Source: an uncultured Alphaproteobacteria bacterium (GTDB lineage: Bacteria; Pseudomonadota; Alphaproteobacteria; Caulobacterales; Hyphomonadaceae). From it: a stretch of 64,000 nt of DNA. The position numbers were made by a program, and so were the translations under genes. The stretch is taken from the NCBI GenBank assembly GCA_903831255.1, contig CAIKWZ010000013.1, positions 62,001 to 126,000 of the forward strand, in the 5' to 3' direction. Shown in pieces: positions 1-64,000 of this stretch (the stretch's first letter is position 1; each line of letters starts with the position of its first letter). A model generated the notes under the pieces. That model did not search any database. It was not told where the DNA came from and saw only the letters and a list, made by a program, of their open reading frames with translations.

Positions 1-1
1 A

Positions 2-523
2 CTCTATTCCTGGCTTCCCTCCGTCCCCAAGCCGATCCTGTGCGCTATCAACGGGGCCTGCGCCGGCCTGGGTCTGGTTCTGTCGCTTTACGCCGATATC
101 CGCTTCGCATCCGACGCCGCGAAGTTCACGACCGCCTTCTCACGCCGCGGCCTCATCGCCGAGCACGGCGTTTCCTGGCTTCTGCCGCGCCTTGTGGGAT
201 TTGCGAACGCCGCCGATCTTCTCTACTCGGCCCGCGTCATCACAGCCGCCGACGCTCTCGCCATGGGACTGGTGAGTCGGGTCATTCCCGCCGCCGATTT
301 CGAGGCCGAGGTCATGGCCTATGCGAAAATGCTCGCGAGCGAGGTCTCGCCCCGTTCGCTCCGCGAGATGAAGCGCGAACTGTGGAACGCCCAGTTCCAG
401 TCTCTCGGAGACGCGATCGAGAGCGCTAACGCGGACATGCCGGCCAGCTTTGTTTCGGAAGATTTCCGGGAAGGGGTCGCACACTTCCTCGAGAAGCGAC
501 CGCCCCGGTTCACGGGGCGCTGA
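2..523 (+). CDS. enoyl-CoA hydratase/isomerase family protein (5' partial)
   Basis: This is the C-terminal ~173 residues of a crotonase-fold protein; the N-terminus lies before the window. The frame is open from base 2 and ends in TGA. It reads INGACAGLGLVLSLYADIRFAS, the crotonase oxyanion-hole/central helix region, then FANAADLLYSARVITAADALAMGLVSRVIP, the usual family segment after the active site. The family hydrates or isomerises acyl-CoA thioesters, for example in beta-oxidation. The second catalytic acid position reads RRGLIAEHGVSWLLPRLVG, which resembles acyl-CoA hydratases that keep one Glu there. Substrate cannot be told. The next gene starts 90 bases downstream on the same strand but is functionally unrelated. 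Confidence 0.9.
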   Translation, partial: LYSWLPSVPKPILCAINGACAGLGLVLSLYADIRFASDAAKFTTAFSRRGLIAEHGVSWLLPRLVGFANAADLLYSARVITAADALAMGLVSRVIPAADFEAEVMAYAKMLASEVSPRSLREMKRELWNAQFQSLGDAIESANADMPASFVSEDFREGVAHFLEKRPPRFTGR

Positions 524-613
524 GTTATAAGGGCGGCAAGGGAACAAGCGCCCCAACCTGTTCCGTCGCCGTTCATGTTGGCGGCGTAGGGTCGTCATCA
601 GGGAGATTAAACC

Positions 614-2095
614 ATGACCCGATCGATCCACGCCGCCTCCGCCTTCCGCTCCAGCCTCGCGGCCGTCAGCCTTCTGGCGCTCGCCGCCGGATGCGTCTCC
701 GGCCCCAGTGCGGAAGAGATACTCGACCGCGACTGGCGTATCGCCTCTCAGGCCGACGCCCCGCCCGCTTACGACACCTTCATCCGCCAGCATCCCGAAA
801 GCGCCAACGCCATGACGGCGCGCAACCGGATCGACGCCCTCCGCGCTCAGGAGGTTCGGGATTTTGCAGAGGCGCGACGTCTGGGGACGGAACAGGCCTA
901 TCTCGACTATCTCTATCGCTACTCGACCTGGGGACCCAACGCCGCAGAGGCCGAACGTCTCCGGGAGGCAGCGGCCCGCCCCAGACTGATCGCCGAGGAG
1001 CTGGCGGAGTGGACGGCGCTCAAGGGCGGCTCCACCATCGAACCTCTCGAGGACTTCCTTGAACGCTGGCCCAGAGGCGCGCATGCGAGCGAGGCGCAGC
1101 GCGCCCTCGACGCCTTGTGGAAAACAGACGAGGGGGCGTTCATTCGCGCCGTCCGCTCGGGCTCGCCGCGGGCGGTTGAGGACTTCCTTCGCATCTGGCC
1201 ACGATCGGAACGGCGCACGGATGCGCGGGACTGGCTGGAGGACTTCCGTCTGAGGGACGACGAGGCGTGGAGGACGGCGATCCGTCGGAACACGCTCTCA
1301 TCCTATGGCGACTATCTGGATCAGAACCCCTACGGCTCATGGAGATCCGAGGCGCAGCGCGCCATCGACGATCTGCGGCGACGGGATTACGACGCCTGGC
1401 TGTTCGCCCGCAGGCTCGACACCTACTGGGCCTATGAAAGCTACCGTAACTCCTATCCCTGGGGTTTCTACTCCTCAGACGCGTGGCGCCGCATGGACGA
1501 GCTGCGCCGCCGCGACCGGGAGCGGGAGCGCTACGACGATCGGGAACGGGAGCGGGAGCGGGATCGGAACAGAGACCGCGACCCCAGGGGCGGCGCACCC
1601 GGCGGCGGCGGCCAGGGCTCGGTCGCCCCTCCCAGTCCACCCCAGCCGCCTGCTGCCGGAGGAGGCGCGCCTCCCTCCGGGCCGCCTCCCGCCTCCCCGC
1701 CCGTCGCGCCGCGCCCCCGCGAGGCGGACCGGGACCGCCCGCCGATCAGCGAGCCTCCCAGACCCGAACCCGGACTGGGCGAGGATCGCAGGCCGGAGCC
1801 GCGCGAACCCGAGGTCCGTCCAGACCGGCGCCGGGACCGCCCGCCGGGCCCGGGAAGCTCGGCTGCTCCGCCCCAGGAGTTCGCTCCGGACACCCCGCGC
1901 GAGCGGATAGGTCGCGAGCTTTCTCGTCCGACGGAGTTCGGCCCGGTCAGCGAACCGCCTCCGGAGAGGCAACCGCTCGCCCCGCCGCCGCCGCCGCCGC
2001 CGCCGCCTCCGCCTCCGCCCGCGGCGCAGCCCTCTTCGTCCGGCGGCGGAACGAGCCTGTCCGGGGGCGAAGGAGAACGCTCTGAGGCGGAGTAG
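614..2095 (+). CDS. Proline/arginine-rich repeat lipoprotein
   Basis: A 493-residue predicted lipoprotein: an N-terminal signal peptide with lipobox LALAAGC puts the acylated Cys at residue 27. Residues ~45-300 hold about six degenerate ~40-residue helical repeats of the type W-x(n)-AY-x-x-YL-x-x-YP-x-G-x-x-x-x-A-x-x-x-I (for example AYDTFIRQHPESANAMTARNRI and YLDYLYRYSTWGPNAAEAERL), also seen in the TIR protein at 15.5-17.4 kb. Residues ~297-325 are an RE/RD-rich charged stretch and the last ~170 residues are Pro-rich, with 13 consecutive prolines at codons 457-469. It is probably envelope-anchored with an extended Pro-rich tail. Function is unknown; the repeats suggest a protein-interaction scaffold. 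The start ATG is followed at once by a good signal peptide. Confidence 0.85.
   Translation: MTRSIHAASAFRSSLAAVSLLALAAGCVSGPSAEEILDRDWRIASQADAPPAYDTFIRQHPESANAMTARNRIDALRAQEVRDFAEARRLGTEQAYLDYLYRYSTWGPNAAEAERLREAAARPRLIAEELAEWTALKGGSTIEPLEDFLERWPRGAHASEAQRALDALWKTDEGAFIRAVRSGSPRAVEDFLRIWPRSERRTDARDWLEDFRLRDDEAWRTAIRRNTLSSYGDYLDQNPYGSWRSEAQRAIDDLRRRDYDAWLFARRLDTYWAYESYRNSYPWGFYSSDAWRRMDELRRRDRERERYDDRERERERDRNRDRDPRGGAPGGGGQGSVAPPSPPQPPAAGGGAPPSGPPPASPPVAPRPREADRDRPPISEPPRPEPGLGEDRRPEPREPEVRPDRRRDRPPGPGSSAAPPQEFAPDTPRERIGRELSRPTEFGPVSEPPPERQPLAPPPPPPPPPPPPPAAQPSSSGGGTSLSGGEGERSEAE
1982..2020 (+). repeat. In-frame (CCG)n proline microsatellite
   Basis: Eight consecutive CCG triplets followed by alternating CCT/CCG/CCC encode 13 prolines near the C-terminus of the repeat lipoprotein. 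Trinucleotide slippage would change tail length without a frameshift. Confidence 0.85.
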
Positions 2096-2216
2096 GCGCT
2101 CCTGAACGCCCACGGGTCGTCGCGTCGGAAATTCACCTCGCCGACGCGACGAAGGGGCCCTATAAGCCGCCTCTCCGGCTCTCCACGCGCCGGGCCTTCT
2201 TTCCCGACGGGACGAG

Positions 2217-4160
2217 ATGACAGCCGAACGTCCTTCTCAATCGATGCGCTCGCGTCTCGCCCGGCTGGGCGAGAGGGCGAGGCCCATGCGCACGCCCCTG
2301 CTTCGCGCCGCCGGCGTTATCGCCGTCACAGGATGTCTGACCCTCGCCCTGCTCTGGAACGCCCTGTTCGCAGATATGCCCAGACTGCCCGACACCGACG
2401 AGCTCTGGGATCAGAGCCGCCAACCGTCCATCGCTTTCATCGACGCCACCGGCCAAGTGATCGCCGTACGCGGCCCGGATTACGGCCGCGTCGTGCGCCT
2501 GAAGGAGCTGCCTGCTCACGTCATCGACGCCTTCATCTCGATCGAAGACAGGAAGTTCAGGGAGCATGAAGGCGTCGACTTCGTGGCGATCGTCAGGGCG
2601 ATGCTGGAGAACCTGCGCGCGGGACATACCGTGCAGGGCGCCTCGACTATCACCCAGCAGCTGGCCAAGAACCTCTTTCTTACCACCGACCAGACCCTGA
2701 TGAGAAAAGCGCAGGAGGCTCGCCTCGCGCTCGAGCTGGAAAACCAGCTGTCCAAGGAAGAAATCCTCGAGCTCTATCTCAATCGGATTTATCTCGGCGC
2801 CGGCGCCTATGGGGTCGAAGCCGCCTCGCGCATCTATTTCGGAACCGACATCCGCGAGATCTCTCTTGCACAGGCGGCGATGCTCGCCTCTTTTCCCAAA
2901 GCGCCTTCGCGCTTTTCCTCAGCCGCCGCCAGCCCTCGCGTCCGGGCGCGTCAGCTCTATGTCCTCTCGCAGATGAGGGAGGCGGGCTTTATCTCCAGGG
3001 CGGACGAAGAAGAGGCCGCGGCTGAAGCGCTTGTTCTGGCGCCCGAACAGAGGGACGCCTTCTCTGGCCACGCACTCGACTACGCCGCCGATCAGGTTCG
3101 TCTGCTGGTTCCAAACCCGCCGCCCGACCTCGTGGTGACCCTCACCCTCGACCTCTCCCTTCAGACGGCGACGCAAGAGGCGCTGGAGGCGGGTCTCGCC
3201 CGCGCCGTGGGGGCCAAGGAAGGCGCGGTTCTCCTCGCCGATACCGATGGCGCGATCCGCGCCATGGCGGGAGGCCGCGACTATCAGGCGTCCAAGTTCA
3301 ACCGCGCCGTCCAGGCGCGACGCCAGCCAGGATCCGCCTTCAAGATGTTCGTCTACGCCGCCGCGCTCGAGGCCGGACTGCAGCCGGGAACCATCCGCTA
3401 TGACGAGCCGGTGCGTATCGGAAGCTGGAGACCGCGGAACTATGACGGGGGATATCGGGGGCCGGTCACCCTGTCGGAAGCTCTCGCTCTCTCGCTCAAC
3501 ACTGTCGCGGCTCAGCTCGGCGTCGAGATCGGCGTCGATAAGGTCGCAGCTCTTGCGCGGCGCTTCGGGGTCCGATCCGAGCTTGGCGATTATCCCTCGC
3601 TGGCCCTCGGGTCGGATGAAACAACCCTTCTCGATCTCGTCACCGGCTATGGGGTTCTGGCCCGAGGCGGACTTGAGACGACCCCGTATATCGTCACAGA
3701 GGTGCGAAACACCCGCGGAGACCGGCTTTATCGCCGTTCCACGAGCTCGGCCCAGCGCCTTTATCCGCCCGATCTGACCGAAGACATGAACGCCATGCTG
3801 TCCCGGGTCGTCCTTAAGGGAACGGGACGCGCCGCCCAGGTCCCCGGCTGGCAGATCGCAGGCAAGACCGGAACCTCCCAGGACTGGCGGGACGCCTGGT
3901 TCCTCGGCTACTCGACGCGATATGTCTGCGGGGTGTGGCTGGGAAATGACGACGATGCGTCCATGGGCCGGATGACCGGTGGCGAGGGGCCTGCTCGGAT
4001 CTTCGCCTCCGTGATGACCAGAGCCCACCAGGGTCTCACCCCGGAGCCCCTGCCGGGCGCAAGCCGACCGGAAGATTTCCTTGATCCAGACCAGCAGGCG
4101 CGCCTCGCCTTCTTCCGGTCGCTCTCTGCGGCGTTCGCCAGCGTGCAGCCGCCGCGCTGA
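2217..4160 (+). CDS. Bifunctional class A penicillin-binding protein (PBP1 family)
   Basis: A 647-residue peptidoglycan polymerase/crosslinker anchored in the inner membrane. A short cytoplasmic tail is followed by one transmembrane helix (~30-52). The GT51 glycosyltransferase domain carries the catalytic EDRKFREHEG motif (Glu ~110) and the QGASTITQQLAKNL motif. The transpeptidase domain has SxxK (GSAFK, Ser ~373), SxN (SLN, ~426) and KTG (GKTGTS, ~549). All catalytic motifs are intact. It is shorter than typical PBP1a (750-850 residues) and resembles the compact alphaproteobacterial PBP1/PbpC-like group. It is followed after ~90 bases by the ABC-F gene on the same strand. Confidence 0.93.
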   Translation: MTAERPSQSMRSRLARLGERARPMRTPLLRAAGVIAVTGCLTLALLWNALFADMPRLPDTDELWDQSRQPSIAFIDATGQVIAVRGPDYGRVVRLKELPAHVIDAFISIEDRKFREHEGVDFVAIVRAMLENLRAGHTVQGASTITQQLAKNLFLTTDQTLMRKAQEARLALELENQLSKEEILELYLNRIYLGAGAYGVEAASRIYFGTDIREISLAQAAMLASFPKAPSRFSSAAASPRVRARQLYVLSQMREAGFISRADEEEAAAEALVLAPEQRDAFSGHALDYAADQVRLLVPNPPPDLVVTLTLDLSLQTATQEALEAGLARAVGAKEGAVLLADTDGAIRAMAGGRDYQASKFNRAVQARRQPGSAFKMFVYAAALEAGLQPGTIRYDEPVRIGSWRPRNYDGGYRGPVTLSEALALSLNTVAAQLGVEIGVDKVAALARRFGVRSELGDYPSLALGSDETTLLDLVTGYGVLARGGLETTPYIVTEVRNTRGDRLYRRSTSSAQRLYPPDLTEDMNAMLSRVVLKGTGRAAQVPGWQIAGKTGTSQDWRDAWFLGYSTRYVCGVWLGNDDDASMGRMTGGEGPARIFASVMTRAHQGLTPEPLPGASRPEDFLDPDQQARLAFFRSLSAAFASVQPPR

Positions 4161-4249
4161 GAGGGAGGCTTCAGCCTTCCACCCTTATCGGTTGACATCC
4201 AGATCCTCCGGCGTCTTGTCAGCGTCGCCTCTCCCAAAGGTTACGCCCC

Positions 4250-6100
4250 ATGCCGCCTGCCCCTCCGATCGCCGCCCTGCGCGAGGCCCGTCTCACGCTC
4301 GGGAGCGCACCTCTCTTCGTCGGCGTCGACATCTCCCTGTCGAGAGGACGCCGCATGGCGCTGGTCGGGCGTAACGGCGCAGGCAAGTCCACCCTGATGA
4401 GGCTTCTGGCGGGACAGATCGAAGCGGACGGCGGAGATGTGTTCCGTCAGCCCGGGGCCACCTCCTTCTATCTGCGGCAGGAGCCGGACTTCCGGGGCTT
4501 CGCCACCGCGCTGGAGTATGTCGCAGCCGGGCTCGAAGACGATCTGACTTACCGGGCGGACGCCGAACTTGACGAGTGGGAGGTTCCGCCAGGCCTCCCG
4601 CTTGCGACCGCCTCCGGCGGTCAGGCCCGCCGCATCGCTCTGGCGAGAGCGTTTGCGCTCAGCCCCGACCTGCTCCTGCTGGATGAGCCCACGAACCATC
4701 TCGATGTGGCCTCGATCGAACGCCTCGAGAAGGAACTTCTCGCCTTTCGCGGCGCCGCCCTCATCGTCAGCCACGACCGGCGCTTCCTTGAAACCGTCTC
4801 GACCGATGTCGCCTGGCTGCGACAGGGCGTGGTCCGGACCCTCGAGACCGGATATCGGAACTTCGAGGAGTGGGCCGAAACGGTCGAAGTCGAAGAGGAG
4901 CGTGCGCTCGAAAAGCTGAACGTTCAGCTGAAGGCCGAAGAGCGATGGCTTGCGCGAGGGGTGACAGCGCGCCGAAAACGGAACATGGGGCGGGTGCGCA
5001 AGCTTCAGGACATGCGCGCCGAACGCCGCGCACGCAAGACCGCCCTTGCTGACGCCGCATCGAGCGCCCAGCTGGCGGTTGAGAGCGGCGCCGCGTCGGG
5101 CCGACTGGTCGCCGAACTCAAGGGCGTCTCAAAATCCTTCTCCACGCCCGAAGGCGACATCGTTATCGCCTCCAATCTCGACCTCAGGATCATGAGGGGC
5201 GACAGGCTCGGCCTGATCGGGCCCAACGGCGCCGGCAAGACGACGCTCCTGCGCCTGATCCTCGGTCAGATGCCACCGGATCAGGGGACCGTCCGCCTCG
5301 CGAAGACGCTCGAGATCGCCTATCTCGACCAGACACGCGCGAGCCTCAGGGCGGACCAAACCCTCTGGGACACGCTCGCGCCGCTCGGCGGCGATCAGAT
5401 CATGGTGAGAGGCCATCCCCGCCATGTCGCCGCCTATGCGAAGGACTTCATGTTCGATTCAAGACAGCTGCGTCAGCCGGTCAGCGCCCTGTCCGGCGGC
5501 GAGCGCAATCGCCTGACCCTCGCCCTGGCCCTCGCCAGGCCCTCAAACCTCCTGGTGCTCGACGAACCGACCAACGATCTCGATATCGAAACCCTCGACC
5601 TGCTTGAGGACATGCTGACGGACTATGACGGAACCCTTCTGCTGGTCAGCCACGACCGGGCGTTTGTGGACAATGTCGCAACCTCGATCCTGACCCCCGA
5701 AGGCGAAGGCGGCTGGCTGGAGACCCCCGGCGGATACAGCGACTATCTCGCCCAGAACGGGCCGTCCTCGACCAGAACCTTCCGGTCCAGGACCCCGGAG
5801 CCTTCCAGATCGCCGCCTATCAGTCCTCCAGCGGCTCCCGCGGCCCCAACCCGACCCGGCGGCAAGCTGACCTACAAGGATGCGCGCCGCCTCGAAGAGC
5901 TGGTGCGCCTCATGAGCGAGAGACAGGCCGAGATCGCCTCCATCGAGACGGAAATGGCCGACCCCGCGCTGTTCGGACGAAATCCGGCCCGGTTCGCCCA
6001 GCTCGCCGCTCGCAGCGGCCCCGCCCGCGCCGAGCTGGAAGCCCATGAGCTCGAATGGCTCGAACTGGAGGAGAAGCGGGAGGCGCTTGCAAAGACCTGA
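4250..6100 (+). CDS. ABC-F family ATPase (Uup-like)
   Basis: A 616-residue soluble protein with two tandem ABC ATPase domains and no membrane segments. The first Walker A (GRNGAGKST, ~40-48) pairs with LLLDEPTNHLD; the second (GPNGAGKTT, ~325) pairs with signature LSGGERN and LVLDEPTNDLD. The inter-domain linker (~215-265) is charged and helical, as in ABC-F proteins, and the last ~90 residues form a predicted coiled coil (LEELVRLMSERQAEIASIETEM), as in Uup. ABC-F proteins act on ribosomes or nucleic acids; Uup is linked to ribosome assembly and tandem-repeat stability. The first signature is atypical (ATASGGQARR). AAAGG eight bases before ATG supports the start. Confidence 0.93.
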   Translation: MPPAPPIAALREARLTLGSAPLFVGVDISLSRGRRMALVGRNGAGKSTLMRLLAGQIEADGGDVFRQPGATSFYLRQEPDFRGFATALEYVAAGLEDDLTYRADAELDEWEVPPGLPLATASGGQARRIALARAFALSPDLLLLDEPTNHLDVASIERLEKELLAFRGAALIVSHDRRFLETVSTDVAWLRQGVVRTLETGYRNFEEWAETVEVEEERALEKLNVQLKAEERWLARGVTARRKRNMGRVRKLQDMRAERRARKTALADAASSAQLAVESGAASGRLVAELKGVSKSFSTPEGDIVIASNLDLRIMRGDRLGLIGPNGAGKTTLLRLILGQMPPDQGTVRLAKTLEIAYLDQTRASLRADQTLWDTLAPLGGDQIMVRGHPRHVAAYAKDFMFDSRQLRQPVSALSGGERNRLTLALALARPSNLLVLDEPTNDLDIETLDLLEDMLTDYDGTLLLVSHDRAFVDNVATSILTPEGEGGWLETPGGYSDYLAQNGPSSTRTFRSRTPEPSRSPPISPPAAPAAPTRPGGKLTYKDARRLEELVRLMSERQAEIASIETEMADPALFGRNPARFAQLAARSGPARAELEAHELEWLELEEKREALAKT

Positions 6101-6147
6101 GAGACCCGCGGCGCCCATCGAGGAGATTTTACAGTCTGCCGTAAGCG

Positions 6148-6159
6148 CCGGTTAACCGG
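6148..6159. promoter_or_regulatory. 12-bp perfect palindrome upstream of the DUF2336 gene
   Basis: CCGGTTAACCGG lies 42 bases upstream of the DUF2336 start codon, in the short gap after the ABC-F gene. It could be an operator for a dimeric regulator; there is no direct evidence of function. Confidence 0.35.
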
Positions 6160-6200
6160 GGTGCTGTAGACCCCCTCGGTAAGGGCTGGGGATTGGGTTC

Positions 6201-7301
6201 ATGGCCGCGGGCGCCTCGAATTTTGCAAAATTGCTCGAGCTTGCTCGAGAGACGTCGAGCGAGAAGCGGCGAGAGCTGCTTCGGCAGGTGACGGATGCCT
6301 TCATCACGCCGCGAGCGCCGCCGCGAGCCCATCTTGAAGCCGACCTGTTTGACGAATTCGTGACCACGATCGCCCATGACCTCGAAGAGGCGGTCCGGGT
6401 CGAACTCAGCGAAAAGATCGCCAGCGTCGATCTCCCGGTCAACCGGACGGCCCGCAGGCTGGCGATGGATTCGATCGCCGTCGCCCGTCCAATTCTAGAG
6501 AAGTCCAAGGCCCTCACGGAGCGGGATCTTCTGGAAGTCATCAACCGGAAGACCCAGGATCATATGATGGCGGTAACCCGCCGACCTGACATTGGGGTCA
6601 AGGTTTCCTCCGCCCTCGTCGAAAAGGGCGAGGATGCGGTTGTCGCCTCGCTTCTGTCCAACAATGACGCCCGGATCAGTCGAGAGACCTTCGAGAAGGT
6701 CGCTGAGAGGGCTGAAAACAGTCCTATCCTCCAGGCGCCGCTGGTGAAGAACAAGAACGTGCCGCTCGACGTCCTCAACTCGGTCTATCTCCAGGTGGAA
6801 GTGGGGCTCCGAGCCCATATCATGAAACGCTTCAACGGCGTCTCGCCGGCGGAGCTTGAGGCGGCTCTCGAAGTCGGACGCGCCCGCGTCGCCACCGCCT
6901 ACGGCGCGCTGCCGAATGATTACGCCTCCGCCGCCGACCAGATCCGGATCCTCGAAGGCTCGGGCCGCCTCAATGGCGAAACGCTGGTCCGGTTGATCTA
7001 CGAGCAGCGGCGCACCGCATTCACGATCGGACTGGCGCGCCTTGTCGGCACTCCCTTCGACCTCACTCATCGGATCATCTCGGGCAACGATCTGGACGCT
7101 CTGGCTATGCTCTGCCGAGGGGCCGGCTTTCCCCGCCCGATCTTCGTCACCATGTGCCTGGTGCTCGACAACAAGGGCTACAACGTCAAGCAGGCGGAAG
7201 AGCTCGGAGACCTCTACGAACTCGTGCCGGCGATCGCCGCGCAGCGCGCTCTCAAGTTCTGGAAGATCCGCATCAAGTCCGAAGCCGAGCAGGCGGCCTG
7301 A
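6201..7301 (+). CDS. DUF2336 domain-containing protein
   Basis: A 366-residue cytoplasmic, largely alpha-helical protein recognised as DUF2336, a family typical of Alphaproteobacteria. The helical repeats include RRLAMDSIAVARPILEKSKALTERDLLEVI and VSSALVEKGEDAVVASLLSNNDARISRETFEKVAERAE, which look like HEAT/Armadillo-type units with the LxNNxAxI-like motif seen across the family. The biochemical function is unknown; a protein-interaction role is inferred from the repeat architecture. It is convergent with prfC, 15 bases apart. A 12-bp palindrome lies 42 bases before the ATG. Confidence 0.9.
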   Translation: MAAGASNFAKLLELARETSSEKRRELLRQVTDAFITPRAPPRAHLEADLFDEFVTTIAHDLEEAVRVELSEKIASVDLPVNRTARRLAMDSIAVARPILEKSKALTERDLLEVINRKTQDHMMAVTRRPDIGVKVSSALVEKGEDAVVASLLSNNDARISRETFEKVAERAENSPILQAPLVKNKNVPLDVLNSVYLQVEVGLRAHIMKRFNGVSPAELEAALEVGRARVATAYGALPNDYASAADQIRILEGSGRLNGETLVRLIYEQRRTAFTIGLARLVGTPFDLTHRIISGNDLDALAMLCRGAGFPRPIFVTMCLVLDNKGYNVKQAEELGDLYELVPAIAAQRALKFWKIRIKSEAEQAA

Positions 7302-7316
7302 TCAGAGGTCCCAAGC

Positions 7317-8921
7317 TCAGGCCCTCTCCCGGGTCTTGGTGAAACGGATATCCGGATTACGCTCCTGAACGTAGCCGATATCCCAGAGATTCTTGGCGAG
7401 ATAAACCGGCTGGCCATCCAGATCCCGCCCGACCGCTGAGCGGTTCTTCTCAAGGAAGGCCTCGAGCTTCTGGGAATCGCTGCTCGAGATCCATCGCGCG
7501 ACATTGTAGGGCGCCGGCTCGAACAGAACGTCGAGATTGTTCTCTGTCGCAACCCTCTCGGCCATCACCTCGATCTGAAGCTGACCAACCGCCCCGACAA
7601 TCATGTCAGATCCGATCTCGGGCGTGAACAGCTGGGTGACGCCCTCCTCGGCCATGCCTTCCAGCGCCTTGCGCAGATGCTTGGCCTTCATCGGATCGCG
7701 GGCCCGGGCGCGCCTCAGGATTTCCGGAGCGAAATTAGGAATGCCGCTGAACTGGACCGTTCCGCTCTCCGAAAGCCCGTCCCCTACCCTCAAGGCGCCG
7801 TGATTGGGAATGCCGATGACGTCCCCGCCGAACGCCTCGTCGGCGATCTCCCGATCCTGGGCCATGAACATGACAGGCGCCGAGACGCCGATGAGCTTGC
7901 CCGCCGCCGTCTTCAGTCTCATGCCGCGCTGAAAGCGCCCCGACACCATCCGGAAGAAGGCGATACGGTCACGATGATTGGGATCCATATTCGCCTGGAT
8001 CTTGAACACGAAACCCGTCACTTCGGAGTGGTTCGCCGAGAGTTCAACGGGAACGCCCCGGACCTGCGCCTTCTGAGGACGCGGTGACGGCGCGAAAGTG
8101 CGAATGGTGTCGAGCAAGGCTCTCACCCCGAAATGGCGCAGGGCGGATCCGAAAACGACCGGGGTCATGTGACCCTCGAGATAGGCGCGAGGATCAAAGG
8201 GAGCGCAGACGCCAGCGGCCGTCTCGCTCTGCTCGTCAAGCTCGGCCCGCTCGGCGTCATCGAGGACCTGCCTGAAACGAGGATCGTCAAGGGCGATGCG
8301 CTCGACCTCATGGCCGAGCCCCGCTTCGGCTCCGATATGTCGCCGATAGAGCAGAAAATCGCGACGGGACAGATCGATCATGCCTCGAAAGCGTTCCCCC
8401 GACCCCTGTGGCCAGTAGAGAGGCGATGGCGAGAGTGCGAGCTTCTGTTCGATCTCCTCGAGAAGCGCGAAGGGATCCTGCGCCTCTCGGTCCATCTTGT
8501 TGATGAAGGTAATGATCGGGATGTCCCGAAGGCGGCACACCTCGAAAAGCTTCAGCGTCTGAGGCTCGATACCCTTGGCCGCGTCCAGGACCATGATCGC
8601 CGAATCTGCAGCGGTCAGCGTGCGGTAGGTGTCTTCCGAAAAGTCCTCGTGACCAGGCGTATCAAGAAGATTGAAGACGCAGTCGTCATACTCAAAGGTC
8701 ATCACCGAGGCGGAGACAGAGATTCCGCGATCGCGTTCGATCTTCATCCAGTCAGAGGTCGTACGCCGCCTCTCGCCGCGCGCCCGGACCGCGCCGGCGA
8801 GGCGGATCGCGCCACCGCTCAACAGAAGGTTCTCCGTCAGCGTCGTCTTGCCGGCGTCAGGGTGGGAGATGATGGCGAAAGTCCGCCTTCGCGCGGCTTC
8901 AGCTTCGGGTGACAGGGCCAT
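7317..8921 (-). CDS. prfC: Peptide chain release factor 3
   Basis: A 534-residue translational GTPase that recycles RF1/RF2 from the ribosome after termination. The G motifs are complete: SHPDAGKTTLTE (G1), switch I with ERDRGISV, DTPGHEDFSEDT (G3) and NKMDR (G4). Residues DPFALLEEIEQKL and LYWPQGSGERFRGMIDL match RF3 rather than EF-G, as does the length (~530). The C-terminal region (FAPEILRRARARDPMKAKHLRKALEGMAEEGVTQLF) is the RF3-specific domain. The ATG start has only a weak Shine-Dalgarno. It is convergent with the DUF2336 gene. Confidence 0.96.
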   Translation of the reverse strand: MALSPEAEAARRRTFAIISHPDAGKTTLTENLLLSGGAIRLAGAVRARGERRRTTSDWMKIERDRGISVSASVMTFEYDDCVFNLLDTPGHEDFSEDTYRTLTAADSAIMVLDAAKGIEPQTLKLFEVCRLRDIPIITFINKMDREAQDPFALLEEIEQKLALSPSPLYWPQGSGERFRGMIDLSRRDFLLYRRHIGAEAGLGHEVERIALDDPRFRQVLDDAERAELDEQSETAAGVCAPFDPRAYLEGHMTPVVFGSALRHFGVRALLDTIRTFAPSPRPQKAQVRGVPVELSANHSEVTGFVFKIQANMDPNHRDRIAFFRMVSGRFQRGMRLKTAAGKLIGVSAPVMFMAQDREIADEAFGGDVIGIPNHGALRVGDGLSESGTVQFSGIPNFAPEILRRARARDPMKAKHLRKALEGMAEEGVTQLFTPEIGSDMIVGAVGQLQIEVMAERVATENNLDVLFEPAPYNVARWISSSDSQKLEAFLEKNRSAVGRDLDGQPVYLAKNLWDIGYVQERNPDIRFTKTRERA

Positions 8922-9074
8922 GGAGGGTCCGGTTCTGGGTGTGATCGGGGGGCTTATCCCATTCGGGCGGCGGGCGAAAGTGCGCAGCTCGGATCGACAT
9001 GAGGATGACTGCGACGCTTGAAATCATGACGCCGCAAGGCCAGACAGGCGATAAGCCCGCACGGAGATCCAGTC

Positions 9075-9473
9075 ATGATCAAGCGAAGGACCGCCCTGAT
9101 CTTCGCCGTCCTCCTCCTGTCGCCCCCCGCCCTGGCGGCGCCTCAGGCATGGTCCTGCCGGATCGAACGGATCATCGTCGATTCCAAGACCACTTTTCCG
9201 GACGCCCGCGAACGGGCCTCAACCTCCTCCCGGCTCAGGTTCGAGGCGGACACCGAAAGGGGGACGGGCTGCCTCCGGACGGCGGACGGCGGATGCGCCG
9301 TATCCTATACCGGAGCGATCGAGGGCGGCGGGGTCCTGCGCCTCGCGTCGACGGATGCGGCAGGGGTGCTCGATCTGGTCAATATCTGGACCGCCAGCGG
9401 CCGATGGGTCCGCCTGAAAGGCGCCACACAGTGGATGGGGCAGCCTGGCGACTGCCAGAAGGCCTCTCGGTGA
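9075..9473 (+). CDS. Small secreted protein of unknown function
   Basis: A 132-residue protein with a Sec signal peptide (MIKRRTALIFAVLLLSPPALAA, cleavage after ~22) and a ~110-residue mature part containing four cysteines (WSC, GC, GGC, GDC) that could form two disulfides. I do not recognise a family. The beta-rich mature sequence and lack of membrane segments suggest a small periplasmic protein. GGAG about 8 bases before the ATG supports the start. It is divergent from prfC (153-base gap) and convergent with the DUF1491 gene. Confidence 0.75.
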   Translation: MIKRRTALIFAVLLLSPPALAAPQAWSCRIERIIVDSKTTFPDARERASTSSRLRFEADTERGTGCLRTADGGCAVSYTGAIEGGGVLRLASTDAAGVLDLVNIWTASGRWVRLKGATQWMGQPGDCQKASR

Positions 9474-9479
9474 TCCTCT

Positions 9480-9821
9480 TCAGAGCGCCGATGACGGGAT
9501 CACCCGCTCGGTCAGGAAATGACGCCCCTCTCGGTCCTCGATCTCGATGACCCACAAATCCCTGTCGCGGCCCAGGCGCCGACGGATCAGATCGTCGACC
9601 GCGTCTTCGCCCCCTGCCGGCTCGATGCGCTCAAAGGAAGCCTCCCCCGGGGCGAACGCCGGCGCATAGGCCGCGGCCGATCCGGGGGCTGCGCGAACCT
9701 TGATCAGCACATCGCCGCGATCGGCGTCTCCCTTGTGCAGGACCACCGCGAATGCGCCGCCCGCAGACGCCCTGCGAAGAAGGGCCGACACCCAGACATG
9801 CGTCGGAAGCTCGCCTCTCAT
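9480..9821 (-). CDS. DUF1491 family protein
   Basis: A 113-residue protein that opens with THVWVSALLRRASAGGAFAVVLHKGDADRGDVLIKV and ends with the RDLWVIEIEDREGRHFL segment, the recognisable DUF1491 pattern of small alphaproteobacterial proteins. Function is unknown; no signal peptide or membrane segment is visible. GAGGAGG eight bases before the ATG is a strong ribosome-binding site. It lies 90 bases downstream of the antiporter gene on the same strand and may be co-transcribed with it. Confidence 0.85.
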   Translation of the reverse strand: MRGELPTHVWVSALLRRASAGGAFAVVLHKGDADRGDVLIKVRAAPGSAAAYAPAFAPGEASFERIEPAGGEDAVDDLIRRRLGRDRDLWVIEIEDREGRHFLTERVIPSSAL

Positions 9822-9911
9822 CCCCCGCCTCCTCGATGCTTTGCGCCTCTGTGATGGAGGGACCTCCTACAGGAGGCCGCTTCATTCTGCGAGCCCCCAA
9901 TCCCCGCCTCT

Positions 9912-11597
9912 CTATGGCCGCAGAGCCTGGAGCGAGGACGCCAGTCGGGGCCGGACATCGGCGATCATCGCATCGGCGATCTCACGCTCGCCTGAGATGA
10001 TCACATCCGCGCCCAGACGGGTCAGGTGTTCGACCTCCGCATCGCTGTGAGCGCGGGCGTAAACGCGAAGTCCCGGACGAATCCCCCGGGCGGCCTCAAC
10101 AATCCCTCCCGCCTCAAACCCGTCGGGAACCGTCACGAACAGAAATTCCGCCCGCTCCACACCGGCCTCCCTCAGGCGCTCCTCCGAGGCGCCGTTTCCT
10201 GCAATCGCCTCCATGCCCCGCCCCTTCAGGGCTTCGACGATGTCCTCCCGATCCTCGATCACCGTGAACTGAGCGCCCGACACCTTCAGGGACGCGCAGA
10301 TGAGCGAGCCAACCCGACCATGTCCGACCACGACGGCGCGGGACGGGACTGGCGAGCCGGAGGGCGGAACCGAGGAGGCCGATCGCGGCCGGCGTCCGCC
10401 TCTCCAGGATCCTTCAAGAGCGAAGGCCACTGCCGGCGTCAGACAGATCGAGAAGATCGCGGCCCCCACGATCAGGTCGCGCGCGTCGTCGGGAAGCAGA
10501 CCCAGACTGACGCCCAGCCCCGCGACGATGAACGAGAACTCGCCGATCTGGGACCGACTGGCCGTAATCGAAAGCGACATCTCATGGGGCTGGCCCAACA
10601 CGCGGAGAAGCCCATATCCAAGCCCGGTCCGCACGACGGTCACAGCCAGAACGGTCAGAATGAGCGGCCAGGGATCGCGCACCAGGATCATCGGATCAAA
10701 CAGCATGCCGACAGAGACGAAAAACAACACCGCGAACGCGTCTCTCAGCGGCAGGGTTTCATGGGCCGCCTGCTGGGAGAGCTCGCTTTCAGCCATGATG
10801 AGGCCGGCGAACAGAGCTCCCAGAGCCAGAGAGACGCCGAAGAAGGCGGCGGCGGCGAACGCCGACCCCATGGCGATTGCGAGAACCGCGAGCCGGAACA
10901 GCTCTCGCGATCCAGAATGAACCACGCGGTGAAGGATCCAGGGAACGACGCGCCTGCCGGCAACCAGCATCAGAATCACGAATGCTGCGACCTTGCCGAC
11001 CGTCACGGCGAGAGCGAGGCCGATATCCTGCATCTGAAGCGAGGTCATCTCGCCGTCGCCAGCGGTCGCACGACTGATCTGAGCCCAGGTCGGCAGAAGA
11101 ACCATCGCAAGGATCATCGCGAAGTCCTCCATCACCAGCCAGCCGACCGTGATGCGCCCTTTGTCCGACTGCATGGCGCGCTGATCCTGAATAGCGCGCA
11201 TGGCGACCACCGTGGAGGCGATCGAAAGAGCGAGACCGAACACCACCCCCCCGGCCAGGCCCCAGCCGGCGAAGACTCCGACGGCAGCGCCGATCGCGGT
11301 CGACAGCAGGATCTGAACCAGAGCCGCAGGCGCTGCGATCGCCCGCACAGACATCAGCTCCCTCGGCGTGAAATGGAGCCCGACGCCGAACATCAGCAGC
11401 ATGGCCCCAACCTCGGCCACCTCGGCGGCGAGGGAGCCGTCAGCCACAAAACCGGGGGTGAACGGCCCGAGAAAAACGCCGGCCGCCAGATATCCCACAA
11501 TGGGAGACATCCGGAGCCGGGTGGCGAGCCATCCGAAGACAAAGGCCAGCCCCAGCCCGAGGACAAGAAGGGATATGAGCGGCGTCTGATGCTGCAA
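9912..11597 (-). CDS. CPA2-family cation:proton antiporter with TrkA-N domain (KefB/YbaL-like)
   Basis: A 561-residue inner-membrane protein. Residues ~1-385 hold about 12-13 transmembrane segments of the Na_H_Exchanger fold (LISLLVLGLGLAFVFGWLATRLRMSPIVGYLAAGVFLGPFTPG is the typical first pair; FILMEDF-like VMEDFAMILAMVLLP contains the conserved acidic pair region). Residues ~415-530 form a cytosolic RCK/TrkA-N Rossmann domain (AVVVGHGRVGSLICASLKVSG) that senses NAD(H). There is no RCK_C domain, so the domain order is that of E. coli YbaL/KefB. It probably exports K+ (or Na+) in exchange for H+. The start is TTG, chosen because GGGAGGGAG lies just upstream and the first helix follows directly. 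Confidence 0.92.
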   Translation of the reverse strand: MQHQTPLISLLVLGLGLAFVFGWLATRLRMSPIVGYLAAGVFLGPFTPGFVADGSLAAEVAEVGAMLLMFGVGLHFTPRELMSVRAIAAPAALVQILLSTAIGAAVGVFAGWGLAGGVVFGLALSIASTVVAMRAIQDQRAMQSDKGRITVGWLVMEDFAMILAMVLLPTWAQISRATAGDGEMTSLQMQDIGLALAVTVGKVAAFVILMLVAGRRVVPWILHRVVHSGSRELFRLAVLAIAMGSAFAAAAFFGVSLALGALFAGLIMAESELSQQAAHETLPLRDAFAVLFFVSVGMLFDPMILVRDPWPLILTVLAVTVVRTGLGYGLLRVLGQPHEMSLSITASRSQIGEFSFIVAGLGVSLGLLPDDARDLIVGAAIFSICLTPAVAFALEGSWRGGRRPRSASSVPPSGSPVPSRAVVVGHGRVGSLICASLKVSGAQFTVIEDREDIVEALKGRGMEAIAGNGASEERLREAGVERAEFLFVTVPDGFEAGGIVEAARGIRPGLRVYARAHSDAEVEHLTRLGADVIISGEREIADAMIADVRPRLASSLQALRP

Positions 11598-11868
11598 GGC
11601 TCCCTCCCTTTTCCCCAGACTGGTACAATGGGGTCAATCCGGCCATGATCCAACCCGCGGCGCGGGGAAAATCTCCTGACCGCCTGTCGCTGCCGGCGAA
11701 GTCGGGGTCGTCAACCGCGGCCCACCCCCGAACAAAGCATGTCAGCAACCCTCAGCCGCCTTCTTGCGCACGGGCTAAGGAGAGTGCAGGAGGCGGCCTC
11801 GCCTTTCTTTCTTATCGGAGGATGCGCTCCTGGACGCCCTGAACTCCCTTGAAGACCGCCTGAAGCTG

Positions 11869-12306
11869 ATGCGTGACAACATGCATCTGATGACCCAGAT
11901 GACGCCGTGGGCCCGACGGCTGGGCTTCCGGATCACCCGCATCGAAAGGGCGCAGGTCTGGGGCGTCCAACCCTGGTCGGACGCTTTTTCCGGCGATCCG
12001 GACACGGGGGTCATCCACGGCGGGGTGATCACGAGCTTTCTGGACAATCTGTCCGGCATGGCGTGCGGGGCGGCGCTGGAACAGTTTCGCGCCGTCGCGA
12101 CGCTGGACCTCAGGATCGATTACATGCGGCCAGCCGATCAGGGACGGGACATCATCGGGGAAGCGCACTGCTACAATCTCACGCGGACCATCGCCTTCAC
12201 CCACGCATGGGCCTACCATGAAAGCCGCGACAAGGTCATCGCCACGGCCAGCGCTGCCTTTGCGATCAACAAGATCAGGGCCCCCAGCTCAGCGGGATCG
12301 TTCTGA
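11869..12306 (+). CDS. PaaI family thioesterase (first of pair)
   Basis: A 145-residue single hotdog-fold protein. TGVIHGGVITSFLDNLSGMACG is the PaaI-type HGG segment with the catalytic-helix Asp, followed by VATLDLRIDYMRPADQGRDIIGEAHC. Members hydrolyse acyl-CoA or aryl-CoA thioesters. The protein lacks a signal peptide. The annotated ATG has no clear Shine-Dalgarno and the frame stays open to ~11779, so a slightly longer protein starting at a non-ATG codon is possible. Its TGA overlaps the ATG of the next PaaI gene (TGATG), indicating translational coupling and possibly a heterodimer. Confidence 0.88.
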   Translation: MRDNMHLMTQMTPWARRLGFRITRIERAQVWGVQPWSDAFSGDPDTGVIHGGVITSFLDNLSGMACGAALEQFRAVATLDLRIDYMRPADQGRDIIGEAHCYNLTRTIAFTHAWAYHESRDKVIATASAAFAINKIRAPSSAGSF

Positions 12307-12749
12307 TGGACCCGTTCTCAAATCTTGTCGCCAGACTGAGCCGAATGGGCATGGTGAAAAGCCTCGGCATGCGCGTGGAACAGGATCAAACCGGTCTCAT
12401 TGCTGTCCTTCCGTTCCATAACGACCTGATCGGAAATTTCACGATCCAGGCGCTGCATGGAGGCGCGATCGGCGCCTTCCTAGAACTGACGGCGATGGCG
12501 GAAGTGATCCTCAAAACCGAAGGCGGGGTTCAGCCGAAAACCATCAACCTGACGATCGACTATCTGCGCCAGGGTCGGGCGAAAGACCTTCACGCCCGCG
12601 CCTATATTACAAAGCTCGGCCGCCGGATCGCCTCCGTGCGGGCTGAGGCCTGGCAGGACAATGAGAGCGAACCGGTCGCCGCGCTGACGGCGCACTTCCT
12701 GATCGGGACCGAGGAGGCTGCTGACGAAGGCCGGACTGCGGATCCCTGA
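12306..12749 (+). CDS. PaaI family thioesterase (second of pair)
   Basis: A 147-residue hotdog-fold protein related to the gene it overlaps by one base. The motif region reads IQALHGGAIGAFLELTAMAEVIL: the HGG is kept, but the acidic position after it is Glu (FLELT) where the partner has Asp (FLDNL). The core strand TINLTIDYLRQGRAKDLHARAYI follows. Probably an acyl-CoA thioesterase; the two differ enough to suggest an old duplication rather than a recent one. It is followed by a 58-base gap and a secreted protein on the same strand. Confidence 0.88.
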   Translation: MDPFSNLVARLSRMGMVKSLGMRVEQDQTGLIAVLPFHNDLIGNFTIQALHGGAIGAFLELTAMAEVILKTEGGVQPKTINLTIDYLRQGRAKDLHARAYITKLGRRIASVRAEAWQDNESEPVAALTAHFLIGTEEAADEGRTADP

Positions 12750-12807
12750 GAAGTCGACCATGGGTTTAAACCGATCCTAAACCCTGAGGTCTTATTTCGG
12801 TCGGACG

Positions 12808-13752
12808 ATGCAGAAGCGCCTCGCCCCCGTTCGCCCGTCCCGCCTCCTGGCAAGGACGTTGCTCCTCAATCTTGGAGCGGCCCTGCTTGTCTTCGCGCCT
12901 CCCGCCGTCGCAGAAAACACTCCGCAGGAGCGCACCTTCCTCGAGAGAACAGCGATCGCCGCGGCCGACCGGGCGTGCAATCTGTTTAATGAGGGAGAGC
13001 GTCTCGCCCTGGTCTCTGGTCTCTATCAGGCTGAAGGCGCCCTTCTCCGCGCGAACTATCCGCCAGACACCATCCGCGCCCTCGCGGCCGACGTGTCCGT
13101 TCATGCAGCCTCCCTCGGATGTCGCCACCCCTCGGTGACCGAGGTCGCAGACCTCATCCGGGACAGCTACCGACAGTTCCAGAAGACCGGCTTTCTGGAA
13201 TATCCCGCTCGCCACTCCTCATGGCTGGCCTCCAGAAGCCGCCACGACCGATGGGCCGTCAGCCAGACCGATCAGAGCTCAGGGATCGTGCTGGGACTTC
13301 GCCGCCCGCCAGGCGCCTCGCAAAAGGACGATTTCGCTCTCGCAGTGGCGATCCCGGTGCGACAGGTCCCGCCGTCCGTCGTGCAACTCTTCATCCGTGA
13401 TCCGGCCCGCATGGGCGAACCCTGGCTGGGAGGACTATCAACCCCTTCGAGGTCTCTCTCAGCGCCTCCAAGGCGGATGACCAAACCGGAGTGGGCGGCT
13501 CTCTCGCAGGCTGAGACCGACAGCGTCGGGGCCTCCTTTCAGGTCTACTACTTTCCAGCCTCTGCAATCGCCCGGATCGAAGCCCTTGATCCGCGCGAGG
13601 CGATTCAGCTCGAACTGACGCCCTCGCCAAGGGACCCCGCCGGCCAGACACAGCGCGTCAGTTTTGAGGCTGGCGACTTCAGGGCCGCCAGGAGCTTCGC
13701 GCTGATCCCGGAACCCACCTACCCGTCTCCGGCAGGCGCAAAAGGGCGGTGA
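12808..13752 (+). CDS. Secreted protein of unknown function
   Basis: A 314-residue protein with a Sec signal peptide (Arg-rich start, LLLNLGAALLVFAPPAVA, cleavage ~36). The mature N-terminal third is helical with two Cys (DRACNLF and SLGCRHPS) spaced ~55 residues apart, plausibly a disulfide. The remainder is predicted mixed alpha/beta with no motif I recognise. It probably resides in the periplasm or is exported. It is convergent with the GMC oxidoreductase eight bases downstream, where a GC-rich hairpin spans the two stop codons. Confidence 0.75.
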   Translation: MQKRLAPVRPSRLLARTLLLNLGAALLVFAPPAVAENTPQERTFLERTAIAAADRACNLFNEGERLALVSGLYQAEGALLRANYPPDTIRALAADVSVHAASLGCRHPSVTEVADLIRDSYRQFQKTGFLEYPARHSSWLASRSRHDRWAVSQTDQSSGIVLGLRRPPGASQKDDFALAVAIPVRQVPPSVVQLFIRDPARMGEPWLGGLSTPSRSLSAPPRRMTKPEWAALSQAETDSVGASFQVYYFPASAIARIEALDPREAIQLELTPSPRDPAGQTQRVSFEAGDFRAARSFALIPEPTYPSPAGAKGR

Positions 13753-13759
13753 GCCGCCC
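13744..13759. terminator. Short GC hairpin between convergent genes
   Basis: GGGCGG-TGAG-CCGCCC lies at the junction of the convergent secreted-protein and GMC genes; on the minus strand it is followed by TTT. It is a candidate weak bidirectional terminator with only 6-bp arms. Confidence 0.35.
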
Positions 13760-15412
13760 CTACGCCGCCTTCAGGCGGTCCGCCAGCCCGATTGCGACCG
13801 CCATGATGCTCAGCGTGGGGTTGGCGTAGCCTCCCGTCGGAAAGACGCTCGAGGAGGCGATGAAGAGATTTTCGACACCGTGAACCCGGAATTCAGTGGT
13901 CGTCACCCCCTGACGCGGATCAACATGCATGCGTGTCGCGCCAAGGAAGTGTCCCGTTGAATCGCTCTTGATATCCGGACGGCCCCCGACCCGCCGCACC
14001 GCCCAGCGCCCCAGACCGGATGCCTCGATGCGACCTGCCAGATACTCCTGTGCGCGGGCGAGGCGCTGCTGGTCCTCCTCAGAGAAACTCCAGTCAACCT
14101 TCACGCGTCGTCGGCCAAAACGGTCGCGTTCGTTCCCGAGGCTCACCCGGTTGTCCCGCCGCGGAGCCTGTTCGGCAAGGTGAAGGACCTCGAACACATC
14201 GAAGCGGGCGGACGGACGATCAAGTCGAGACCAGCCTCCTCGCACAAGATTAGATCTTGGATGGATAGTCGCATCGACAGCCTTTCGGACGACGCCGTCC
14301 GCGCCGGCCAGCGCCCCCACCAGATCCCGCACCAGTGGTCGATGATGATTTCTGAGCGCGTCCCGCATACGAATAGCGGAATAGAAGCCAAGCGACTGCC
14401 GATGGGACAGCTCGCGATGGCGACGAAAATCCTTCTCTGAAGGAAAGAGGATCAGATTGATGTTCGCCATCGGGTGATCCATGAGCGCCTCCTCAGACGG
14501 GGCGAGAAATCCCATGAACGACCCCGAAGACACGGTGCGGAGATCGTAAAGCTCCGCACGGTCGAACAGGGAGCGTGACGCCGGGATCAGGTCTCCTCCG
14601 TCAACAAGAGGATGATCCATGAACCAACGGCCGACCGTGTCGTGCATGTTCCCAATCCCGGCGGCCGACCTGCGCTGAGATGACAGCATGAGCTGGGGCA
14701 CAGCGAGCCCCCCGCCGGCAAGGACGAAGCGCTTCGCACGGATCGTAAACTCCCGTCCGGGCTCGCTGGCGCCCAGAACCTCTGCGATGGCCCCGCCCGA
14801 TGCATCCGGTATGAGCTCGAGAGCATGGGCATAAGTGACCAGATGAACATTGCGCGACGTTTCAAGACGCCTGCGGGCGCGCTCGAGATACGCCTCCGCA
14901 TTCGGAAACTGAAACACATGTGTCTCAATTCCCGCAGCCGAGAGATCGAAGGCCGGGGCCGCGAGATCCGTCCGGCCCGCCGCCTGAAAGCTTCCTGAGA
15001 GAGCGAGATGCTCCTGAGCCCTTCTGATCCAGTCCATGTAGAGGTCGTAGTCGATCGGCCAACCCGGAGAACCTATGCTCTCACGCGCTGCGAAGTCGGC
15101 TCGCGAATACGGAACCATGCGGACGTTCCGACGCCCCGCATCGGTCTGAATATGCCACACATTGGCATTCCCGCCCACTCGCCTCGTATTCTCAATGCGC
15201 GTCTCAGCTCCATAGCGCGAGGACCTGTCGAGATCGGACAAGGCGTTTCGGTCAGGCGCCTCGCTGAGCCCGCCGGTTTCCATGACGAGTACGCGAAGGC
15301 CTGTCCCCTCGAGCTCATGCGCGAGCGACAGGCCGCCGGGACCCGATCCGATCACGCACAGATCGGCCTCAATGATCTCTCCCGACGCCCAGGATCTTGC
15401 ATCCGATATCAT
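13760..15412 (-). CDS. GMC family FAD-dependent oxidoreductase
   Basis: A 550-residue flavoenzyme. The N-terminal dinucleotide fold DLCVIGSGPGGLSLAHELEGTGLRVLVMETGG binds FAD; FVLAGGGLAVPQLMLSS is the GMC signature region and the C-terminal FIASSSVFPTGGYANPTLSIMAVAIGLADRL is the GMC_oxred_C FAD/active-site segment. The conserved catalytic His is plausibly in STGHFLGATRMH, and the second position is Asn (GGYANPT), as in many sugar/alcohol dehydrogenases. It is a soluble dehydrogenase or oxidase of an alcohol or sugar-type substrate; the substrate is unknown. There is no Tat signal. It is followed upstream by the TIR gene on the same strand (123-base gap). Confidence 0.9.
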   Translation of the reverse strand: MISDARSWASGEIIEADLCVIGSGPGGLSLAHELEGTGLRVLVMETGGLSEAPDRNALSDLDRSSRYGAETRIENTRRVGGNANVWHIQTDAGRRNVRMVPYSRADFAARESIGSPGWPIDYDLYMDWIRRAQEHLALSGSFQAAGRTDLAAPAFDLSAAGIETHVFQFPNAEAYLERARRRLETSRNVHLVTYAHALELIPDASGGAIAEVLGASEPGREFTIRAKRFVLAGGGLAVPQLMLSSQRRSAAGIGNMHDTVGRWFMDHPLVDGGDLIPASRSLFDRAELYDLRTVSSGSFMGFLAPSEEALMDHPMANINLILFPSEKDFRRHRELSHRQSLGFYSAIRMRDALRNHHRPLVRDLVGALAGADGVVRKAVDATIHPRSNLVRGGWSRLDRPSARFDVFEVLHLAEQAPRRDNRVSLGNERDRFGRRRVKVDWSFSEEDQQRLARAQEYLAGRIEASGLGRWAVRRVGGRPDIKSDSTGHFLGATRMHVDPRQGVTTTEFRVHGVENLFIASSSVFPTGGYANPTLSIMAVAIGLADRLKAA

Positions 15413-15535
15413 GATGCGCGCCCTTCACACCCGCTGACAGACAACCGGCCCAGACAAACCCAGGGCGACCGCCAGAGGTTTGATCCTGTTCAATCCGGGG
15501 GCCCTTCTGCTCGTCATAGCCATCTCAAATCCTCA

Positions 15536-17437
15536 TCACGGTTGTCGCAACGGTCCGCTATCGCCCGGAGCCGTGAGACGGTCATCCGTCCAGCGACCTG
15601 CGGCGACAGGCTCGCCGGAAGGTGTCCAGACCACTCCGTAGCCTGAACGGCGTCCCTGCCGGAGACCGCCTTCGTATCTCTGCCCATTGGCGAACCGCAG
15701 GACGCCGGAGACGACCATTTCCGCTCCGTAGACGCCGGCGAGCGTATCGCCGTTTCGCCAGTAGGTCACGCCAAGGCCCCGAGGTTCGCCTGCCGAATGT
15801 TCGCCCTCATAACGCAGGGCTCCACCTGCCGCCGGTTCACCGGCGGAGGGGTATTCGAGGACGCCCAGACCCTCAGCCCTCTGTCCCGCGATCTCGCCGC
15901 GATAGCGTCCAACCGCCCCGTCGCCGCCGGCGATCACGTTAACGCCAAGGCCTCCCTGCGCTCCCACATCGGCTCGCGGCGCTTCCGCCGCGGAGGCCCG
16001 TGCGCGCCCCGCCTCGGCGCGCTGCAGGGCCTGAGCGCCGAGCGTGCGGGCCTCGAGAACAGCGCGACGGAGGTCAGGCGACCAGCGCGCGTCAATGCTG
16101 AAAGGCTCGAGCCTCGAGAGACGCCCAATAGCCTCCCTGGCCCTCGAGGCGTAGGCCCCGGCCGGATAGGCGGCGAGATAAGCCTCATAAGTCGAAACAG
16201 CATCAACTTCCGCCGCCTTCATCCAGGCCGCAGCGTCCGCTGCGCGACCCGCGTCAGGACGATCCTGAGGCGTCGCCTGACCAGAAGCGGCCATCGAGCG
16301 GATCACATCGCTCAGGGCGCGTAACTGTCTTGGCGCAGCCGAAGCGAGATCAGGCGACGCGATAGACCTCTGGCGGGAGAGTTCCTGAATCCCCCGCTTC
16401 ACCCCTTCCCCCGCCTTGCCGTCGATAGGCCCCTGATAGAGCCCGACCTCATTCAACGCTCTCTGGACGTCGGCGATCGCCTGAGACCGCTCAACCCCAA
16501 GAGAGGCGAGACGCTCGCGCGCCTCGGCGATGCGCTGACCGGGAGCGGGACCGTCCTCCGGATAAGCATTCAGATACGTCTGATAAGCGCTCTCCGTATC
16601 TCTGGCGACCGCCTCTCCCCAGCTGCGCGCGTCCATCGCCCGCAACAGCGCCAGCGCTGTTTCAGCGCTCGGGGTTCCGGGAAACCGTCCGATCAGCCGC
16701 CCGAGATCGCCGACATCGGTAAGATCCGCAGCTGTCAGCGCCGCCTCCGCTTCCCGCAGGGTGTCTTCTGAAGGCTTCGCCTCGGCCGCCGGAGGCGCAC
16801 CGACGGCAAGGGGAGCTGCCGCCACAACATCCTCGGATCTCGCGTCTAGGATGCTCGCGACAGCATCCTGCGCCGCTTTGCGCCAGTCAGACGGCCCAAG
16901 GGTCCAGACCGAAGCGCTGACAAAAACCGCGAGCGCGCTGGCTGCGGCCAGCAGCGGCCCGACAGCCGGAACGCGTCGCGTCTCGAGATAGGAGGGGCGA
17001 TCTGACAATCGCTTCGGCTTCAGAGCTCCATGTCCAGTGTCGCCGGCACGCTCGGCGATCATCTCAAGGAGAGCCGTCCTGAGGGCGCCCCAGACGGGGG
17101 CTCCGGGGTCTCCCGACCATGAGGAAAAGTCAAGACAACTCAGTCGATCAAAGGGGGCCGGCGCAGGCTGGTCGTCCAGACGAAGCTGAACAAGCTTGCG
17201 GCTTCCCATGGCGGTGATCGCTTCCATGAGAACATGATCGGCTGAGCGCGACGCGGACGACCATATGACGAGAACGGCTGGCGCGGCGGAAAGCTTGGCG
17301 TCCAGAGGCGCGTCTTTCGCCTCGAGGGGCGTGGAGGGATCCCACCAGACGGCAAGTCCGTCCGCGTGAAGAGATGTGGCCAGGAGCCTGACGCGTTCGG
17401 CGTCGGACCGGGCGTAGGAGATGAATATATCAGCCAT
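15536..17437 (-). CDS. TIR domain - transmembrane - repeat - MORN protein
   Basis: Starting at the ATG directly before the TIR fold gives 633 residues; an upstream ATG at 17545 would add 36 Arg-rich residues. Residues 1-~125 form a TIR domain (MADIFISYARSDAERVRLLATSL, then WSSASRSADHVLMEAITAM, with Glu ~72 at the position of the NADase glutamate). One transmembrane helix follows (~157-180). The outer part has YP-type helical repeats (AYQTYLNAYPEDG, TYEAYLAAYPAGAYASRAREAI) similar to those of the lipoprotein at 0.6-2.1 kb, a peptidoglycan-binding-like segment (VQRALNEVGLYQGPIDGKAGEGVKRGI) and C-terminal MORN-like repeats (RYEGEHSAGEPRGLGVTYW, RYEGGLRQGRRSGYGVVW). The layout suggests an inner-membrane protein with a cytosolic TIR and periplasmic repeats. 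Signalling or stress role is inferred only. Confidence 0.85.
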   Translation of the reverse strand: MADIFISYARSDAERVRLLATSLHADGLAVWWDPSTPLEAKDAPLDAKLSAAPAVLVIWSSASRSADHVLMEAITAMGSRKLVQLRLDDQPAPAPFDRLSCLDFSSWSGDPGAPVWGALRTALLEMIAERAGDTGHGALKPKRLSDRPSYLETRRVPAVGPLLAAASALAVFVSASVWTLGPSDWRKAAQDAVASILDARSEDVVAAAPLAVGAPPAAEAKPSEDTLREAEAALTAADLTDVGDLGRLIGRFPGTPSAETALALLRAMDARSWGEAVARDTESAYQTYLNAYPEDGPAPGQRIAEARERLASLGVERSQAIADVQRALNEVGLYQGPIDGKAGEGVKRGIQELSRQRSIASPDLASAAPRQLRALSDVIRSMAASGQATPQDRPDAGRAADAAAWMKAAEVDAVSTYEAYLAAYPAGAYASRAREAIGRLSRLEPFSIDARWSPDLRRAVLEARTLGAQALQRAEAGRARASAAEAPRADVGAQGGLGVNVIAGGDGAVGRYRGEIAGQRAEGLGVLEYPSAGEPAAGGALRYEGEHSAGEPRGLGVTYWRNGDTLAGVYGAEMVVSGVLRFANGQRYEGGLRQGRRSGYGVVWTPSGEPVAAGRWTDDRLTAPGDSGPLRQP

Positions 17438-17633
17438 AACCCAAACGTCCCGGACAGCTCCATCGTGAAGCCTCTTCCGTCCGCTGCGGCTGAAGAGGAA
17501 CGCCCCGAGGCGGGCAAGACACGACTCCAGACGACCTGACGACATTCCGCACGGCCTACGCCACCGCTCTCGCCTTTCTGGGGAGAAGCGAGGCTCGCGT
17601 GTTCGTCAGCGGGCGAAAGACCGGGCGGCCAGC

Positions 17634-18974
17634 TTAACGACTTCGCGGCTCACCCGGGAAAAACACCGCGATGGTCGATCCGCCGCCCTGTCGACTTTCA
17701 ATGTCGAGCCGTCCTCCATGGAGTTCGGCGAATGCCCGAACCACAGAAAGCCCAAGACCTGACCCTTTATGCTTTCGCCCCTCCTCTCCCTGCTCGAAGG
17801 CGCGGGAGAGACGATGCAGCTCTTCTTCGCCAATGCCGGCGCCCGTGTCTGACACGGACAGGAGAGCGCCTCCCGATGCGCTGATGGCGGAGACGGTGAC
17901 GATCCCTCCCTGAGGCGTAAACTTGAGAGCATTCGAAATGAGATTGAGCGCAATCTGACGCACAGCGCGGGGATCTGCGAACGCCTCCACGTCTTCCCCT
18001 TCAGCCAGCTCAAGTGCGATGGACCTTCGCTCTGCGGCGTCACTCATGAAACGAACCGCTTCCGCCACGAGATCGGTCAGCGACACCAGATCCGGAGAAA
18101 TGTCATAGCGACCCGCCTCGATGCGCGAGAGATCCAGAACGTCATCGACGACCATCTCGAGGGTCTGCCCCCCCTCTCGGATAAGACCGGCATATTCGAG
18201 ATACTTGTCCGGCAACGGACCAAAGACAGCGTTCTTCATCATGTCGGCGAAGCCGATGATGGCGTTGAGGGGCGTCCTGAGCTCATGACTGGTCTGAGCG
18301 AAAAAGCGGGTCCGTCCCTCAAGTCTTGTTTCAGCGTCCTCAACCGCCCTTCGCGCGCGCGCGGCCTCCTCCTCGGCGATCCTCACGCGCGTCTCGAGCT
18401 GCCGGATCCTCAGAGCCGTCTCAGGATCGACGGCCGCAGCCGGTCGCACCGCGTCCCTGAGCCCGGGACCGGCAGACATCGCAGGAGCGCCTGCGCCCAA
18501 AAACGCCTGTATTACAACCATGACCAGGCCGGCGAGGCCAAAGGACATGGCGAAGGCCGAGGCGACATCCTCACTGAGCGGACCCGGATAAGACCCCGCC
18601 CACCCTGCGAGGCCGGCGGCGAGGAAGGCGAGAGCCGCCGTCTCGAGGACGAAACGGCGCCGACCGCCCCTCCAGGCCTCGCCAACGGCGGGCGCCAGAA
18701 GCGCCAGCATGGGCGTCTGAACGCCCCCGGTGAGGGCGAGACCCAGGGCTGCGACAGCCAGAAAAAGAATGGCCTCGATATCGGAAATACGGGACGGAGG
18801 GAGCGATCCGGCGAGGGCTGTGCCAATCAGGGACGGCAGACAGGCGCAGGCGAAGACGGCTGTGCCAAGCCAGAACGAGGCGCCGTTGGCCAGCCCCCAG
18901 AGGGCGGCCATGAAGGATAGACCGATCCAGATCCCCCGCGCAGCTGTCAAAGCCGTGCCTCCGGGGCTGGACAC
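17634..18974 (-). CDS. Membrane sensor histidine kinase
   Basis: A 446-residue protein. The first ~170 residues contain about five hydrophobic helices (GLSFMAALWGLANGASFWLG onward), a coiled-coil linker (IRQLETRVRIAEEEAARARRAVEDAETRLEG), then HisKA with phospho-His in AQTSHELRTPLNAIIGFADMM and a HATPase_c domain with N box (NLISNALKFTP), G1 (SVSDTGAGIG) and G2 (KGSGLGLSVV). All catalytic motifs are intact. The HELRTPLNAIIGF...LPDKYLEYAGLIREGG pattern resembles PleC/DivJ/PdhS-type alphaproteobacterial kinases. No cognate response regulator is adjacent (orphan). The start is GTG with no clear Shine-Dalgarno, so the exact N-terminus is uncertain. Confidence 0.9.
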   Translation of the reverse strand: MSSPGGTALTAARGIWIGLSFMAALWGLANGASFWLGTAVFACACLPSLIGTALAGSLPPSRISDIEAILFLAVAALGLALTGGVQTPMLALLAPAVGEAWRGGRRRFVLETAALAFLAAGLAGWAGSYPGPLSEDVASAFAMSFGLAGLVMVVIQAFLGAGAPAMSAGPGLRDAVRPAAAVDPETALRIRQLETRVRIAEEEAARARRAVEDAETRLEGRTRFFAQTSHELRTPLNAIIGFADMMKNAVFGPLPDKYLEYAGLIREGGQTLEMVVDDVLDLSRIEAGRYDISPDLVSLTDLVAEAVRFMSDAAERRSIALELAEGEDVEAFADPRAVRQIALNLISNALKFTPQGGIVTVSAISASGGALLSVSDTGAGIGEEELHRLSRAFEQGEEGRKHKGSGLGLSVVRAFAELHGGRLDIESRQGGGSTIAVFFPGEPRSR

Positions 18975-19122
18975 GCATGGGTGGAATGCAGTTCCATGTC
19001 TCGTCCTGGGGGTATTCCTAACGGGTGGTAAACACTTGTCGGCGATCCATCAGCATCAGAAGCACGTTACGGGCCGCGCGCGGCCCCTATCAGCGGCCAG
19101 ACCCGGCGGCAGGGAGATCAGC

Positions 19123-20166
19123 ATGATTTCAAGACCCGATTTCAAGGTCTCCGTCTGCGTAGCCCTCGCCCTGGCGATGGGCGCCGGGGTGCTGTCCGCG
19201 CCCGCCCGGGCCCAGACAACGACGCCGGCCCCGGCCGAACAACCGGTGGGCGAGGCCTCCCCGCGCCTCCTCCAGGAGGCGGCCGCCGCCTACGCGGACT
19301 ATCAGAGCGAGGTGTCCCTGATCCGCGATAAACCGATTTCAGGGGCCGACCAGCTCGACAAGGCCCTCACCGTCTTCGGCGCTCAGAACCCCGCCCAGCT
19401 ATCGGCCGGCTGGATCGCCTATGCGGCCATGATCGCTGCGCAGGACCCGGACTTCATCGCCGCCGTGCGCGACATTGATTCGTTTTATGGGCGAGATCGC
19501 GTGATGAGCGGTATGCGCAATGATCTGGGCTACGCGCGCACCCTCAAAGGCGGCGAGCGCGCCCTTCAAACGGCCCTTACCGTCAACGCCCGCGATACGG
19601 ACCGGATTGCGACGGCCGCAGCCTATGTCAAAGAACAGGCGATCAAGCTGCAGTCGGTGACCTGGGGCAAATCCCGCCTCAAAGATGCAGGAGGGGTCGC
19701 CACGCGGCTCAAGACCAGCGCTACCCTCCTCAGACCTATCGCCGAAGCGGCGAAAAAACTCTTCTCAGGGCCGGATCTTCATCTGGTTCTCGCGGATGCA
19801 AGCTCGAACGGCCAGGGATCTGTATGGGACCGGGTCTCGCTGATCGCCGCCAGTGCGCCAGCCGCCGCTCTTAACGCCCTCACCCCTTCCGAGCCCTCCT
19901 CGATGCGGATCGATCCTCGGCGCGAGGGCACGGCCAACCGCATCATGACCCTGGCGGCCTTTCACATTCTCGAGGCCGATCGCACGCACACGGACGAGGT
20001 TCGAGCGGCGATGAGCGACAAGCCGACCTTCGACTGCATCGACTGGTCTCAGCTCCAGCTCCAGGCCTGCGTATCGGCCGCCTACACGCGAGCCGACCTG
20101 TCCTTCTGCCTCGCCGAGCACGCCATAGGGGATGCAGGCGCCTGCTTCTCCGGGGTCGCCCGCTGA
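19123..20166 (+). CDS. Secreted protein of unknown function
   Basis: A 347-residue protein; the start chosen is the ATG that opens a clean Sec signal peptide (MISRPDFKVSVCVALALAMGAGVLSAPARA), although the frame is open further upstream. The mature part is mostly helical and the last ~70 residues contain four or more Cys (FDCIDW, QACVSAAY, FCLAEH, GACFSG), suggesting disulfide-linked periplasmic localisation. I recognise no family. It is divergent from the histidine kinase (148-base gap), and sufE follows 86 bases downstream. Confidence 0.78.
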   Translation: MISRPDFKVSVCVALALAMGAGVLSAPARAQTTTPAPAEQPVGEASPRLLQEAAAAYADYQSEVSLIRDKPISGADQLDKALTVFGAQNPAQLSAGWIAYAAMIAAQDPDFIAAVRDIDSFYGRDRVMSGMRNDLGYARTLKGGERALQTALTVNARDTDRIATAAAYVKEQAIKLQSVTWGKSRLKDAGGVATRLKTSATLLRPIAEAAKKLFSGPDLHLVLADASSNGQGSVWDRVSLIAASAPAAALNALTPSEPSSMRIDPRREGTANRIMTLAAFHILEADRTHTDEVRAAMSDKPTFDCIDWSQLQLQACVSAAYTRADLSFCLAEHAIGDAGACFSGVAR

Positions 20167-20252
20167 TCGCGACACCCTGAAAGCCGTTGGGAGCGCTGTG
20201 AGCGCGCGCACGCGACTTGCGCCCTTTCGTCGATCACGCCATAGGGTCCGCT

Positions 20253-20675
20253 ATGACGATCGAAGACCGCGCGAAGGCCGTTGAAACAGATTTCGCACTC
20301 CTGGAGGACTGGGAGTCGCGTTTTTCCTACATCATCGACCTCGGACGCAATCTCTCGCCGATGACGCCAGAGGAGCTTTGCGAAGCCAACCGGGTCAAGG
20401 GCTGCTCCAGCCAGGTCTGGCTCGTCTCCTCGCCGTCGGAAACCGTTCCAGGAGCCCTCGCTTTTCGCGGCGCCTCCGACGCCCTGATCGTCGGAGGCCT
20501 CACAGCTCTCCTGATCGGCCTTTATTCCGACCAGAAACCTGAAGACATCCTTGCGTTCGACGCCGAGGCGTTTTTCCAAAGGATCGGCGTCGCCGAGGCG
20601 CTGACACCTCAACGCTCCAACGGCCTTAAATCCATGCTGGCGCGTATCCGCGCGGAGGCCGGCGCGAAGGCCTGA
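20253..20675 (+). CDS. sufE: SufE family cysteine desulfurase activator
   Basis: A 140-residue protein with the SufE fold: LLEDWESRFSYIIDLGRNLSPMTPEELCEANRVKGCSSQVWL contains the catalytic Cys (VKGCSSQVW) that accepts persulfide from SufS during Fe-S cluster assembly, and FRGASDALIVGGLTALLIGLYSDQKPEDIL is the conserved second half. Length is typical. The start MTIEDR was chosen over an upstream start because it matches where the family begins. It stands alone here, without sufS or sufBCD. Confidence 0.93.
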   Translation: MTIEDRAKAVETDFALLEDWESRFSYIIDLGRNLSPMTPEELCEANRVKGCSSQVWLVSSPSETVPGALAFRGASDALIVGGLTALLIGLYSDQKPEDILAFDAEAFFQRIGVAEALTPQRSNGLKSMLARIRAEAGAKA

Positions 20676-20770
20676 CCGGACTTCCCCCCTCCCGGGATCG
20701 CATTGCCCCCCCTTGACCGGGGTTCAGACAATCCTGAAGGAAGACCTGACCAGAGAGCGGAGAAGAGTTC

Positions 20771-21022
20771 ATGCCACAGAAAGACATGCGCCTGATCGAA
20801 CGTCCTTCAAATCCTGAAGGCGTTCTCGAGCCCGCCGCGGGATCCTACGCTCTGACCGGAGACGGCGACATCACGTATCGATGCGGCGGCTGCAAGTCGA
20901 AACTTGCCCAGAATGTGAGCCATGATCAGGTCTGCGGCGCCTTCACCGCCATCCGCTGCCCCAAGTGCGGCCGGCACAACGAGCTTCCCCCCGAGGATCA
21001 GCATCACCACCACCACCACTGA
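20771..21022 (+). CDS. Small zinc-ribbon protein with natural C-terminal hexahistidine
   Basis: An 83-residue protein with a zinc-ribbon: CGGC (residues ~43-46) and CPKC (~66-69) separated by ~20 residues, as in rubredoxin-like or Com-type ribbons. The protein ends PPEDQHHHHHH and then TGA: six consecutive His at the very C-terminus, which would add a second metal-binding site. GGAGAAG precedes the ATG by ~6 bases. It lies between sufE (same strand) and the PAS_5 gene (convergent, 15 bases away). Function is unknown; metal storage or sensing, or nucleic-acid binding, are possible. Confidence 0.82.
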   Translation: MPQKDMRLIERPSNPEGVLEPAAGSYALTGDGDITYRCGGCKSKLAQNVSHDQVCGAFTAIRCPKCGRHNELPPEDQHHHHHH

Positions 21023-21037
21023 CCCATCCTTTGGGGA

Positions 21038-21550
21038 TCAGGCGGCCTGAACCTCATCGATGTCGATGCGCAAGAGCCGATCGGCGACCCGCGCTGCGCG
21101 ATCGGGATCGCTCAGCGCTTCCGCGGCGAGGAAACGATCGTGACACAGGGCGAGGTCGGCCCGTTCGCCGTCGGTGGACATGGGCAACCTCATCCAGAAG
21201 TGCACCCGACCATCCTCGAGGATCGAGCGCCCCGAGACGGGACGGAGCCGATCGAGCGTTTCGCGAACCCCATCGCTCCAGGCCCCGCGGCCCGCTGAGG
21301 CGGGGAGATCCTCAAGGGACAGACCCTTCAGATCGCGACCGAAGGCCTGCCGAAGCCCTGTTCCGGCAAGACGAAACCGATACCGCCCCGCCTCATTCGC
21401 CAGAACGCTGACGTGAGCCAGCTCACAGACGATCCCCGAGAGATCGAGATCTTCACGTCTGAGGACAGCGCGTCCATGAAGACGCGATCGCCAGGCGTCA
21501 TATACAAGTCGTTGACCGGCAGGACCGCGTCCCGCCTCCTCGCATGTCAT
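21038..21550 (-). CDS. PAS domain-containing protein (PAS_5 type)
   Basis: A 170-residue cytoplasmic protein composed almost entirely of one PAS-like domain of the alphaproteobacterial PAS_5 type: WRSRLHGRAVLRREDLDLSGIVCELAHVSVLANEAGRYRFRLAGTGLRQAFGRDLKGLSLEDL, with later HFWMRLPMSTDGERADLALC. There is no output domain, so it probably acts as a stand-alone sensor or interaction module; the ligand is unknown. A strong purine-rich AAGGGGG lies 8 bases before the ATG. A 312-base gap with a large inverted repeat separates it from mucR. Confidence 0.82.
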   Translation of the reverse strand: MTCEEAGRGPAGQRLVYDAWRSRLHGRAVLRREDLDLSGIVCELAHVSVLANEAGRYRFRLAGTGLRQAFGRDLKGLSLEDLPASAGRGAWSDGVRETLDRLRPVSGRSILEDGRVHFWMRLPMSTDGERADLALCHDRFLAAEALSDPDRAARVADRLLRIDIDEVQAA

Positions 21551-21862
21551 CGTTCAGCCCCCTTCGCCTTCCTGCCCGACCCCTCACTCGGAGGGGTCCG
21601 CCAGGACGTGCATCAGACCTCGAGCCCGACAGGGTCACGCGCGGCCAGCCCGACCGCACGCGTCCCAGGGGAGGTTGTCTCCTCCCTCGTCCTCTCCCGG
21701 AATCAGACCGCCTTTCACCGGTTAGGGTGAAAGGCGGTCTGGCAGGGTGATTCGCGCTCGCGGAGTTAACCGTGCTTAAGAGAGATGAATCTGGCAAGAG
21801 TCCCGACGCGTAATTCCGGCGGCAATGTGTTAACGCCCCCGCCCCGGAAGGGTCGCATGTTC
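21551..21862. other. Gap between mucR and the PAS_5 gene
   Basis: No coding sequence is convincing here. The gap carries a 16-bp perfect inverted repeat (listed separately) and the likely promoter of the PAS_5 gene on the minus strand. Confidence 0.6.
21704..21741. terminator. 16-bp perfect inverted repeat downstream of mucR
   Basis: Arms CAGACCGCCTTTCACC (21704-21719) and its exact complement (21726-21741) flank a 6-base loop. It lies 122 bases past the mucR stop. The stem is long and stable but no T-run follows on either strand, so it may be a terminator of a non-canonical type, an RNA-stabilising hairpin or a protein-binding site. Confidence 0.55.
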
Positions 21863-22273
21863 TTACTTCCGGCCCTGACCAAGCCCCATTTTGCGAGCCA
21901 GTTCGGAACGTTGCCGCGCGTAATTGGGAGCAACCATCGGGTAGTCAGAGGGAAGCCCCCATTTCTCGCGGTAAGCCTCGGGCGACATATCGTATCGTGT
22001 TCGCAGATGACGCTTCAGAGATTTGAACTTCTTGCCATCCTCAAGACACACGATGTGCTCGTCCGTCACTGACCTGCGCACAGGAACAGCGGGCCTCAGA
22101 TCGGATTTTTCCGCTGGCGGCGCAGGAGCAAGAACTGAGGCAAGCGCCCCGTGCACGCTTTCGATCAGACCCGGAAGGTCGGACGCCGCAACCTGATGAT
22201 TGGACACGTAAGCCGAGACAATATCCGCGGACAACTCAAGCAATCTGGAGACTTCTTGCGTATCCCGTTCCAT
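21863..22273 (-). CDS. mucR: MucR/Ros family zinc-finger transcriptional regulator
   Basis: A 136-residue regulator. The N-terminal half ([34 protein letters not shown]) is the MucR oligomerisation region; the C-terminal half holds the prokaryotic zinc-finger segment [46 protein letters not shown]. As in many MucR proteins, only one Cys (CLED) is present and the zinc ligands are partly replaced. MucR proteins are AT-rich-DNA-binding, H-NS-like global regulators in Alphaproteobacteria. The ATG at 22273 is preferred over the GTG three codons earlier because GAGGG sits 8 bases before it. An 8-bp inverted repeat lies 58 bases upstream. Confidence 0.93.
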
Positions 22274-22330
22274 CCTCGCCACCCTCTTTCGCCCCGCGGC
22301 CGATCAAGATCCGCATTTCGACGGCTCGCT

Positions 22331-22354
22331 TCAATGATACGGACACATCATTGA
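22331..22354. promoter_or_regulatory. Inverted repeat in the mucR upstream region
   Basis: TCAATGAT-N8-ATCATTGA, with 8-bp perfect arms, lies 58 bases before the mucR ATG between mucR and the 3' end of the Mrp operon. It is relatively AT-rich for this genome and is a candidate autoregulatory operator. Confidence 0.45.
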
Positions 22355-22402
22355 TCAGAACGAATCCTGTCTTCGACGACAGACGACACACACGAATTCT
22401 TG

Positions 22403-24196
22403 TCAGGTCAACGAAACGACAGAGATAATCACAACTATTGCCAGTAATGCCACCGCCCACACGGCTCCGGAAACAGCAGAAGCGCGGCTCGCCAACGCCC
22501 CGGCGGGCGAGAAGACCTCCGCCATCATCGCGCCGACGCGTCCCAGAACGTCGCGCCCTGCCGCCGCGACGGATCTCAGCACTCCGAGCAAAGGGGCTCT
22601 CACCGGTCCTGCAGCCAGAGGCCAGCCCCGTCGCCACACCCAGTCGACATCCAGAATGATCCCGGGGGCCTCGGGCGGATAAAGACCTGCCCGCTTGAGA
22701 AGGAGGAAAGCGAGCACTGCGAAGGCCAGCAGCTGGAGCTGAGTGAGGATATGCTCAAGGGTGAACAGGTCCTGGACAAGATACTCGCGCGCCACATCCC
22801 GATAGGGCAGCAGTTCATAGAACCACGCGGGGGACATGCCGATCGACAGACACAGGCCTGCTGAGAGGCCCATGGCCAGAAGCATGTTGAAGGGCGCCTC
22901 CTCTGGCCTCCGCCCGCTGTCATGGGAGAAAAACGCGAAGTACGGGATCTTGATGCCTGAGTGCTCGAGAACGCCGGCCGATGCGAAGAGAAGCATGAGC
23001 CAGACGAGCATCAGGCCCTCTCCCGAATGAACGGAGGACATGATCATCGACTTCGAGGCAAACCCCGACAGCAAAGGCAGGGCTGAAATCGACGCAGCCC
23101 CGATCAGACAGAACAGCGCGGTGAAGGGCATCGTTCGATGAAGCCCTCCCAGATCCGTCGCGCGCGTCGACCCCGTTCTCATCCACACCGCGCCCATCGC
23201 CATGAACAAAAGGCCCTTGAACACGATATGCGCCACCGCGTGAGCGGCGGCTCCGTTGAGAGCGAGGGGCGTCCCGACCCCGACGGCGCAGACCATGAAG
23301 CCGATCTGATTGTTGGTGGAGAAAGCGAGAACCTTTCGGAGGTCATTCTCGATCACCGCAAAGAAGATCGGATAGATGGTCATCACCGCACCGATCCAGA
23401 TCAGGGCGTCCAGTCCTGCAAATCCGCGGGCCAGGACATAAACCGCCAGCGTCGTGGTATAAGCTGACATCACGACAGCGCCGGTCTCGGTTGTGTTCGG
23501 ATAGGCGTCCTGGAGCCATGTATGCGCCAACGGAAAGCCCGCCTTGATCCCGACCGCGGCGAGAATGAGGAGTGTTCCGGGCGCGTCCAGGTCGAACACT
23601 CCGACGAGGACGCCGTCCTGAAGTCTGCCGATCTCGGAGAGGATAAAACTCCCTTCCGCGAGGCCAGTCATCGCCACCCCGGAGATCAGGAGAACGCCTG
23701 ACAGGATCTGCATCATGAGATAGCGCATGCCGGCTGGCAGACTGTCCCGGCCGCCGCTCGCGAACACAAGAAGACTTGAGGCCAGCGCGGTCAGCTCCCA
23801 GCAAACCGCAAGAGTGACCAGGTCGCCGGCGAATACGGCCGCTATCGCCGCTCCGGCATAAACAAGTCCGGCGGCGTCCTGAAGCCTGTCGCGCCGGTGA
23901 AGGCTGTAGATGCCTCCCAGGACCGCCGCGAGAACAAACCCCAGCGCAAAGATCAACGACAGGCTGTCGGTTCGGTAGAGGGATATCTCAAGACCCAGAA
24001 ATCCAAGGACGGCGGTCCCTGACGAGACCTCCGCGGGGGGATAAAGCATGATGAGCAGAGCGAGGATCGGCGGACCGATGAGGGCGAGAGATCTCTGAAA
24101 TCCCCCTTGGGCGAGGAGCGCGAAAGGAGCGCACGCGATCACCCAGAAGCCGGGATTGAGAGACAGGACGAAGGCGAGAAGCTGCTCAGTCGACAT
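22403..24196 (-). CDS. Mrp/NuoL-type proton-conducting antiporter subunit (third D-like subunit)
   Basis: A 597-residue polytopic membrane protein of the complex I antiporter family. The key ion-path residues are visible: Glu in VCWELTALASSLLVF (TM5) and Lys in GIKAGFPLAHTWLQDAYP (TM7). Further conserved segments are VIENDLRKVLAFSTNNQIGFM and HIVFKGLLFMAMGAVW. The C-terminus extends ~100 residues past the core and ends in a last helix, as in longer MrpA/NuoL-like proteins. The ATG at 24196 is chosen because GGAG lies ~6 bases upstream; it overlaps the preceding small gene by 11 bases. It is the last gene of the nine-gene Mrp operon. Residues and context indicate a proton/cation channel of the Mrp complex. 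Confidence 0.9.
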   Translation of the reverse strand: MSTEQLLAFVLSLNPGFWVIACAPFALLAQGGFQRSLALIGPPILALLIMLYPPAEVSSGTAVLGFLGLEISLYRTDSLSLIFALGFVLAAVLGGIYSLHRRDRLQDAAGLVYAGAAIAAVFAGDLVTLAVCWELTALASSLLVFASGGRDSLPAGMRYLMMQILSGVLLISGVAMTGLAEGSFILSEIGRLQDGVLVGVFDLDAPGTLLILAAVGIKAGFPLAHTWLQDAYPNTTETGAVVMSAYTTTLAVYVLARGFAGLDALIWIGAVMTIYPIFFAVIENDLRKVLAFSTNNQIGFMVCAVGVGTPLALNGAAAHAVAHIVFKGLLFMAMGAVWMRTGSTRATDLGGLHRTMPFTALFCLIGAASISALPLLSGFASKSMIMSSVHSGEGLMLVWLMLLFASAGVLEHSGIKIPYFAFFSHDSGRRPEEAPFNMLLAMGLSAGLCLSIGMSPAWFYELLPYRDVAREYLVQDLFTLEHILTQLQLLAFAVLAFLLLKRAGLYPPEAPGIILDVDWVWRRGWPLAAGPVRAPLLGVLRSVAAAGRDVLGRVGAMMAEVFSPAGALASRASAVSGAVWAVALLAIVVIISVVSLT

Positions 24197-24533
24197 CGCG
24201 GCTCTCCGCATTGTCGTAGTAGCGTTCCGGCCGCCTCAAGAGGCGCCCCAGGGGCCAGCCCGAGAGGACCGCCAGTGAAAAGGCGCCGAAACCGAACAGT
24301 CCATAAAAACCCGGCAGAGATTCGATCCGACCTGGCGAGACGGCCGCTGTCACCAGGCCGACGCCTACCAGAAGCACCGCCGCGAGGGCGGTCGCCACCA
24401 GACATCGATTGGCGAACGCCTGGGTCCTCATGGGCGCGAAGATCATCCGGGACACCGGGTGCTCGCCGCGCTCGCCCTCGGCATTCGAAACAGCCGCCTC
24501 ATCAGGGGGAAGATCATGGGACGACCCGCTCAT
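24186..24533 (-). CDS. Small membrane protein of the Mrp operon
   Basis: A 115-residue protein with an acidic N-terminus and two predicted transmembrane helices (CLVATALAAVLLVGVGLVTAAV and GFYGLFGFGAFSLAVLSGWPLGRLL), then a short charged tail (RRPERYYDNAESRDVD). It overlaps the upstream antiporter subunit by 4 bases and the downstream one by 11, so it is co-translated with them. I do not recognise a standard Mrp subunit; it is probably an accessory component of this variant complex. Confidence 0.8.
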   Translation of the reverse strand: MSGSSHDLPPDEAAVSNAEGERGEHPVSRMIFAPMRTQAFANRCLVATALAAVLLVGVGLVTAAVSPGRIESLPGFYGLFGFGAFSLAVLSGWPLGRLLRRPERYYDNAESRDVD

Positions 24534-26002
24534 GGCGCTCGCTCCGCAATGGGGATGAGATAGGTCATCACCCAGTCACCGATGAAGAACAGACCGAAAC
24601 AACCCGCAGCCGTGACCACGGGCGGCAGCACCGCCAGAAACGGCGCCCGCACCGGCCCAGACCGCAAAGCCGCCTCGCCGGGCTCTCCCAGAAATCCGGA
24701 GATGACAATCGGAAGAAAACAGGCCGCCGAAAGGAGAGAGGACAGGATCATGGCCGCCGCCGTGACGGGCTGTTCCGCCCCGAACGCGGCGGTGATCAGA
24801 AGAAATTTCGACCACATGCCGCCGAAGGGAGGCAAACCGATCACTGAAAGCGACCCGACGAGGAAGGCTGCAAATACCAGAGGCATTCGACGGGCAAGGC
24901 CGCTCACTGAGCTGACACGCGTCACTCCGGTCGCCAGATAGATGGCGCCGACGCACATGAACATGGTGATCTTGCCGAAGGCGTGAGTGAGCATGTGAAG
25001 GCCGCCGCCGACAACCCCCGCCCCCACCGCAATCAGCGCTCCGGAAATAATGTAGGAGAGCTGGGAGACTGTCGACCAGGCCAGGCGCTCCTTGAGATCA
25101 TCCCGGGTCAGGGCGGTCGCGGACGCGACCAGAATGGTGGCCGCCGCCACCCACAAAAGGCCCTGAGCCGCCGGAGAGGTGGCGATGATCTCCGGGCCGA
25201 ATATGCCTGCCGCGCATTTCAGGATCAGGAAAACGCCTGTCTTGACGACGGCCACAGCATGAAGAAAGGCAGACACAGGCGTCGGCGCAGCCATGGCGCC
25301 AGGAAGCCAGGCGTGAAGGGGCATAAGCGCCGCCTTCGCTGTCCCGAAGACGACCATGATCAACAAAACTCCCGCCGGAAGAGCGTCCATACGCCCGGCA
25401 AGCAGCCCCCCGGTCACGAATTCAGTTGAGCCCACCATCGCCTGGATCGTCGCCACAGCCGGCAGAAGGAGGGCGGCGGCGGATCCGCCCAGCAGCAGGA
25501 CATATAAACGTCCTGCGCGGCGCGAAGTCTCATCGCCCTTATGCGTCACGAGGGGATAGGTCGCGAATGTCAGGAGCTCGTAAAACAGGAAGGCGGTGAA
25601 CAGGTTGCCCGCCATCGCCACACCCGACACGGCGCACATGGCGAGGCCGAAACAGGCGTAAAAGCGCCCCTGTCTCGGCTCCCGGCGCGCCCGCATGTAG
25701 CCGATGGAATACAGAGAATTGAGAAGATAGAGCGCTGAGGCCATCGCAGCAAACAACGCCCCAAGAGGCTCAAGGCGAAAAAAGATCGCCAGCCCCGGTA
25801 TCGGCTCCGCAAGACGCATTTCCGGCGGCCGACCCAGGGCCGTCACGACCAGCAGCGCGGCGCATATACATGTCAGAGCCAGGGCTGCGACGACGGTGAC
25901 AGTGTCGCGCACATCCCTCATCCGGGCGAAGATCAACGCAGATCCCGCGGCCGCCAGAGGCGCTCCCAGCGAGGCGAGGATCAGAACCTCTCCTGTCGTC
26001 AT
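24530..26002 (-). CDS. Mrp/NuoL-type antiporter subunit (second D-like subunit)
   Basis: A 490-residue polytopic membrane protein of the proton-conducting transporter family. LFYELLTFATYPLVTHKG contains the TM5 Glu; VVFGTAKAALMPLHAWLPGAMAAPTPVSAFLHAVAVVKTGVFLI contains the TM7 Lys and the TM8 His/Lys line typical of NuoL/MrpA/MrpD; LKERLAWSTVSQLSYI follows. It starts with ATG, overlapping the preceding mrpD by 4 bases. It probably forms a second ion-translocating subunit, replacing the antiporter half that MrpA supplies in canonical Mrp systems. Confidence 0.9.
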   Translation of the reverse strand: MTTGEVLILASLGAPLAAAGSALIFARMRDVRDTVTVVAALALTCICAALLVVTALGRPPEMRLAEPIPGLAIFFRLEPLGALFAAMASALYLLNSLYSIGYMRARREPRQGRFYACFGLAMCAVSGVAMAGNLFTAFLFYELLTFATYPLVTHKGDETSRRAGRLYVLLLGGSAAALLLPAVATIQAMVGSTEFVTGGLLAGRMDALPAGVLLIMVVFGTAKAALMPLHAWLPGAMAAPTPVSAFLHAVAVVKTGVFLILKCAAGIFGPEIIATSPAAQGLLWVAAATILVASATALTRDDLKERLAWSTVSQLSYIISGALIAVGAGVVGGGLHMLTHAFGKITMFMCVGAIYLATGVTRVSSVSGLARRMPLVFAAFLVGSLSVIGLPPFGGMWSKFLLITAAFGAEQPVTAAAMILSSLLSAACFLPIVISGFLGEPGEAALRSGPVRAPFLAVLPPVVTAAGCFGLFFIGDWVMTYLIPIAERAP

Positions 26003-27516
26003 GGCGATGCTCCCATGACGCTCGCCGCCGCCTGACGCGCAAGATCATAGAGCGCAGAGGCGTCGACGCCATACCAGACGCTTGAGGCGGCCAGAAACCA
26101 GATCGCGGCCAGGGCCGCGGGCGAGGCCTCACTGATGGTTGCGCCCGCGGGCCGGCGGGTGCGGAAGAGCACCGTCTCCAGGATGCGCCCGCAATACACG
26201 AGCGCTGTCAGCGAGGATGCCGCAATCGCGACGACCGCCCAGATCCGCCCATCGTCAGCCAGCGCGCCGAGCAATCTCCACTTGGCAAGAAAACCAGCCG
26301 TGAACGGCGCTCCGGCCAGACCGAGGATCGCAAGCGCCAGAGCCGCGATCGTCCATGGCGCCTCACGCCCGGCGCCGGCGAGCGTCTCCAGTCGTGAGCC
26401 CCGATGATCGATCGCCCCAAGACTGAGGAAAATCACGGTCTTGATCATGGCGTGCGTAAAAAGAAGAAACAGCGCCGCAGTCAGACCTGCGACTGAGCCG
26501 GATGTCACGCCGAGAAGGACGTATCCGATCTGGGCGATCGAGGAGTAGGCGAGAATTCTACGTGTCTCAGTCTGAAAGACGGCCTGAACGGACGCCACAA
26601 TCGCTGCAATCCCCGCCATGGGCGCGATCAGCCAGGTCAGAAGCCCCTCGCCCGCGCTCTCAAGACCTCCGGCGACATCCATCAGGAAACGGATCAGCAG
26701 ATAAACCGATACCTTCGTCGCCGTTCCCGCAAGGAAGGCGACAACCATCGTGGGCCCCGCGGAATAGGCGCCGGGCAGCCAGGCGTGAAGGGGAAACATC
26801 GCCGCCTTGAGCGCAAGGCCCACCGTGATGAGAGCCAACCCCGCAATCGCAGCCGTGTCGGAGGAAGACGCGGCCAGTCGCTCAGCCATATCCGCCATAT
26901 TGAGAGTGCCTGTCACGGCGTAGAGAAGACCCACGCCGATGACGAAAAGCGTCGCACCGATGGTGCCCATGACCAGATACTGGAAAGCGGCCGTCAGGGC
27001 GCGGCGATCCTGCGAGGCCCCCATCGCGACCAGCGCATAGGTTCCGATCGAGGAGACCTCAAGAAACACGAATGCGTTGAACGCATCGCCCGTGGCCGTC
27101 AGACCCAGCAACCCCGTGAAGGCCAGCATGAAGCCCGCCTGCATCAGGGAGTGATCGCGCTCGGGCAGCTCCAGTCGCAGAAGCGACGCGGAGGCGATGG
27201 AGGTCGCCACCCCCATGACCGAGACCAGCAAGCAGAAAAAGACGCTGAGATCATCAAGGCGCAGTTCGATGCCCAGCGGAGGAGCGAACCCTCCGACAGC
27301 GTAGGAGACCGCGCCGGAACGTGCGACCTCAGCGGCAAGACACAACGCCATCCAAAGCGAGACAAGCGCTCCCCCGAGAGACGCGAACCACGCCCAGCGG
27401 GCGCTGGGAGACAGGGCTGCGACGCATGCCGCCGTCAGAGGCGCTGCTATCAGCAGCGCCGGAGCGTGCTGGATCACTTCAGGCGAGGCGAACTGGGCGC
27501 CGGCAAACGGGCTCAC
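25999..27516 (-). CDS. mrpD: Na+/H+ antiporter subunit MrpD
   Basis: A 505-residue polytopic membrane protein. The N-terminal helices, FLEVSSIGTYALVAMG (TM5 Glu), GLALKAAMFPLHAWLPGAYS (TM7 Lys) and RRILAYSSIAQIGYVLLG (loop before TM9) are those of MrpD/NuoM-N-like antiporter subunits; length and position directly after mrpC support MrpD. The start is GTG and overlaps mrpC by 4 bases. In the Mrp complex it forms one of the cation/H+ pathways in the inner membrane. Confidence 0.93.
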   Translation of the reverse strand: MSPFAGAQFASPEVIQHAPALLIAAPLTAACVAALSPSARWAWFASLGGALVSLWMALCLAAEVARSGAVSYAVGGFAPPLGIELRLDDLSVFFCLLVSVMGVATSIASASLLRLELPERDHSLMQAGFMLAFTGLLGLTATGDAFNAFVFLEVSSIGTYALVAMGASQDRRALTAAFQYLVMGTIGATLFVIGVGLLYAVTGTLNMADMAERLAASSSDTAAIAGLALITVGLALKAAMFPLHAWLPGAYSAGPTMVVAFLAGTATKVSVYLLIRFLMDVAGGLESAGEGLLTWLIAPMAGIAAIVASVQAVFQTETRRILAYSSIAQIGYVLLGVTSGSVAGLTAALFLLFTHAMIKTVIFLSLGAIDHRGSRLETLAGAGREAPWTIAALALAILGLAGAPFTAGFLAKWRLLGALADDGRIWAVVAIAASSLTALVYCGRILETVLFRTRRPAGATISEASPAALAAIWFLAASSVWYGVDASALYDLARQAAASVMGASP

Positions 27517-27971
27517 GCCTCATCCTCCCGCACATCCCTCAGCGCCCTGGCTTCCAGAGCGGATATCTCTTCGAAATCGACGGTCCCATAGGTTTCGCGA
27601 ATCCTGACGATAATCGCGAGACCGACCGCCAGCGTCGCCGCTCCGACAACGATCGCGGTCAGGATCAGAACGTGCGGCAGGGGGTTGGAGTAGACGACAC
27701 CGTCCACGCCGTGAGCGGCGATATAGGCCGCATCCAGCCTCGAAGCCAGCGCCTCGGCTGCGGGACTGTCAGCCTCGAGCCTTATGGCCGCGGTGCCGCC
27801 CGAAACCTTCGACAGCAGAATGTAAAACACCCCGGCCGATGTCTGGAACACTCCCAGACCGATCAGCCTCTTGATCAGATGGCGGCTTGTCAGCGCGATC
27901 AAGAGACCCGCCGCCATCATGAAGAAACCCAGGCCGTAGACATAGGGCGTGAGAACAAGCGCCAGGGTCAT
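27513..27971 (-). CDS. mrpC: Na+/H+ antiporter subunit MrpC (NuoK-like)
   Basis: A 152-residue protein with three predicted helices. YGLGFFMMAAGLLIALTSRHLIKRLIGLGVFQTSAGVFYILLS and NPLPHVLILTAIVVGAATLAVGLAIIVRI match MrpC/NuoK (NPLPxALILTAIVIG core). An insertion of ~35 residues (GTAAIRLEADSPAAEALASRLDAAYIAAHGVDGVVY) between helices 2 and 3 is longer than in typical ~115-residue MrpC. It overlaps its neighbours by 4 bases each (ATGA junctions). Confidence 0.92.
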   Translation of the reverse strand: MTLALVLTPYVYGLGFFMMAAGLLIALTSRHLIKRLIGLGVFQTSAGVFYILLSKVSGGTAAIRLEADSPAAEALASRLDAAYIAAHGVDGVVYSNPLPHVLILTAIVVGAATLAVGLAIIVRIRETYGTVDFEEISALEARALRDVREDEA

Positions 27972-29044
27972 GAGGCGCCCGCCGCATCCGACCGTGAGAC
28001 GCGCCCCGTGAACGCATAGAAAATCGCCGTCATTGTGGAAGCGACCGCCAACATCACGCCGGTCTCAATCGCCAGAATTCCGATGCGCTGACCCCAGTGG
28101 TGGTGTCCTCCGGCCAGGTGAGACGACGGAAGGCCCGCCTCGAACACCGGAGAGAGCAAGGCGTCGTAGTCAAGAAAGCGGCCCCCATTGAGAATGGCGA
28201 GGAAGCCCACCGCGGCGTAGCCAAGCACGCCAAGGGCGGCGCATGCGCGAACGACGCCGACCGGCAGGGCTTTCATTGTCTCGCGAACGCCGAACACCAG
28301 CGCGTGGAGGATCAGGGCGGCGGCGAGAATGACCCCCGCCTGAAACCCTCCCCCGGCGCCGAACTCTCCGTGAGCGAGGACATAAAAGGCGTAGAGGCAG
28401 ATGATGGGGATGAGAAGTCTCGCAGCGACCGACAGGACCGGGCTTCCCGCCGATGCGCGAAGCGAGACATCCTCAGGCGCGGCGTCGGGGCTTCGAACCT
28501 GACCGCCGAGCAGGAGGAGAACGCCGACGCCCGCCGCAAAAATGACGGTTGTCTCCCCAAGAGTGTCAAAGCCGCGATAGCTGGCCAGCACGGCGGTGAC
28601 GACGTTTGGCGCACCGATGTCATGAGGGGTCTGCTCAAGGTAGAGACGCCCCACATAAGCGCTCGGCGGCGATCCGGGGTCGCCGAAGACAGGCAGATCC
28701 GGAACAATAAGAGCCATCCCGATGAAAGCCGCCAGACACGCGACAGCCGGAAACCACAGACGCCCCGGACGCAGCGATGGAATAACATCGGTTGATGATA
28801 GGGCCGCCCCCAGAAGGATCATGGTCGAGACGCCGGCGCCGACCGAAGCCTCAGTGAATGCGACATCCGGCGCATCCATCGTCATCAGCCAAAGGGCCAT
28901 CGTCAGGGAAAACGCCGACATCAGCAGGATGCAGGTCAAGACCGAACGCGCCGCCAGCAGGGCGACGACAAGACCTGCGACCAGGGTGAGAAGAAGAGCC
29001 GAAAAGACCAGCTCGAGTTCCGGAGAGGCGAGGAGAAGGCTCAT
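27968..29044 (-). CDS. Fused MrpA C-terminal region (DUF4040) and MrpB
   Basis: A 358-residue membrane protein without the N-terminal NuoL-like antiporter half of canonical MrpA. The first part has the DUF4040/NuoJ-like signature (MDAPDVAFTEASVGAGVSTMILLGA), the middle the MbhE-like GAPNVVTAVLASYRGFDTLGETTVIF, and the C-terminal ~170 residues the MnhB domain (HGEFGAGGGFQAGVILAAALILHALVFG, then GILAIETGVMLAVASTMTAIFYAF). It is thus an A'-B fusion. Genes with A' separate from the antiporter half occur in archaeal Mbh and cyanobacterial-type Mrp systems. It overlaps mrpG and mrpC by 4 bases. Confidence 0.88.
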   Translation of the reverse strand: MSLLLASPELELVFSALLLTLVAGLVVALLAARSVLTCILLMSAFSLTMALWLMTMDAPDVAFTEASVGAGVSTMILLGAALSSTDVIPSLRPGRLWFPAVACLAAFIGMALIVPDLPVFGDPGSPPSAYVGRLYLEQTPHDIGAPNVVTAVLASYRGFDTLGETTVIFAAGVGVLLLLGGQVRSPDAAPEDVSLRASAGSPVLSVAARLLIPIICLYAFYVLAHGEFGAGGGFQAGVILAAALILHALVFGVRETMKALPVGVVRACAALGVLGYAAVGFLAILNGGRFLDYDALLSPVFEAGLPSSHLAGGHHHWGQRIGILAIETGVMLAVASTMTAIFYAFTGRVSRSDAAGAS

Positions 29045-29373
29045 GCCTCATCCTCCGAGGGCTGCCTGGGATCTGCGAGGACTGGACGATGCCCTGAACC
29101 GAAAGCGGCGCCCGCCAGGGCGTGAGCAGCCGCCGGACTGGTGAGCATGATGAACACCCAGACGATGCAGAGCTTGATCGCCGCAGGCGAGAAACCCGCC
29201 ATCAACAACAAGCCCAGCGTCATAAGGCTTGCAGCGCCGGTATCCGTAATGCTCGCCGCGTGAATTCGGGTATAGACGTCGGGAAATCTCAATACGCCCA
29301 CGGCACCTGCGATCGACAAGCCGACCGCAGCAATGACAAGAACGGCCCCAATCCAGCCAATCGCCTCAGCCAT
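29041..29373 (-). CDS. mrpG: Na+/H+ antiporter subunit MrpG
   Basis: A 110-residue protein with three helices. GWIGAVLVIAAVGLSIAGAVGVLRFPDVYTRIHAASITDTGAASLMTLGLLLM contains the family hallmark GxxRFPDxYTRxHAxxxxDT. It overlaps mrpF by 8 bases and the A'B gene by 4. GGGAGG lies ~7 bases before the ATG. Confidence 0.93.
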   Translation of the reverse strand: MAEAIGWIGAVLVIAAVGLSIAGAVGVLRFPDVYTRIHAASITDTGAASLMTLGLLLMAGFSPAAIKLCIVWVFIMLTSPAAAHALAGAAFGSGHRPVLADPRQPSEDEA

Positions 29374-29665
29374 CGGGCGCCTCCCGGGAGATAGAGAGAC
29401 GAGCCAGCGGCTCGGCCAGAGAGCGCAGACGAAAAACCTTCATCAGGGCGATGGTCGAGATAAAGTTGATCAGAGCATAGACAATGGCGACGTCCAGAAA
29501 ATCCGGCCGGCCGACGGCGAAGCCCATCAGCGCGATCATGAGAACCGTCTTGGTTCCGAACGAATTGACCGCCAGAACACGATCATAGGCTGTCGGCCCC
29601 CGAAGAAGGCGCACAATCATCAGCCCCATGGCGACAAGAAGCCCGGCCACACCTCCCGCAAGCAT
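29366..29665 (-). CDS. mrpF: Na+/H+ antiporter subunit MrpF
   Basis: A 99-residue protein, three helices. GLMIVRLLRGPTAYDRVLAVNSFGTKTVLMIALMGFAVGRPDFLDVAIVYALINFISTIALMKV is the MrpF core (RGPTxxDRVLAxN and DVAxVYAxLxFxxTxA). The ATG four bases after the mrpE stop is chosen; an upstream in-frame start would add 40 residues unlike the family. A purine-rich GGGGGT lies ~7 bases upstream. Confidence 0.92.
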   Translation of the reverse strand: MLAGGVAGLLVAMGLMIVRLLRGPTAYDRVLAVNSFGTKTVLMIALMGFAVGRPDFLDVAIVYALINFISTIALMKVFRLRSLAEPLARLSISREAPDG

Positions 29666-29669
29666 GCCT

Positions 29670-30149
29670 CTACCCCCGACCGTCAGCGGCCATAAGGCTT
29701 CGCGCAGCCATCGGGGCGAACTCGTCCTGCTCGTCCGCGCCATCATGCAGTGAGTGAACCAGAAGCCCGTCCCGAGCGGCCTCAATGGTCACCGTGCCCG
29801 GCGTCAGAGTGATGGAATTGGCAAAGAGCGCCGTCGCAAGCTCACTGCGGCCGTCTGCGTCGAGAGCCGCCAGCCGGGGACGAAGCCTCGCGCTGGGCTC
29901 GATGATCGTGCGGAGGACGGCCACATTGGATTTCACGATCTCTCCCATAAGCCAGACAGCGTAGCGCGCCATCGGGACCAGCCGATGGTAAGGCGAAGCT
30001 TCGCGGCCCATCAGCCCCAGACACATTGTGAGCAGAATGGACAAAATGACCGAAACGACCGCCAGCCCGACCATAAACGCCTCACCATGCCCGGACAGCG
30101 CCAGCCAAAGAGCGATCAAAGCGATGAACAGGCCAGGAACATAGATCAT
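29670..30149 (-). CDS. mrpE: Na+/H+ antiporter subunit MrpE
   Basis: A 159-residue protein with two or three N-terminal helices (YVPGLFIALIALWLALSGHGEAFMVGLAVVSVILSILLTMCLGLM) and the MrpE core RYAVWLMGEIVKSNVAVLRTIIEP...ATALFANSITLTPGTVTIEAARDGLLVHSL. The ATG giving the usual ~160 residues is used; a TTG 11 codons earlier is also possible. It is the first gene of the nine-gene minus-strand operon mrpE-F-G-A'B-C-D-D2-x-D3, all coupled by short overlaps. The promoter must lie in the ~170 bases before it; no clear motif was identified. Confidence 0.92.
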   Translation of the reverse strand: MIYVPGLFIALIALWLALSGHGEAFMVGLAVVSVILSILLTMCLGLMGREASPYHRLVPMARYAVWLMGEIVKSNVAVLRTIIEPSARLRPRLAALDADGRSELATALFANSITLTPGTVTIEAARDGLLVHSLHDGADEQDEFAPMAARSLMAADGRG

Positions 30150-30322
30150 GTCAGACCGTTTCGGATTTCGAACCCTTCCCAAGGATCGATAACCCCACCA
30201 GGGACAACCTCACGATCCGCGATTCAACCCTAGCGAAACGACAGGACAAAGACCAGAAAAACCGTCCCGGTCACCCCTCCGATCACCTGGCGATCAGTCC
30301 GTCCTCTGTCGATACACCCCTG

Positions 30323-30745
30323 TCAGGATGCGGCCCTTCCAGGCAGGATGCGCAAAAGAAGGATCGACGAGGCGAGGAGAGCCAGAGCTAGATTGAAGAG
30401 CTGGCCGCCGTCAGTGCGAACCGGATCAGCGCTCAGCTGGATCTCGATACCGAGCCACAGAACATGCGCGGCGAGCGCCCCGGCCGTAATCAGCACGCAT
30501 AACCAGGCGGCCCAGAGGCGTGAGGCGGGAAACAGGAGGAGACCGGCCGCCACAATCTCGAGCCCGGCGACAATCACACGCCCGGTCGGGTCCCAATATG
30601 GAAAGCCTGAAACCTCTGCGAGCTGACGAAAGACGACCACTCCCTCCGGATCGACCGGAAACAGTGTCTGATCCGCCAGCCAGAGGAACATCGCCGCCAG
30701 AAACAGTGACAGAGCCCAGCTTCCCACCAGACGCACGCTCTGCAT
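30323..30745 (-). CDS. DoxX-like four-helix membrane protein
   Basis: A 140-residue integral membrane protein with four predicted helices. The pattern of a charged/aromatic loop after helix 1 (LFPVDPEGVVVFRQLAEVSGFPYWDPTGRVIVAGLEIVAAGLLLFP) followed by GLE-x-V in helix 2 is reminiscent of DoxX/DoxX-like proteins, but similarity is only by pattern. Function is unknown. AAAGGG 8 bases before the ATG supports the start. It is divergent from the MFS gene. Confidence 0.75.
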   Translation of the reverse strand: MQSVRLVGSWALSLFLAAMFLWLADQTLFPVDPEGVVVFRQLAEVSGFPYWDPTGRVIVAGLEIVAAGLLLFPASRLWAAWLCVLITAGALAAHVLWLGIEIQLSADPVRTDGGQLFNLALALLASSILLLRILPGRAAS

Positions 30746-30868
30746 CGCAATACCCTTTCCACATTCCGGGTATCATCTTATCATTTGTTGTCGCACTCAG
30801 ACAAACTCCGTCTGCAAGCGACCGTCCGGCCTCGGTTGGTCAGGCCGCGGCGGCGCTCGGAGATACGC

Positions 30869-32239
30869 TTGGATCATCGTCTCGACACCCTCGACGAAGC
30901 CATCACCGAAGGCGCCCAGTCGCCCGTCAGCGGCGTCAACTCCGCCCTCATCGCGGGAGATGCGATCGCACATATCCCTAAACTTCGCGTGCTGATTGAA
31001 CTTCCGGCCTATCTCCTCGTGCAGATCTCGTGGTTCGCCGCCTTCGGCATGCAGATGGTGATCTTTCCGTTTCTCCTTAAAAACGAACTTGAGGTGTCGG
31101 GAACTCTTCTCGGACTGGCCCAGACCGCTCTGGCCGCGCCGTCCGTCGTCTTTATCCTGCTCGGCGGCGTGGTGGCTGAGCGCGCCGAGGGCAAAACCCT
31201 TCTGACAGCCTTCCATCTGGCGGCCGCAGCCCCTGCGGCGCTCCTCGGCCTGTTCGTCCTTGAGGACAACCTCACCTACTGGATGATGCTGCTCTACGCT
31301 CTCGCCATGGGCACAGTGGGGGCCTTCATGCTCCCGGCGCGTGACGCGATCCTCAACGAGATCGTCGAGAGGCGGCGTGCCAGCGGATCACAAATCACTC
31401 TGCATCAGGGCGTCGCCTTTGCGACCCTCGCCCAATTCGCCGCCCAGATTCTGGGTCTGTGGATCGGCGGCCAGGCGAATGAGGAGACGGCCGGCCCCCT
31501 TCTCTGGGTTCAGGGGGGCGTCGTAGGCCTCGGCGCCCTGGCCGCCGCCTTTCTTGTTCGGGGCCGGGTCGTCCAGAGCCAGGTCGAATCGCCTGGCACA
31601 GTGATGAAGGATATCGCCGACGGGCTCAGGTGCGTCCGGCGAGATCCGGTGCTCCTGTGCATGGTGCTGTCCATGTTCGGGGTCGGCGTCTTCGTAATCG
31701 GCGCTTTTCTGGTCATACTCCCGATCATCAACCATGATGTCTATCATTCAGACGCCGAAGGCCTGCGGAACATCTTCGTCACCTTCTGGGCCGGGGCTTT
31801 CTGCTCTTCGGCGGCGATCGTTCGCCTGCGCAACCCATCGCGACCCGGACGATTTCTGCTGATCGCCCAGTTCACCGGATCGGCCGGCATCCTGATCCTC
31901 ATCGGAGGCGCGCCCTACTGGGCGTTCCTGTCGCTCGTCTTCATCTGGGGCCTGGCTTCAGGGGTCTCCATCATGATGAGCCGCGGCATCGTCCAGGCCG
32001 CAGCGCCCGGCCCGCTGCTCGCCAGGGTCCTGTCTATCTACCAGCTCGGGTTCATGGCGGGCGCCCCCGTGGGAGCGGCTCTGATGGGCGTGATTGCAGA
32101 TCAGGCCGGCCCTCATCTGGTGGCTCTCGTTCCCTCCCTCGGCATGCTCACCATGATCGCATGGATGGGATTTTTCACGCCGATCTGGTCCCTTCGACCG
32201 GTCTCGGCGTCGTCCGCCGGCCAAGGGGACAAAGATTAA
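30869..32239 (+). CDS. Major facilitator superfamily transporter
   Basis: A 456-residue inner-membrane protein with about 12 helices. LFVLEDNLTYWMMLLYALAMGTVGAFMLPARDAILNEIV has the MFS fold's central part, and AERAEGKTLL lies where the A-motif loop would be. The general pattern (PARDAILNEIVERRRASGSQITLHQGVAFATLAQFAAQILG) resembles the MFS_3/enterobactin-exporter EntS-like group. The TTG at 30869 is chosen because GGAG sits 7 bases upstream; the longer frame to 30785 adds an Arg-rich stretch. The substrate is unknown. It is followed after 67 bases by the MaoC gene. Confidence 0.87.
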   Translation: MDHRLDTLDEAITEGAQSPVSGVNSALIAGDAIAHIPKLRVLIELPAYLLVQISWFAAFGMQMVIFPFLLKNELEVSGTLLGLAQTALAAPSVVFILLGGVVAERAEGKTLLTAFHLAAAAPAALLGLFVLEDNLTYWMMLLYALAMGTVGAFMLPARDAILNEIVERRRASGSQITLHQGVAFATLAQFAAQILGLWIGGQANEETAGPLLWVQGGVVGLGALAAAFLVRGRVVQSQVESPGTVMKDIADGLRCVRRDPVLLCMVLSMFGVGVFVIGAFLVILPIINHDVYHSDAEGLRNIFVTFWAGAFCSSAAIVRLRNPSRPGRFLLIAQFTGSAGILILIGGAPYWAFLSLVFIWGLASGVSIMMSRGIVQAAAPGPLLARVLSIYQLGFMAGAPVGAALMGVIADQAGPHLVALVPSLGMLTMIAWMGFFTPIWSLRPVSASSAGQGDKD

Positions 32240-32306
32240 GGTTCGTCTTGCGCTCGACGACGAGCTTTCTATTGTCGCACGCAATCGCTGCTCAGGGAGA
32301 CACCGC

Positions 32307-32756
32307 ATGCGTACTGTTCACTTCAATGATCTCGAGACCCTCGTCGGGCAGGATGTCGGCGCATCCCCCTGGCACCAGATCACCCAGGAACAGGTGAACC
32401 TATTCGCGGATGCGACCGGAGACCACCAGTGGATCCATGTTGATGTCGAGCGGGCGACTCGAGAGCTCGGGCATCCGATCGCCCACGGCTATCTCACCCT
32501 GTCTCTGCTTCCGCTTCTCGCCTCGCAGGTGATGAAGGTCGAAGGCGTCGTTAGGGGCATCAATTACGGCGCGAATAAAGTCCGCTTCACCAACATGGTT
32601 CCCGTCGGATCGCGCGTGCGCCTTCGCCAGAAGTGCCTCGCCGTTGAGACCCGGGCCGGCGGCAAGCAGGTCACAATGGAATCGACAGTGGAGATCGAAG
32701 GCAAGGACAGACCCGCCTGCGTCGCGGAAACCATCGGCATCAGCTACGGAGCCTGA
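32307..32756 (+). CDS. MaoC family (R)-specific enoyl-CoA hydratase
   Basis: A 149-residue single hotdog-fold protein with the hydratase-2 active-site motif: FADATGDHQWIHVDVERATRELGHPIAHGYLTLSLLP contains the catalytic Asp and His. The family hydrates trans-2-enoyl-CoA to (R)-3-hydroxyacyl-CoA, a link between fatty-acid oxidation and polyhydroxyalkanoate synthesis; many such proteins are labelled NodN-like. AGGGAGA six bases before ATG marks the start. msrB follows 38 bases downstream. Confidence 0.92.
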   Translation: MRTVHFNDLETLVGQDVGASPWHQITQEQVNLFADATGDHQWIHVDVERATRELGHPIAHGYLTLSLLPLLASQVMKVEGVVRGINYGANKVRFTNMVPVGSRVRLRQKCLAVETRAGGKQVTMESTVEIEGKDRPACVAETIGISYGA

Positions 32757-32794
32757 AGGATCTGCGCTCTTTCAAATCGTCAAGGATAGTAGAT

Positions 32795-33232
32795 ATGTCC
32801 CCTTCCCCTCGCCCGCCCAGCGACCAGGCTCACCGCTTCCCGGCGAGCGAGGCGGAATGGAGACAGAAGCTGACGCCGGAGCAGTATCGAATTGCGAGGC
32901 AGGAAGGCACAGAACGTGCGTTCACGCCTGGCAACCACAATGATGAAAAGCGATCCGGGACCTATGCGTGCGTCGGGTGCGGAACCAGGCTGTGGGCCTC
33001 CGAGCACAAATTCGACAGCGGAACCGGCTGGCCGTCTTTTTACCAGCCGGCAGCGCCCGAGGCGGTCGCGGTCAAAACCGACTACAAGCTTCTCCTGCCC
33101 AGAACGGAGGTTCACTGCGCAGCCTGCGGATCCCATATGGGACACGTGTTCCGCGATGGTCCTGCGCCGACGGGTCTGCGATACTGCATCAACGGCGCCG
33201 TATTGACCTTCGAGCCGAAGGCTTCAGAGTGA
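32795..33232 (+). CDS. msrB: Peptide-methionine (R)-S-oxide reductase MsrB
   Basis: A 145-residue enzyme that reduces methionine-R-sulfoxide. All hallmarks are present: zinc-binding CVGC (residues ~58-61) and CAAC (~107-110), the FDSGTGWPSFYQP segment, HMGHVFRDGP and the catalytic Cys in GLRYCINGAVLTF. No signal peptide, so cytoplasmic. AAGGA nine bases before the ATG supports the start. It is probably co-transcribed with the MaoC gene. Confidence 0.95.
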   Translation: MSPSPRPPSDQAHRFPASEAEWRQKLTPEQYRIARQEGTERAFTPGNHNDEKRSGTYACVGCGTRLWASEHKFDSGTGWPSFYQPAAPEAVAVKTDYKLLLPRTEVHCAACGSHMGHVFRDGPAPTGLRYCINGAVLTFEPKASE

Positions 33233-33436
33233 CGGCTCTCCGCAGAGGGGTTCATAACCGCCCTCATCGCTCTCGACCTTATGGCGGCGGGGCCGTGCCT
33301 GTCCCTTGCAATGGAATGCGTCTAGGCCCCGATCGCATGCCGGGCCTGAGTCAGGCGCAAAGATGCGGCTCAGACACTGTCCTGCCCGGCCCGCTGTCCG
33401 AAGCGCTGGACCCGCGCTGATTGGACTTCGGCGCAC

Positions 33437-35107
33437 GTGGAAAGTATCACCGTCATCATGAAGTCCTCCCGCTCCTCCGCGATGTCCGACCTGCTCGGGC
33501 GAGCTAAAGCCGCCCTATCCACCGGCGAGGACCAGACGGCTCTGACCCTGTGCAATGCCGCGCTTCGGGAGGATCCGAAGGAGGCGGAGGCGCATTTCAT
33601 GCTGGGACTGATCGCGGCCCGCCACGGTCGCCCGGACAAGGCCCTCCAGGCCTTCGGCTACGCCCTCGCCTCTGACCCGCGTCATGCCGGCGCCGCAGCG
33701 CACGCAGCCCATGCCCTTCTGTCTTCTGAGAGACGACCCGAAGCACTGGCGACAGCGGAAAGGGCGGCCATTCTGGCTGAACGAGATCCCTTCAGCCTGG
33801 ATGTAACCGGGGTCGTCATGACCGGACTGGGTCGCCATGATCGCGCCGCTGAGCTGTATGAAAAAGCCGCTTCGCTGAGCGGACAACCCGATCATCTCTG
33901 CAATCTCGCCATGTCCCTGGAGTTTCTGGGACATCTCGACAGGGCGGAAGGCGCCTATCGAGACTGCCTTGCTCGTGATCCGACGCATGCACGTGCGTGG
34001 TACGGCCTCACTCAGATTTCCCGCACCCCCGTCGACGAAACCGAGATCGAGGCGATGCGAAAGGCGACCGCCCTTCCCCTGTCCACCCGCTCACGTCGGG
34101 AGCTCGGACACGCCCTCGCCAAGGCTCATGCGGACCGCTCTGACCCGATTGCAGCGATGCAATGGCTCCGTTTCGCCAAAGCGGATGCACGATCGGCCCG
34201 CAGCGATCCATCTCAAGACCAGGCCCGTCTGTTCGATGCGGCGCAAGCCGCAGCGAAGACGTGTCGCGAGCGCCCGGCAGGAACCAGCCGCGCCTCGCCC
34301 ATCTTCATTGTCGGAATGCCCAGAACCGGCACAACGCTTCTTGAACGTATTCTGTCCGGACATAGCTGCGTGACCGCAGGTGGAGAGCTGCCTGACTTTC
34401 CACGCTCTTTGAGGCGACTTACAGGGCTGTCGTCCCGTGCGATGGCGGACGGACCGCTGATCGAGCGCGCTGCTGGACTGGACGCCGATCAGATCGCCAG
34501 AACCTATCTGGAGTCCGTAGCCTCGAACCACGGCCTTTCAGGACGCTTCATCGACAAGCTGCCTCTGAACATATCTTTAGCGCCGATCATCCTGCGCGCC
34601 CTGCCGGAGGCGCGGGTCATATGCCTGCGCCGCCATCCGGCGGACACTCTCCTCAGCGCCTATCGCCAGCTCTTTGAGGACGGGTTTACGGACCTCGACC
34701 ATCTCTTCGACCTCGAATGGGCGGCGACTCACTATGTTCGCTTCGATGCGCTCGTGGCACATTTCCGCTCGTATCTGCCTCCGGACCGGTTCTGTGAAAT
34801 CCAATATGAAAGCCTGGTTGGGGACCTCGAAGCAGAGGCGCGAAGGCTGATCGCCTTCTGCGGCCTTTCCTTTGAAGACGATTGTCTCAACTTTCCCGAT
34901 AACAAGGCGCCGGTCACCACCCCGAGCTCTGCTCAGGTGCGCGCCCCGCTCTACGCCAGCTCGATCGGGCGCTGGCGTCATTACGCACCCGGCCTCAAGC
35001 CCGCGCTCGATATTCTCGAGCGCGCAGGCCTTCTCAGCCGTGATGAAATTGGACAGGCCGAAGCTCTCGTTCAGATCTCTTCCGGGGGCTCCACGGGCGA
35101 GCCGTGA
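33437..35107 (+). CDS. TPR-repeat sulfotransferase
   Basis: A 556-residue fusion. Residues ~20-220 are tetratricopeptide repeats (AEAHFMLGLIAARHGRPDKALQAFGYALASDPRHAG; DHLCNLAMSLEFLGHLDRAEGAYRDCLARDPTHARAWYGL). From ~285 a sulfotransferase domain begins with the 5'-phosphosulfate-binding loop SPIFIVGMPRTGTTLLERIL, and ARVICLRRHPADTLLSAYRQLFEDG carries the 3'-phosphate-binding Arg/Ser. Such proteins transfer sulfate from PAPS, perhaps to peptides or glycans; the acceptor is unknown. Starts at 33437 (GTG), 33458 or 33482 (ATG) are all possible. The 3' end overlaps the convergent nitrile hydratase accessory gene by 37 bases. Confidence 0.9.
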   Translation: MESITVIMKSSRSSAMSDLLGRAKAALSTGEDQTALTLCNAALREDPKEAEAHFMLGLIAARHGRPDKALQAFGYALASDPRHAGAAAHAAHALLSSERRPEALATAERAAILAERDPFSLDVTGVVMTGLGRHDRAAELYEKAASLSGQPDHLCNLAMSLEFLGHLDRAEGAYRDCLARDPTHARAWYGLTQISRTPVDETEIEAMRKATALPLSTRSRRELGHALAKAHADRSDPIAAMQWLRFAKADARSARSDPSQDQARLFDAAQAAAKTCRERPAGTSRASPIFIVGMPRTGTTLLERILSGHSCVTAGGELPDFPRSLRRLTGLSSRAMADGPLIERAAGLDADQIARTYLESVASNHGLSGRFIDKLPLNISLAPIILRALPEARVICLRRHPADTLLSAYRQLFEDGFTDLDHLFDLEWAATHYVRFDALVAHFRSYLPPDRFCEIQYESLVGDLEAEARRLIAFCGLSFEDDCLNFPDNKAPVTTPSSAQVRAPLYASSIGRWRHYAPGLKPALDILERAGLLSRDEIGQAEALVQISSGGSTGEP

Positions 35108-35439
35108 GGCGTCGTCTCGGCAGCCCTGAACCAGGCGGCGCCGCGCGCCTCGAGACGATCGCGGCTGGTCATCCCCTTCCGGGTCGCCAGACTTTCAAGG
35201 GCGCTCAGCCAACAGACATAGTAAGGTCTCGGCCTGCCCATTTCATCGGGCACGGCGATCTCTCGGGCGAGACCTTCCGCCCATTCCGACCAGGTGAACA
35301 GGCCGCGGGCATTGAGCTCCACCGCGAGCGCGAAGGCTCGCGCCTCCCAGGGAGCCTCAAAGACCGGCTCCGATCCGATACCTCCGGGACCCCATGCCCC
35401 CTCCGCAAGGCCTGCGCCAGAGTGCTCAATTCCTGTCAT
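35071..35439 (-). CDS. Nitrile hydratase accessory protein
   Basis: A 122-residue protein related to the N-terminal part of the nitrile hydratase beta subunit: PVFEAPWEARAFALAVELNARGLFTWSEWAEGLAREI...RPYYVCWLSALESLATRKGMTSRDRLEARGAAWFRAAETTPHG. This is the nitrile hydratase accessory/activator family, which assists metal loading of the alpha subunit. It is the third gene of the alpha-beta-accessory operon, overlapping the beta gene by 4 bases, and it overlaps the convergent sulfotransferase by 37 bases at its 3' end. Confidence 0.9.
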   Translation of the reverse strand: MTGIEHSGAGLAEGAWGPGGIGSEPVFEAPWEARAFALAVELNARGLFTWSEWAEGLAREIAVPDEMGRPRPYYVCWLSALESLATRKGMTSRDRLEARGAAWFRAAETTPHGSPVEPPEEI

Positions 35440-36095
35440 GCGGGCTCCAGATAGGACTCAAAGGCCTCGATCGAGACGCTCAGCGACGGATCCGCCTCCT
35501 CGCCCCAAAGCTCACGTCCGGAGAAACGAACTGTGTACAGGGGCTGGGAGACGTCTTCCTGCCCGGATGCGCTGGCATCGGGGAAGACATGAGCGCCATG
35601 AAGATGCGAGATCACGCCGCATCGTCCGCGGACATAACGCGGCAACCTCGTATGGCCCGGCGGATGAATGTTCCGCGCGCGAACCGTCTGACCCATGACG
35701 AGCCTCGGGGCTGGGCCGTCAGCGCGAAATGTGGGCCCGCCGCGGGCGATCATCGCATCGACGCGATCTGTCTCGAGAATGCGCTCCACCGGCCTTGCGG
35801 TTCCCAGACATCGGCCCGCCTCGATCTCTTCGCGCGACACCAGCCCCCGCTCAGTCAGAAGCGCCTCGAGACCCGCGATCCAGATCTCGTAATATGTCTT
35901 CGAGAGATAAACCGGCGGCGACAGTCTCTCACGCGCCTGACGCGCCTCATCAATGCTCCAGCGTCCGGCAGCGGCCGCTGCGAGGGTCAGCGCGAAGGCG
36001 CGACGCTCCCAGTGAGAATGAAAGACCGGATCTTCGAGCTCATCCCGCACAGGTCCGAAGCCCATCATTCCGCCCATGTCATGAGCCCCGTTCAC
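35436..36095 (-). CDS. nthB: Nitrile hydratase subunit beta
   Basis: A 219-residue subunit of nitrile hydratase (nitrile + water to amide). [16 protein letters not shown] is the invariant N-terminus of the family; [53 protein letters not shown] is the helical domain; [39 protein letters not shown] is the C-terminal SH3-like barrel with the Arg that contacts the modified Cys of alpha. Length is typical. It overlaps the alpha gene by 4 bases and the accessory gene by 4 bases. Confidence 0.95.
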
Positions 36096-36778
36096 GAGGC
36101 GGCCTCCGGCGATAACGCAGGCGAAACCCCGATCATGCTGTTGCGGGTGACCAGTGAGGCGAGCTGATCTTCGCTCCAGCCCTCCGTCGCCGGCGGCCTT
36201 TCCGGGACGACGAGATAGCGGATTTCAGCCGTCGAATCCCACACTCGGATCTGCGTATCCAGAGCGGGGAGAAAGCCAAACTCGGCCAACACCGAGCGGG
36301 GGTCGATCACCGCCCGGGATCTGTATGGCGCCGATTTATACCAGACCGGGGGCAGGCCCAGGACCGGCCAAGGATAACAGGAACAGAGGGTGCAGACGAC
36401 GAGGTTATGGATCCCAGGCGCGTTGAAGACGGCGATCATGTGCTCGCCCTGCCGTCCCGAATAACCAAGCTCTGCGATCGCTCGCGTTGCGTCGGTTCGC
36501 AGCCGCTCGCAATAATCGGGATCCGTCCAGGCCCGGGCGATCACATGCGCTCCATTGCGCGGTCCAATTCGGCGCTCGTAGGTCTCCACCAGTCGATCAA
36601 GCGCGGCCAGGTCGACATAACCCTTTTGGGTCAGGATCTCCTCCAGCGCGCGAACCCGCGCTTCGATGTGAGAGACATCCCCATCGTGACGATGATGATC
36701 ATGATCATCATGGTCATGATCATCATGGTCATGAGACCTGCGCGCATCAGGAATGAATGGGGGGTCGTCGTCGTGCAT
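36092..36778 (-). CDS. nthA: Nitrile hydratase subunit alpha, cobalt type, with His/Asp-rich N-terminus
   Basis: A 228-residue catalytic metal-binding subunit. The active-site motif is [10 protein letters not shown] (Cys ~129, 132, 134): Thr and Tyr at the variable positions are the cobalt-type signature (iron enzymes have CSLCSCT). [15 protein letters not shown]-type downstream sequence is conserved. Residues ~16-32 form a stretch of alternating His and Asp with nine His, which ordinary alpha subunits lack. The ATG at 36778 is preferred over the one five codons earlier because GAGGAA lies 7 bases before it; both include the His tract. It heads the alpha-beta-accessory operon. No cobalt transporter or amidase gene is adjacent. 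Confidence 0.94.
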
Positions 36779-37002
36779 CCGCCTATTCCTCATCGAGCAT
36801 GAAACCTGCGGCTCATCGTCAGGCTAGCGCGACCCTAATGATCGTGACCAGACCCCCCCGACAACCTCACAATTCGTCATCTGGTCAGCGCGGCCTCGAA
36901 CCCAAGCGCACGGCCCTCACTCCGCCGCGTCTTCCGAGTTCCGCCGATGGAACGATCACATCGACATCGAGAATTCCTGTTGGAGAGCCTACATCGCCAC
37001 GA

Positions 37003-37043
37003 CCCCCCGTTTGGGGGATGGGTTTATAGTTTTCCTAAGGTCA
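37003..37043 (+). repeat. 41-nt direct repeat, copy 1
   Basis: It begins with the inverted motif CCCCCCGTTTGGGGG, then GATGGG, and ends TAGTTTTCCTAAGGTCA. The second copy lies exactly 140 bases downstream with three or four mismatches. Both precede the LuxR-type gene. Confidence 0.85.
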
Positions 37044-37142
37044 ACGCCTCTTCAGAACGCCGCTTCTCCAAAGTTACTCCGACGTAACTATCACATCAGA
37101 TGAGAGAAAATCCGTTCGAGGGCCCATTTCGCTACGTCATCC

Positions 37143-37183
37143 CCCCCCGTTTGGGTGATGTTTTTTTAGTTTTCCTAAGGTCA
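37143..37183 (+). repeat. 41-nt direct repeat, copy 2
   Basis: The same unit as at 37003, with CCCCCCGTTTGGGTGATG and TAGTTTTCCTAAGGTCA. It ends 79 bases before the LuxR-type start codon. The position suits an operator or promoter element. Confidence 0.85.
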
Positions 37184-37261
37184 CGGCTTCGTTACGTTAA
37201 AGGGTGAGTCGGGTTCCGGGGGGAACGCACGAATGCAGCACGAAGACATCCACAGGCAGGT

Positions 37262-38401
37262 GTGCACGTGACACACATCGCCCTCGCTCAGGAAATACTC
37301 GAGGAAGCGGTCTTTGAGCCCGAATCACTTCCCGATGCCTTCGCGAAGGCGGGACGCGCGCTCGGGTTCGACCATTTCTGTCTCGTGCACGCCAACCTTG
37401 AGGCTCCCACCTTCATCGGGTCGGACAGCGCGTTGGTCTTTCTCAATGAGTACGCAAAGGATGGCTGGCTCGCTGCAGACTATCGGGCGGATTTCGTTAA
37501 TCGCGTTCCCGATGGAACCGTCTTCAGCGACGAGACGATGACAGATGCGGAGGGCCGCAAGGCGACCGCCATCTACAACGATTTCTTCTTGAAGCACGGG
37601 ATCGAGAGCTTCGCGGGATGGCGACATTCAATCTCAGACCAGACATGGATCTTCTCACTCGCCCGATCTGCAGACAAAGGGCCCATCGGCGAGGTGGAGA
37701 TGGAGACCCTTCGTCAGATACGTTCAGTCGCCAACCGGACGGCTCGGCTGGCCTATGCGCTTCGCGAAGCCCGTCTCGACGGTGCGCTTGAAGGCCTCGC
37801 GCTGAAGGGAAGCGCCGCGATCCTTCTCAGCGTTACGGGCCGCGTTATGGCCGCCACGCCCGCGGCGGAGACGCTGTTCGATGCGGAATTCAACGTGCGG
37901 CAGAACATGCTCTGGGCGAACCATCCCAACAGCCGCGCCGCCCTTGCGACGCTGGCGACGCCCTCCGGGAATGGCGGTCCGCCGCCAGGTCCCTCGCCGA
38001 TCGTCATTCATCGCCGATCTCCCAGGCGCCCGCTGCTGGCGACCCCCCATCCTGCGCGGGGAATGGCGCTCGACGCGCTGACAGGCGCCCACACGCTGCT
38101 GATCGTGACATCGGTCGATGATGATGTTCATACCGGACCCGTAGCAACCGGGCTCAGGCTTCTGTTCAATCTCTCGCCAGCGGAAACCGAGATCGCCGGT
38201 CTGCTGGCCAATGGCCTCACCCTTCAGGATATCGCTGATGCGCGAGGGGTCGGACGGGAGACTGTCAGGGCGCAAATCAAGCGCGTCTTCGACAAGCTGG
38301 ATGTTCGGCGTCAGGCCGAGGTGGTGCGTGTGGTGGAAAGACTGCGAGAGCCTCCCGCCGGCCCGCTGATCAAAGCTCCCTACTTGTCAGCCCCCCCCTG
38401 A
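37262..38401 (+). CDS. LuxR-family transcriptional regulator with N-terminal sensor domain
   Basis: A 379-residue protein. The N-terminal ~160 residues resemble an autoinducer-binding/PAS-like sensor region (AFAKAGRALGFDHFCLVHANLEAPTFIGSD...YNDFFLKHGIESFAGWRHSISDQTWIFSLARS). A PAS-like middle follows (GSAAILLSVTGRVMAATPAAETLF) and the C-terminal ~60 residues are a LuxR helix-turn-helix (LFNLSPAETEIAGLLANGLTLQDIADARGVGRETVRAQIKRVFDKLDVRRQAEVVRVV). The ligand is unknown. The start is GTG; a second GTG two codons later is better spaced from AGG. Two 41-nt repeats upstream suggest autoregulation. It is divergent from the nitrile hydratase operon, which it may control. Confidence 0.88.
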   Translation: MHVTHIALAQEILEEAVFEPESLPDAFAKAGRALGFDHFCLVHANLEAPTFIGSDSALVFLNEYAKDGWLAADYRADFVNRVPDGTVFSDETMTDAEGRKATAIYNDFFLKHGIESFAGWRHSISDQTWIFSLARSADKGPIGEVEMETLRQIRSVANRTARLAYALREARLDGALEGLALKGSAAILLSVTGRVMAATPAAETLFDAEFNVRQNMLWANHPNSRAALATLATPSGNGGPPPGPSPIVIHRRSPRRPLLATPHPARGMALDALTGAHTLLIVTSVDDDVHTGPVATGLRLLFNLSPAETEIAGLLANGLTLQDIADARGVGRETVRAQIKRVFDKLDVRRQAEVVRVVERLREPPAGPLIKAPYLSAPP

Positions 38402-38474
38402 ACGTCGCCTCCCCACCCTGACCTCACGCGTTCTGCGACGATGGCGCCGGAACACCTTAAGTTCCCCTTCCAAG

Positions 38475-38504
38475 AAAAAAGCGCCGAGCCACAGGCCCGG
38501 CGCT
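38475..38504 (-). terminator. Rho-independent terminator of the molybdenum hydroxylase operon
   Basis: On the minus strand AGCGCCGGGCC-TGT-GGCTCGGCGCT forms a hairpin with one internal mismatch followed by TTTTTT. It lies ~30 bases past the stop codon of the large subunit. Confidence 0.85.
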
Positions 38505-38535
38505 CCTTCCTGATGCTTACTTCCCCCCGAGACTG

Positions 38536-40803
38536 CTAGCCGCGAAGAGCCTGCAGGACATCGCCGGGCCGGATCGGTATGTGACGCAGACGCGCCCCGA
38601 CCGCGGCGAAGATCGCGTTTCCGATCGCCGGCCCAACCACGGTCGTCGCCGGCTCTCCAAGCCCCACAGGCGCCTCCAGACTCTCGACAAAAGAGATGTC
38701 CATCGCTGGCGTATCGGCCAGACGAAGCGGCGTGTAGGCGCCAAGGTTGCGCTCCCGGACCTGCCCCGCCTCGAACGCCGCGCCTTCATGAAGCGCCATC
38801 GAGAGTCCCCAGAGAGCGGCTCCCTCGGTCTGCGCCCTCGCGCCATCGGGATCGATAACGGCCCCGGCATCGGTCACGAGGGTCAGCTTCTCGACCTTCA
38901 CCTGGCCTGAACTGCGATCCACACTGACGCGGGCAGCGCAGGCGACCCAGGTCGGCATGTTCCTCTCCTGACCAAAGCTGGTGGCGAGGCCAAGCCCGGT
39001 GTTCGCCGGAAGCGCGCCGCCCCACCCCGCCTTCTCCGCCGTCTGACGAACAACAGCCGCCTGACGAAGCGCGCCGCCGACTGCATTCGGCGCCGATCCC
39101 GCATTGCGTCCCTCGCCGGTGAGCAACTTCAGACGGAAGGCGACCGGGTCGAGACCCAGCTTGTGCGCGGCCTCATCGAGAAAACTCTCGAGCGCCCAGT
39201 TGGTCCATCCAGGCCCCACTGACCGAAGCCAGCCAGGTCTGAAAACAGTATTGGCGAGATCGTTATTGATCGCCCTGACTTTCTGCACGCCGACCTGATA
39301 CCAGTGATCCGCACCCGATATGGCGAACGGATCGTAGGAGACGTCGCCCAACCCCTTCGGCATGAAGAACGGCGCCATGGCGAGAGTGGGCCAACCGGCG
39401 GCGGCATGATGCTCCATCGCCGTGACTTCACCCTTCGCGTCGAACGCCATCCTCAGCTTCTGCACGGAGGGTGAGCGCGGCGAGTCGAAGCGGGCGTCGT
39501 CTTCCCGCGACAGGATCATCTTCACCGGTTTACCCAGGGCCTTTGCGGCCAGAGCCGCAGGAACGGCGTAGTCCCCGTTCAGGCGTCGACCAAAGCCGCC
39601 GCCCACCCGATAGGTGCGCATGACGATTGACGTCTCGGGTCGATCCAGAGCCTGAGCCAAAGTCGGCAGGATCAGACTTTGCCACTGATTGCCCGTATGG
39701 ATCTCAAAGACGCCATCCTTCTCGAAGGCCAGCGCATTCACCGGCTCAAGCTGGAAGTGAAGAACCGTCGATGTGGTGTAGGTCGCCTCCAGGGTCGTAC
39801 GCGCTGCGCGAAAAGCCGCCGACGCATCCCCGCCGCCCGTATCGAGCACGGCGCCCGCGTCCGCCTTTGAGATCAGCTCGGAAGCGCGCTTCTGAAGATC
39901 CGCCTCCGATACATCTGCCCCAGGTCCCGGCGTCCATTCCACCTTCACAAGACCGGCTGCCTTGATCGCCGCCGGATAGGTCTCCGCAATGACCATCACC
40001 CATCCCGGAACCGTGCCGGACGGATCTTCCAGCGTCAGGGACTGAACATAGCCGGACACCCCCTTCGCCGCGCTGTCGTCCACAGCCACAACCTTCGACC
40101 CGTAACGGGTCGGGGGAAGAAGCGGACGGGCATAGACCATGCCCTCAATCCTGGCGTCGATCCCATAAACGGCAGCGCCGGTCGTCTTCTCGGCGACATC
40201 CAGCGCAGCGACAGGCTTGCCGATGAGCCGACGCTCGGCGACCGGCTTGAGCGGCAGCGCCGCCAGCTCTTCGGGCGTGAACACACGCTCGAGAGCGCCG
40301 CGCTTGAGGATCGCGACATAAGAGATCTTCCGGTCCCCTGAGAGGACCTCGCCGTTCTCCGCACGGCACGATGAGGCGTCGACCCCAAGGATCTTCGCTC
40401 CCGCCTCGATCAGGGCGATGCGGCCCGCCGCACCTGCCTGAGAATACAGGGGATAGCTCTGCCAGACCGACCAGCTTCCACCTGTGACCATCAGCCCCCA
40501 CTTCGGATCGGTGTCGACGTGGTTGATGCGTACCGTCTCCCAGGGGGTCTCAAGCTCATCCGCCAGAATGCGGGCGATGGCGGTGCCGACATGCTGCCCC
40601 ATCTCGGCGCGGATGATGTTCACGGTGACGATCCCATCCGGGGCCATAGAAAACCACTGGGTGGGCTCGAACGCCTTGATCTCAGCGCCCTCGCTGCAGG
40701 CGGTCAGAAAACTGAAGGCTAATCCTGAGCCCGCAACGGCCACCATGAAACCGCGACGGCTCAGATCGAGACCGCCTGATATCCTGTTCACTCGTCCAGC
40801 CAT
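38536..40803 (-). CDS. Molybdopterin-binding subunit of a xanthine dehydrogenase-family oxidoreductase (IorB-like)
   Basis: A 755-residue large subunit. A Tat signal (LSRRGFMVAVAGSGLAFSFLTAC) with a Cys at the end suggests export, possibly as a lipoprotein. The domain order is that of isoquinoline 1-oxidoreductase/aldehyde dehydrogenase beta subunits: VNIIRAEMGQHVGTAIARILADELE, RRLIGKPVAALDVAEKTTGAAVYGIDARIEGMVYARPLLPP, TYRVGGGFGRRLNGDYAVPAALAAKALGKPVKMILSREDD (GGGFGRR molybdopterin loop) and near the C-terminus VGLGEPATTVVGPAIGNAIFAAVGARL (the catalytic Glu). It oxidises N-heterocycles or aldehydes; the substrate is unknown. It follows the 2Fe-2S subunit by one base. Confidence 0.92.
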   Translation of the reverse strand: MAGRVNRISGGLDLSRRGFMVAVAGSGLAFSFLTACSEGAEIKAFEPTQWFSMAPDGIVTVNIIRAEMGQHVGTAIARILADELETPWETVRINHVDTDPKWGLMVTGGSWSVWQSYPLYSQAGAAGRIALIEAGAKILGVDASSCRAENGEVLSGDRKISYVAILKRGALERVFTPEELAALPLKPVAERRLIGKPVAALDVAEKTTGAAVYGIDARIEGMVYARPLLPPTRYGSKVVAVDDSAAKGVSGYVQSLTLEDPSGTVPGWVMVIAETYPAAIKAAGLVKVEWTPGPGADVSEADLQKRASELISKADAGAVLDTGGGDASAAFRAARTTLEATYTTSTVLHFQLEPVNALAFEKDGVFEIHTGNQWQSLILPTLAQALDRPETSIVMRTYRVGGGFGRRLNGDYAVPAALAAKALGKPVKMILSREDDARFDSPRSPSVQKLRMAFDAKGEVTAMEHHAAAGWPTLAMAPFFMPKGLGDVSYDPFAISGADHWYQVGVQKVRAINNDLANTVFRPGWLRSVGPGWTNWALESFLDEAAHKLGLDPVAFRLKLLTGEGRNAGSAPNAVGGALRQAAVVRQTAEKAGWGGALPANTGLGLATSFGQERNMPTWVACAARVSVDRSSGQVKVEKLTLVTDAGAVIDPDGARAQTEGAALWGLSMALHEGAAFEAGQVRERNLGAYTPLRLADTPAMDISFVESLEAPVGLGEPATTVVGPAIGNAIFAAVGARLRHIPIRPGDVLQALRG

Positions 40804-40804
40804 C

Positions 40805-41269
40805 TCAGCGCCCTCCCTTCATCGTATCCGCCGCCTGCCTCACCGCCGCCCGGATTCGGGCGTAGGTCATGCACCGACAGAGATTGCCCGACATCATCGC
40901 GTCTATCTGCTCGTCGGTGATGTCAGGATTATCCTTAAGAACCGAGGCCGCCTGCATGATCTGACCCGACTGACAATAGCCGCACTGCGGGACCTGAAGA
41001 TCACGCCATGCCTTCTGGACCGGATGCTCTCCCGCCGGATCAAGCCCCTCGATGGTCGTGATCTCCACCCCCTCGAGATCGGAAATCGGCGTAATGCATG
41101 AGCGGATCGCCGAGCCGTTCACGTGCACGGTGCAGGCCCCGCACATGCCAATGCCGCAGCCGAATTTGGATCCCGTCAGCCCCGCCCCATCGCGGACGAT
41201 CCAAAGCAGAGGCGTGTCAGGCTCGGCATCCGTCTCGAGCTCTCGTCCATTGATCCTGAGCTTGATCAT
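40805..41269 (-). CDS. 2Fe-2S subunit of the molybdenum hydroxylase (IorA-like)
   Basis: A 154-residue small subunit with two [2Fe-2S] clusters. The plant-type motif is GSKFGCGIGMCGACTVHVNGSAIRSC; the second cluster motif is QCGYCQSGQIMQAA and GNLCRCMTYARIRAAV. It passes electrons from the molybdenum centre to an external acceptor. The internal start MIKLRINGRE is chosen over one 15 codons upstream because it matches where the family begins and has AGGAGTGGG just before it. No FAD subunit is present, as in IorAB enzymes. The large subunit follows directly. Confidence 0.94.
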   Translation of the reverse strand: MIKLRINGRELETDAEPDTPLLWIVRDGAGLTGSKFGCGIGMCGACTVHVNGSAIRSCITPISDLEGVEITTIEGLDPAGEHPVQKAWRDLQVPQCGYCQSGQIMQAASVLKDNPDITDEQIDAMMSGNLCRCMTYARIRAAVRQAADTMKGGR

Positions 41270-41584
41270 TCTCTTCCCACTCCTCGAAGCCTGCGGCTCG
41301 CCGCTCAACGACACGTCACGGAGATCCCGACACTCCTCATCGCCGTCAGCGCCTATGCGCCTCAGGATGACAGGAGCGCCTCAACTTGTGAGGAAGCCTC
41401 CTCCTCCCGTCCCGTCTTGTCCAGACCCTTCTCATCCCTCGCGACACAAATCCCGCCCATCGAAGCGCACTCTTGCTCGTGGACGTAACGGAAAGACCCG
41501 TCCTGGCAGCGCCTTTCCGGCGACATGGAAAGACGCTAATGCCCATTCGGGTCGTCATGGCCCCGCAACGCCGGACGACCGTTC
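41270..41584. other. Divergent gap between the molybdenum hydroxylase and nucleoside hydrolase genes
   Basis: 315 bases with no convincing coding sequence, repeat or recognisable operator. It should carry the promoters of both divergent operons. Confidence 0.6.
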
Positions 41585-42523
41585 ATGGATCCCGCTCCTC
41601 TCATCATCGACTGCGATCCGGGCGTGGACGATGCGATCGCACTCTTCATGGCGTTTGCGCGGCCGGACAGGTTCGACCTGCGACTGGTCTCCACCGTCGG
41701 CGGAAATGTGAACGCCGAAACGACGGCGCGAAACGCCTGTATCATTCGACGCATCGCCGGACGGCTCGACGTTCCTGTCCACGCCGGCGCTCGCCGCCCG
41801 CTCCTCGCGCCCCAGGCTGTCGCCAGCGACTTTCACGGACCCGGCGGCCTCGGGGCCCTGAGCATTCCCGATGCGGTCGACCCGCTTGCGTCCGGGCATG
41901 CAGCCCAGGCTCTGGTCGACACGATCATGGCTCACCCGCCGGGCGCGGTTCGTCTCGCCGTCACCGGCCCTATGACCAATCTCGCCCTGGCCCTGCGCCT
42001 GGCGCCGGATCTGCCCAGCCGGCTCGGGCCGGTATGCGTCATGGGCGGGGCAAGACGCGAGGGGGGAAACATCTCCGCAAGCGCTGAGTTCAACATCTAC
42101 GCCGATCCCCATGCAGCGCAGATCGTGCTTGATGCCGGGATCCGCCCCGTCTTCATGGGACTCGACGTCACACACGAGGTTCGCTCGACCTCAAGACGGC
42201 TTGAGCGCATTGACGCGATCGCAACGCCTATGGCCAGGGCTGCGAGCGAACTGCTCGCATTCTCAAATCATGTCGAGCGAACCCGCGTAGGAGGCTCAGC
42301 CGCCCCGCTGCATGACCCATGCACCATCGCATGGCTTTTAGCGCCCGAACTGTTTGAAACGAGACCCGCTCACATCGAGGTGGAGACGTCCTCTCCTCTG
42401 ACGCGCGGACATACAGCGGTCGAGTTTCGACTGGGCCCCGAAAGCCCTGCAAACGCGCTGTGGGCGAGCGCCGTCGATGCGGACGGGGTCTTCAACCTGC
42501 TCATCGAAAGCCTGCAACGATGA
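41585..42523 (+). CDS. Inosine/uridine-preferring nucleoside hydrolase
   Basis: A 312-residue N-ribohydrolase that splits nucleosides into base and ribose. The Ca2+-binding N-terminal motif IIDCDPGVDDAIAL (DxDxxxDD) is intact. AVTGPMTNLALAL, VMGGARREGGNISASAEFNIYADPHAAQIVL (the EFN-x-x-x-DPEAA-type substrate-binding motif) and the C-terminal LHDPCTIAWLLAPELF (Asp ligand) are present. It overlaps the ribokinase gene by 4 bases (ATGA), so ribose released is likely phosphorylated by the next protein. Confidence 0.94.
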   Translation: MDPAPLIIDCDPGVDDAIALFMAFARPDRFDLRLVSTVGGNVNAETTARNACIIRRIAGRLDVPVHAGARRPLLAPQAVASDFHGPGGLGALSIPDAVDPLASGHAAQALVDTIMAHPPGAVRLAVTGPMTNLALALRLAPDLPSRLGPVCVMGGARREGGNISASAEFNIYADPHAAQIVLDAGIRPVFMGLDVTHEVRSTSRRLERIDAIATPMARAASELLAFSNHVERTRVGGSAAPLHDPCTIAWLLAPELFETRPAHIEVETSSPLTRGHTAVEFRLGPESPANALWASAVDADGVFNLLIESLQR

Positions 42524-43398
42524 AGGCCCTTCAGGTCACCGTTCTGGGATCGGTCAATCTTGACCTCACAGCCGCCGCTCCGAGGCTTCCGGGTCCGGGA
42601 GAGACTGTCACCGGCGCCCGGTTGACACGCCATCCAGGCGGAAAGGGCGCGAACCAGGCCCTCGCAGCGCGGCGGCTGGGCGCCGATGTGAAACTCATTG
42701 CGCGCGTCGGCCGAGACGCCATGGCCGAGGAGGCGCTCAGACTTCTTCGTGAGGAAGGGGTCGACCTCTCCGAATGCCTGACGGACGAAACAGAGCCCAC
42801 CGGCGTCGCCCTGATCGCCGTCGACCCGTCGGGGGAGAACCAGATCGTCGTCGCCTCCGGGGCCAACTCCGCGCTGCGACCTGAACACGTGAAGGGCCCG
42901 ATCGAGGGGGCTCTTATCTGTCAGCTGGAAACTCCGGAAGCGACCATCGCGCACGCGGTCAGCCGCGCACCAGGCTTCATCTGCCTCAATCTCGCTCCCG
43001 CCCGACCCATTTCTGAAGACCTGCTCATGAAGGCGGATCTGATCGTCGTGAACCAGGTGGAGGCCGCCTTCTACGGCGATGCGCTCCATCGCGGCGGGGC
43101 TCTGGTCGCAAGAACCGCAGGCGCGCAGGGGGCCGAGCTGTTCAGGTCAGGACGGATGTCAGCCCGGGCTGACGCGCCGAAAATCACCGCCGTCGATGCG
43201 ACTGGAGCCGGCGACGCCTTCGTCGCGGCTCTGACCCTCGCCCTGATCGAAGGTCGACCACGAGACCAGGCCCTCTCCTTCGCATGCGCCGCAGGAGCGC
43301 TGGCGGCGATGCGCCGGGGGGCCCAGACATCCCTGCCGAGCCGGGCCGAACTGATCGCGTTCGAAAGCCAGACGGCGTCCGAACCGTCATCATCCTAG
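42520..43398 (+). CDS. rbsK: Ribokinase (PfkB family)
   Basis: A 292-residue sugar kinase. The ATG overlapping the upstream stop gives the usual N-terminus VTVLGSVNLDLTAAAPRLPGPGETVTGARLTRHPGGKGANQALAARRLGADVKLIARVG (PfkB signature 1). Signature 2 with the catalytic Asp is DATGAGDAFVAALTLAL. TEPTGVALIAVDPSGENQIVVASGAN is characteristic of ribokinases. With the nucleoside hydrolase it forms a nucleoside salvage pair. Its TAG stop shares the palindrome CTAG with the stop of the convergent next gene. Confidence 0.93.
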   Translation: MKALQVTVLGSVNLDLTAAAPRLPGPGETVTGARLTRHPGGKGANQALAARRLGADVKLIARVGRDAMAEEALRLLREEGVDLSECLTDETEPTGVALIAVDPSGENQIVVASGANSALRPEHVKGPIEGALICQLETPEATIAHAVSRAPGFICLNLAPARPISEDLLMKADLIVVNQVEAAFYGDALHRGGALVARTAGAQGAELFRSGRMSARADAPKITAVDATGAGDAFVAALTLALIEGRPRDQALSFACAAGALAAMRRGAQTSLPSRAELIAFESQTASEPSSS

Positions 43399-44621
43399 AC
43401 GGGATCCTCAACCTGGAAGGTGAGACCTGCGCTGGCCTCGAGCCTCCCGATGAGGCGAGAGCCCAGAGCCGCGCCTGGCGTCCAGACGCCCCCTCGGGTC
43501 GAGGCCCGGTCGACATCCCGGGCGAGACACATGGCCGCCTCGGCGATCATTCGCGAGGTCGAGCCGTAACCAGGATCCTTCCGGCCTGAAACCGACACAC
43601 GAAGACGATCTCCCGACGCAGTCTCCCCGGCGAACAGAACATCGTAAAAACCGTTCTCCCGCTGCTCCTTCGATGGCCCCTGCCCCGGCTTTGGAAGAAC
43701 AAAGCGGCGAATCAGCGCCCGCGTGGGCGCCAGGGCTAGAAGCGCCGTCTGGACGCTCTCCTGACGGGCAGCCGCCATGGCGCGTTGCTTTCCCTTGGGA
43801 CCATCTCCGGTCATCATGCGCTCGTCATAGACGAAGTCCTGACCATAGAGATTTCCGAGCAAGGCATTCGTGCGGTGAACATTCTTGGTGTTGATGGTCG
43901 CCATGATGAAGGGCGCCGTCCACGATGACACGACAGGGTCGTGAACAGCCCCCCCCTCAGCCGGCTGAGGGGGTCCGCGAAAACCGGGGGCCAGAAGAAA
44001 AGGATCGGCCAGCCGCTTCATCAGAGAGGGATCCCGAACGGAGGCTTCCAGGGTGGCGAGAAGACTCGCGGCGGTACCGCCTGAAAATCCCCCCTGCATC
44101 TTTCTGACGCGCCCTCTGACGCGGGGACAGGGCGCCCCAAAACGACGGATGGCCGTGTGTTGAAGAAAAAGAACGCCCAGATCGAAGGGGATCGAGTCGA
44201 AGCCGCAGGAAAAGACGATCCGGGCCCCGGAGGCGCGGGCCGGAGCGTCAAAACGTGCGATCATGTCGGCAATCCATCCTGGCTCGCCGCAAAGGTCGAC
44301 ATAGTCCGCACCCGCTGCGACACACGCCTCGACCAGAGGGGCGCCGTAGAGCTGGTAGGGCCCAACCGTCGTCAGAACGACCCGAGTGCTGGCCGCCATG
44401 GCGGCCAATGTCTCAGGCGCCGCTGCGTCGGCCAGGACGATGTCCGGCGGAGCGGAAAGGTTCAGCTCCCCCCTCAGCGCCTCCAGGCGATCGCGACTGC
44501 GGCCCGCAATCGCCCATTTCACATCCCCGCCGGGATATGTCTCCGCCATGTATTCGGCGACCAGACGGCCGGTGAACCCGGTCGCCCCATAAACGATCAC
44601 GTCATAGGTCCGTTCGTTCAT
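43395..44621 (-). CDS. Saccharopine dehydrogenase-like / trans-acting enoyl reductase family protein
   Basis: A 408-residue NAD(P)-binding protein. The N-terminal YDVIVYGATGFTGRLVAEYMAE is the Rossmann motif with the VYGATGFTG form typical of trans-acting enoyl reductase and saccharopine dehydrogenase-like oxidoreductases. VVLTTVGPYQLYGAPLVEACVAAGADYVDLCGEPGW and GARIVFSCGFDSIPFDLGVLFLQ are the conserved family segments. The mycobacterial members act on phthiocerol-type lipids; the substrate here is unknown. The second of two adjacent ATG codons is better spaced from AGGAGG. It is convergent with rbsK (4-base overlap). Confidence 0.9.
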   Translation of the reverse strand: MNERTYDVIVYGATGFTGRLVAEYMAETYPGGDVKWAIAGRSRDRLEALRGELNLSAPPDIVLADAAAPETLAAMAASTRVVLTTVGPYQLYGAPLVEACVAAGADYVDLCGEPGWIADMIARFDAPARASGARIVFSCGFDSIPFDLGVLFLQHTAIRRFGAPCPRVRGRVRKMQGGFSGGTAASLLATLEASVRDPSLMKRLADPFLLAPGFRGPPQPAEGGAVHDPVVSSWTAPFIMATINTKNVHRTNALLGNLYGQDFVYDERMMTGDGPKGKQRAMAAARQESVQTALLALAPTRALIRRFVLPKPGQGPSKEQRENGFYDVLFAGETASGDRLRVSVSGRKDPGYGSTSRMIAEAAMCLARDVDRASTRGGVWTPGAALGSRLIGRLEASAGLTFQVEDPV

Positions 44622-44740
44622 CATCCCCTCCTGCGCAATGTCGGCGCTGCATCTCCCTAGCGCGCATGGTCCGCAGACCCAATCCCTGTTCGGTCCATTC
44701 CTTCCCTGACGGGGCCATCGCCCGCTTTGTCCGACAAGTT

Positions 44741-44777
44741 GGCGTTTGGCCCCTGTACGACGCGGCGTTTGGCCCCT
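44741..44777 (+). promoter_or_regulatory. Tandem 14-nt direct repeat upstream of the sugar symporter
   Basis: GGCGTTTGGCCCCT occurs at 44741-44754 and again at 44764-44777, a 23-base period, ending 39 bases before the symporter start. The spacing of about two helical turns suits cooperative binding by a regulator of the galactoside cluster. Confidence 0.55.
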
Positions 44778-44816
44778 AGCCTTGGCGGAAAGACAAGACC
44801 ACCGGGGAGAACGGCT

Positions 44817-46262
44817 TTGGATAAGAGCATGATCCAGTGGGGCGTGTTCATCGCCCTGACCCTCGCCATGGCCGCCGCCACGGCCTGGCAGGTCGCCCGA
44901 ATGGGCGGGCGATCCACAGATTCGAACCGCGAATTCTTCCTCGCAGGCGGCAACCTCTCGTGGCCGTTCATCGCGGGATCGATCACACTGACCAATCTTT
45001 CAACCGACCAGCTGGTCGGGATGAACGGCAATCAGATGCTTCTTCTGGCCTGGTGGGAGCTCTCCGCAATCGCGGGCCTCCTCATGCTCTGCTATGTGTT
45101 CCTGCCGATCTACTACCGAAACAACTGCACAACCACGACAGAACTTCTCGAACGAAAGTACGGATCGAAGTATCTCCGGGCCAGCGTCTCGATCCTGTTT
45201 CTCCTCGGCAACATCTTCATCTATCTTCCGATCATGCTCTATACGAGCTCACTGTTCCTGAAGACGATGTTCGATCTGGATACCCCTCTCATCCTGATCG
45301 CATCCTTCCTCGCAATCGTCGGGGCCGCCTATGCCATCACCGGCGGCCTCAGAGCGGTGGCCGTCTACGACACCATCTCCGGCATCGGCGTCCTTGGCCT
45401 CAGCGCGGCCGTCGTTATCCTCGCTCTGATGGCGATCAATTTCGACTTCTCCGGCATCCCCGTGGAAAGACTGTCGATGATCGGAGGCGCCGACAGCCCG
45501 ATCCCCTGGCCCACGCTGCTCACAGGGATGATCTTCATCCAGATGTTTTACTGGAGCACCAATCAGACGATCACCCAACGCGCCATGGCCGCCCCCAACC
45601 TTAAGGAGGGACAGAAGGGCGTTCTGGCGGCGACTGTCATTCGGATCATCTTCATTCCCGCGATCGTGGCCATACCGGGAGTGGTCGCATTCAAGCTTTT
45701 TGGAGATCTGGGCGATAAAACGTATGGAACCATCGTCGCCGAGGTCCTGCCCGGCTGGATGTCAGGCGCGTTCGCAGCCTTCATGGCGGCCGCCGTCCTG
45801 ACGAGCTATACCTCCGTCCTCAACTCCTCGGTCACGCTTTATGTGTGCGACCTTCACGAGAAGTTCCTTGCGGAAAAGCCCAATGTCGCCCGCCTGAACA
45901 CGGTCATCTCTCTGGCCTTCATGGTCATGTCGATCATTCTGGTGCCCGTCTACTCAGGGGCTGACTCCATCATCAATCTTGTCCAGCAGCTCAACGGGCT
46001 TCTCTCCATGCCCATTCTTTCGGCCTTCATTCTTGGACTGGCCTTCCGAGGCGTGGACGCCCGTGCTGCAATGGCCGCACTGATCTTCGGAACAGCCCTC
46101 TACGCCTTCTTCACCTTTGTCTGGACACCCGTTCACTACATCCACCTGATGGCGGTCACCCTGTTTTCGTGCATCGCTTTCGGACTGCTGGTGAACCGCG
46201 TGGTGTTCGGAAAAACCGCCAGCCTTCCCCTGCCAGGGCGATCGACACGCTCGCAGTCCTGA
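44817..46262 (+). CDS. Solute:sodium symporter (SSS family, sugar type)
   Basis: A 481-residue protein with about 13 helices. DSNREFFLAGGNLSWPFIAGSITLTNLSTDQLVGMNG is the SSS N-terminal core including TM1, and YYRNNCTTTTELLERKYG is typical of the SglT-like sugar branch. AYAITGGLRAVAVYDTISGIGVL and NQTITQRAMAAPNLKEGQKG are further conserved parts. It lies in a galactoside cluster, so galactose, a galactoside or another hexose is the likely substrate. TTG at 44817 is chosen: GGGGAG lies 7 bases before it, while the ATG four codons later has none. Confidence 0.9.
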   Translation: MDKSMIQWGVFIALTLAMAAATAWQVARMGGRSTDSNREFFLAGGNLSWPFIAGSITLTNLSTDQLVGMNGNQMLLLAWWELSAIAGLLMLCYVFLPIYYRNNCTTTTELLERKYGSKYLRASVSILFLLGNIFIYLPIMLYTSSLFLKTMFDLDTPLILIASFLAIVGAAYAITGGLRAVAVYDTISGIGVLGLSAAVVILALMAINFDFSGIPVERLSMIGGADSPIPWPTLLTGMIFIQMFYWSTNQTITQRAMAAPNLKEGQKGVLAATVIRIIFIPAIVAIPGVVAFKLFGDLGDKTYGTIVAEVLPGWMSGAFAAFMAAAVLTSYTSVLNSSVTLYVCDLHEKFLAEKPNVARLNTVISLAFMVMSIILVPVYSGADSIINLVQQLNGLLSMPILSAFILGLAFRGVDARAAMAALIFGTALYAFFTFVWTPVHYIHLMAVTLFSCIAFGLLVNRVVFGKTASLPLPGRSTRSQS

Positions 46263-46353
46263 TCAGCTCGAGAGAGCAGGAATGGACCCGTCGCCAACCT
46301 CAGACGTTCACCGGTCGACCAATAAAGGCCGACAGAGACGCCAAGGCGTCCGA

Positions 46354-46384
46354 CCGGTCCGGATCAGATTGATATCCGGACCGG
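46354..46384. promoter_or_regulatory. 11-bp perfect inverted repeat at the alpha-galactosidase start
   Basis: CCGGTCCGGAT-N9-ATCCGGACCGG ends 13 bases before the ATG and abuts the GGGGGT ribosome-binding site. No T-run follows, so it looks more like an operator (or a hairpin that masks the start) than a terminator of the symporter gene. Confidence 0.55.
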
Positions 46385-46397
46385 GGGTGCGTCGTAC

Positions 46398-48542
46398 ATG
46401 CGAACTGAGGAAGATAAGCGCCCAATGACTCATTACGAGCGGATCGACAGCGTTCATTCATCCTTCGTCGTGGCGCTCGGAGAGGACGCATCGCCCCGGC
46501 TCGTTCACTTCGGCCGGCTGCTGGCTCCGGATGCGGACCTCCATGCGCTGGATGCAGCGCTAAAGCGCGGGCCGAGAGAATCGACACCCGATGCGCCGGT
46601 TCCGGCGAACCTGTTTCCTGTTTCAGGCTCGGGTTGGCTCGGAGAGCCCGCGCTCAGCGGTTATCATGAGAATGGAGACGGCCTGGTCTGCTGGAGCTCT
46701 GCGACCATGCAGCGATTGACGCATGAAATCCATGTCGTCCTGAGAGACGACCGTATCGGACTGTCGGCTGAACTTCTCTGGCGCCTTGATCCCAGGACCG
46801 GCGTTCTCGCCTCTTCGGTCCGCCTTACCAACCTCGCTGACAGCGACTTCCATCTTTACGCCCTCTCCTCCTTAAGCCTGCCTGCGCCGAACTGGGCAAG
46901 CGATCTCCTCGCATTTTCCGGAGACTGGTCTCGGGAGATGCAGGCGCACCGCACGCCACTCCCGACCGGTGAATGGTCGTCCACGAACCGGACCGGACGG
47001 ACGGGGTTTGCAGGCGCGTCCTTCGCACTTCTTGAAGACCGGGCTGGCGACCATACCGGCCGCATTCTCGCCATCCACCTCGCATGGAGCGGCAACCACC
47101 GCCTGATGACCTCGACCTCTCCAGGCGGCGCCCGGCAGGCCTCGGCAGGAGTTTATCTCGCCCCCGGAGAGGTTGTTCTCAGGCCCGGAGGCTCGTTTGC
47201 CTCGCCGACAGCCTACGCCTGTGTGTCCCAGTCGGGCCTGAACGGCGTCTCAGACGCCTTCCACCCCTTCGTTCGAGCATCGATCCTTCCCGTCCGACGC
47301 GACAGCACAAGGAAGGTCCATTTCAACTCGTGGGAGGCCGCATACTTTTCATTTGACGAGACTTCCATGCGCCGCCTCGCTGATCAGGCCGCCGATCTGG
47401 GGGCCGAACGGTTCATCCTGGATGACGGGTGGTTTCTCGGACGACGCGACGACACTTCATCTCTCGGCGACTGGCGGGTCGATCCTTCCCGCTTTCCATC
47501 GGGACTGGACGCCTTCATCACTCATGTGAAGTCCCTCGGGATGGACTTCGGACTCTGGGTCGAACCGGAGATGGTCAGCCCCGACAGCGATCTATATCGC
47601 GCTCATCCCGACTGGTGCGCACACGCGACGGGCCTTGCGAGACGGACCATGCGAAATCAGCTCTGGCTCGACATGGCGCGCAGCGACGTCCGCGATTACC
47701 TCTTCGCCCAGATCGACGTGTTGCTTCGCGACCATGACATCGCCTGCCTGAAATGGGACTGCAATCGCTTCCTGGATCCAGCCGTCAGCGGAGGACGGCA
47801 GGCGGCGGAACGCATGATCCGGGGCACTTACGAACTCATGGACCGCCTCCGACGCGCTCATCCGGAGGTCGATATCGAGAGCTGCGCCAGCGGAGGGGCC
47901 AGGATCGACCTTGAGGTTGTCAGACGCTGTATGCGCGTCTGGACCAGCGACACGACCGATGCGCTGGAGCGTCTCGCGATCCAGAGATGGTCCTCGATCA
48001 TCTTTCCCATGGAAACCCTCGGCGCACACGTGGGGCCGAGCCCCAATCCCATAACCGGACGCACAATACCCATGGAGATGCGCGCCCGGGTCGCTCTGTT
48101 CGGACATATGGGCGTTGAGGCGGACCCAGGACGCATGACAGAGACGGACCGAAAAGCGCTCGCCGACCATATCGCTCTCTACAAACATCATCGCGGACTT
48201 CTTCACTCAGGCCGCCATGTTCGATGGAGTACGCGAGACGGCGCCGAGGCCCGGATGACCATTTCCGAGGATCAGGGCGAGGCCCTCATTCTCGCCTGCC
48301 GGGCGGACGTGGCCTCCCATGCTGAAAGCGCCCCCCTCTCGATTCCAGGTCTCGATCCCGCCGCCCGATACAAAGTGAGCCTTCCCACGCCCTGGCCGCA
48401 GATCGCCGCCCGACGACTGGCTGATCCGAACCTCTGGCGGGAAGGACGCGTTTTCGACGCGACCTCTCTTGGCGATGCGGGACTATCTCTCCCCCTCAGC
48501 GACCCTCAGACCGCCTGGCTGCTCCACCTGACCCGGATCTAG
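46398..48542 (+). CDS. Alpha-galactosidase (glycoside hydrolase family 36)
   Basis: A 714-residue retaining alpha-galactosidase, no signal peptide, so it acts on imported melibiose/raffinose-type sugars. The N-terminal beta-sandwich is followed by a (beta/alpha)8 barrel: NSWEAAYFSFDE, FILDDGWFLGRRDD, FGLWVEPEMVSPDSDLYRAHPDW, the nucleophile in LKWDCNR (Asp ~454), and the acid/base in WTSDTTDALERL (Asp ~517); ESCASGGARID is also conserved. Length matches bacterial GH36 (~720). ATG 46398 or 46425 could be the start; GGGGGT precedes the first. It is convergent with the GH42 gene, 44 bases apart. Confidence 0.95.
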   Translation: MRTEEDKRPMTHYERIDSVHSSFVVALGEDASPRLVHFGRLLAPDADLHALDAALKRGPRESTPDAPVPANLFPVSGSGWLGEPALSGYHENGDGLVCWSSATMQRLTHEIHVVLRDDRIGLSAELLWRLDPRTGVLASSVRLTNLADSDFHLYALSSLSLPAPNWASDLLAFSGDWSREMQAHRTPLPTGEWSSTNRTGRTGFAGASFALLEDRAGDHTGRILAIHLAWSGNHRLMTSTSPGGARQASAGVYLAPGEVVLRPGGSFASPTAYACVSQSGLNGVSDAFHPFVRASILPVRRDSTRKVHFNSWEAAYFSFDETSMRRLADQAADLGAERFILDDGWFLGRRDDTSSLGDWRVDPSRFPSGLDAFITHVKSLGMDFGLWVEPEMVSPDSDLYRAHPDWCAHATGLARRTMRNQLWLDMARSDVRDYLFAQIDVLLRDHDIACLKWDCNRFLDPAVSGGRQAAERMIRGTYELMDRLRRAHPEVDIESCASGGARIDLEVVRRCMRVWTSDTTDALERLAIQRWSSIIFPMETLGAHVGPSPNPITGRTIPMEMRARVALFGHMGVEADPGRMTETDRKALADHIALYKHHRGLLHSGRHVRWSTRDGAEARMTISEDQGEALILACRADVASHAESAPLSIPGLDPAARYKVSLPTPWPQIAARRLADPNLWREGRVFDATSLGDAGLSLPLSDPQTAWLLHLTRI

Positions 48543-48586
48543 GCTTCGTCGCCGGGGACAAGAAGCGTCTCGATCAGGACAGCGCC

Positions 48587-50545
48587 CTAGAGCTTCGCCA
48601 GTTCCTCGCCGCGACACCGCCAGATCGCCACTCCCGCCGTGGACAGACGCCTCTCGCCCTGGAGAAAGTCGAAGTCCGCGGCTCCGGGGATCCAGTCAGC
48701 GAGATCGATCGGCTCCGGACCATAGTTGATTGCAATCCTGAGGTCTCCTCGTCGGCGGACGCGAAGGTCATCCGGAAAATCGCAAACCTCAAGGCCCGCC
48801 CTAACGGCCGCCGTCTCGAGAGCTGCACGAAGCAGACGCGGATCAGGCCAGACGGCAAGATAATGCGCCCCCTCGTTCTCATACCAGACCCCGGCGCCGG
48901 CCCGGGTCTTGGCGAGGGGAACCAGATCGCTCTCCACATGCTCAAGCCATCGCGAAACCGGGAAATCGCCCGGCTCGACCCATCCCGGTCGCAGACTTTC
49001 CACACGAACGACCCGCAAAGGAAGCCTCGCCACGCGTTCTCCAAACGGCATGGCGGGAGGGATCTGAAAATCCCTCGTCTTCGAGGCCGTTCGCGGTCCA
49101 AGCACTAACGACCCGCCGAAGGCTGATAGACGTCGCTCAAGGTCTTCGTCCACAACAGGAAGACTGGGAGCGACCACGAGGCGATAGTGGCTGAAATCCT
49201 CGCGAGGCGAGATAATGTCGACGTCCAGCCCCAGACGGCGCAATCCGGCGTAAAACTCAAGAGCAAGCTGGAAATAGTCGAAATCCGCTCCCTGAGGCTG
49301 GATGTCGAACATCCACTTCGCCTCGTAGTCGAACAGAAGGGCGACAGGCGACGCCTTGGAGCCCGTCTCTCCGAAGGATTTCAGCTCCGCTGAGACCTGA
49401 CGGACCTCATCAGCCGCCGGAGCTTCACCTCGATCGGGCATAAGCAGGCCCGCATGCATCTGCTCCTGTGCGAACGGGGCCTGGCGCCATCTGAAGTAAG
49501 ACACAAGCTCCGCGCCATGGGCGAACGCCTCCCATGTCCATGCGCGCACCATTCCAGGAACCGGAGCGGGGTTCCACGGCGCCCAGTTCACCGGACCTGG
49601 CTGCTGCTCCATCACCCACCACCGTCCCCGGCATGCGCCGCGGTAAAGATCATGGTGAAAGGCCGTGAAATCGGGATGTCCCTGACGCATGAACCGCGCC
49701 TTCACCTCGTCCGACCATCGTCCCTGCTCAAGGAAGCCCAGAGGGTAGGAATCCCAGGTGGCGACATCAAGATCCGCCGAGAGAACGTGGTGATCAAAGG
49801 CGGTCGATACGCCCATGAAATTGTGAACGATATCCCGTCCGGGAGACAGTCGTCGCAGAATGTCGGTCTGAATACGATTGAACGCCGCAACTTCGTCCGA
49901 CGCAAACCTCTGATAGTCGAGGCGATGGGACGGATTGGCCTCCGTCACGGTCATCACAGGCGGATCGACCTCTTCGAAGGAACGATATTCCTGGCTCCAG
50001 AAAACGGCCCCCCAGGCCTGATTCAGCGCCGCGATCGTCCCATAGCGAGCCCTGAGCCAGACCCGAAAGGCCTGACGGGCGTGGAGGGAATAGGACACGA
50101 CAGTGTCGTGACACCCGTACTCGTTATCCGTCTGCCAGGCGCAAACCGACTCCAGTCGGCCATAGCGCTCTGCGATCAGCTCGGTCACCCGGGCGGCCTC
50201 GTCACGGTAACGGGGGCTCGAGAAGCAGTAGTGGCGACGGGATCCGAAACCGCGCGGACGACCTTTGTGATCGACAGCGAGCATGTCGGGATCCCGGTCG
50301 ACCAGCCATTTGGGGGGAGTGGCGGTGGGCGTGCACATGATGACCTCGAGGCCCGCGCCTCCAAGACATTCCACCGCCCGGTCGAGCCAGGCCCATTCCA
50401 TACGGCCGGGTTCCGGCTCCATCCGACTCCACGCGAACTCCGCGATGCGCACACGCGAGAGGCCGAGATCGGCCATTCGACGGGCGTCGTCGGCCCAGAC
50501 CGTCTCGGGCCAATGTTCCGGATAGTAGCAAACCCCCAGCTTCAC
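48587..50545 (-). CDS. Beta-galactosidase (glycoside hydrolase family 42)
   Basis: A 652-residue cytoplasmic beta-galactosidase. The start KLGVCYYPEHWPETVWADDARRMADLGLSRVRIAEFAWSRMEP is the classic GH42 N-terminus; the acid/base Glu is in CAWQTDNEYGCHD (~142) and the nucleophile in WWVMEQQPGPVNWAPWNP (~313). The trimerisation and C-terminal domains follow (ALLFDYEAKWMFDIQPQG). Length is typical. The start is GTG with an excellent AAAGGAGGG. It is divergent from galK across ~80 bases, implying a shared control region. Confidence 0.95.
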   Translation of the reverse strand: MKLGVCYYPEHWPETVWADDARRMADLGLSRVRIAEFAWSRMEPEPGRMEWAWLDRAVECLGGAGLEVIMCTPTATPPKWLVDRDPDMLAVDHKGRPRGFGSRRHYCFSSPRYRDEAARVTELIAERYGRLESVCAWQTDNEYGCHDTVVSYSLHARQAFRVWLRARYGTIAALNQAWGAVFWSQEYRSFEEVDPPVMTVTEANPSHRLDYQRFASDEVAAFNRIQTDILRRLSPGRDIVHNFMGVSTAFDHHVLSADLDVATWDSYPLGFLEQGRWSDEVKARFMRQGHPDFTAFHHDLYRGACRGRWWVMEQQPGPVNWAPWNPAPVPGMVRAWTWEAFAHGAELVSYFRWRQAPFAQEQMHAGLLMPDRGEAPAADEVRQVSAELKSFGETGSKASPVALLFDYEAKWMFDIQPQGADFDYFQLALEFYAGLRRLGLDVDIISPREDFSHYRLVVAPSLPVVDEDLERRLSAFGGSLVLGPRTASKTRDFQIPPAMPFGERVARLPLRVVRVESLRPGWVEPGDFPVSRWLEHVESDLVPLAKTRAGAGVWYENEGAHYLAVWPDPRLLRAALETAAVRAGLEVCDFPDDLRVRRRGDLRIAINYGPEPIDLADWIPGAADFDFLQGERRLSTAGVAIWRCRGEELAKL

Positions 50546-50624
50546 CCTTACCCTCCTTTGCGGCGTCTCGAATTGCTATTACTGGGATTGGGTGGGCAAA
50601 GCCATCACTCCCGAAAGGCGGACC

Positions 50625-51755
50625 ATGTCCCTTTCCTCCGACCTTGTTCAGGCCTTCCGGCAGCGCTTTGGCGACGGAGCCCGCCTCTTTCGGGCCCCAG
50701 GGCGGATCAACATCATTGGCGAACATACGGACTATTCCGAAGGGTTCGTCATGCCGGCGGCCATCGACCGGTCCTGCCTTTGCGCCGCCGCCCCCAGTCC
50801 TGACGGCGTGAGCCGCATCTTCTCGCTCAATCGAGACGGCGAGGTTCGTGAGCTCAGCGCCGCACGCGGCCGACAGAATGACTGGTCGGACTATGCCGCC
50901 GGTGTCTTCTCAGCCCTTCAGAACGCTGGCGTCAGTCCGATCGCCTGCCATATCGGCCTGTCCAGCGATGTTCCCGAGGGAGCCGGGGTGAGCTCCTCGG
51001 CGGCTCTGGAGGTGTCGGTCCTCACCGCCGTCCTCGCACTGTCGGGCATTGACGCCACCCGGGAGCAGCGCGCCGCATGGGCGCGCTCGGCGGAGGCCGA
51101 TTTTGTCGGGGTTCCATGCGGGATCATGGATCAGTTCATCTCTGTCAGCGGTCAGGCAGGCTGCGCGCTCGTGCTCGACTGCCGGACGCTTGAGGCCAGG
51201 ATCGCACATATTCCCGACCATGCGGCCTTCGCCGTCATCGACAGCGGGGTCCGTCACCAGCTGACGGACGGAGGCTATGCTCAAAGACGCGCGGAATGTG
51301 AAGAAGCCGCCCGCTTGATGAATGTGAGCGTGCTGCGGGATGCGGATCTGGTCTTGCTCGCGCAGGCTAGCCTCAGAGATGTACTTCATCGGCGGGCCCG
51401 GCATGTGATCACCGAATCCGACCGGGTCGCACTGACGGCGGCAGCCCTCGGCCGGGGCGATCTCTCGGAGGTCGGACACCTGATGAACGCCTCTCACCAG
51501 AGCCTTCAGAACGATTTCGCCGTCACCTGTCCGGAGACAGATCGGCTCGCAGACCTGGCGCGGAGCACCCCTGGGGTCTACGGCGCCCGTCAGATGGGGG
51601 GAGGCTTCGGAGGCGCGGTCCTCGCCTTGTGTGATCGCCATGCGGCCGCAAACGCTGTGGAAAGTATCCTCAGAGATCAGGAACGCCTGTCTGGCCGCAG
51701 GACAGACGGCTTCGTGTGCGCCGTCGGCGCCGGAGCCGGGGAAATCCACCCGTGA
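50625..51755 (+). CDS. galK: Galactokinase
   Basis: A 376-residue GHMP kinase that phosphorylates galactose at C1. RLFRAPGRINIIGEHTDYSEGFVMPAAID is the galactokinase signature (GRxNxIGEHTDY), SSDVPEGAGVSSSAALEVSVLTAV is the ATP-binding motif, FVGVPCGIMDQFISVSGQAGCALVLDCRTL contains the catalytic Asp, and ARQMGGGFGGAVLALC is motif 3. The ATG preceded by AAAGGCGG is used rather than an earlier GTG. galT overlaps its stop by 4 bases (GTGA). Confidence 0.96.
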   Translation: MSLSSDLVQAFRQRFGDGARLFRAPGRINIIGEHTDYSEGFVMPAAIDRSCLCAAAPSPDGVSRIFSLNRDGEVRELSAARGRQNDWSDYAAGVFSALQNAGVSPIACHIGLSSDVPEGAGVSSSAALEVSVLTAVLALSGIDATREQRAAWARSAEADFVGVPCGIMDQFISVSGQAGCALVLDCRTLEARIAHIPDHAAFAVIDSGVRHQLTDGGYAQRRAECEEAARLMNVSVLRDADLVLLAQASLRDVLHRRARHVITESDRVALTAAALGRGDLSEVGHLMNASHQSLQNDFAVTCPETDRLADLARSTPGVYGARQMGGGFGGAVLALCDRHAAANAVESILRDQERLSGRRTDGFVCAVGAGAGEIHP

Positions 51756-52777
51756 CCCAGGCCTCGTCCCATAAGCGACTGAACCTTCTGACCGGAGATT
51801 GGGTCCTCGTCTCCCCCCACCGGTTGTCTCGCCCGTGGCAGGGCGAGATCTCAGATCCTAAGGCCGCTCCATCGAGGAGCCACGACCCCTCCTGCTATCT
51901 CTGTCCTGGCGCTCCGCGCGTCGGAGGCGCCATCAATCCGGACTACAGAAGCGTCCATGTCTTCGCCAACGACTTTCCGGCACTGCTTGAGACCTCGCCC
52001 GGTCTGCCATCAGATGACATTTTCGTCAGCGAGCCAGAGACAGGACTATGTCGGGTGATCTGTTACTCGCCCCGGCATAACGCGGCCATGTCTGCCCTCG
52101 ACCTGGACAGTATTCAGGCCGTTGTCAGAGCGTGGATGGACCAGACCTCTGAGCTCATGGCCTTAAGGGACATTGCGGCCGTCACCATATTTGAAAATCG
52201 CGGAGAGATGATGGGCGCCAGCAACCCTCATCCTCATGGACAGATCTGGGCAAGTCGGACCGTTCCAAACGAGCTGCGCCGCGAGACCGGTCGCCAGACC
52301 GCCTGGCTCAGAGAGCGGGGGCGGCCGCTTCTCAGCGAGTATCTCGACCGTGAGATCGAAGCTGCTGAACGCGTCGTTCTGAGAAATGAACATTTCGTCG
52401 TTCTGACCCCATTCTGGTCCGCCTGGCCCTTTGAGACGCTGCTCGCGCCACGGCGCCCGATAAGAGACCTCACTGAACTGGCGGATGGCGAGATCATCTC
52501 TCTCGCCGATATCCTTTCACGGCTGACCCAAACTTATGATGCGGTCTTCAACACCCCTTTTCCGTACACCATGGGATGGCATCAGAGACCCTCGTCATCC
52601 GACGCGGAGGGGTTTGTCGTTCACGCCCATTTCTACCCCCCCCTCCTGAGGTCGGCATCCATCCGAAAGTTCATGGTCGGCTTCGAGATGCTCGGCGGCC
52701 CCCAGCGCGATCTCACCCCCGAGGTCGCTTGCGCCCGCCTGAGAGAGGCCGCCGCCAGAGCGGGTGTCGGGGACTAA
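51752..52777 (+). CDS. galT: Galactose-1-phosphate uridylyltransferase
   Basis: A 341-residue HIT-superfamily enzyme of the Leloir pathway. The zinc ligands CYLCPG near the N-terminus and the active-site motif ASNPHPHGQIWAS (HPH, nucleophile His ~160) are present, with the second half LLAPRRPIRDLTELADGEIISLADILSRL and HFYPPLLRSASIRKFMVGFEML also typical. The GTG overlapping the galK stop is chosen, with GGGGAA 8 bases before. No galE is in the window, so epimerisation of UDP-galactose must be encoded elsewhere. Confidence 0.95.
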   Translation: MTQASSHKRLNLLTGDWVLVSPHRLSRPWQGEISDPKAAPSRSHDPSCYLCPGAPRVGGAINPDYRSVHVFANDFPALLETSPGLPSDDIFVSEPETGLCRVICYSPRHNAAMSALDLDSIQAVVRAWMDQTSELMALRDIAAVTIFENRGEMMGASNPHPHGQIWASRTVPNELRRETGRQTAWLRERGRPLLSEYLDREIEAAERVVLRNEHFVVLTPFWSAWPFETLLAPRRPIRDLTELADGEIISLADILSRLTQTYDAVFNTPFPYTMGWHQRPSSSDAEGFVVHAHFYPPLLRSASIRKFMVGFEMLGGPQRDLTPEVACARLREAAARAGVGD

Positions 52778-52808
52778 GTCCCCTGCAGCGTGCCAGCTCC
52801 GCTGACCA

Positions 52809-52822
52809 TTGATCCCGATCAA
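52809..52822 (+). promoter_or_regulatory. FNR/FixK-type box (nrdJ-SDR operon)
   Basis: TTGATCCCGATCAA is a perfect TTGAT-N4-ATCAA site. Its centre is 83 bases before the nrdJ-like ATG; a class II promoter (site at -41.5) would place the transcript start ~42 bases before the gene. Confidence 0.8.
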
Positions 52823-52898
52823 CCCCGGGTCGCCCGATCAGGGGCTCCTCGCGAGGACGGCGTCAGGGTCCCTGCGCGGCGAACGAGGAGAGGGGTGG

Positions 52899-54677
52899 AT
52901 GAACGAGCGGGAGCTGTCATCCCTGATCTGGTCGCTGAAGTACCGGTTGCGCGGTGAACGGCGTATCGTCGACACCTTCAGACGGGTCGCCTCAGCGGCG
53001 GCTTCCGTAGAGGCGGATCGCCCGCGATGGACGGAAACGTATCTTTCCCTTCTTGAGAGCGGACAGTTCATTCCGGGCGGCCGGATCCTCGCCAATGCTG
53101 GAGACCGCGAGGGCGAGACCCTCTGCAACTGCTTTGTCTCGGGCGAAGTGTCGCCATCCCGTGACGCTCTTATGGACCACCTCAGAGACGTCGCCGCCAC
53201 CCTCGGGTCCGGAGGGGGCGTCGGCATCGATGCTTCGCCCCTGGGGCCAAAGGGAACGTCAGACGCACACGGTCGCCCGCATACAGATCCTCTGTCCTAC
53301 CTGCGCCTGCTGAATGCTGCGGCGGAGGCCTTTCCAGCAGAACGCCGCAGGCACGGGGCCCTCATGGCCTCCCTCTCATGCCGCCACCCGGACATCGAAT
53401 CCTTCGTGTCGGCCCAGGGACCTGACCTCAGCCATTTTGCCCTCTCGGTTCAGATCACGGACGAGTTTCTCAAGGCTGCAATCGATGACAGGCGCTGGCG
53501 TCTGCGTCACCCGGAGGGAGGCGGAGCATGGATGCGCGCCAGAGATCTCCTGACACAGATTGCATCATGCGCCCGACGGACCGGCGCACCCGGCCTCCTG
53601 TTTATCGACCGCATCAATGACGAGAATACACTCTGGTGGCGGGAGCGCCTCACGACCGCCAATCCATGTGGAGAAGCGCCCATGCCGGCTCATGGCGCCT
53701 GCACCCTTGGATCTCTGAACCTCTGCGCCTTCGTTCTTGATCCACTCGGCCCCGCGCCCCAGATCGACTGGCCTGGCCTTAAAAGCGCCAGCAGCCTCGC
53801 CATTCGGTTTCTCGACGCCATTCTCGATCTGACGTCCTTTCCTTTGGCTGCACAGCGTGACGAGGCTATCCGGACCCGACGGGTCGGACTTGGCGTCACA
53901 GGCCTAGGGGATGCTCTGGTTCTGCTCGGTGCGTCGTACTCGTCTTCCCATGCAAGACGTCTTGCGGAGGACATGCTGAGGGTGATCCGGAACTCCTCCT
54001 ACGAGGCGTCGGTCGATCTTGGCATGGAAAAGGGATCCTTTCCGGCGCTGGACCGGGAGAAGTTTCTTCAGGGACCCTTCACACGTCGGCTGCCGGAAAG
54101 CATTCGGCAATCCATAAGACGAGACGGACTGAGAAACGGACGACTTCTGGCCATTGCGCCTGCAGGGTCGATCAGTCTTCTCGCCGGCGGCGTCTCCAGC
54201 GGGATCGAACCAATCTTCGCATCCGTCACACGTCGTCATCTTCGTGATTCTCACGGAACTATTCACTCTATCGACATCCCCTCGGTGAGCCTGTCCAGGT
54301 GGCGTGAGCTTCGGGGAAACACGGTCCCGCCCCCGCCCTGCTTCGTGACCGCGGAGAACATAACGCCTGCGGAGCAGCTCGCCATGCAGGCGGCGATCCA
54401 GCCGTTTATCGACGGCGCAGTGTCAAAAACCATCAACCTGCCACAGTCGGCGACCGACGAGGATGTCGAAGGCCTGATCCTTGAAGCCTCCCGTCTTGAA
54501 ATCAAAGGCTGCGCGCTCTTCTCGCCCGATGCCTCGAACGAAAATGTTCTGGGGTCCGCCGAGCGCTCCAACTCCAAAAACACACTCGGGATCCAATCCG
54601 GGACAACCACCCCTGTTCACGATTGCTCCAGAAGACCGACCCGGCCTCGGGCGACATTCACAAGAAAAGGCAACTAG
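52899..54677 (+). CDS. Short class II (adenosylcobalamin-dependent) ribonucleotide reductase, NrdJ/NrdZ-like
   Basis: A 592-residue reductase that would make deoxyribonucleotides without oxygen using B12. The N-terminal GQFIPGGRILANAGDREGETLCNCFVSG contains the first redox Cys; LGSGGGVGIDASPLGPKG; the active-site NPCGEAPMPAHGACTLGSLNLCAF contains Asn, the thiyl-radical Cys and Glu plus the second redox Cys; RRVGLGVTGLGDAL and AIAPAGSISLLAGGVSSGIEPIFA follow. It is much shorter than the common ~1200-residue alphaproteobacterial NrdJ, and the C-terminal CxxC re-reduction tail expected of class II enzymes is not seen (one lone Cys). The ATG follows GAGGAGAGGGG. It is co-transcribed with the SDR gene. 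Confidence 0.88.
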   Translation: MNERELSSLIWSLKYRLRGERRIVDTFRRVASAAASVEADRPRWTETYLSLLESGQFIPGGRILANAGDREGETLCNCFVSGEVSPSRDALMDHLRDVAATLGSGGGVGIDASPLGPKGTSDAHGRPHTDPLSYLRLLNAAAEAFPAERRRHGALMASLSCRHPDIESFVSAQGPDLSHFALSVQITDEFLKAAIDDRRWRLRHPEGGGAWMRARDLLTQIASCARRTGAPGLLFIDRINDENTLWWRERLTTANPCGEAPMPAHGACTLGSLNLCAFVLDPLGPAPQIDWPGLKSASSLAIRFLDAILDLTSFPLAAQRDEAIRTRRVGLGVTGLGDALVLLGASYSSSHARRLAEDMLRVIRNSSYEASVDLGMEKGSFPALDREKFLQGPFTRRLPESIRQSIRRDGLRNGRLLAIAPAGSISLLAGGVSSGIEPIFASVTRRHLRDSHGTIHSIDIPSVSLSRWRELRGNTVPPPPCFVTAENITPAEQLAMQAAIQPFIDGAVSKTINLPQSATDEDVEGLILEASRLEIKGCALFSPDASNENVLGSAERSNSKNTLGIQSGTTTPVHDCSRRPTRPRATFTRKGN

Positions 54678-54678
54678 C

Positions 54679-55446
54679 ATGAAGCGACTGGCAGGAAAGC
54701 GCGCGGTCATCACCGGCGGGGCGGCGGGAATTGGAGAGGCATGCGCCCGACGCATGGCTCAGGAGGGCGCGAAGGTGGCCATTCTCGACATTCTCGATGT
54801 CGAGGGCCATCGCCTCGCTGCAGAACTGGTTACAGGAGGCGCCTCGGCCGTCTATCTGCCATGCGATGTTCGCTTCGAACAGCAGGTGGCTCAGGCGATG
54901 ACGGCTGCAGCAAAAGCGATGGGAGGACTCGACGTGCTGGTGAACAATGCCGGCATCTCCGGATCCAGACGCCCGACCCATGAACTCACCGAAGAGGAAT
55001 GGGACCTTGTTCAGGCGGTGAACGTCAAGGGCGTCTTCTTCTGCACGAAGCATGTGATTGCCCACATGAGAGCCGCTCAGGGGGGAAGTATCATCAATCT
55101 GTCGTCGATCTATGGACTGGTTGGCGCAGCCGATGTTCCCGCCTACCACGCGTCAAAGGGCGCCGTGCGACTGATGAGCAAGACGGACGCCCTGCTGTAT
55201 GCGAATGACGGAATTCGCGTGAACTCGATCCATCCCGGGTTCATCGAGACTGCGATGGTCCGCAAGTTTCTCAATGACCAGCCCGATCCGGAAGCGGCTC
55301 GCGCCGGGGTCAACGCGCTTCACCCTCTTGGTCGCATCGGAGTTACGGACGATATCGCCTGGGGCTGCGTCTATCTTGCCTCCGATGAGAGCAGCTTTGT
55401 CACCGGATCGGAACTTGTCATCGACGGCGGATACACCGCCCGGTGA
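54679..55446 (+). CDS. Short-chain dehydrogenase/reductase
   Basis: A 255-residue classical SDR. Cofactor motif TGGAAGIG, NNAG (LVNNAGISG), catalytic Ser in NLSSIYG, and YHASK (Tyr/Lys) are all intact. The acidic residue in AILDILDVEG after strand 2 favours NAD(H). The C-terminus (GSELVIDGGYTAR) is typical. The ATG lies one base after the nrdJ-like stop with AAAAGG upstream, so it belongs to the same FNR-box operon. The substrate is unknown; 3-hydroxy acids or secondary alcohols are typical of the family. A strong terminator follows. Confidence 0.92.
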   Translation: MKRLAGKRAVITGGAAGIGEACARRMAQEGAKVAILDILDVEGHRLAAELVTGGASAVYLPCDVRFEQQVAQAMTAAAKAMGGLDVLVNNAGISGSRRPTHELTEEEWDLVQAVNVKGVFFCTKHVIAHMRAAQGGSIINLSSIYGLVGAADVPAYHASKGAVRLMSKTDALLYANDGIRVNSIHPGFIETAMVRKFLNDQPDPEAARAGVNALHPLGRIGVTDDIAWGCVYLASDESSFVTGSELVIDGGYTAR

Positions 55447-55504
55447 CCGCGTCTCACTCCGCCGGGAGCTCCTATCCTTCAGAATATCTCCTGCACAATG
55501 CCAG

Positions 55505-55530
55505 AAAGACGCCCCGGGCGGGGCGTCTTT
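55505..55530 (+). terminator. Rho-independent terminator after the SDR gene
   Basis: AAAGACGCCCC-GGGC-GGGGCGTCTTT, with perfect 11-bp arms and a T-rich end (TTTCATTTATT). It ends the nrdJ-SDR operon. Confidence 0.88.
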
Positions 55531-55565
55531 CATTTATTCGGACGATCCTGACGGCTATGTTCGGA

Positions 55566-55880
55566 TCAACGACGCGTTGCGGTTCTGGTCCGCTGTCCGA
55601 GGACAAGCCCGATCACCGCGACAGCTGCAATCGCGAGAGCCGCCGTCGCCGCCGGATGAGTCCTCATCTGTCGGCCAGCTCCCTTCGCCGCTTTCACGCT
55701 TGTTTCTCGCGCCTGCCGAGCGAAGTCCGATGCGGCGTCGACCAGAGCAGCGCCGGACTTCGACATGGTGTCGCCGGCATCTTCTCCAATGTGTCGAGCC
55801 ATTTTGCTCAGGCTATGCACGACATCCTGATAGACGTCTCCCACGTCCTCGGCGACGCGTCTGGATACGTTGTTGACCAT
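55566..55880 (-). CDS. DUF883/ElaB-like small membrane-anchored protein
   Basis: A 104-residue protein with a long amphipathic helical region (VSRRVAEDVGDVYQDVVHSLSKMARHIGEDAGDTMSKSGAALVDAASDFARQARETSVKAAKGAGRQMR) and one C-terminal transmembrane helix (HPAATAALAIAAVAVIGLVLGQRTR). This is the architecture of ElaB/YqjD/DUF883 proteins, some of which tether ribosomes to the inner membrane in stationary phase. AGGAGGACACC before the ATG decides the start. An FNR-type box lies 54 bases upstream. Confidence 0.85.
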   Translation of the reverse strand: MVNNVSRRVAEDVGDVYQDVVHSLSKMARHIGEDAGDTMSKSGAALVDAASDFARQARETSVKAAKGAGRQMRTHPAATAALAIAAVAVIGLVLGQRTRTATRR

Positions 55881-55933
55881 GGTGTCCTCCTGTTCTGGAG
55901 TGTGCATTCGATCACGCGTGGACGGGGGCCGGC

Positions 55934-55947
55934 TTGACCACAATCAA
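55934..55947 (-). promoter_or_regulatory. FNR/FixK-type box (DUF883 gene)
   Basis: TTGACCACAATCAA, TTGA-N6-TCAA. Its centre is 60 bases upstream of the DUF883-like start, compatible with a class II activator position. Confidence 0.75.
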
Positions 55948-56076
55948 CAGGATCCGCATCTCGTCCCAACTCAGACACATTCCGTTTCCATCCCGAAAAA
56001 CTGCAGCTTCTTCTTCGACCACGTTGCGAGCGACATTCGATAAACTCGACATATGCATCACTGCGGAGAAAAACTG

Positions 56077-56913
56077 TCAGTGCGAGATGAAGACAGGAAA
56101 CTGAGGCTTCGCCAGGAGATCCCGACTGACGCCGCCAAGAACGATCTCCTGGATCCGGGGGGTTCCATAGACCCCCATCACAAGAAGATCGGACCCCGAC
56201 TTTCCCATCTCCAGACGCAGGACGTCTCCAGCGGATGCGTCAGTCAGATGGTTCTCAACGAACGTCATCTTCAACCCATGATTTTCAAAGAAGCTGTCCA
56301 GCCATGGATCGACCGACTTCCCCGGACCTGCTCCAACTCTGACAACCGTGATTGTCTCGGCCACCTGCAGAAGAGGCCATGCATCCCTGAGCGCGCGAGC
56401 TGACTCCCGCGTTCCCTTCCACGCCACCATGATCCTGCGACCGATCGCAGGCTCGTATCCGGCATCGGGCAGCAGGAGAACGGGTCCTCCCGACGACATG
56501 GCGATCTGAGCCGCCGAAACCCGATTCTGACCGAGGCTCGCCTGCACGGATACGGGAGAGATCACCAGATCGCACCGGCGCGCGCTGCCAATCACATCAT
56601 CGTCCAGATCGCCATCGACTACCCGCCAGTCAGCGATCGCCCCAACATCGCGGGCGGCCTGATCCAGATAACGGCGCGCCCTGTCCGCAGCCTCAGAAAC
56701 GGCGTCAGCATGGCGCTTCAGAAGATTATCAATATCAACCGGCGGCATGAAGGCCAGGGCCTCTCCCGCCCCATAAGTCCTCATAAGATCGGACCTCATG
56801 AACACCCCCGTCATCCGGGCGCCAAGCTTGTAGGCGATCGCCGCAGCGGCCCTCGCGCGAAGCTTAGCAGCGGAGGTGTCATCCATCAGCACCACAAGAC
56901 TCTTACAGACCAT
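56077..56913 (-). CDS. Universal stress protein with tandem Usp domains
   Basis: A 278-residue cytoplasmic protein with two Usp folds. The first (CKSLVVLMDDTSAAKLRARAAAAIAYKLGARMTGVFM) lacks a full ATP-binding motif; the second has IMVAWKGTRESARALRDAWPLL and ends with SDLLVMGVYGTPRIQEIVLGGVSRDLLAKPQFPVFISH, a variant of the G-2x-G-9x-G(S/T) ATP-binding motif. The ATG with GGGAGGG upstream is chosen over an earlier in-frame start. An FNR box lies 53 bases before it, so induction under low oxygen is likely. Confidence 0.92.
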   Translation of the reverse strand: MVCKSLVVLMDDTSAAKLRARAAAAIAYKLGARMTGVFMRSDLMRTYGAGEALAFMPPVDIDNLLKRHADAVSEAADRARRYLDQAARDVGAIADWRVVDGDLDDDVIGSARRCDLVISPVSVQASLGQNRVSAAQIAMSSGGPVLLLPDAGYEPAIGRRIMVAWKGTRESARALRDAWPLLQVAETITVVRVGAGPGKSVDPWLDSFFENHGLKMTFVENHLTDASAGDVLRLEMGKSGSDLLVMGVYGTPRIQEIVLGGVSRDLLAKPQFPVFISH

Positions 56914-56965
56914 CGCTCGCCCTCCCAATGAGAACAACATTTTGCGCGTTGGCTGCTCGTACCCG

Positions 56966-56979
56966 TTGACCGGGATCAA
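56966..56979 (-). promoter_or_regulatory. FNR/FixK-type box (universal stress protein)
   Basis: TTGACCGGGATCAA, centred 59 bases upstream of the usp ATG; the TSS expected for a class II site would lie ~18 bases before the start codon. Confidence 0.8.
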
Positions 56980-57008
56980 CTAGCGCGTGCGTCCCTCTGA
57001 ACACGAGA

Positions 57009-57037
57009 ACGCCCCGGAGCGGCGATCTCCGGGGCGT
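57009..57037 (-). terminator. Hairpin downstream of hsp20
   Basis: Arms ACGCCCCGGAG and CTCCGGGGCGT around a 7-base loop, 28 bases past the hsp20 stop on the minus strand, followed by TTCTCGTGTT. It is a candidate terminator separating hsp20 from usp, though the T-run is weak. Confidence 0.6.
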
Positions 57038-57064
57038 CCATTCAGTCCTGTGCTCGGGGCGGAG

Positions 57065-57535
57065 CTATTTGGCGGACTGAATCTCAATGGTCTTGGGCTC
57101 TGCGCCTGCATGCTTGGGCGCCGTGATACGAAGAACGCCGTCGGCCATCACCGCCTTGATCCTGCTAGGATCCACGCTTGGCGGGAGGCTCACTGATCGT
57201 TCAAAGGCGCCATAATTGCTTTCGATCACTCGCCGTTGCTGGTCCTTGGTCTCCTTTTCCAGCTTCTTTTCGCCGGAAATCGTCAGAGTATCCCCTTCTA
57301 TGGTTATCTGGATGTCCTTCTGAGTCAGTCCGGGCAGCTCAAAAGCATACTCAATCGCCGCCTTGGTCTCGCTCACGTCCATGCAGGGCGTCAGCCCTGA
57401 AAGGGCGCCCGAGTTCCACCCTCGCGACATCTGATCGAATATCCGATCAAGCTCGCGCTGCACCGGAGTGAAGACCCCCATCCCGGATCGCGGGAATGGG
57501 GCCAGGAAGCCCTCGCTTCCGCTGTGATTATTCAT
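57065..57535 (-). CDS. Hsp20/alpha-crystallin small heat shock protein
   Basis: A 156-residue ATP-independent holdase chaperone. The alpha-crystallin domain spans ~50-145: PCMDVSETKAAIEYAFELPGLTQKDIQITIEGDTLTISGEKKLEKE and YGAFERSVSLPPSVDPSRIKAVMADGVLRITAPK (the A-x-x-x-n-GVL motif). The N-terminal arm is short and Ser/Pro-rich; the last residues (TIEIQSAK) contain an I-x-I-like oligomerisation motif. AGGAG lies before the ATG. An FNR box is 70 bases upstream. Confidence 0.95.
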   Translation of the reverse strand: MNNHSGSEGFLAPFPRSGMGVFTPVQRELDRIFDQMSRGWNSGALSGLTPCMDVSETKAAIEYAFELPGLTQKDIQITIEGDTLTISGEKKLEKETKDQQRRVIESNYGAFERSVSLPPSVDPSRIKAVMADGVLRITAPKHAGAEPKTIEIQSAK

Positions 57536-57604
57536 ACTCCGCTCCTATCGATGATTACCGACCTCGCCAGAGCGTCAGAACATCATGAGGCGCGATCCTG
57601 AGCG

Positions 57605-57618
57605 TTGACGCGGGTCAA
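57605..57618 (-). promoter_or_regulatory. FNR/FixK-type box (hsp20)
   Basis: TTGACGCGGGTCAA in the gap between the P-type ATPase 3' end and hsp20, centred 76 bases upstream of the hsp20 ATG. Confidence 0.75.
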
Positions 57619-57625
57619 GCGCCCA

Positions 57626-60157
57626 TCATCCCATCGACTTTTTCGTCTGTCCCGTGAAACGCCTCCCGGCGAGAAGATCAAATCGCCTCCAGATTGCAAA
57701 CCAACCGCCCGCCGGCAGCGCGAGGGCCAGCGTGACCCAAGCGCCGGGACCCGAAGGCCAGTCCACTCGAAAGACCGAAGCGAGCGCGGGATGCAGGAAT
57801 ATCGCAACGGTCAGGACCGCGACAGCGCAGGCTATGATCCAGAAGACCATACGACCGGTGTGAAAGAGCGACTGAGAACGTCCAAAACTATCTGCGAACG
57901 CAAGCGCCAATGTCGCGGCGATGAGAGAGACGAAACCGACGCCCCGAGCCTCCGCATCTGAGGACATACCCAGCCACACACCATAGGAAACCAGGACAAA
58001 GACAAGAAGCACGACGCCCTGAACCAATGACAGGGCCAGCTGCGTCATTCCAAAGATTGATTCCCGAGGGTCTCGAGGGGGTTTTTCCATAGAGTCGGCT
58101 TCGCTCGGCTCCGATTCAAAAACCAGAGAACAAACCGGATCAATGACCAGTTCGAGAAGCACGACATGCATCGGATACATCAGAGGCGGCATTCCCAGAA
58201 CGATAGGAAGGAGCGCAAGTCCAGCAATCGGAAAATGGACGGCGGTGATGAACATCAGCGCCTTTCTCAGATTCATGAAGATCCGACGACCCAGACGAAT
58301 TCCGCCGACGATAGAAGGCAGGCCATCATCCAGCAGAATGATGTCCGACGCTTCGCGCGCGACATCAGACCCTCTGCGGCCCATGGCGATCCCTATGTCG
58401 GCCGCCTCGAGAGCAGGCGCGTCATTAACCCCGTCTCCAGTCATAGCGACGATTTCGCCTTCTGATCTGAAGGCTCTGACCAGGCGGAGCTTCTGCTCAG
58501 GAAGGACACGCGCAAAAATATGAACGGCTCTTATGCGATCTGCGAGCGCGTCGTCGGCCAGCCTCGAAATGTCCTGACCCGTCAGATATCCTCCGGACGT
58601 GTCGATGCCCGCTTGTCTCGCAATCTCCATAGCGGTTGGCGCGTAATCGCCCGTGATCATCACCACGTTTATCCCGGCACGCCTCGCCTCGGCGATCGCC
58701 TCGAGCGCGCCTGAGCGCAACGGATCGAGAAATCCTATCAGTCCGCGGAACTCAAATTGGGCAAGTCCCGGGTCTGCCTCCGGAAAATCGCCTCCACGCC
58801 AGCCCGCCACTCCAAGGACACGAAGACCGGACGCGGCGAGATTTTCCAGCGCAGTCACGGCCAGCGCGCGCTGCTGTCCCTTGAGCGCGCACAGGTCAAA
58901 GATTGCCTCAGGCGCCCCCTTTGCAGCCGCAGTGCGCTCTGTGGGCGCATCCCATAGCTGAATAACGGCCAGTCGCGAGGATGTCAGAGGCCATGTTCGG
59001 GTCGGCGATGACGGAGAGGCCTGTTCAACGCCTGAGGGCGCCGCGCTCATCACCGCCTGGTCGATCGGATCCGTTGTTCCCATACGCGAGGCAAGGGCCG
59101 CGATACGAAGCAACTCGCAATCGTCCGAGGCCCCTTCAGCCCTCAGTCTCTCGCGTCCTCGTTCAGGGGTCCACAGACTTTCGACCTCCATCCTGTTTTC
59201 GGTGAGTGTTCCAGTCTTGTCCACGCAAAGCACGCCCGCCCCCCCAAGCGTCTCGATCACAGCCGATCGCCGGACCAGTACCCGCCGCCTCGCCAGACGC
59301 CAGGCGCCCAGGGCCATGAAAACGGCCAGCACCATGGGAAATTCCTCGGGAACGAGAGCGACAGCTACGGTCACCCCCGCGAGTATTCCTCCAATCCAGT
59401 CATCACGGAGCCATCCGTAGGTGAGAGCGACGACGCCGCAGAACAGAATCGCCACGCCTCCGAGGAAGGCGATCAGGCCTGCGGACCGCTTCTGAAGAGG
59501 AGTGAGCTCGAAGGTGATCCCGCTCAGAGAGGAGCTCAGCCTGCCAAGAGCGGAGCGTGAACCTGTCGCTACCACTTCGGCCAGGCCGTGACCGCGAACG
59601 ACCAGCGTCCCTCCCAGAAGTCTATGTCTCTCTGGAATGCCGCCAGAGCCCTGCTCCGTTTCCGGCGCACGACTTTCTGGAAAACGATCGACAGGCGCGG
59701 ACTCCCCGGTCAGCACGCTCTCATCGACACCAAGCGTATCGCCGCGGCGAAGGCGGGCGTCTGCAGGAAGCCGCTCGCCCTCACCGACCAGAATGACGTC
59801 GCCGGCCACGAGCTCCACAGAGGGTATCTTCGTCTCCAGACCGTCTCTGAAAACCCGCACGGTTGGAGTCGCGAGGGTTCTCAGCGCTCTCAGAGCTCTC
59901 TCGCTTCGAACCTCCTGCACGATCACGAGCGCCACCGCGAGGCATGCCCCGGCAGTCAGAAACAGTCCCTCTCCGAGATCACCGATCGCAAGATAGATGG
60001 TTGCTGCAAGGAAGAGCAGCAGGAACATCGGCTCGCGAACCGATCTGAAGACAATCATCCGAAATGTTCGGGTCTCACGATCCGGCCATTCGTTTCGTCC
60101 GTCGGACAAGAGACGACGCTGCGCCTCCTCAGACGTCAGCCCAATCACCTCACCCAC
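57626..60157 (-). CDS. P-type cation-transporting ATPase (type II, CtpF/SERCA-like)
   Basis: An 843-residue membrane ATPase. Actuator motif LTGES (~149-153), TM4 ion-site PEEFP (~270-274), phosphorylation motif CVDKTGTLTE (Asp 313), nucleotide domain KGAPEAIF, and hinge MTGDGVNDAPALEAADIGIAMG; about ten helices with a C-terminal cation ATPase domain. There is no heavy-metal CPC or N-terminal HMA domain, so Ca2+, Mg2+, Na+ or K+ are likelier than Cu/Zn/Cd. The start is GTG. It follows the DUF2267 gene by 36 bases on the same strand, forming an operon whose only visible box is at 60732. Confidence 0.93.
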   Translation of the reverse strand: MGEVIGLTSEEAQRRLLSDGRNEWPDRETRTFRMIVFRSVREPMFLLLFLAATIYLAIGDLGEGLFLTAGACLAVALVIVQEVRSERALRALRTLATPTVRVFRDGLETKIPSVELVAGDVILVGEGERLPADARLRRGDTLGVDESVLTGESAPVDRFPESRAPETEQGSGGIPERHRLLGGTLVVRGHGLAEVVATGSRSALGRLSSSLSGITFELTPLQKRSAGLIAFLGGVAILFCGVVALTYGWLRDDWIGGILAGVTVAVALVPEEFPMVLAVFMALGAWRLARRRVLVRRSAVIETLGGAGVLCVDKTGTLTENRMEVESLWTPERGRERLRAEGASDDCELLRIAALASRMGTTDPIDQAVMSAAPSGVEQASPSSPTRTWPLTSSRLAVIQLWDAPTERTAAAKGAPEAIFDLCALKGQQRALAVTALENLAASGLRVLGVAGWRGGDFPEADPGLAQFEFRGLIGFLDPLRSGALEAIAEARRAGINVVMITGDYAPTAMEIARQAGIDTSGGYLTGQDISRLADDALADRIRAVHIFARVLPEQKLRLVRAFRSEGEIVAMTGDGVNDAPALEAADIGIAMGRRGSDVAREASDIILLDDGLPSIVGGIRLGRRIFMNLRKALMFITAVHFPIAGLALLPIVLGMPPLMYPMHVVLLELVIDPVCSLVFESEPSEADSMEKPPRDPRESIFGMTQLALSLVQGVVLLVFVLVSYGVWLGMSSDAEARGVGFVSLIAATLALAFADSFGRSQSLFHTGRMVFWIIACAVAVLTVAIFLHPALASVFRVDWPSGPGAWVTLALALPAGGWFAIWRRFDLLAGRRFTGQTKKSMG

Positions 60158-60193
60158 GAACTCGCCGCCTCCCGTTTGATCGACCAGGCCGGG

Positions 60194-60634
60194 CTACAGC
60201 GCCCATGTCCGTACTGGCCAGAACTCCCTCAGCGGCTTGGGAAGATGCTGGATGATTTTCCGGACCTCGCCAGGATCCAGGCGATCAGCCATAACTGTCA
60301 GAACGCTTGAAGCGATGTCATTGGCGTCTCTCTGGCAGGCGCCCATTGTCCGCGCGCGAATCTCCTGAAGAAATACTTCCGGGTCACGGCCGCCCCGTGA
60401 CGCCTCAAGCGGCTTCCATCCCTCCAGAAACACTCCCCTCAGAAGCATAGGCAACTGGGCGGAGAGACCGGCGACCTGATCGGCTGTCAGATGATCCCTG
60501 AGAACATGAAGGACGGCGCGCAAAGCCGAATAGGCCTGCTGTCGCGTCAGAGGCTGAAGATCATTCTCAATGGCTCGTAGCCACTCGTTTGTTTCCTGAA
60601 CGGTCGTGTCGAAAACCGCGAGACCTGTCGACAT
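60194..60634 (-). CDS. DUF2267 domain-containing protein
   Basis: A 146-residue cytoplasmic helical protein with the DUF2267 pattern: LRAIENDLQPLTRQQAYSALRAVLHVLRDHLTADQVAGLSAQLPMLLRGVFLEGWKP...VLTVMADRLDPGEVRKIIQHLPKPLREFWP. DUF2267 has a fold reminiscent of a DnaA/initiator-type helical domain, but function is unknown; family members often sit beside stress genes. AGAGGAGA precedes the ATG. It is the first gene of the pair with the P-type ATPase and lies divergent from the phasin-like gene. Confidence 0.9.
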   Translation of the reverse strand: MSTGLAVFDTTVQETNEWLRAIENDLQPLTRQQAYSALRAVLHVLRDHLTADQVAGLSAQLPMLLRGVFLEGWKPLEASRGGRDPEVFLQEIRARTMGACQRDANDIASSVLTVMADRLDPGEVRKIIQHLPKPLREFWPVRTWAL

Positions 60635-60731
60635 GGTTGTTCTCCTCTTTCAGCTCTCGATCGTGCCGGCCTGCTCAGCCCTGCGCCCAAGACGGCACAT
60701 GGCAGCTCTGTCAGAGGCATTCGATATTGTG

Positions 60732-60745
60732 TTGATCGGGATCAA
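60732..60745. promoter_or_regulatory. FNR/FixK-type box in divergent promoter
   Basis: TTGATCGGGATCAA, a perfect TTGAT-N4-ATCAA. It lies 68 bases before the phasin-like gene (+) and 98 bases before the DUF2267-ATPase operon (-), and could serve both. Confidence 0.8.
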
Positions 60746-60812
60746 CGTCCCGGCAGGGGCCATCGCCCAGATGTCGTCCTGCCAGCGTTCATGCAAGCTG
60801 AAGGAGGCCAAC

Positions 60813-61067
60813 ATGCCGAAAGACACTCCAAGCCACGCCAATCGCGCCAATGCGAATTCTGCGCTGAACGGACTCTGGTCCTCGCGATCCGACCCGCTTC
60901 AGATGTGGTCGCGTACGTGCGACCTCTACTCGCGATACTTTGCCGCTCTCTCTAGGGCGCAAAGTCCAGAAGGCCTGATGGCTGCAAACGCTGAATTTCT
61001 GGCCGCAGGAATGGAAGCTATCGGCAACGGCTCCGCTGCCGGCGAGGTCCGGGCGTCAGGTCCCTGA
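60813..61067 (+). CDS. Small phasin-like protein
   Basis: An 84-residue protein. The central helix SDPLQMWSRTCDLYSRYFAALSRAQSPEGLMAANAEFLAAGMEAI resembles the core of phasins, which coat polyhydroxyalkanoate granules, but it is shorter than usual (~110-150). The start is fixed by AAGGAGG five bases before the ATG. It is the first gene after the FNR box at 60732; the large unknown protein follows 66 bases later. The similarity is by pattern only. Confidence 0.72.
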   Translation: MPKDTPSHANRANANSALNGLWSSRSDPLQMWSRTCDLYSRYFAALSRAQSPEGLMAANAEFLAAGMEAIGNGSAAGEVRASGP

Positions 61068-61133
61068 CCTCGCTTAGCCGATCCTGCCCTCATCTGTCGC
61101 GTATGCTGCAGCCCCCCAGAGATCCGAGGCGTC

Positions 61134-62426
61134 ATGTCCACCATTTCCCGTCACAGCTCCCTTCGTCTCTCAACCGGATGGCGGAAAGAGTCTGGCTCAC
61201 GCGCGGCAACGAACAGCGATCTGTGTACGATTATGAAGTCTCTTCTTGAGACGCATGCGGACGACCAATCCGTCTTAGGCGCAAGACAGACCTCTCCCGA
61301 GGCGGAAAATCTGATGTCCTGCCTTGAGAATAAGTGTGAGGCGTCCGGCCTTCTCGGTCGGTCTGGGGGATCTATCGTCCAACTTCTGTCTCAACTGTCT
61401 CAGTCAGGCTCTGTCTATGCCGATCGCATCATTGAACGCAGGAATGAAGGCCGCCATGCTGCTCTCAGGATTGAAGATACGCCTTCGACTGGATTGCGGC
61501 TGATTTCTAATGAGACGCCGTCCTCCAGTGGGATTGCCCCTGACGTGTCTCTGCGGACGGGGGACAGGCTCTATGATCTGGCGCTGCTTTTGACCACCCT
61601 GCTTGAAGATGGCCAGAGATCGCATGCCAATATTGCGATGAACACCTATTTCGACGCCACGAGAGAGGCGGATCAGGATCTTGGAGTTCTTTCATTTTTT
61701 ATGGCGGCTCGCTCTCTTGACCGTGCGGCTGACGCCAATGCGTCCGGCGACACTCAGACGTCAGATGCTCGCATTCAGCTCGCACGATCCCTTATCGTGA
61801 AGAAAAAGCCTGCGGTCACAGCTATCTGTGTCGCATCGTCTCCACCGTCGTCTCTTATCGGTCTTCGCATCGCCTCGGAGCTCTCCGGTCCCTGCGGGGC
61901 CCGGCGTCTGAGCGCTGCGTCCATTCTCAACGAGCTTCGCCAGACGGTCTGGTCTGGCCCCCTTGCAAGCGCCGGCCAGGAGCCCGCCGGTCGGGCCACT
62001 GTCTACCGTCTCCTTGCTCAAAGGACCCTTTCCGCTGTCGCCGCGAACTGCTCTGTCGTCTGTGAGGCTCCCTTTGTTGAAGCGCCTGCAAGAAGCCTCA
62101 TTGAAGCCGCGGCGCGTGGCGGCCCCTTCGCAGGAGTATGGCTTGGCGGTCGTCCCGATCAGCACAACATGTCGCGTTCAGACAGCAACGGAGCGGGCGC
62201 GTCCCTGACCCCTCACCGCCCAGAGGCGCGATGTAATCAGGAGGCGCTGGATGGATGGCTTGAGCTCAATCATCTCACGGACGACGATGTTCCCAAGGCC
62301 ACCGGCGCTGTGCTCCGACATATCGAGACCCAGAGGCGGGCTTGGGAGAACACCCTGCCCCGCGGCGACTTGTCCTTGGCGGGGTCTCGCTCAGGCTGCG
62401 TGACGGTTCTTCCCTTCAAGTCGTGA
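61134..62426 (+). CDS. Degenerate relative of aminoglycoside phosphotransferase/AAA ATPase fusion (Rv2004c-like)
   Basis: A 430-residue open frame. RLYDLALLLTTLLEDGQRSHANIAMNTYFDATREADQDLGVLSFFMAARSLDRA matches the linker between the kinase and ATPase domains of Rv2004c-type proteins (YDLAFLLMDL, then LLPLFLAxRA). The following TAICVASSPPSSLIGLRIASEL occupies the P-loop position, where the family has a GxxGxGKST motif, so Walker A is lost. The kinase catalytic HGDL-type and Asp motifs before the linker are also absent. The gene is intact and expressed-looking (GAGG before ATG, in an FNR-box operon), with more T-rich codons (TCT, CTT) than its neighbours. Probably a pseudoenzyme; alternatively a decaying gene. 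Confidence 0.72.
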   Translation: MSTISRHSSLRLSTGWRKESGSRAATNSDLCTIMKSLLETHADDQSVLGARQTSPEAENLMSCLENKCEASGLLGRSGGSIVQLLSQLSQSGSVYADRIIERRNEGRHAALRIEDTPSTGLRLISNETPSSSGIAPDVSLRTGDRLYDLALLLTTLLEDGQRSHANIAMNTYFDATREADQDLGVLSFFMAARSLDRAADANASGDTQTSDARIQLARSLIVKKKPAVTAICVASSPPSSLIGLRIASELSGPCGARRLSAASILNELRQTVWSGPLASAGQEPAGRATVYRLLAQRTLSAVAANCSVVCEAPFVEAPARSLIEAAARGGPFAGVWLGGRPDQHNMSRSDSNGAGASLTPHRPEARCNQEALDGWLELNHLTDDDVPKATGAVLRHIETQRRAWENTLPRGDLSLAGSRSGCVTVLPFKS

Positions 62427-62464
62427 GCCTCCGGCGAGCGCTTCTGGAGTCTCCTGAATAATCT

Positions 62465-62481
62465 CCAGGCAGTCTGCCTGG
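62465..62481 (+). terminator. Small hairpin after the degenerate kinase/ATPase gene
   Basis: CCAGGCA-GTC-TGCCTGG followed by TTTGG, 39 bases past the stop codon. A short stem, so only a possible terminator. The rest of 62427-62666 shows no gene. Confidence 0.45.
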
Positions 62482-62666
62482 TTTGGCTTCGCTCTTCTGG
62501 CTCGCACCTCCTGTCCGAAAAGGCAGCATGTACAGGTCCATGTAATCGTCGGTTGACGCCTTGAGGTCCAGCCGCTTTGAACCCGATCGCCTGCTTGTTA
62601 GCGAGCCATGCGTTCATCAGTTCGTCTCGTAATCAGTCCTGATGATCGGGCTGACCCCTCTTCCTC

Positions 62667-63275
62667 CTAGATTGCAGATGCGTCCAGCGCGTGGCTTGTA
62701 TTGACCGCCGGGGAACTGTCGAAGGCAGAGACCTTCACCTGAGCTCCGGCCAGACGCAGGTAAAGACGCCTGCGAGCGAGCAATGGCCACCAGTCATAGA
62801 GAAAGATCTCCATCGGCCTCCAGTTCGCCACCCAACCGAGAATAAGCGCGCCTTCCGAAATAATGCCGGAAAACGGCTCAGCTCCAGGCAGCAAGGACAG
62901 GGTGCGCCCTCCCAGTAAGCAGCCGCCGAGGACCAGAAGACCGATCAGAAGCGAGAGACGCCCTCTGCGAAACATCTCGGCCACGTCGCCCGACAGGGTT
63001 CTTGCCTTCTGTAAAAAGTGATTGGACAGCGCCAGACGAAGCTCCTCGACATGCTCAGGCCGAAGCTCGCTGGAAGGACCGTGAAAGAGGATGTGAATCG
63101 GCGCAGACAGAGGGAACTCGCGCGCCCATCCGACAATAAAGTCCTCAGCACTTCTGGAGAGATCCCTGAAGGGGACAGGAAAGGGGTCGAAGGGGTCGAA
63201 TAGCAACGTCAGACGCTCAAGTCGCAGCTCGATCACACAGGGCGAACCGTCGCGCGACAGACCAGTTTCCTTCAT
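62667..63275 (-). CDS. Membrane protein of unknown function in the FNR-box island
   Basis: A 202-residue protein. The N-terminal half is soluble (IELRLERLTLLFDPFDPFPVPFRDLSRSAEDFIVGWAREFPLSAPIHILFHGP), then an amphipathic segment, two transmembrane helices (LSLLIGLLVLGGCLLGG and SGIISEGALILGWVANWRPMEIFLY) and a C-terminal DWWPLLARRRLYLRLAGAQVKVSAFD tail. I do not recognise a named family. An FNR-type box lies 58 bases upstream, shared with the divergent acyl-CoA synthetase. Confidence 0.78.
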   Translation of the reverse strand: MKETGLSRDGSPCVIELRLERLTLLFDPFDPFPVPFRDLSRSAEDFIVGWAREFPLSAPIHILFHGPSSELRPEHVEELRLALSNHFLQKARTLSGDVAEMFRRGRLSLLIGLLVLGGCLLGGRTLSLLPGAEPFSGIISEGALILGWVANWRPMEIFLYDWWPLLARRRLYLRLAGAQVKVSAFDSSPAVNTSHALDASAI

Positions 63276-63332
63276 CGCCCCACCATCCGATGCACGCCGT
63301 TACCTTGGAATGGGAACAGGGCCTTTCTCATC

Positions 63333-63346
63333 TTGATCAGGGTCAA
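63333..63346. promoter_or_regulatory. FNR/FixK-type box in divergent promoter
   Basis: TTGATCAGGGTCAA centred between the membrane-protein gene (start 63275, minus) and the acyl-CoA synthetase gene (start 63403, plus), ~64 bases from each start. The symmetric placement suggests a bidirectional class II promoter. Confidence 0.8.
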
Positions 63347-63402
63347 TCCGATGGTCGGTCCATGACGATTAGTCCACGAGATCCAGGTATCTCAGGAGCG
63401 AC

Positions 63403-64000
63403 ATGACAACGCAAAATCTGCAGGCGCTCTTCGATCCTGTCTCAGTGGCCCTGGTCGGCGCCAGCGGCAGGGAAGGATCGGTAGGCGCCATTCTCGCCCG
63501 AAATCTGCTTTCAGGCGGGTTCAGGGGGATCGTTCATCTCATAAACCCAAATGCGCAGACGATAGAGGGCCGTCCCTGTCTGTCCTCAGTATCGGCGCTC
63601 CCCGGTCCGATTGATCTGGCGGTTGTGGCGACGCCTGCACCTGGCTTACCTCAGCTGATTGAGCAATTGGCCTCGCGGGGCTGTCGTTGTGCAATTGTGA
63701 TCTCGGCTGGCCTCGAACCTGAAGCGGCCGACGCCATGGTGTCTTCTGCTCAGACTTCAGGTCTTCGCATTCTTGGACCCAACTGTCTCGGCATGCTGTC
63801 TCCAGGCATTGGTCTCAATCTGAGCTTCAGTCACACTTCGCCTAAGCCGGGGTCGATCGCATTTCTCACCCAATCAGGAGCCATCGCAACGTCAATGATC
63901 GACTGGGCGCGCTCGAAGGACGTGGGCTTCTCCCGTATCGTGTCCCTTGGAGACATGCGCGATATCGACTTCGGCGATCTTCTCGACCATCTGGACGAAG
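63403..64000 (+). CDS. ADP-forming acyl/acetyl-CoA synthetase family protein (3' partial)
   Basis: The first 199 residues of a CoA-binding/succinyl-CoA synthetase-like protein, cut by the window end. FDPVSVALVGASGREGSVGAILARNLLSGGFRGIVHLINPNA is the CoA-binding Rossmann domain; ISAGLEPEAADAM...LRILGPNCLGMLSPGIGLNLSFSH leads into AFLTQSGAIATSMIDWARSKDVGFSRIVSLGDMRDIDFGDLLDHL, the family's second domain. Such proteins are ADP-forming acetate-CoA ligases or Pat-type acetyltransferases; the distinguishing C-terminus is missing. AGGAG precedes the ATG. It is driven by the box at 63333. Confidence 0.9.
   Translation, partial: MTTQNLQALFDPVSVALVGASGREGSVGAILARNLLSGGFRGIVHLINPNAQTIEGRPCLSSVSALPGPIDLAVVATPAPGLPQLIEQLASRGCRCAIVISAGLEPEAADAMVSSAQTSGLRILGPNCLGMLSPGIGLNLSFSHTSPKPGSIAFLTQSGAIATSMIDWARSKDVGFSRIVSLGDMRDIDFGDLLDHLDE

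Follow-up and report, generated by a model that had tools for sequence, protein, structure and literature searches.

A cluster of eight TTGA-N6-TCAA palindromes occupies 22.7 kb of a Hyphomonadaceae genome and, on the sequence, the FNR-family regulator that most likely operates it is the only one found in that genome. Where the boxed genes can be assigned to a family, most serve stress or survival. We consider it probable that a FixK-type protein reads the boxes, that a hybrid FixL-type kinase, on sensing falling oxygen, triggers its synthesis via an OmpR-type response regulator, and that the output would be survival of oxygen shortage. At the sequence level this is supported by the boxes and how well they are conserved, by the finding of only one regulator, by the FixL-type PAS domain and by a K-box-like repeat before fixK; low oxygen is the signal that we infer. 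Six of the boxes lie in the 64,000-nt stretch of DNA that was analysed (the window), where the original prediction had seen one coordinated regulon. This proposal agrees with boxes that are non-random, intergenic, placed at promoter distance and kept in a genome of the same genus (G039, about 80% identical), and with a single candidate regulator.

Boxes and the genes they precede

All six boxes were re-found, each in an intergenic region with its centre 59.5–83.5 nt from a flanking start codon (distances computed by hand). Box 1 (52809–52822) is centred 83.5 nt before nrdJ (52899–54677, + strand), which encodes a class II (B12-dependent) ribonucleotide reductase of the NrdJ/NrdZ type (PF02867, E 8e-85; TIGR02504, 407 bits, above cut-off), and its 14 bases are all identical in G039; the other five are conserved there as well. 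A short-chain dehydrogenase (SDR) gene (54676–55446, +) adjoins nrdJ, possibly in one operon. Box 2 (55934–55947) lies 60.5 nt from the gene of a short protein (55566–55880, −), the 45% relative of which in genome G004 starts 61 nt downstream of a box. Box 3 (56966–56979) is 59.5 nt from a universal stress protein (usp) gene (56077–56913, −; PF00582), and relatives of this gene in G004, G014, G048 and G057 have a box 46–58 nt upstream of the aligned start. Box 4 (57605–57618) precedes by 76.5 nt the gene of an Hsp20 small heat-shock protein (57065–57535, −; PF00011).

Box 5 (60732–60745) stands between two divergent genes, one for a DUF2267 protein (60194–60634, −; PF10025) at 104.5 nt and one for an 84-aa protein (60813–61067, +) at 74.5 nt. 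The gene of a P-type cation ATPase (57626–60157, −; PF00122, PF00689) follows the DUF2267 gene on its 3′ side, likely in one operon. The proteins after boxes 2 and 5 had been called DUF883 and phasin; Pfam and NCBIfam searches gave neither protein a match, and 'DUF883-like' and 'phasin-like' are labels by eye only. A divergent ORF with no box of its own (61134–62426, +) is weakly like bifunctional aminoglycoside phosphotransferase/ATP-binding proteins. Pfam profiles gave no match to it; 25 plasmid records matched, with a best E of 1e-10 and 26–33% identity among the ten matches listed.

Box 6 (63333–63346) lies between divergent genes at 63275 and 63403. The first (62667–63275, −; 64.5 nt), originally read as a membrane protein, gave no match with Pfam profiles; G004 has a 50% relative of it, and there the box closest by precedes the neighbouring usp, not the relative itself. 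The second encodes an acyl-CoA synthetase of the NDP-forming type (63403–64000, on to 66045 in the window's frame, +; 63.5 nt; PF13607, PF13380, PF13549). In G014, boxes precede the relatives of the SDR (70% identical, box 54 nt upstream), the acyl-CoA synthetase (48%, 72 nt) and usp. The island also includes a BON protein gene, and of its two universal stress genes one lies past the last box. Inspection by eye for a shared −10 element 3′ of the boxes gave nothing clear.

The six sites stood, and the cluster size of six did not: two further boxes past the window end, at G000:C13:129384 and 137548 (67384 and 75548 in the window's frame), bring the island to eight. The motif had also been taken to be absent from the rest of the window, where a copy at 15480–15493 was overlooked. 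It lies 74 nt 5′ of an oxidoreductase ORF, presumably of the GMC type. Its membership of the regulon is doubtful and not supported, as it fails the stricter form TTGAY-N4-RTCAA and no counterpart aligned with it in the stretches fetched from G039.

The whole window holds seven copies of the motif, whereas 100 dinucleotide shuffles gave 0.37 on average and never more than 3. The original prediction proposed a genome-wide scan, and in that scan the density of the island was far above that of the rest of the genome, with 8 boxes where 0.24 were expected (P(≥8) = 2e-10, about 3e-7 after correction for a whole-genome search). The genome (3.32 Mb, 76 contigs) contains 43 palindromes and 12 copies of the reversed control pattern. 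The stricter form is found in 8/8 island boxes vs. 9/35 other genome sites (Fisher p 2e-4). That composition or repeats make the motif cluster by chance could be argued from the 35 palindromes elsewhere and from the 42 sites examined, a good part of which fall within predicted coding frames. We regard it as extremely improbable, given the shuffles, the low count of the reversed control, and 20 related loci with 48 boxes and not one copy of the control. It is refuted by the conservation in G039, where all eight island boxes recur at orthologous places with 64/64 fixed bases kept, vs. 1165/1574 (74%) in the flanks.

The candidate regulator, its neighbours and other predicted targets

The responsible Crp/Fnr regulator was correctly said to be absent from the window; the suggestion to look just beyond 64 kb did not lead to it. 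The only Crp/Fnr-family gene found, in searches with PF00325 and PF13545, is a FixK-like gene on a different contig, G000:C75:6924-7628, and a regulator inside the island is rejected on these searches. Two other PF13545 matches, translated and judged by eye, look like ArsR and Lrp/AsnC proteins. The assembly is listed as 99.99% complete. With a single Crp/Fnr regulator found there, the prediction is unusually clean: every box should depend on one gene.

The recognition helix of FixK (P0002), LETVSRK, aligns with FixK2 and FNR-type chains, E..SR being the FNR-type recognition helix. Its profile score was 115 bits vs. the cut-off of 300 of the Caulobacter FixK model. In 13/13 orthologues the first 40 residues contain one cysteine, at position 2, which is not the FNR cluster. 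An Fe-S-containing FNR or FnrN that reads the boxes and senses oxygen directly is on this sequence already disfavoured and seems very unlikely, even though the box is the same and the sections of the source consulted (PMC4999443) describe FnrN as common outside Caulobacterales, in other alphaproteobacterial orders.

Beside fixK on C75 are genes for a hybrid kinase (about 4368–6014), with PAS, HisKA, HATPase and C-terminal receiver domains, and for an OmpR-type response regulator (6022–6819), with receiver and Trans_reg_C domains. A NarL/FixJ-type regulator, as in the FixLJ-FixK type, is absent beside the kinase. FixL entries were the best PDB matches of the kinase PAS (E 9e-27), and the haem His and two Arg line up with theirs; the profile score of the kinase was 181 bits vs. 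the cut-off of 850 of the rhizobial FixL model. The kinase matched at 46% a kinase encoded on R. etli p42f after a Crp/Fnr-type gene; we take that gene to be fixKf, and its product is 32% identical to our FixK. The response regulator matched RHE_RS29195, an R. etli p42f response regulator and candidate FxkR, at 42%. Its top match among the plasmid matches listed, on a Terrarubrum plasmid, has the same kinase-regulator-fixK order and adjoins ccoNO.

A K-box-like direct repeat is present at −86 to −109 of fixK in 13/13 orthologues, the GTYACA form of the repeat having been written after the sequences were seen. The exact K-box GTTACA-N4-GTTACA was found in 0/13 orthologues, with 2–4 mismatches in each, and in 4/13 at least 56/300 shuffles were equal. 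The hybrid kinase, OmpR-type regulator and FixK together look like the hFixL-FxkR-FixK cascade.

The circuit that we favour would run as follows. Falling oxygen would be sensed by the hybrid FixL-type haem-PAS kinase, which would signal to the neighbouring OmpR-type regulator. This regulator would bind the direct repeat near GTCACA-N4-GTCACA before fixK, and FixK would be made. As a dimer, FixK would then bind TTGAY-N4-RTCAA at class II promoters and activate roughly a dozen genes of the island, provided that same-strand neighbours form operons. The predicted set comprises the B12-dependent ribonucleotide reductase with the SDR, the universal stress protein, Hsp20, DUF2267 with the cation ATPase, the acyl-CoA synthetase, the BON protein and several proteins of unknown family. 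Haem binding, phosphotransfer, DNA binding, oxygen response and activation are all predicted steps of this scheme. FixK would also control cytochrome bd and probably the sensor gene as well, and the output would be survival of oxygen shortage, not cbb3 respiration.

A box lies 82 nt upstream of cydA, and cytochrome bd is a classical low-oxygen target. A cbb3 oxidase was not found in the genome, and as the main target it is ruled out: the sole COX1 gene fits the CtaD model best (626 bits with a partial query, cut-off 671), and the Pfam model is able to recognise a CcoN (388 bits). It is also conceivable that a FixK-type protein reads the boxes and the signal is not oxygen via the neighbouring kinase, e.g. 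redox, nitric oxide or stationary phase, which would make 'low oxygen' wrong or incomplete. The set includes several general stress genes, and the box sequence alone cannot tell FNR, FixK and DNR targets apart, according to the portion of the source available (PMC2908626). This alternative is unlikely in our view, given the FixL-type PAS kinase adjoining fixK, in which the haem His and two Arg are retained, the box before cydA and the class II ribonucleotide reductase among the targets.

Comparison with described systems

Oxygen control through the hybrid kinase and FixK, the preferred reading, is close to the hFixL-FxkR-FixK cascade of Rhizobium leguminosarum and R. etli, with which it shares a hybrid kinase with a FixL-type PAS, an OmpR-type regulator, a FixK without N-terminal Fe-S cysteines, anaeroboxes and, with 2–4 mismatches to the exact K-box, a K-box-like direct repeat before fixK. 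It differs in a half-site nearer GTCACA than GTTACA, in the cbb3 oxidase, which was not found here, and in its place outside Rhizobiaceae, as far as can be judged from this genome and the Terrarubrum plasmid. The text consulted (PMC4999443) placed the cascade's origin in Rhizobiaceae.

The closest described locus is the lxa (low-oxygen-activated) locus of Burkholderia. According to the excerpt seen (PMC6127331), the B. cenocepacia locus groups universal stress proteins with a heat-shock protein and one with a BON domain, and persistence under anoxia requires it; BCAM0049, a Crp/Fnr-family protein, has been proposed as its regulator, and the homologue in B. dolosa goes by the name FixK and is controlled by FixLJ. 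The likeness is one of gene content (clustered Usp, Hsp and BON genes), and the candidate regulator is of the Crp/Fnr family in both. Unlike the island, lxa belongs to a betaproteobacterium and, in that excerpt, has about 50 genes with six Usp and a FixLJ partner, not a hybrid FixL with an OmpR-type regulator.

The box is the same as in the FixK/FNR regulons of other Alphaproteobacteria (Caulobacter, Bradyrhizobium and Sphingopyxis). The Fnr box of Sphingopyxis granuli is given as TTGAY-N4-RTCAA, with nrdZ and uspA boxes at −41.5, in the pages consulted (PMC7713065). In the portions of the literature available, the predicted FixK core regulon includes Hsp20 and the FNR one UspA, and Usp and Hsp20 of Bradyrhizobium are induced by microoxia. 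The reconstructed FixK regulon of Caulobacterales covers redox processes only in the extract seen, unlike the boxed island genes of assigned family, which are mostly for stress or survival.

The Mycobacterium tuberculosis DosR dormancy regulon brings together a class II ribonucleotide reductase, Hsp20, Usp, a cation ATPase and a kinase-like protein. DosR and its DNA site are not known to be related to FixK and its box, and the likeness is in gene content only. FixK regulons are already known, and what is new is this pairing of sensor and output. We hold tentatively, and slightly on the doubtful side, that a genus of Alphaproteobacteria has the full hFixL-FxkR-FixK circuit with an anoxic-survival programme as its main output instead of high-affinity cbb3 respiration. 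If true, oxygen control over a similar gene set (class II ribonucleotide reductase, Hsp20, Usp, cation ATPase and others) would have arisen at least twice through unrelated regulators, by Crp/Fnr-family FixK here and in Burkholderia lxa and by DosR in mycobacteria. The hFixL-FxkR cascade would extend past Rhizobiaceae, to a genome with a different output. A stress-survival island with several proteins without a family would be tied to an oxygen-sensing circuit, which predicts when its genes act.

Distribution of the boxes and of fixK in relatives

Elsewhere in the genus and the family, related genes are boxed too, though patchily; for DUF2267 and class II ribonucleotide reductase relatives this extends to other genera, but not in every case. 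The DUF2267 gene has a box upstream in 8/8 close relatives (our genome and G039 included) and in 0/8 distant ones. Among the ribonucleotide reductase genes fetched, a box was present for 8/14 of class II and 0/16 of class Ia; outside the pair of our genome and G039, 6/12 of class II were without a box. Only 8/23 Hsp20 loci had a box within 500 nt. Neighbourhoods of fixK or hsp20 without any box numbered 8/20, among them that of G007, which has the same kinase-regulator-fixK order and yet no boxes in the neighbourhood examined. Conserved G039 counterparts were seen for 23/42 genome sites; the comparison drew largely on G039 stretches chosen for having boxes, so that the figure is biased and is not used as evidence.

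The island is not a family-wide feature: among 80 other family genomes drawn, a close Hsp20 orthologue was found in only one (G039, 86%; next best 43%). The fixK gene is distributed more widely than the island, with a close orthologue in 12/15 same-genus genomes (our own included) and in one of another genus. Several relatives have smaller, different box clusters around fixK, e.g. nine boxes in L086.

Distribution and conservation of the boxes

The original prediction was that six FixK/FNR-type palindromes (TTGA-N6-TCAA, here boxes) at 52809-63346 mark a coordinated low-oxygen regulon. We found all six in place; a seventh copy at 15480 had been overlooked. The window spans C13:62001-126000 of the genome assembly G000. 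Dinucleotide-shuffled windows contained a mean of 0.37 copies (maximum 3). The motif scan proposed for the whole genome (3.32 Mb in 76 contigs, listed as 99.99% complete) gave 43 palindromes vs. 12 for a reversed control pattern. Forty-two of the 43 sites were placed against predicted genes, C59:7786 lying outside the fetched stretches. Beyond the window, boxes at C13:129384 and C13:137548 (the last) extend the cluster to eight in 22.7 kb, hereafter the island, where the density at the remaining 35 genome sites predicts 0.24 (P(≥8) = 2e-10, or about 3e-7 once the whole-genome search is corrected for). The stricter form TTGAY-N4-RTCAA was present in 8/8 island boxes vs. 9/35 remaining sites.

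The island was compared with G039, a same-genus genome whose contig, picked through Hsp20 and not through the boxes, matches the MAG record JAGWYJ010000030.1 (isolate REEB488). The DNA is ∼80% identical over an alignment spanning 44002 to 76316 in window coordinates, interrupted by a 0.5-kb gap near 62.4 kb. Orthologous positions in G039 hold all eight boxes, with 64/64 fixed bases and 40/48 spacer bases kept, compared to 1165/1574 flanking bases (74%); the probability of keeping 64/64 at 74% identity is 4e-9. As read from sequence, the island is a sound regulon prediction.

Within the window, the island genes encode a class II ribonucleotide reductase, an SDR, a universal stress protein (Usp), Hsp20, a P-type ATPase with DUF2267 and an acyl-CoA synthetase; the earlier labels "DUF883" and "phasin" found no family support in profile searches. 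Past the window lie DUF4010/MgtC, FMN-dependent dehydrogenase and FtsH genes, a long open frame following the box at C13:129384, a three-BON-domain protein that directly follows the last box and, farther on, a second Usp. Outside the island, boxes precede a dodecin gene and cydA (82 nt upstream). The products fit oxygen shortage, since they include an oxygen-independent ribonucleotide reductase, bd oxidase, chaperone and stress proteins, and an NDP-forming acyl-CoA synthetase. A box about 96 nt upstream of an AtpI-like gene (F0F1-ATPase gene-1 domain) at G000:C33:97284 (L026:5285), also found in G039, hints that the ATP synthase operon may be under FixK. The only haem-copper oxidase found in the genome is CtaD-like, and no cbb3 gene was found there. 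The ORF at 61134-62426 (430 aa) shows weak likeness to aminoglycoside phosphotransferase/ATP-binding proteins and is strongly diverged, possibly a decaying gene.

The FixK-like regulator and its neighbours

The original prediction placed the responsible Crp/Fnr regulator outside the window; the only Crp/Fnr protein found in the assembly is encoded on another contig, at C75:6924-7628. Its best NCBIfam model is Caulobacter FixK (115 bits, under the cut-off of 300), and its PDB matches, among them FNR-type and FixK2 chains, reach E 4e-21; its LETVSRK helix aligns with the corresponding helix of those chains. The E..SR pattern reads TTGA. The first 40 residues contain a single cysteine in 13/13 aligned FixK orthologues, and thus no FNR iron-sulphur motif. 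Directly downstream of fixK, at L022:7962-11221, lie two genes identified by eye as selA and selB, for selenocysteine insertion. The fixK end and most of selA (L022:7400-9200, from C75) are 95-100% identical to G039 DNA (L081), with 72-92% in the flanking stretches, a sign that this block was probably exchanged recently.

fixK adjoins genes for a response regulator of the OmpR type and for a hybrid protein with PAS, kinase and receiver domains. Among solved structures, the PAS domain of the hybrid matches FixL best (E 9e-27); in the alignment it retains the histidine and the two arginines through which FixL binds haem and oxygen. Over 499 residues the hybrid shares 46% identity with the p42f kinase of R. 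etli, which is encoded after a Crp/Fnr-type gene and next to cbb3 genes. In a plasmid-collection search limited to 5000 records, the top-listed match to the response regulator is flanked by a PAS kinase and a helix-turn-helix gene, next to ccoNO, in the gene order of G000. A box lies upstream of the kinase gene, at about 68-80 nt according to which start codon is taken; it has a counterpart at the same place in G039, suggesting feedback. Most likely, low oxygen would free the haem-PAS kinase, whose haem binding and oxygen response are predicted; the OmpR-type regulator would then be phosphorylated, by putative phosphotransfer, and activate fixK; and FixK, a predicted DNA-binding protein, would activate boxed promoters from about -41.5. 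As boxes lie 59-84 nt before most start codons, leaders would be roughly 18-42 nt.

K-box-like repeat and known systems

Rhizobial FxkR binds the K-box GTTACA-N4-GTTACA (PMC7888657). In R. etli this box lies at -101 of the p42f gene; in G000, GTCACACTTTGTCACG occurs at -109 relative to fixK, and a looser second copy comes after it. A similar repeat is found at -86 to -109 in 13/13 fixK orthologues, which have 2-4 mismatches to the exact consensus, at least 56/300 shuffles being equally good in four of them. GTYACA-N4-GTYACA gives 0-2 mismatches in the 13, this pattern having been drawn up after viewing the sequences, so that its shuffle counts make the match look stronger than it is. Sturdier evidence comes from the conserved position of the repeat. 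On the Terrarubrum flagellatum plasmid (L157), genes for a kinase, a response regulator and a fixK-like protein are arranged as in G000 and adjoin cbb3 genes; a K-box-like repeat lies at -104. The host belongs to Hyphomicrobiales, outside Rhizobiaceae. PMC4999443 traces the hFixL-FxkR cascade (hFixL, a hybrid FixL-type kinase) to an origin in Rhizobiaceae and describes the Caulobacterales FixK regulon as confined to redox genes.

FixK/FNR regulons or low-oxygen responses with Usp, Hsp20 or nrdZ genes are already described (PMC2908626, PMC6515984 and PMC7713065). A comparable low-oxygen survival island is known from Burkholderia, the lxa locus. Its proposed regulator also belongs to the Crp/Fnr family and has a B. 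dolosa homologue under FixLJ (PMC6127331). By title and abstract start, none of the papers listed for FxkR/K-box or for FixK survival islands, from a collection with few subscription journals, describes the present island.

Boxes in related genomes

In other same-genus genomes, boxes lie 46-72 nt upstream of usp relatives (G004, G014, G048 and G057), of the SDR and acyl-CoA synthetase relatives of G014, and of the DUF883-like relative of G004. Searches of 600 and 500 nt upstream found a box at 61-442 nt in 8/8 close relatives of DUF2267 (E ≤ 4e-22; the count includes the own copy and that of G039) and in 0/8 distant ones. Class II ribonucleotide-reductase loci have a box within 600 nt in 8/14 fetched (16 matches), or 6/12 without the own pair, and class Ia loci in 0/16 fetched, the class being assigned from the score gap. 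The six boxes outside the own pair lie near -140 from the aligned start; in this comparison the row of L166 is offset, its contig starting early. Hsp20 loci are patchier (box within 500 nt in 8/23). Twenty stretches fetched because they contain a relative of fixK or hsp20 have 48 boxes vs. no control palindromes, eight of the 20 being without a box. In L086 (G014:C50:11700-31600), from the same genus, nine boxes in 13 kb surround fixK, alongside relatives of SDR, acyl-CoA synthetase and usp; here the island has another layout, with the regulator at its centre.
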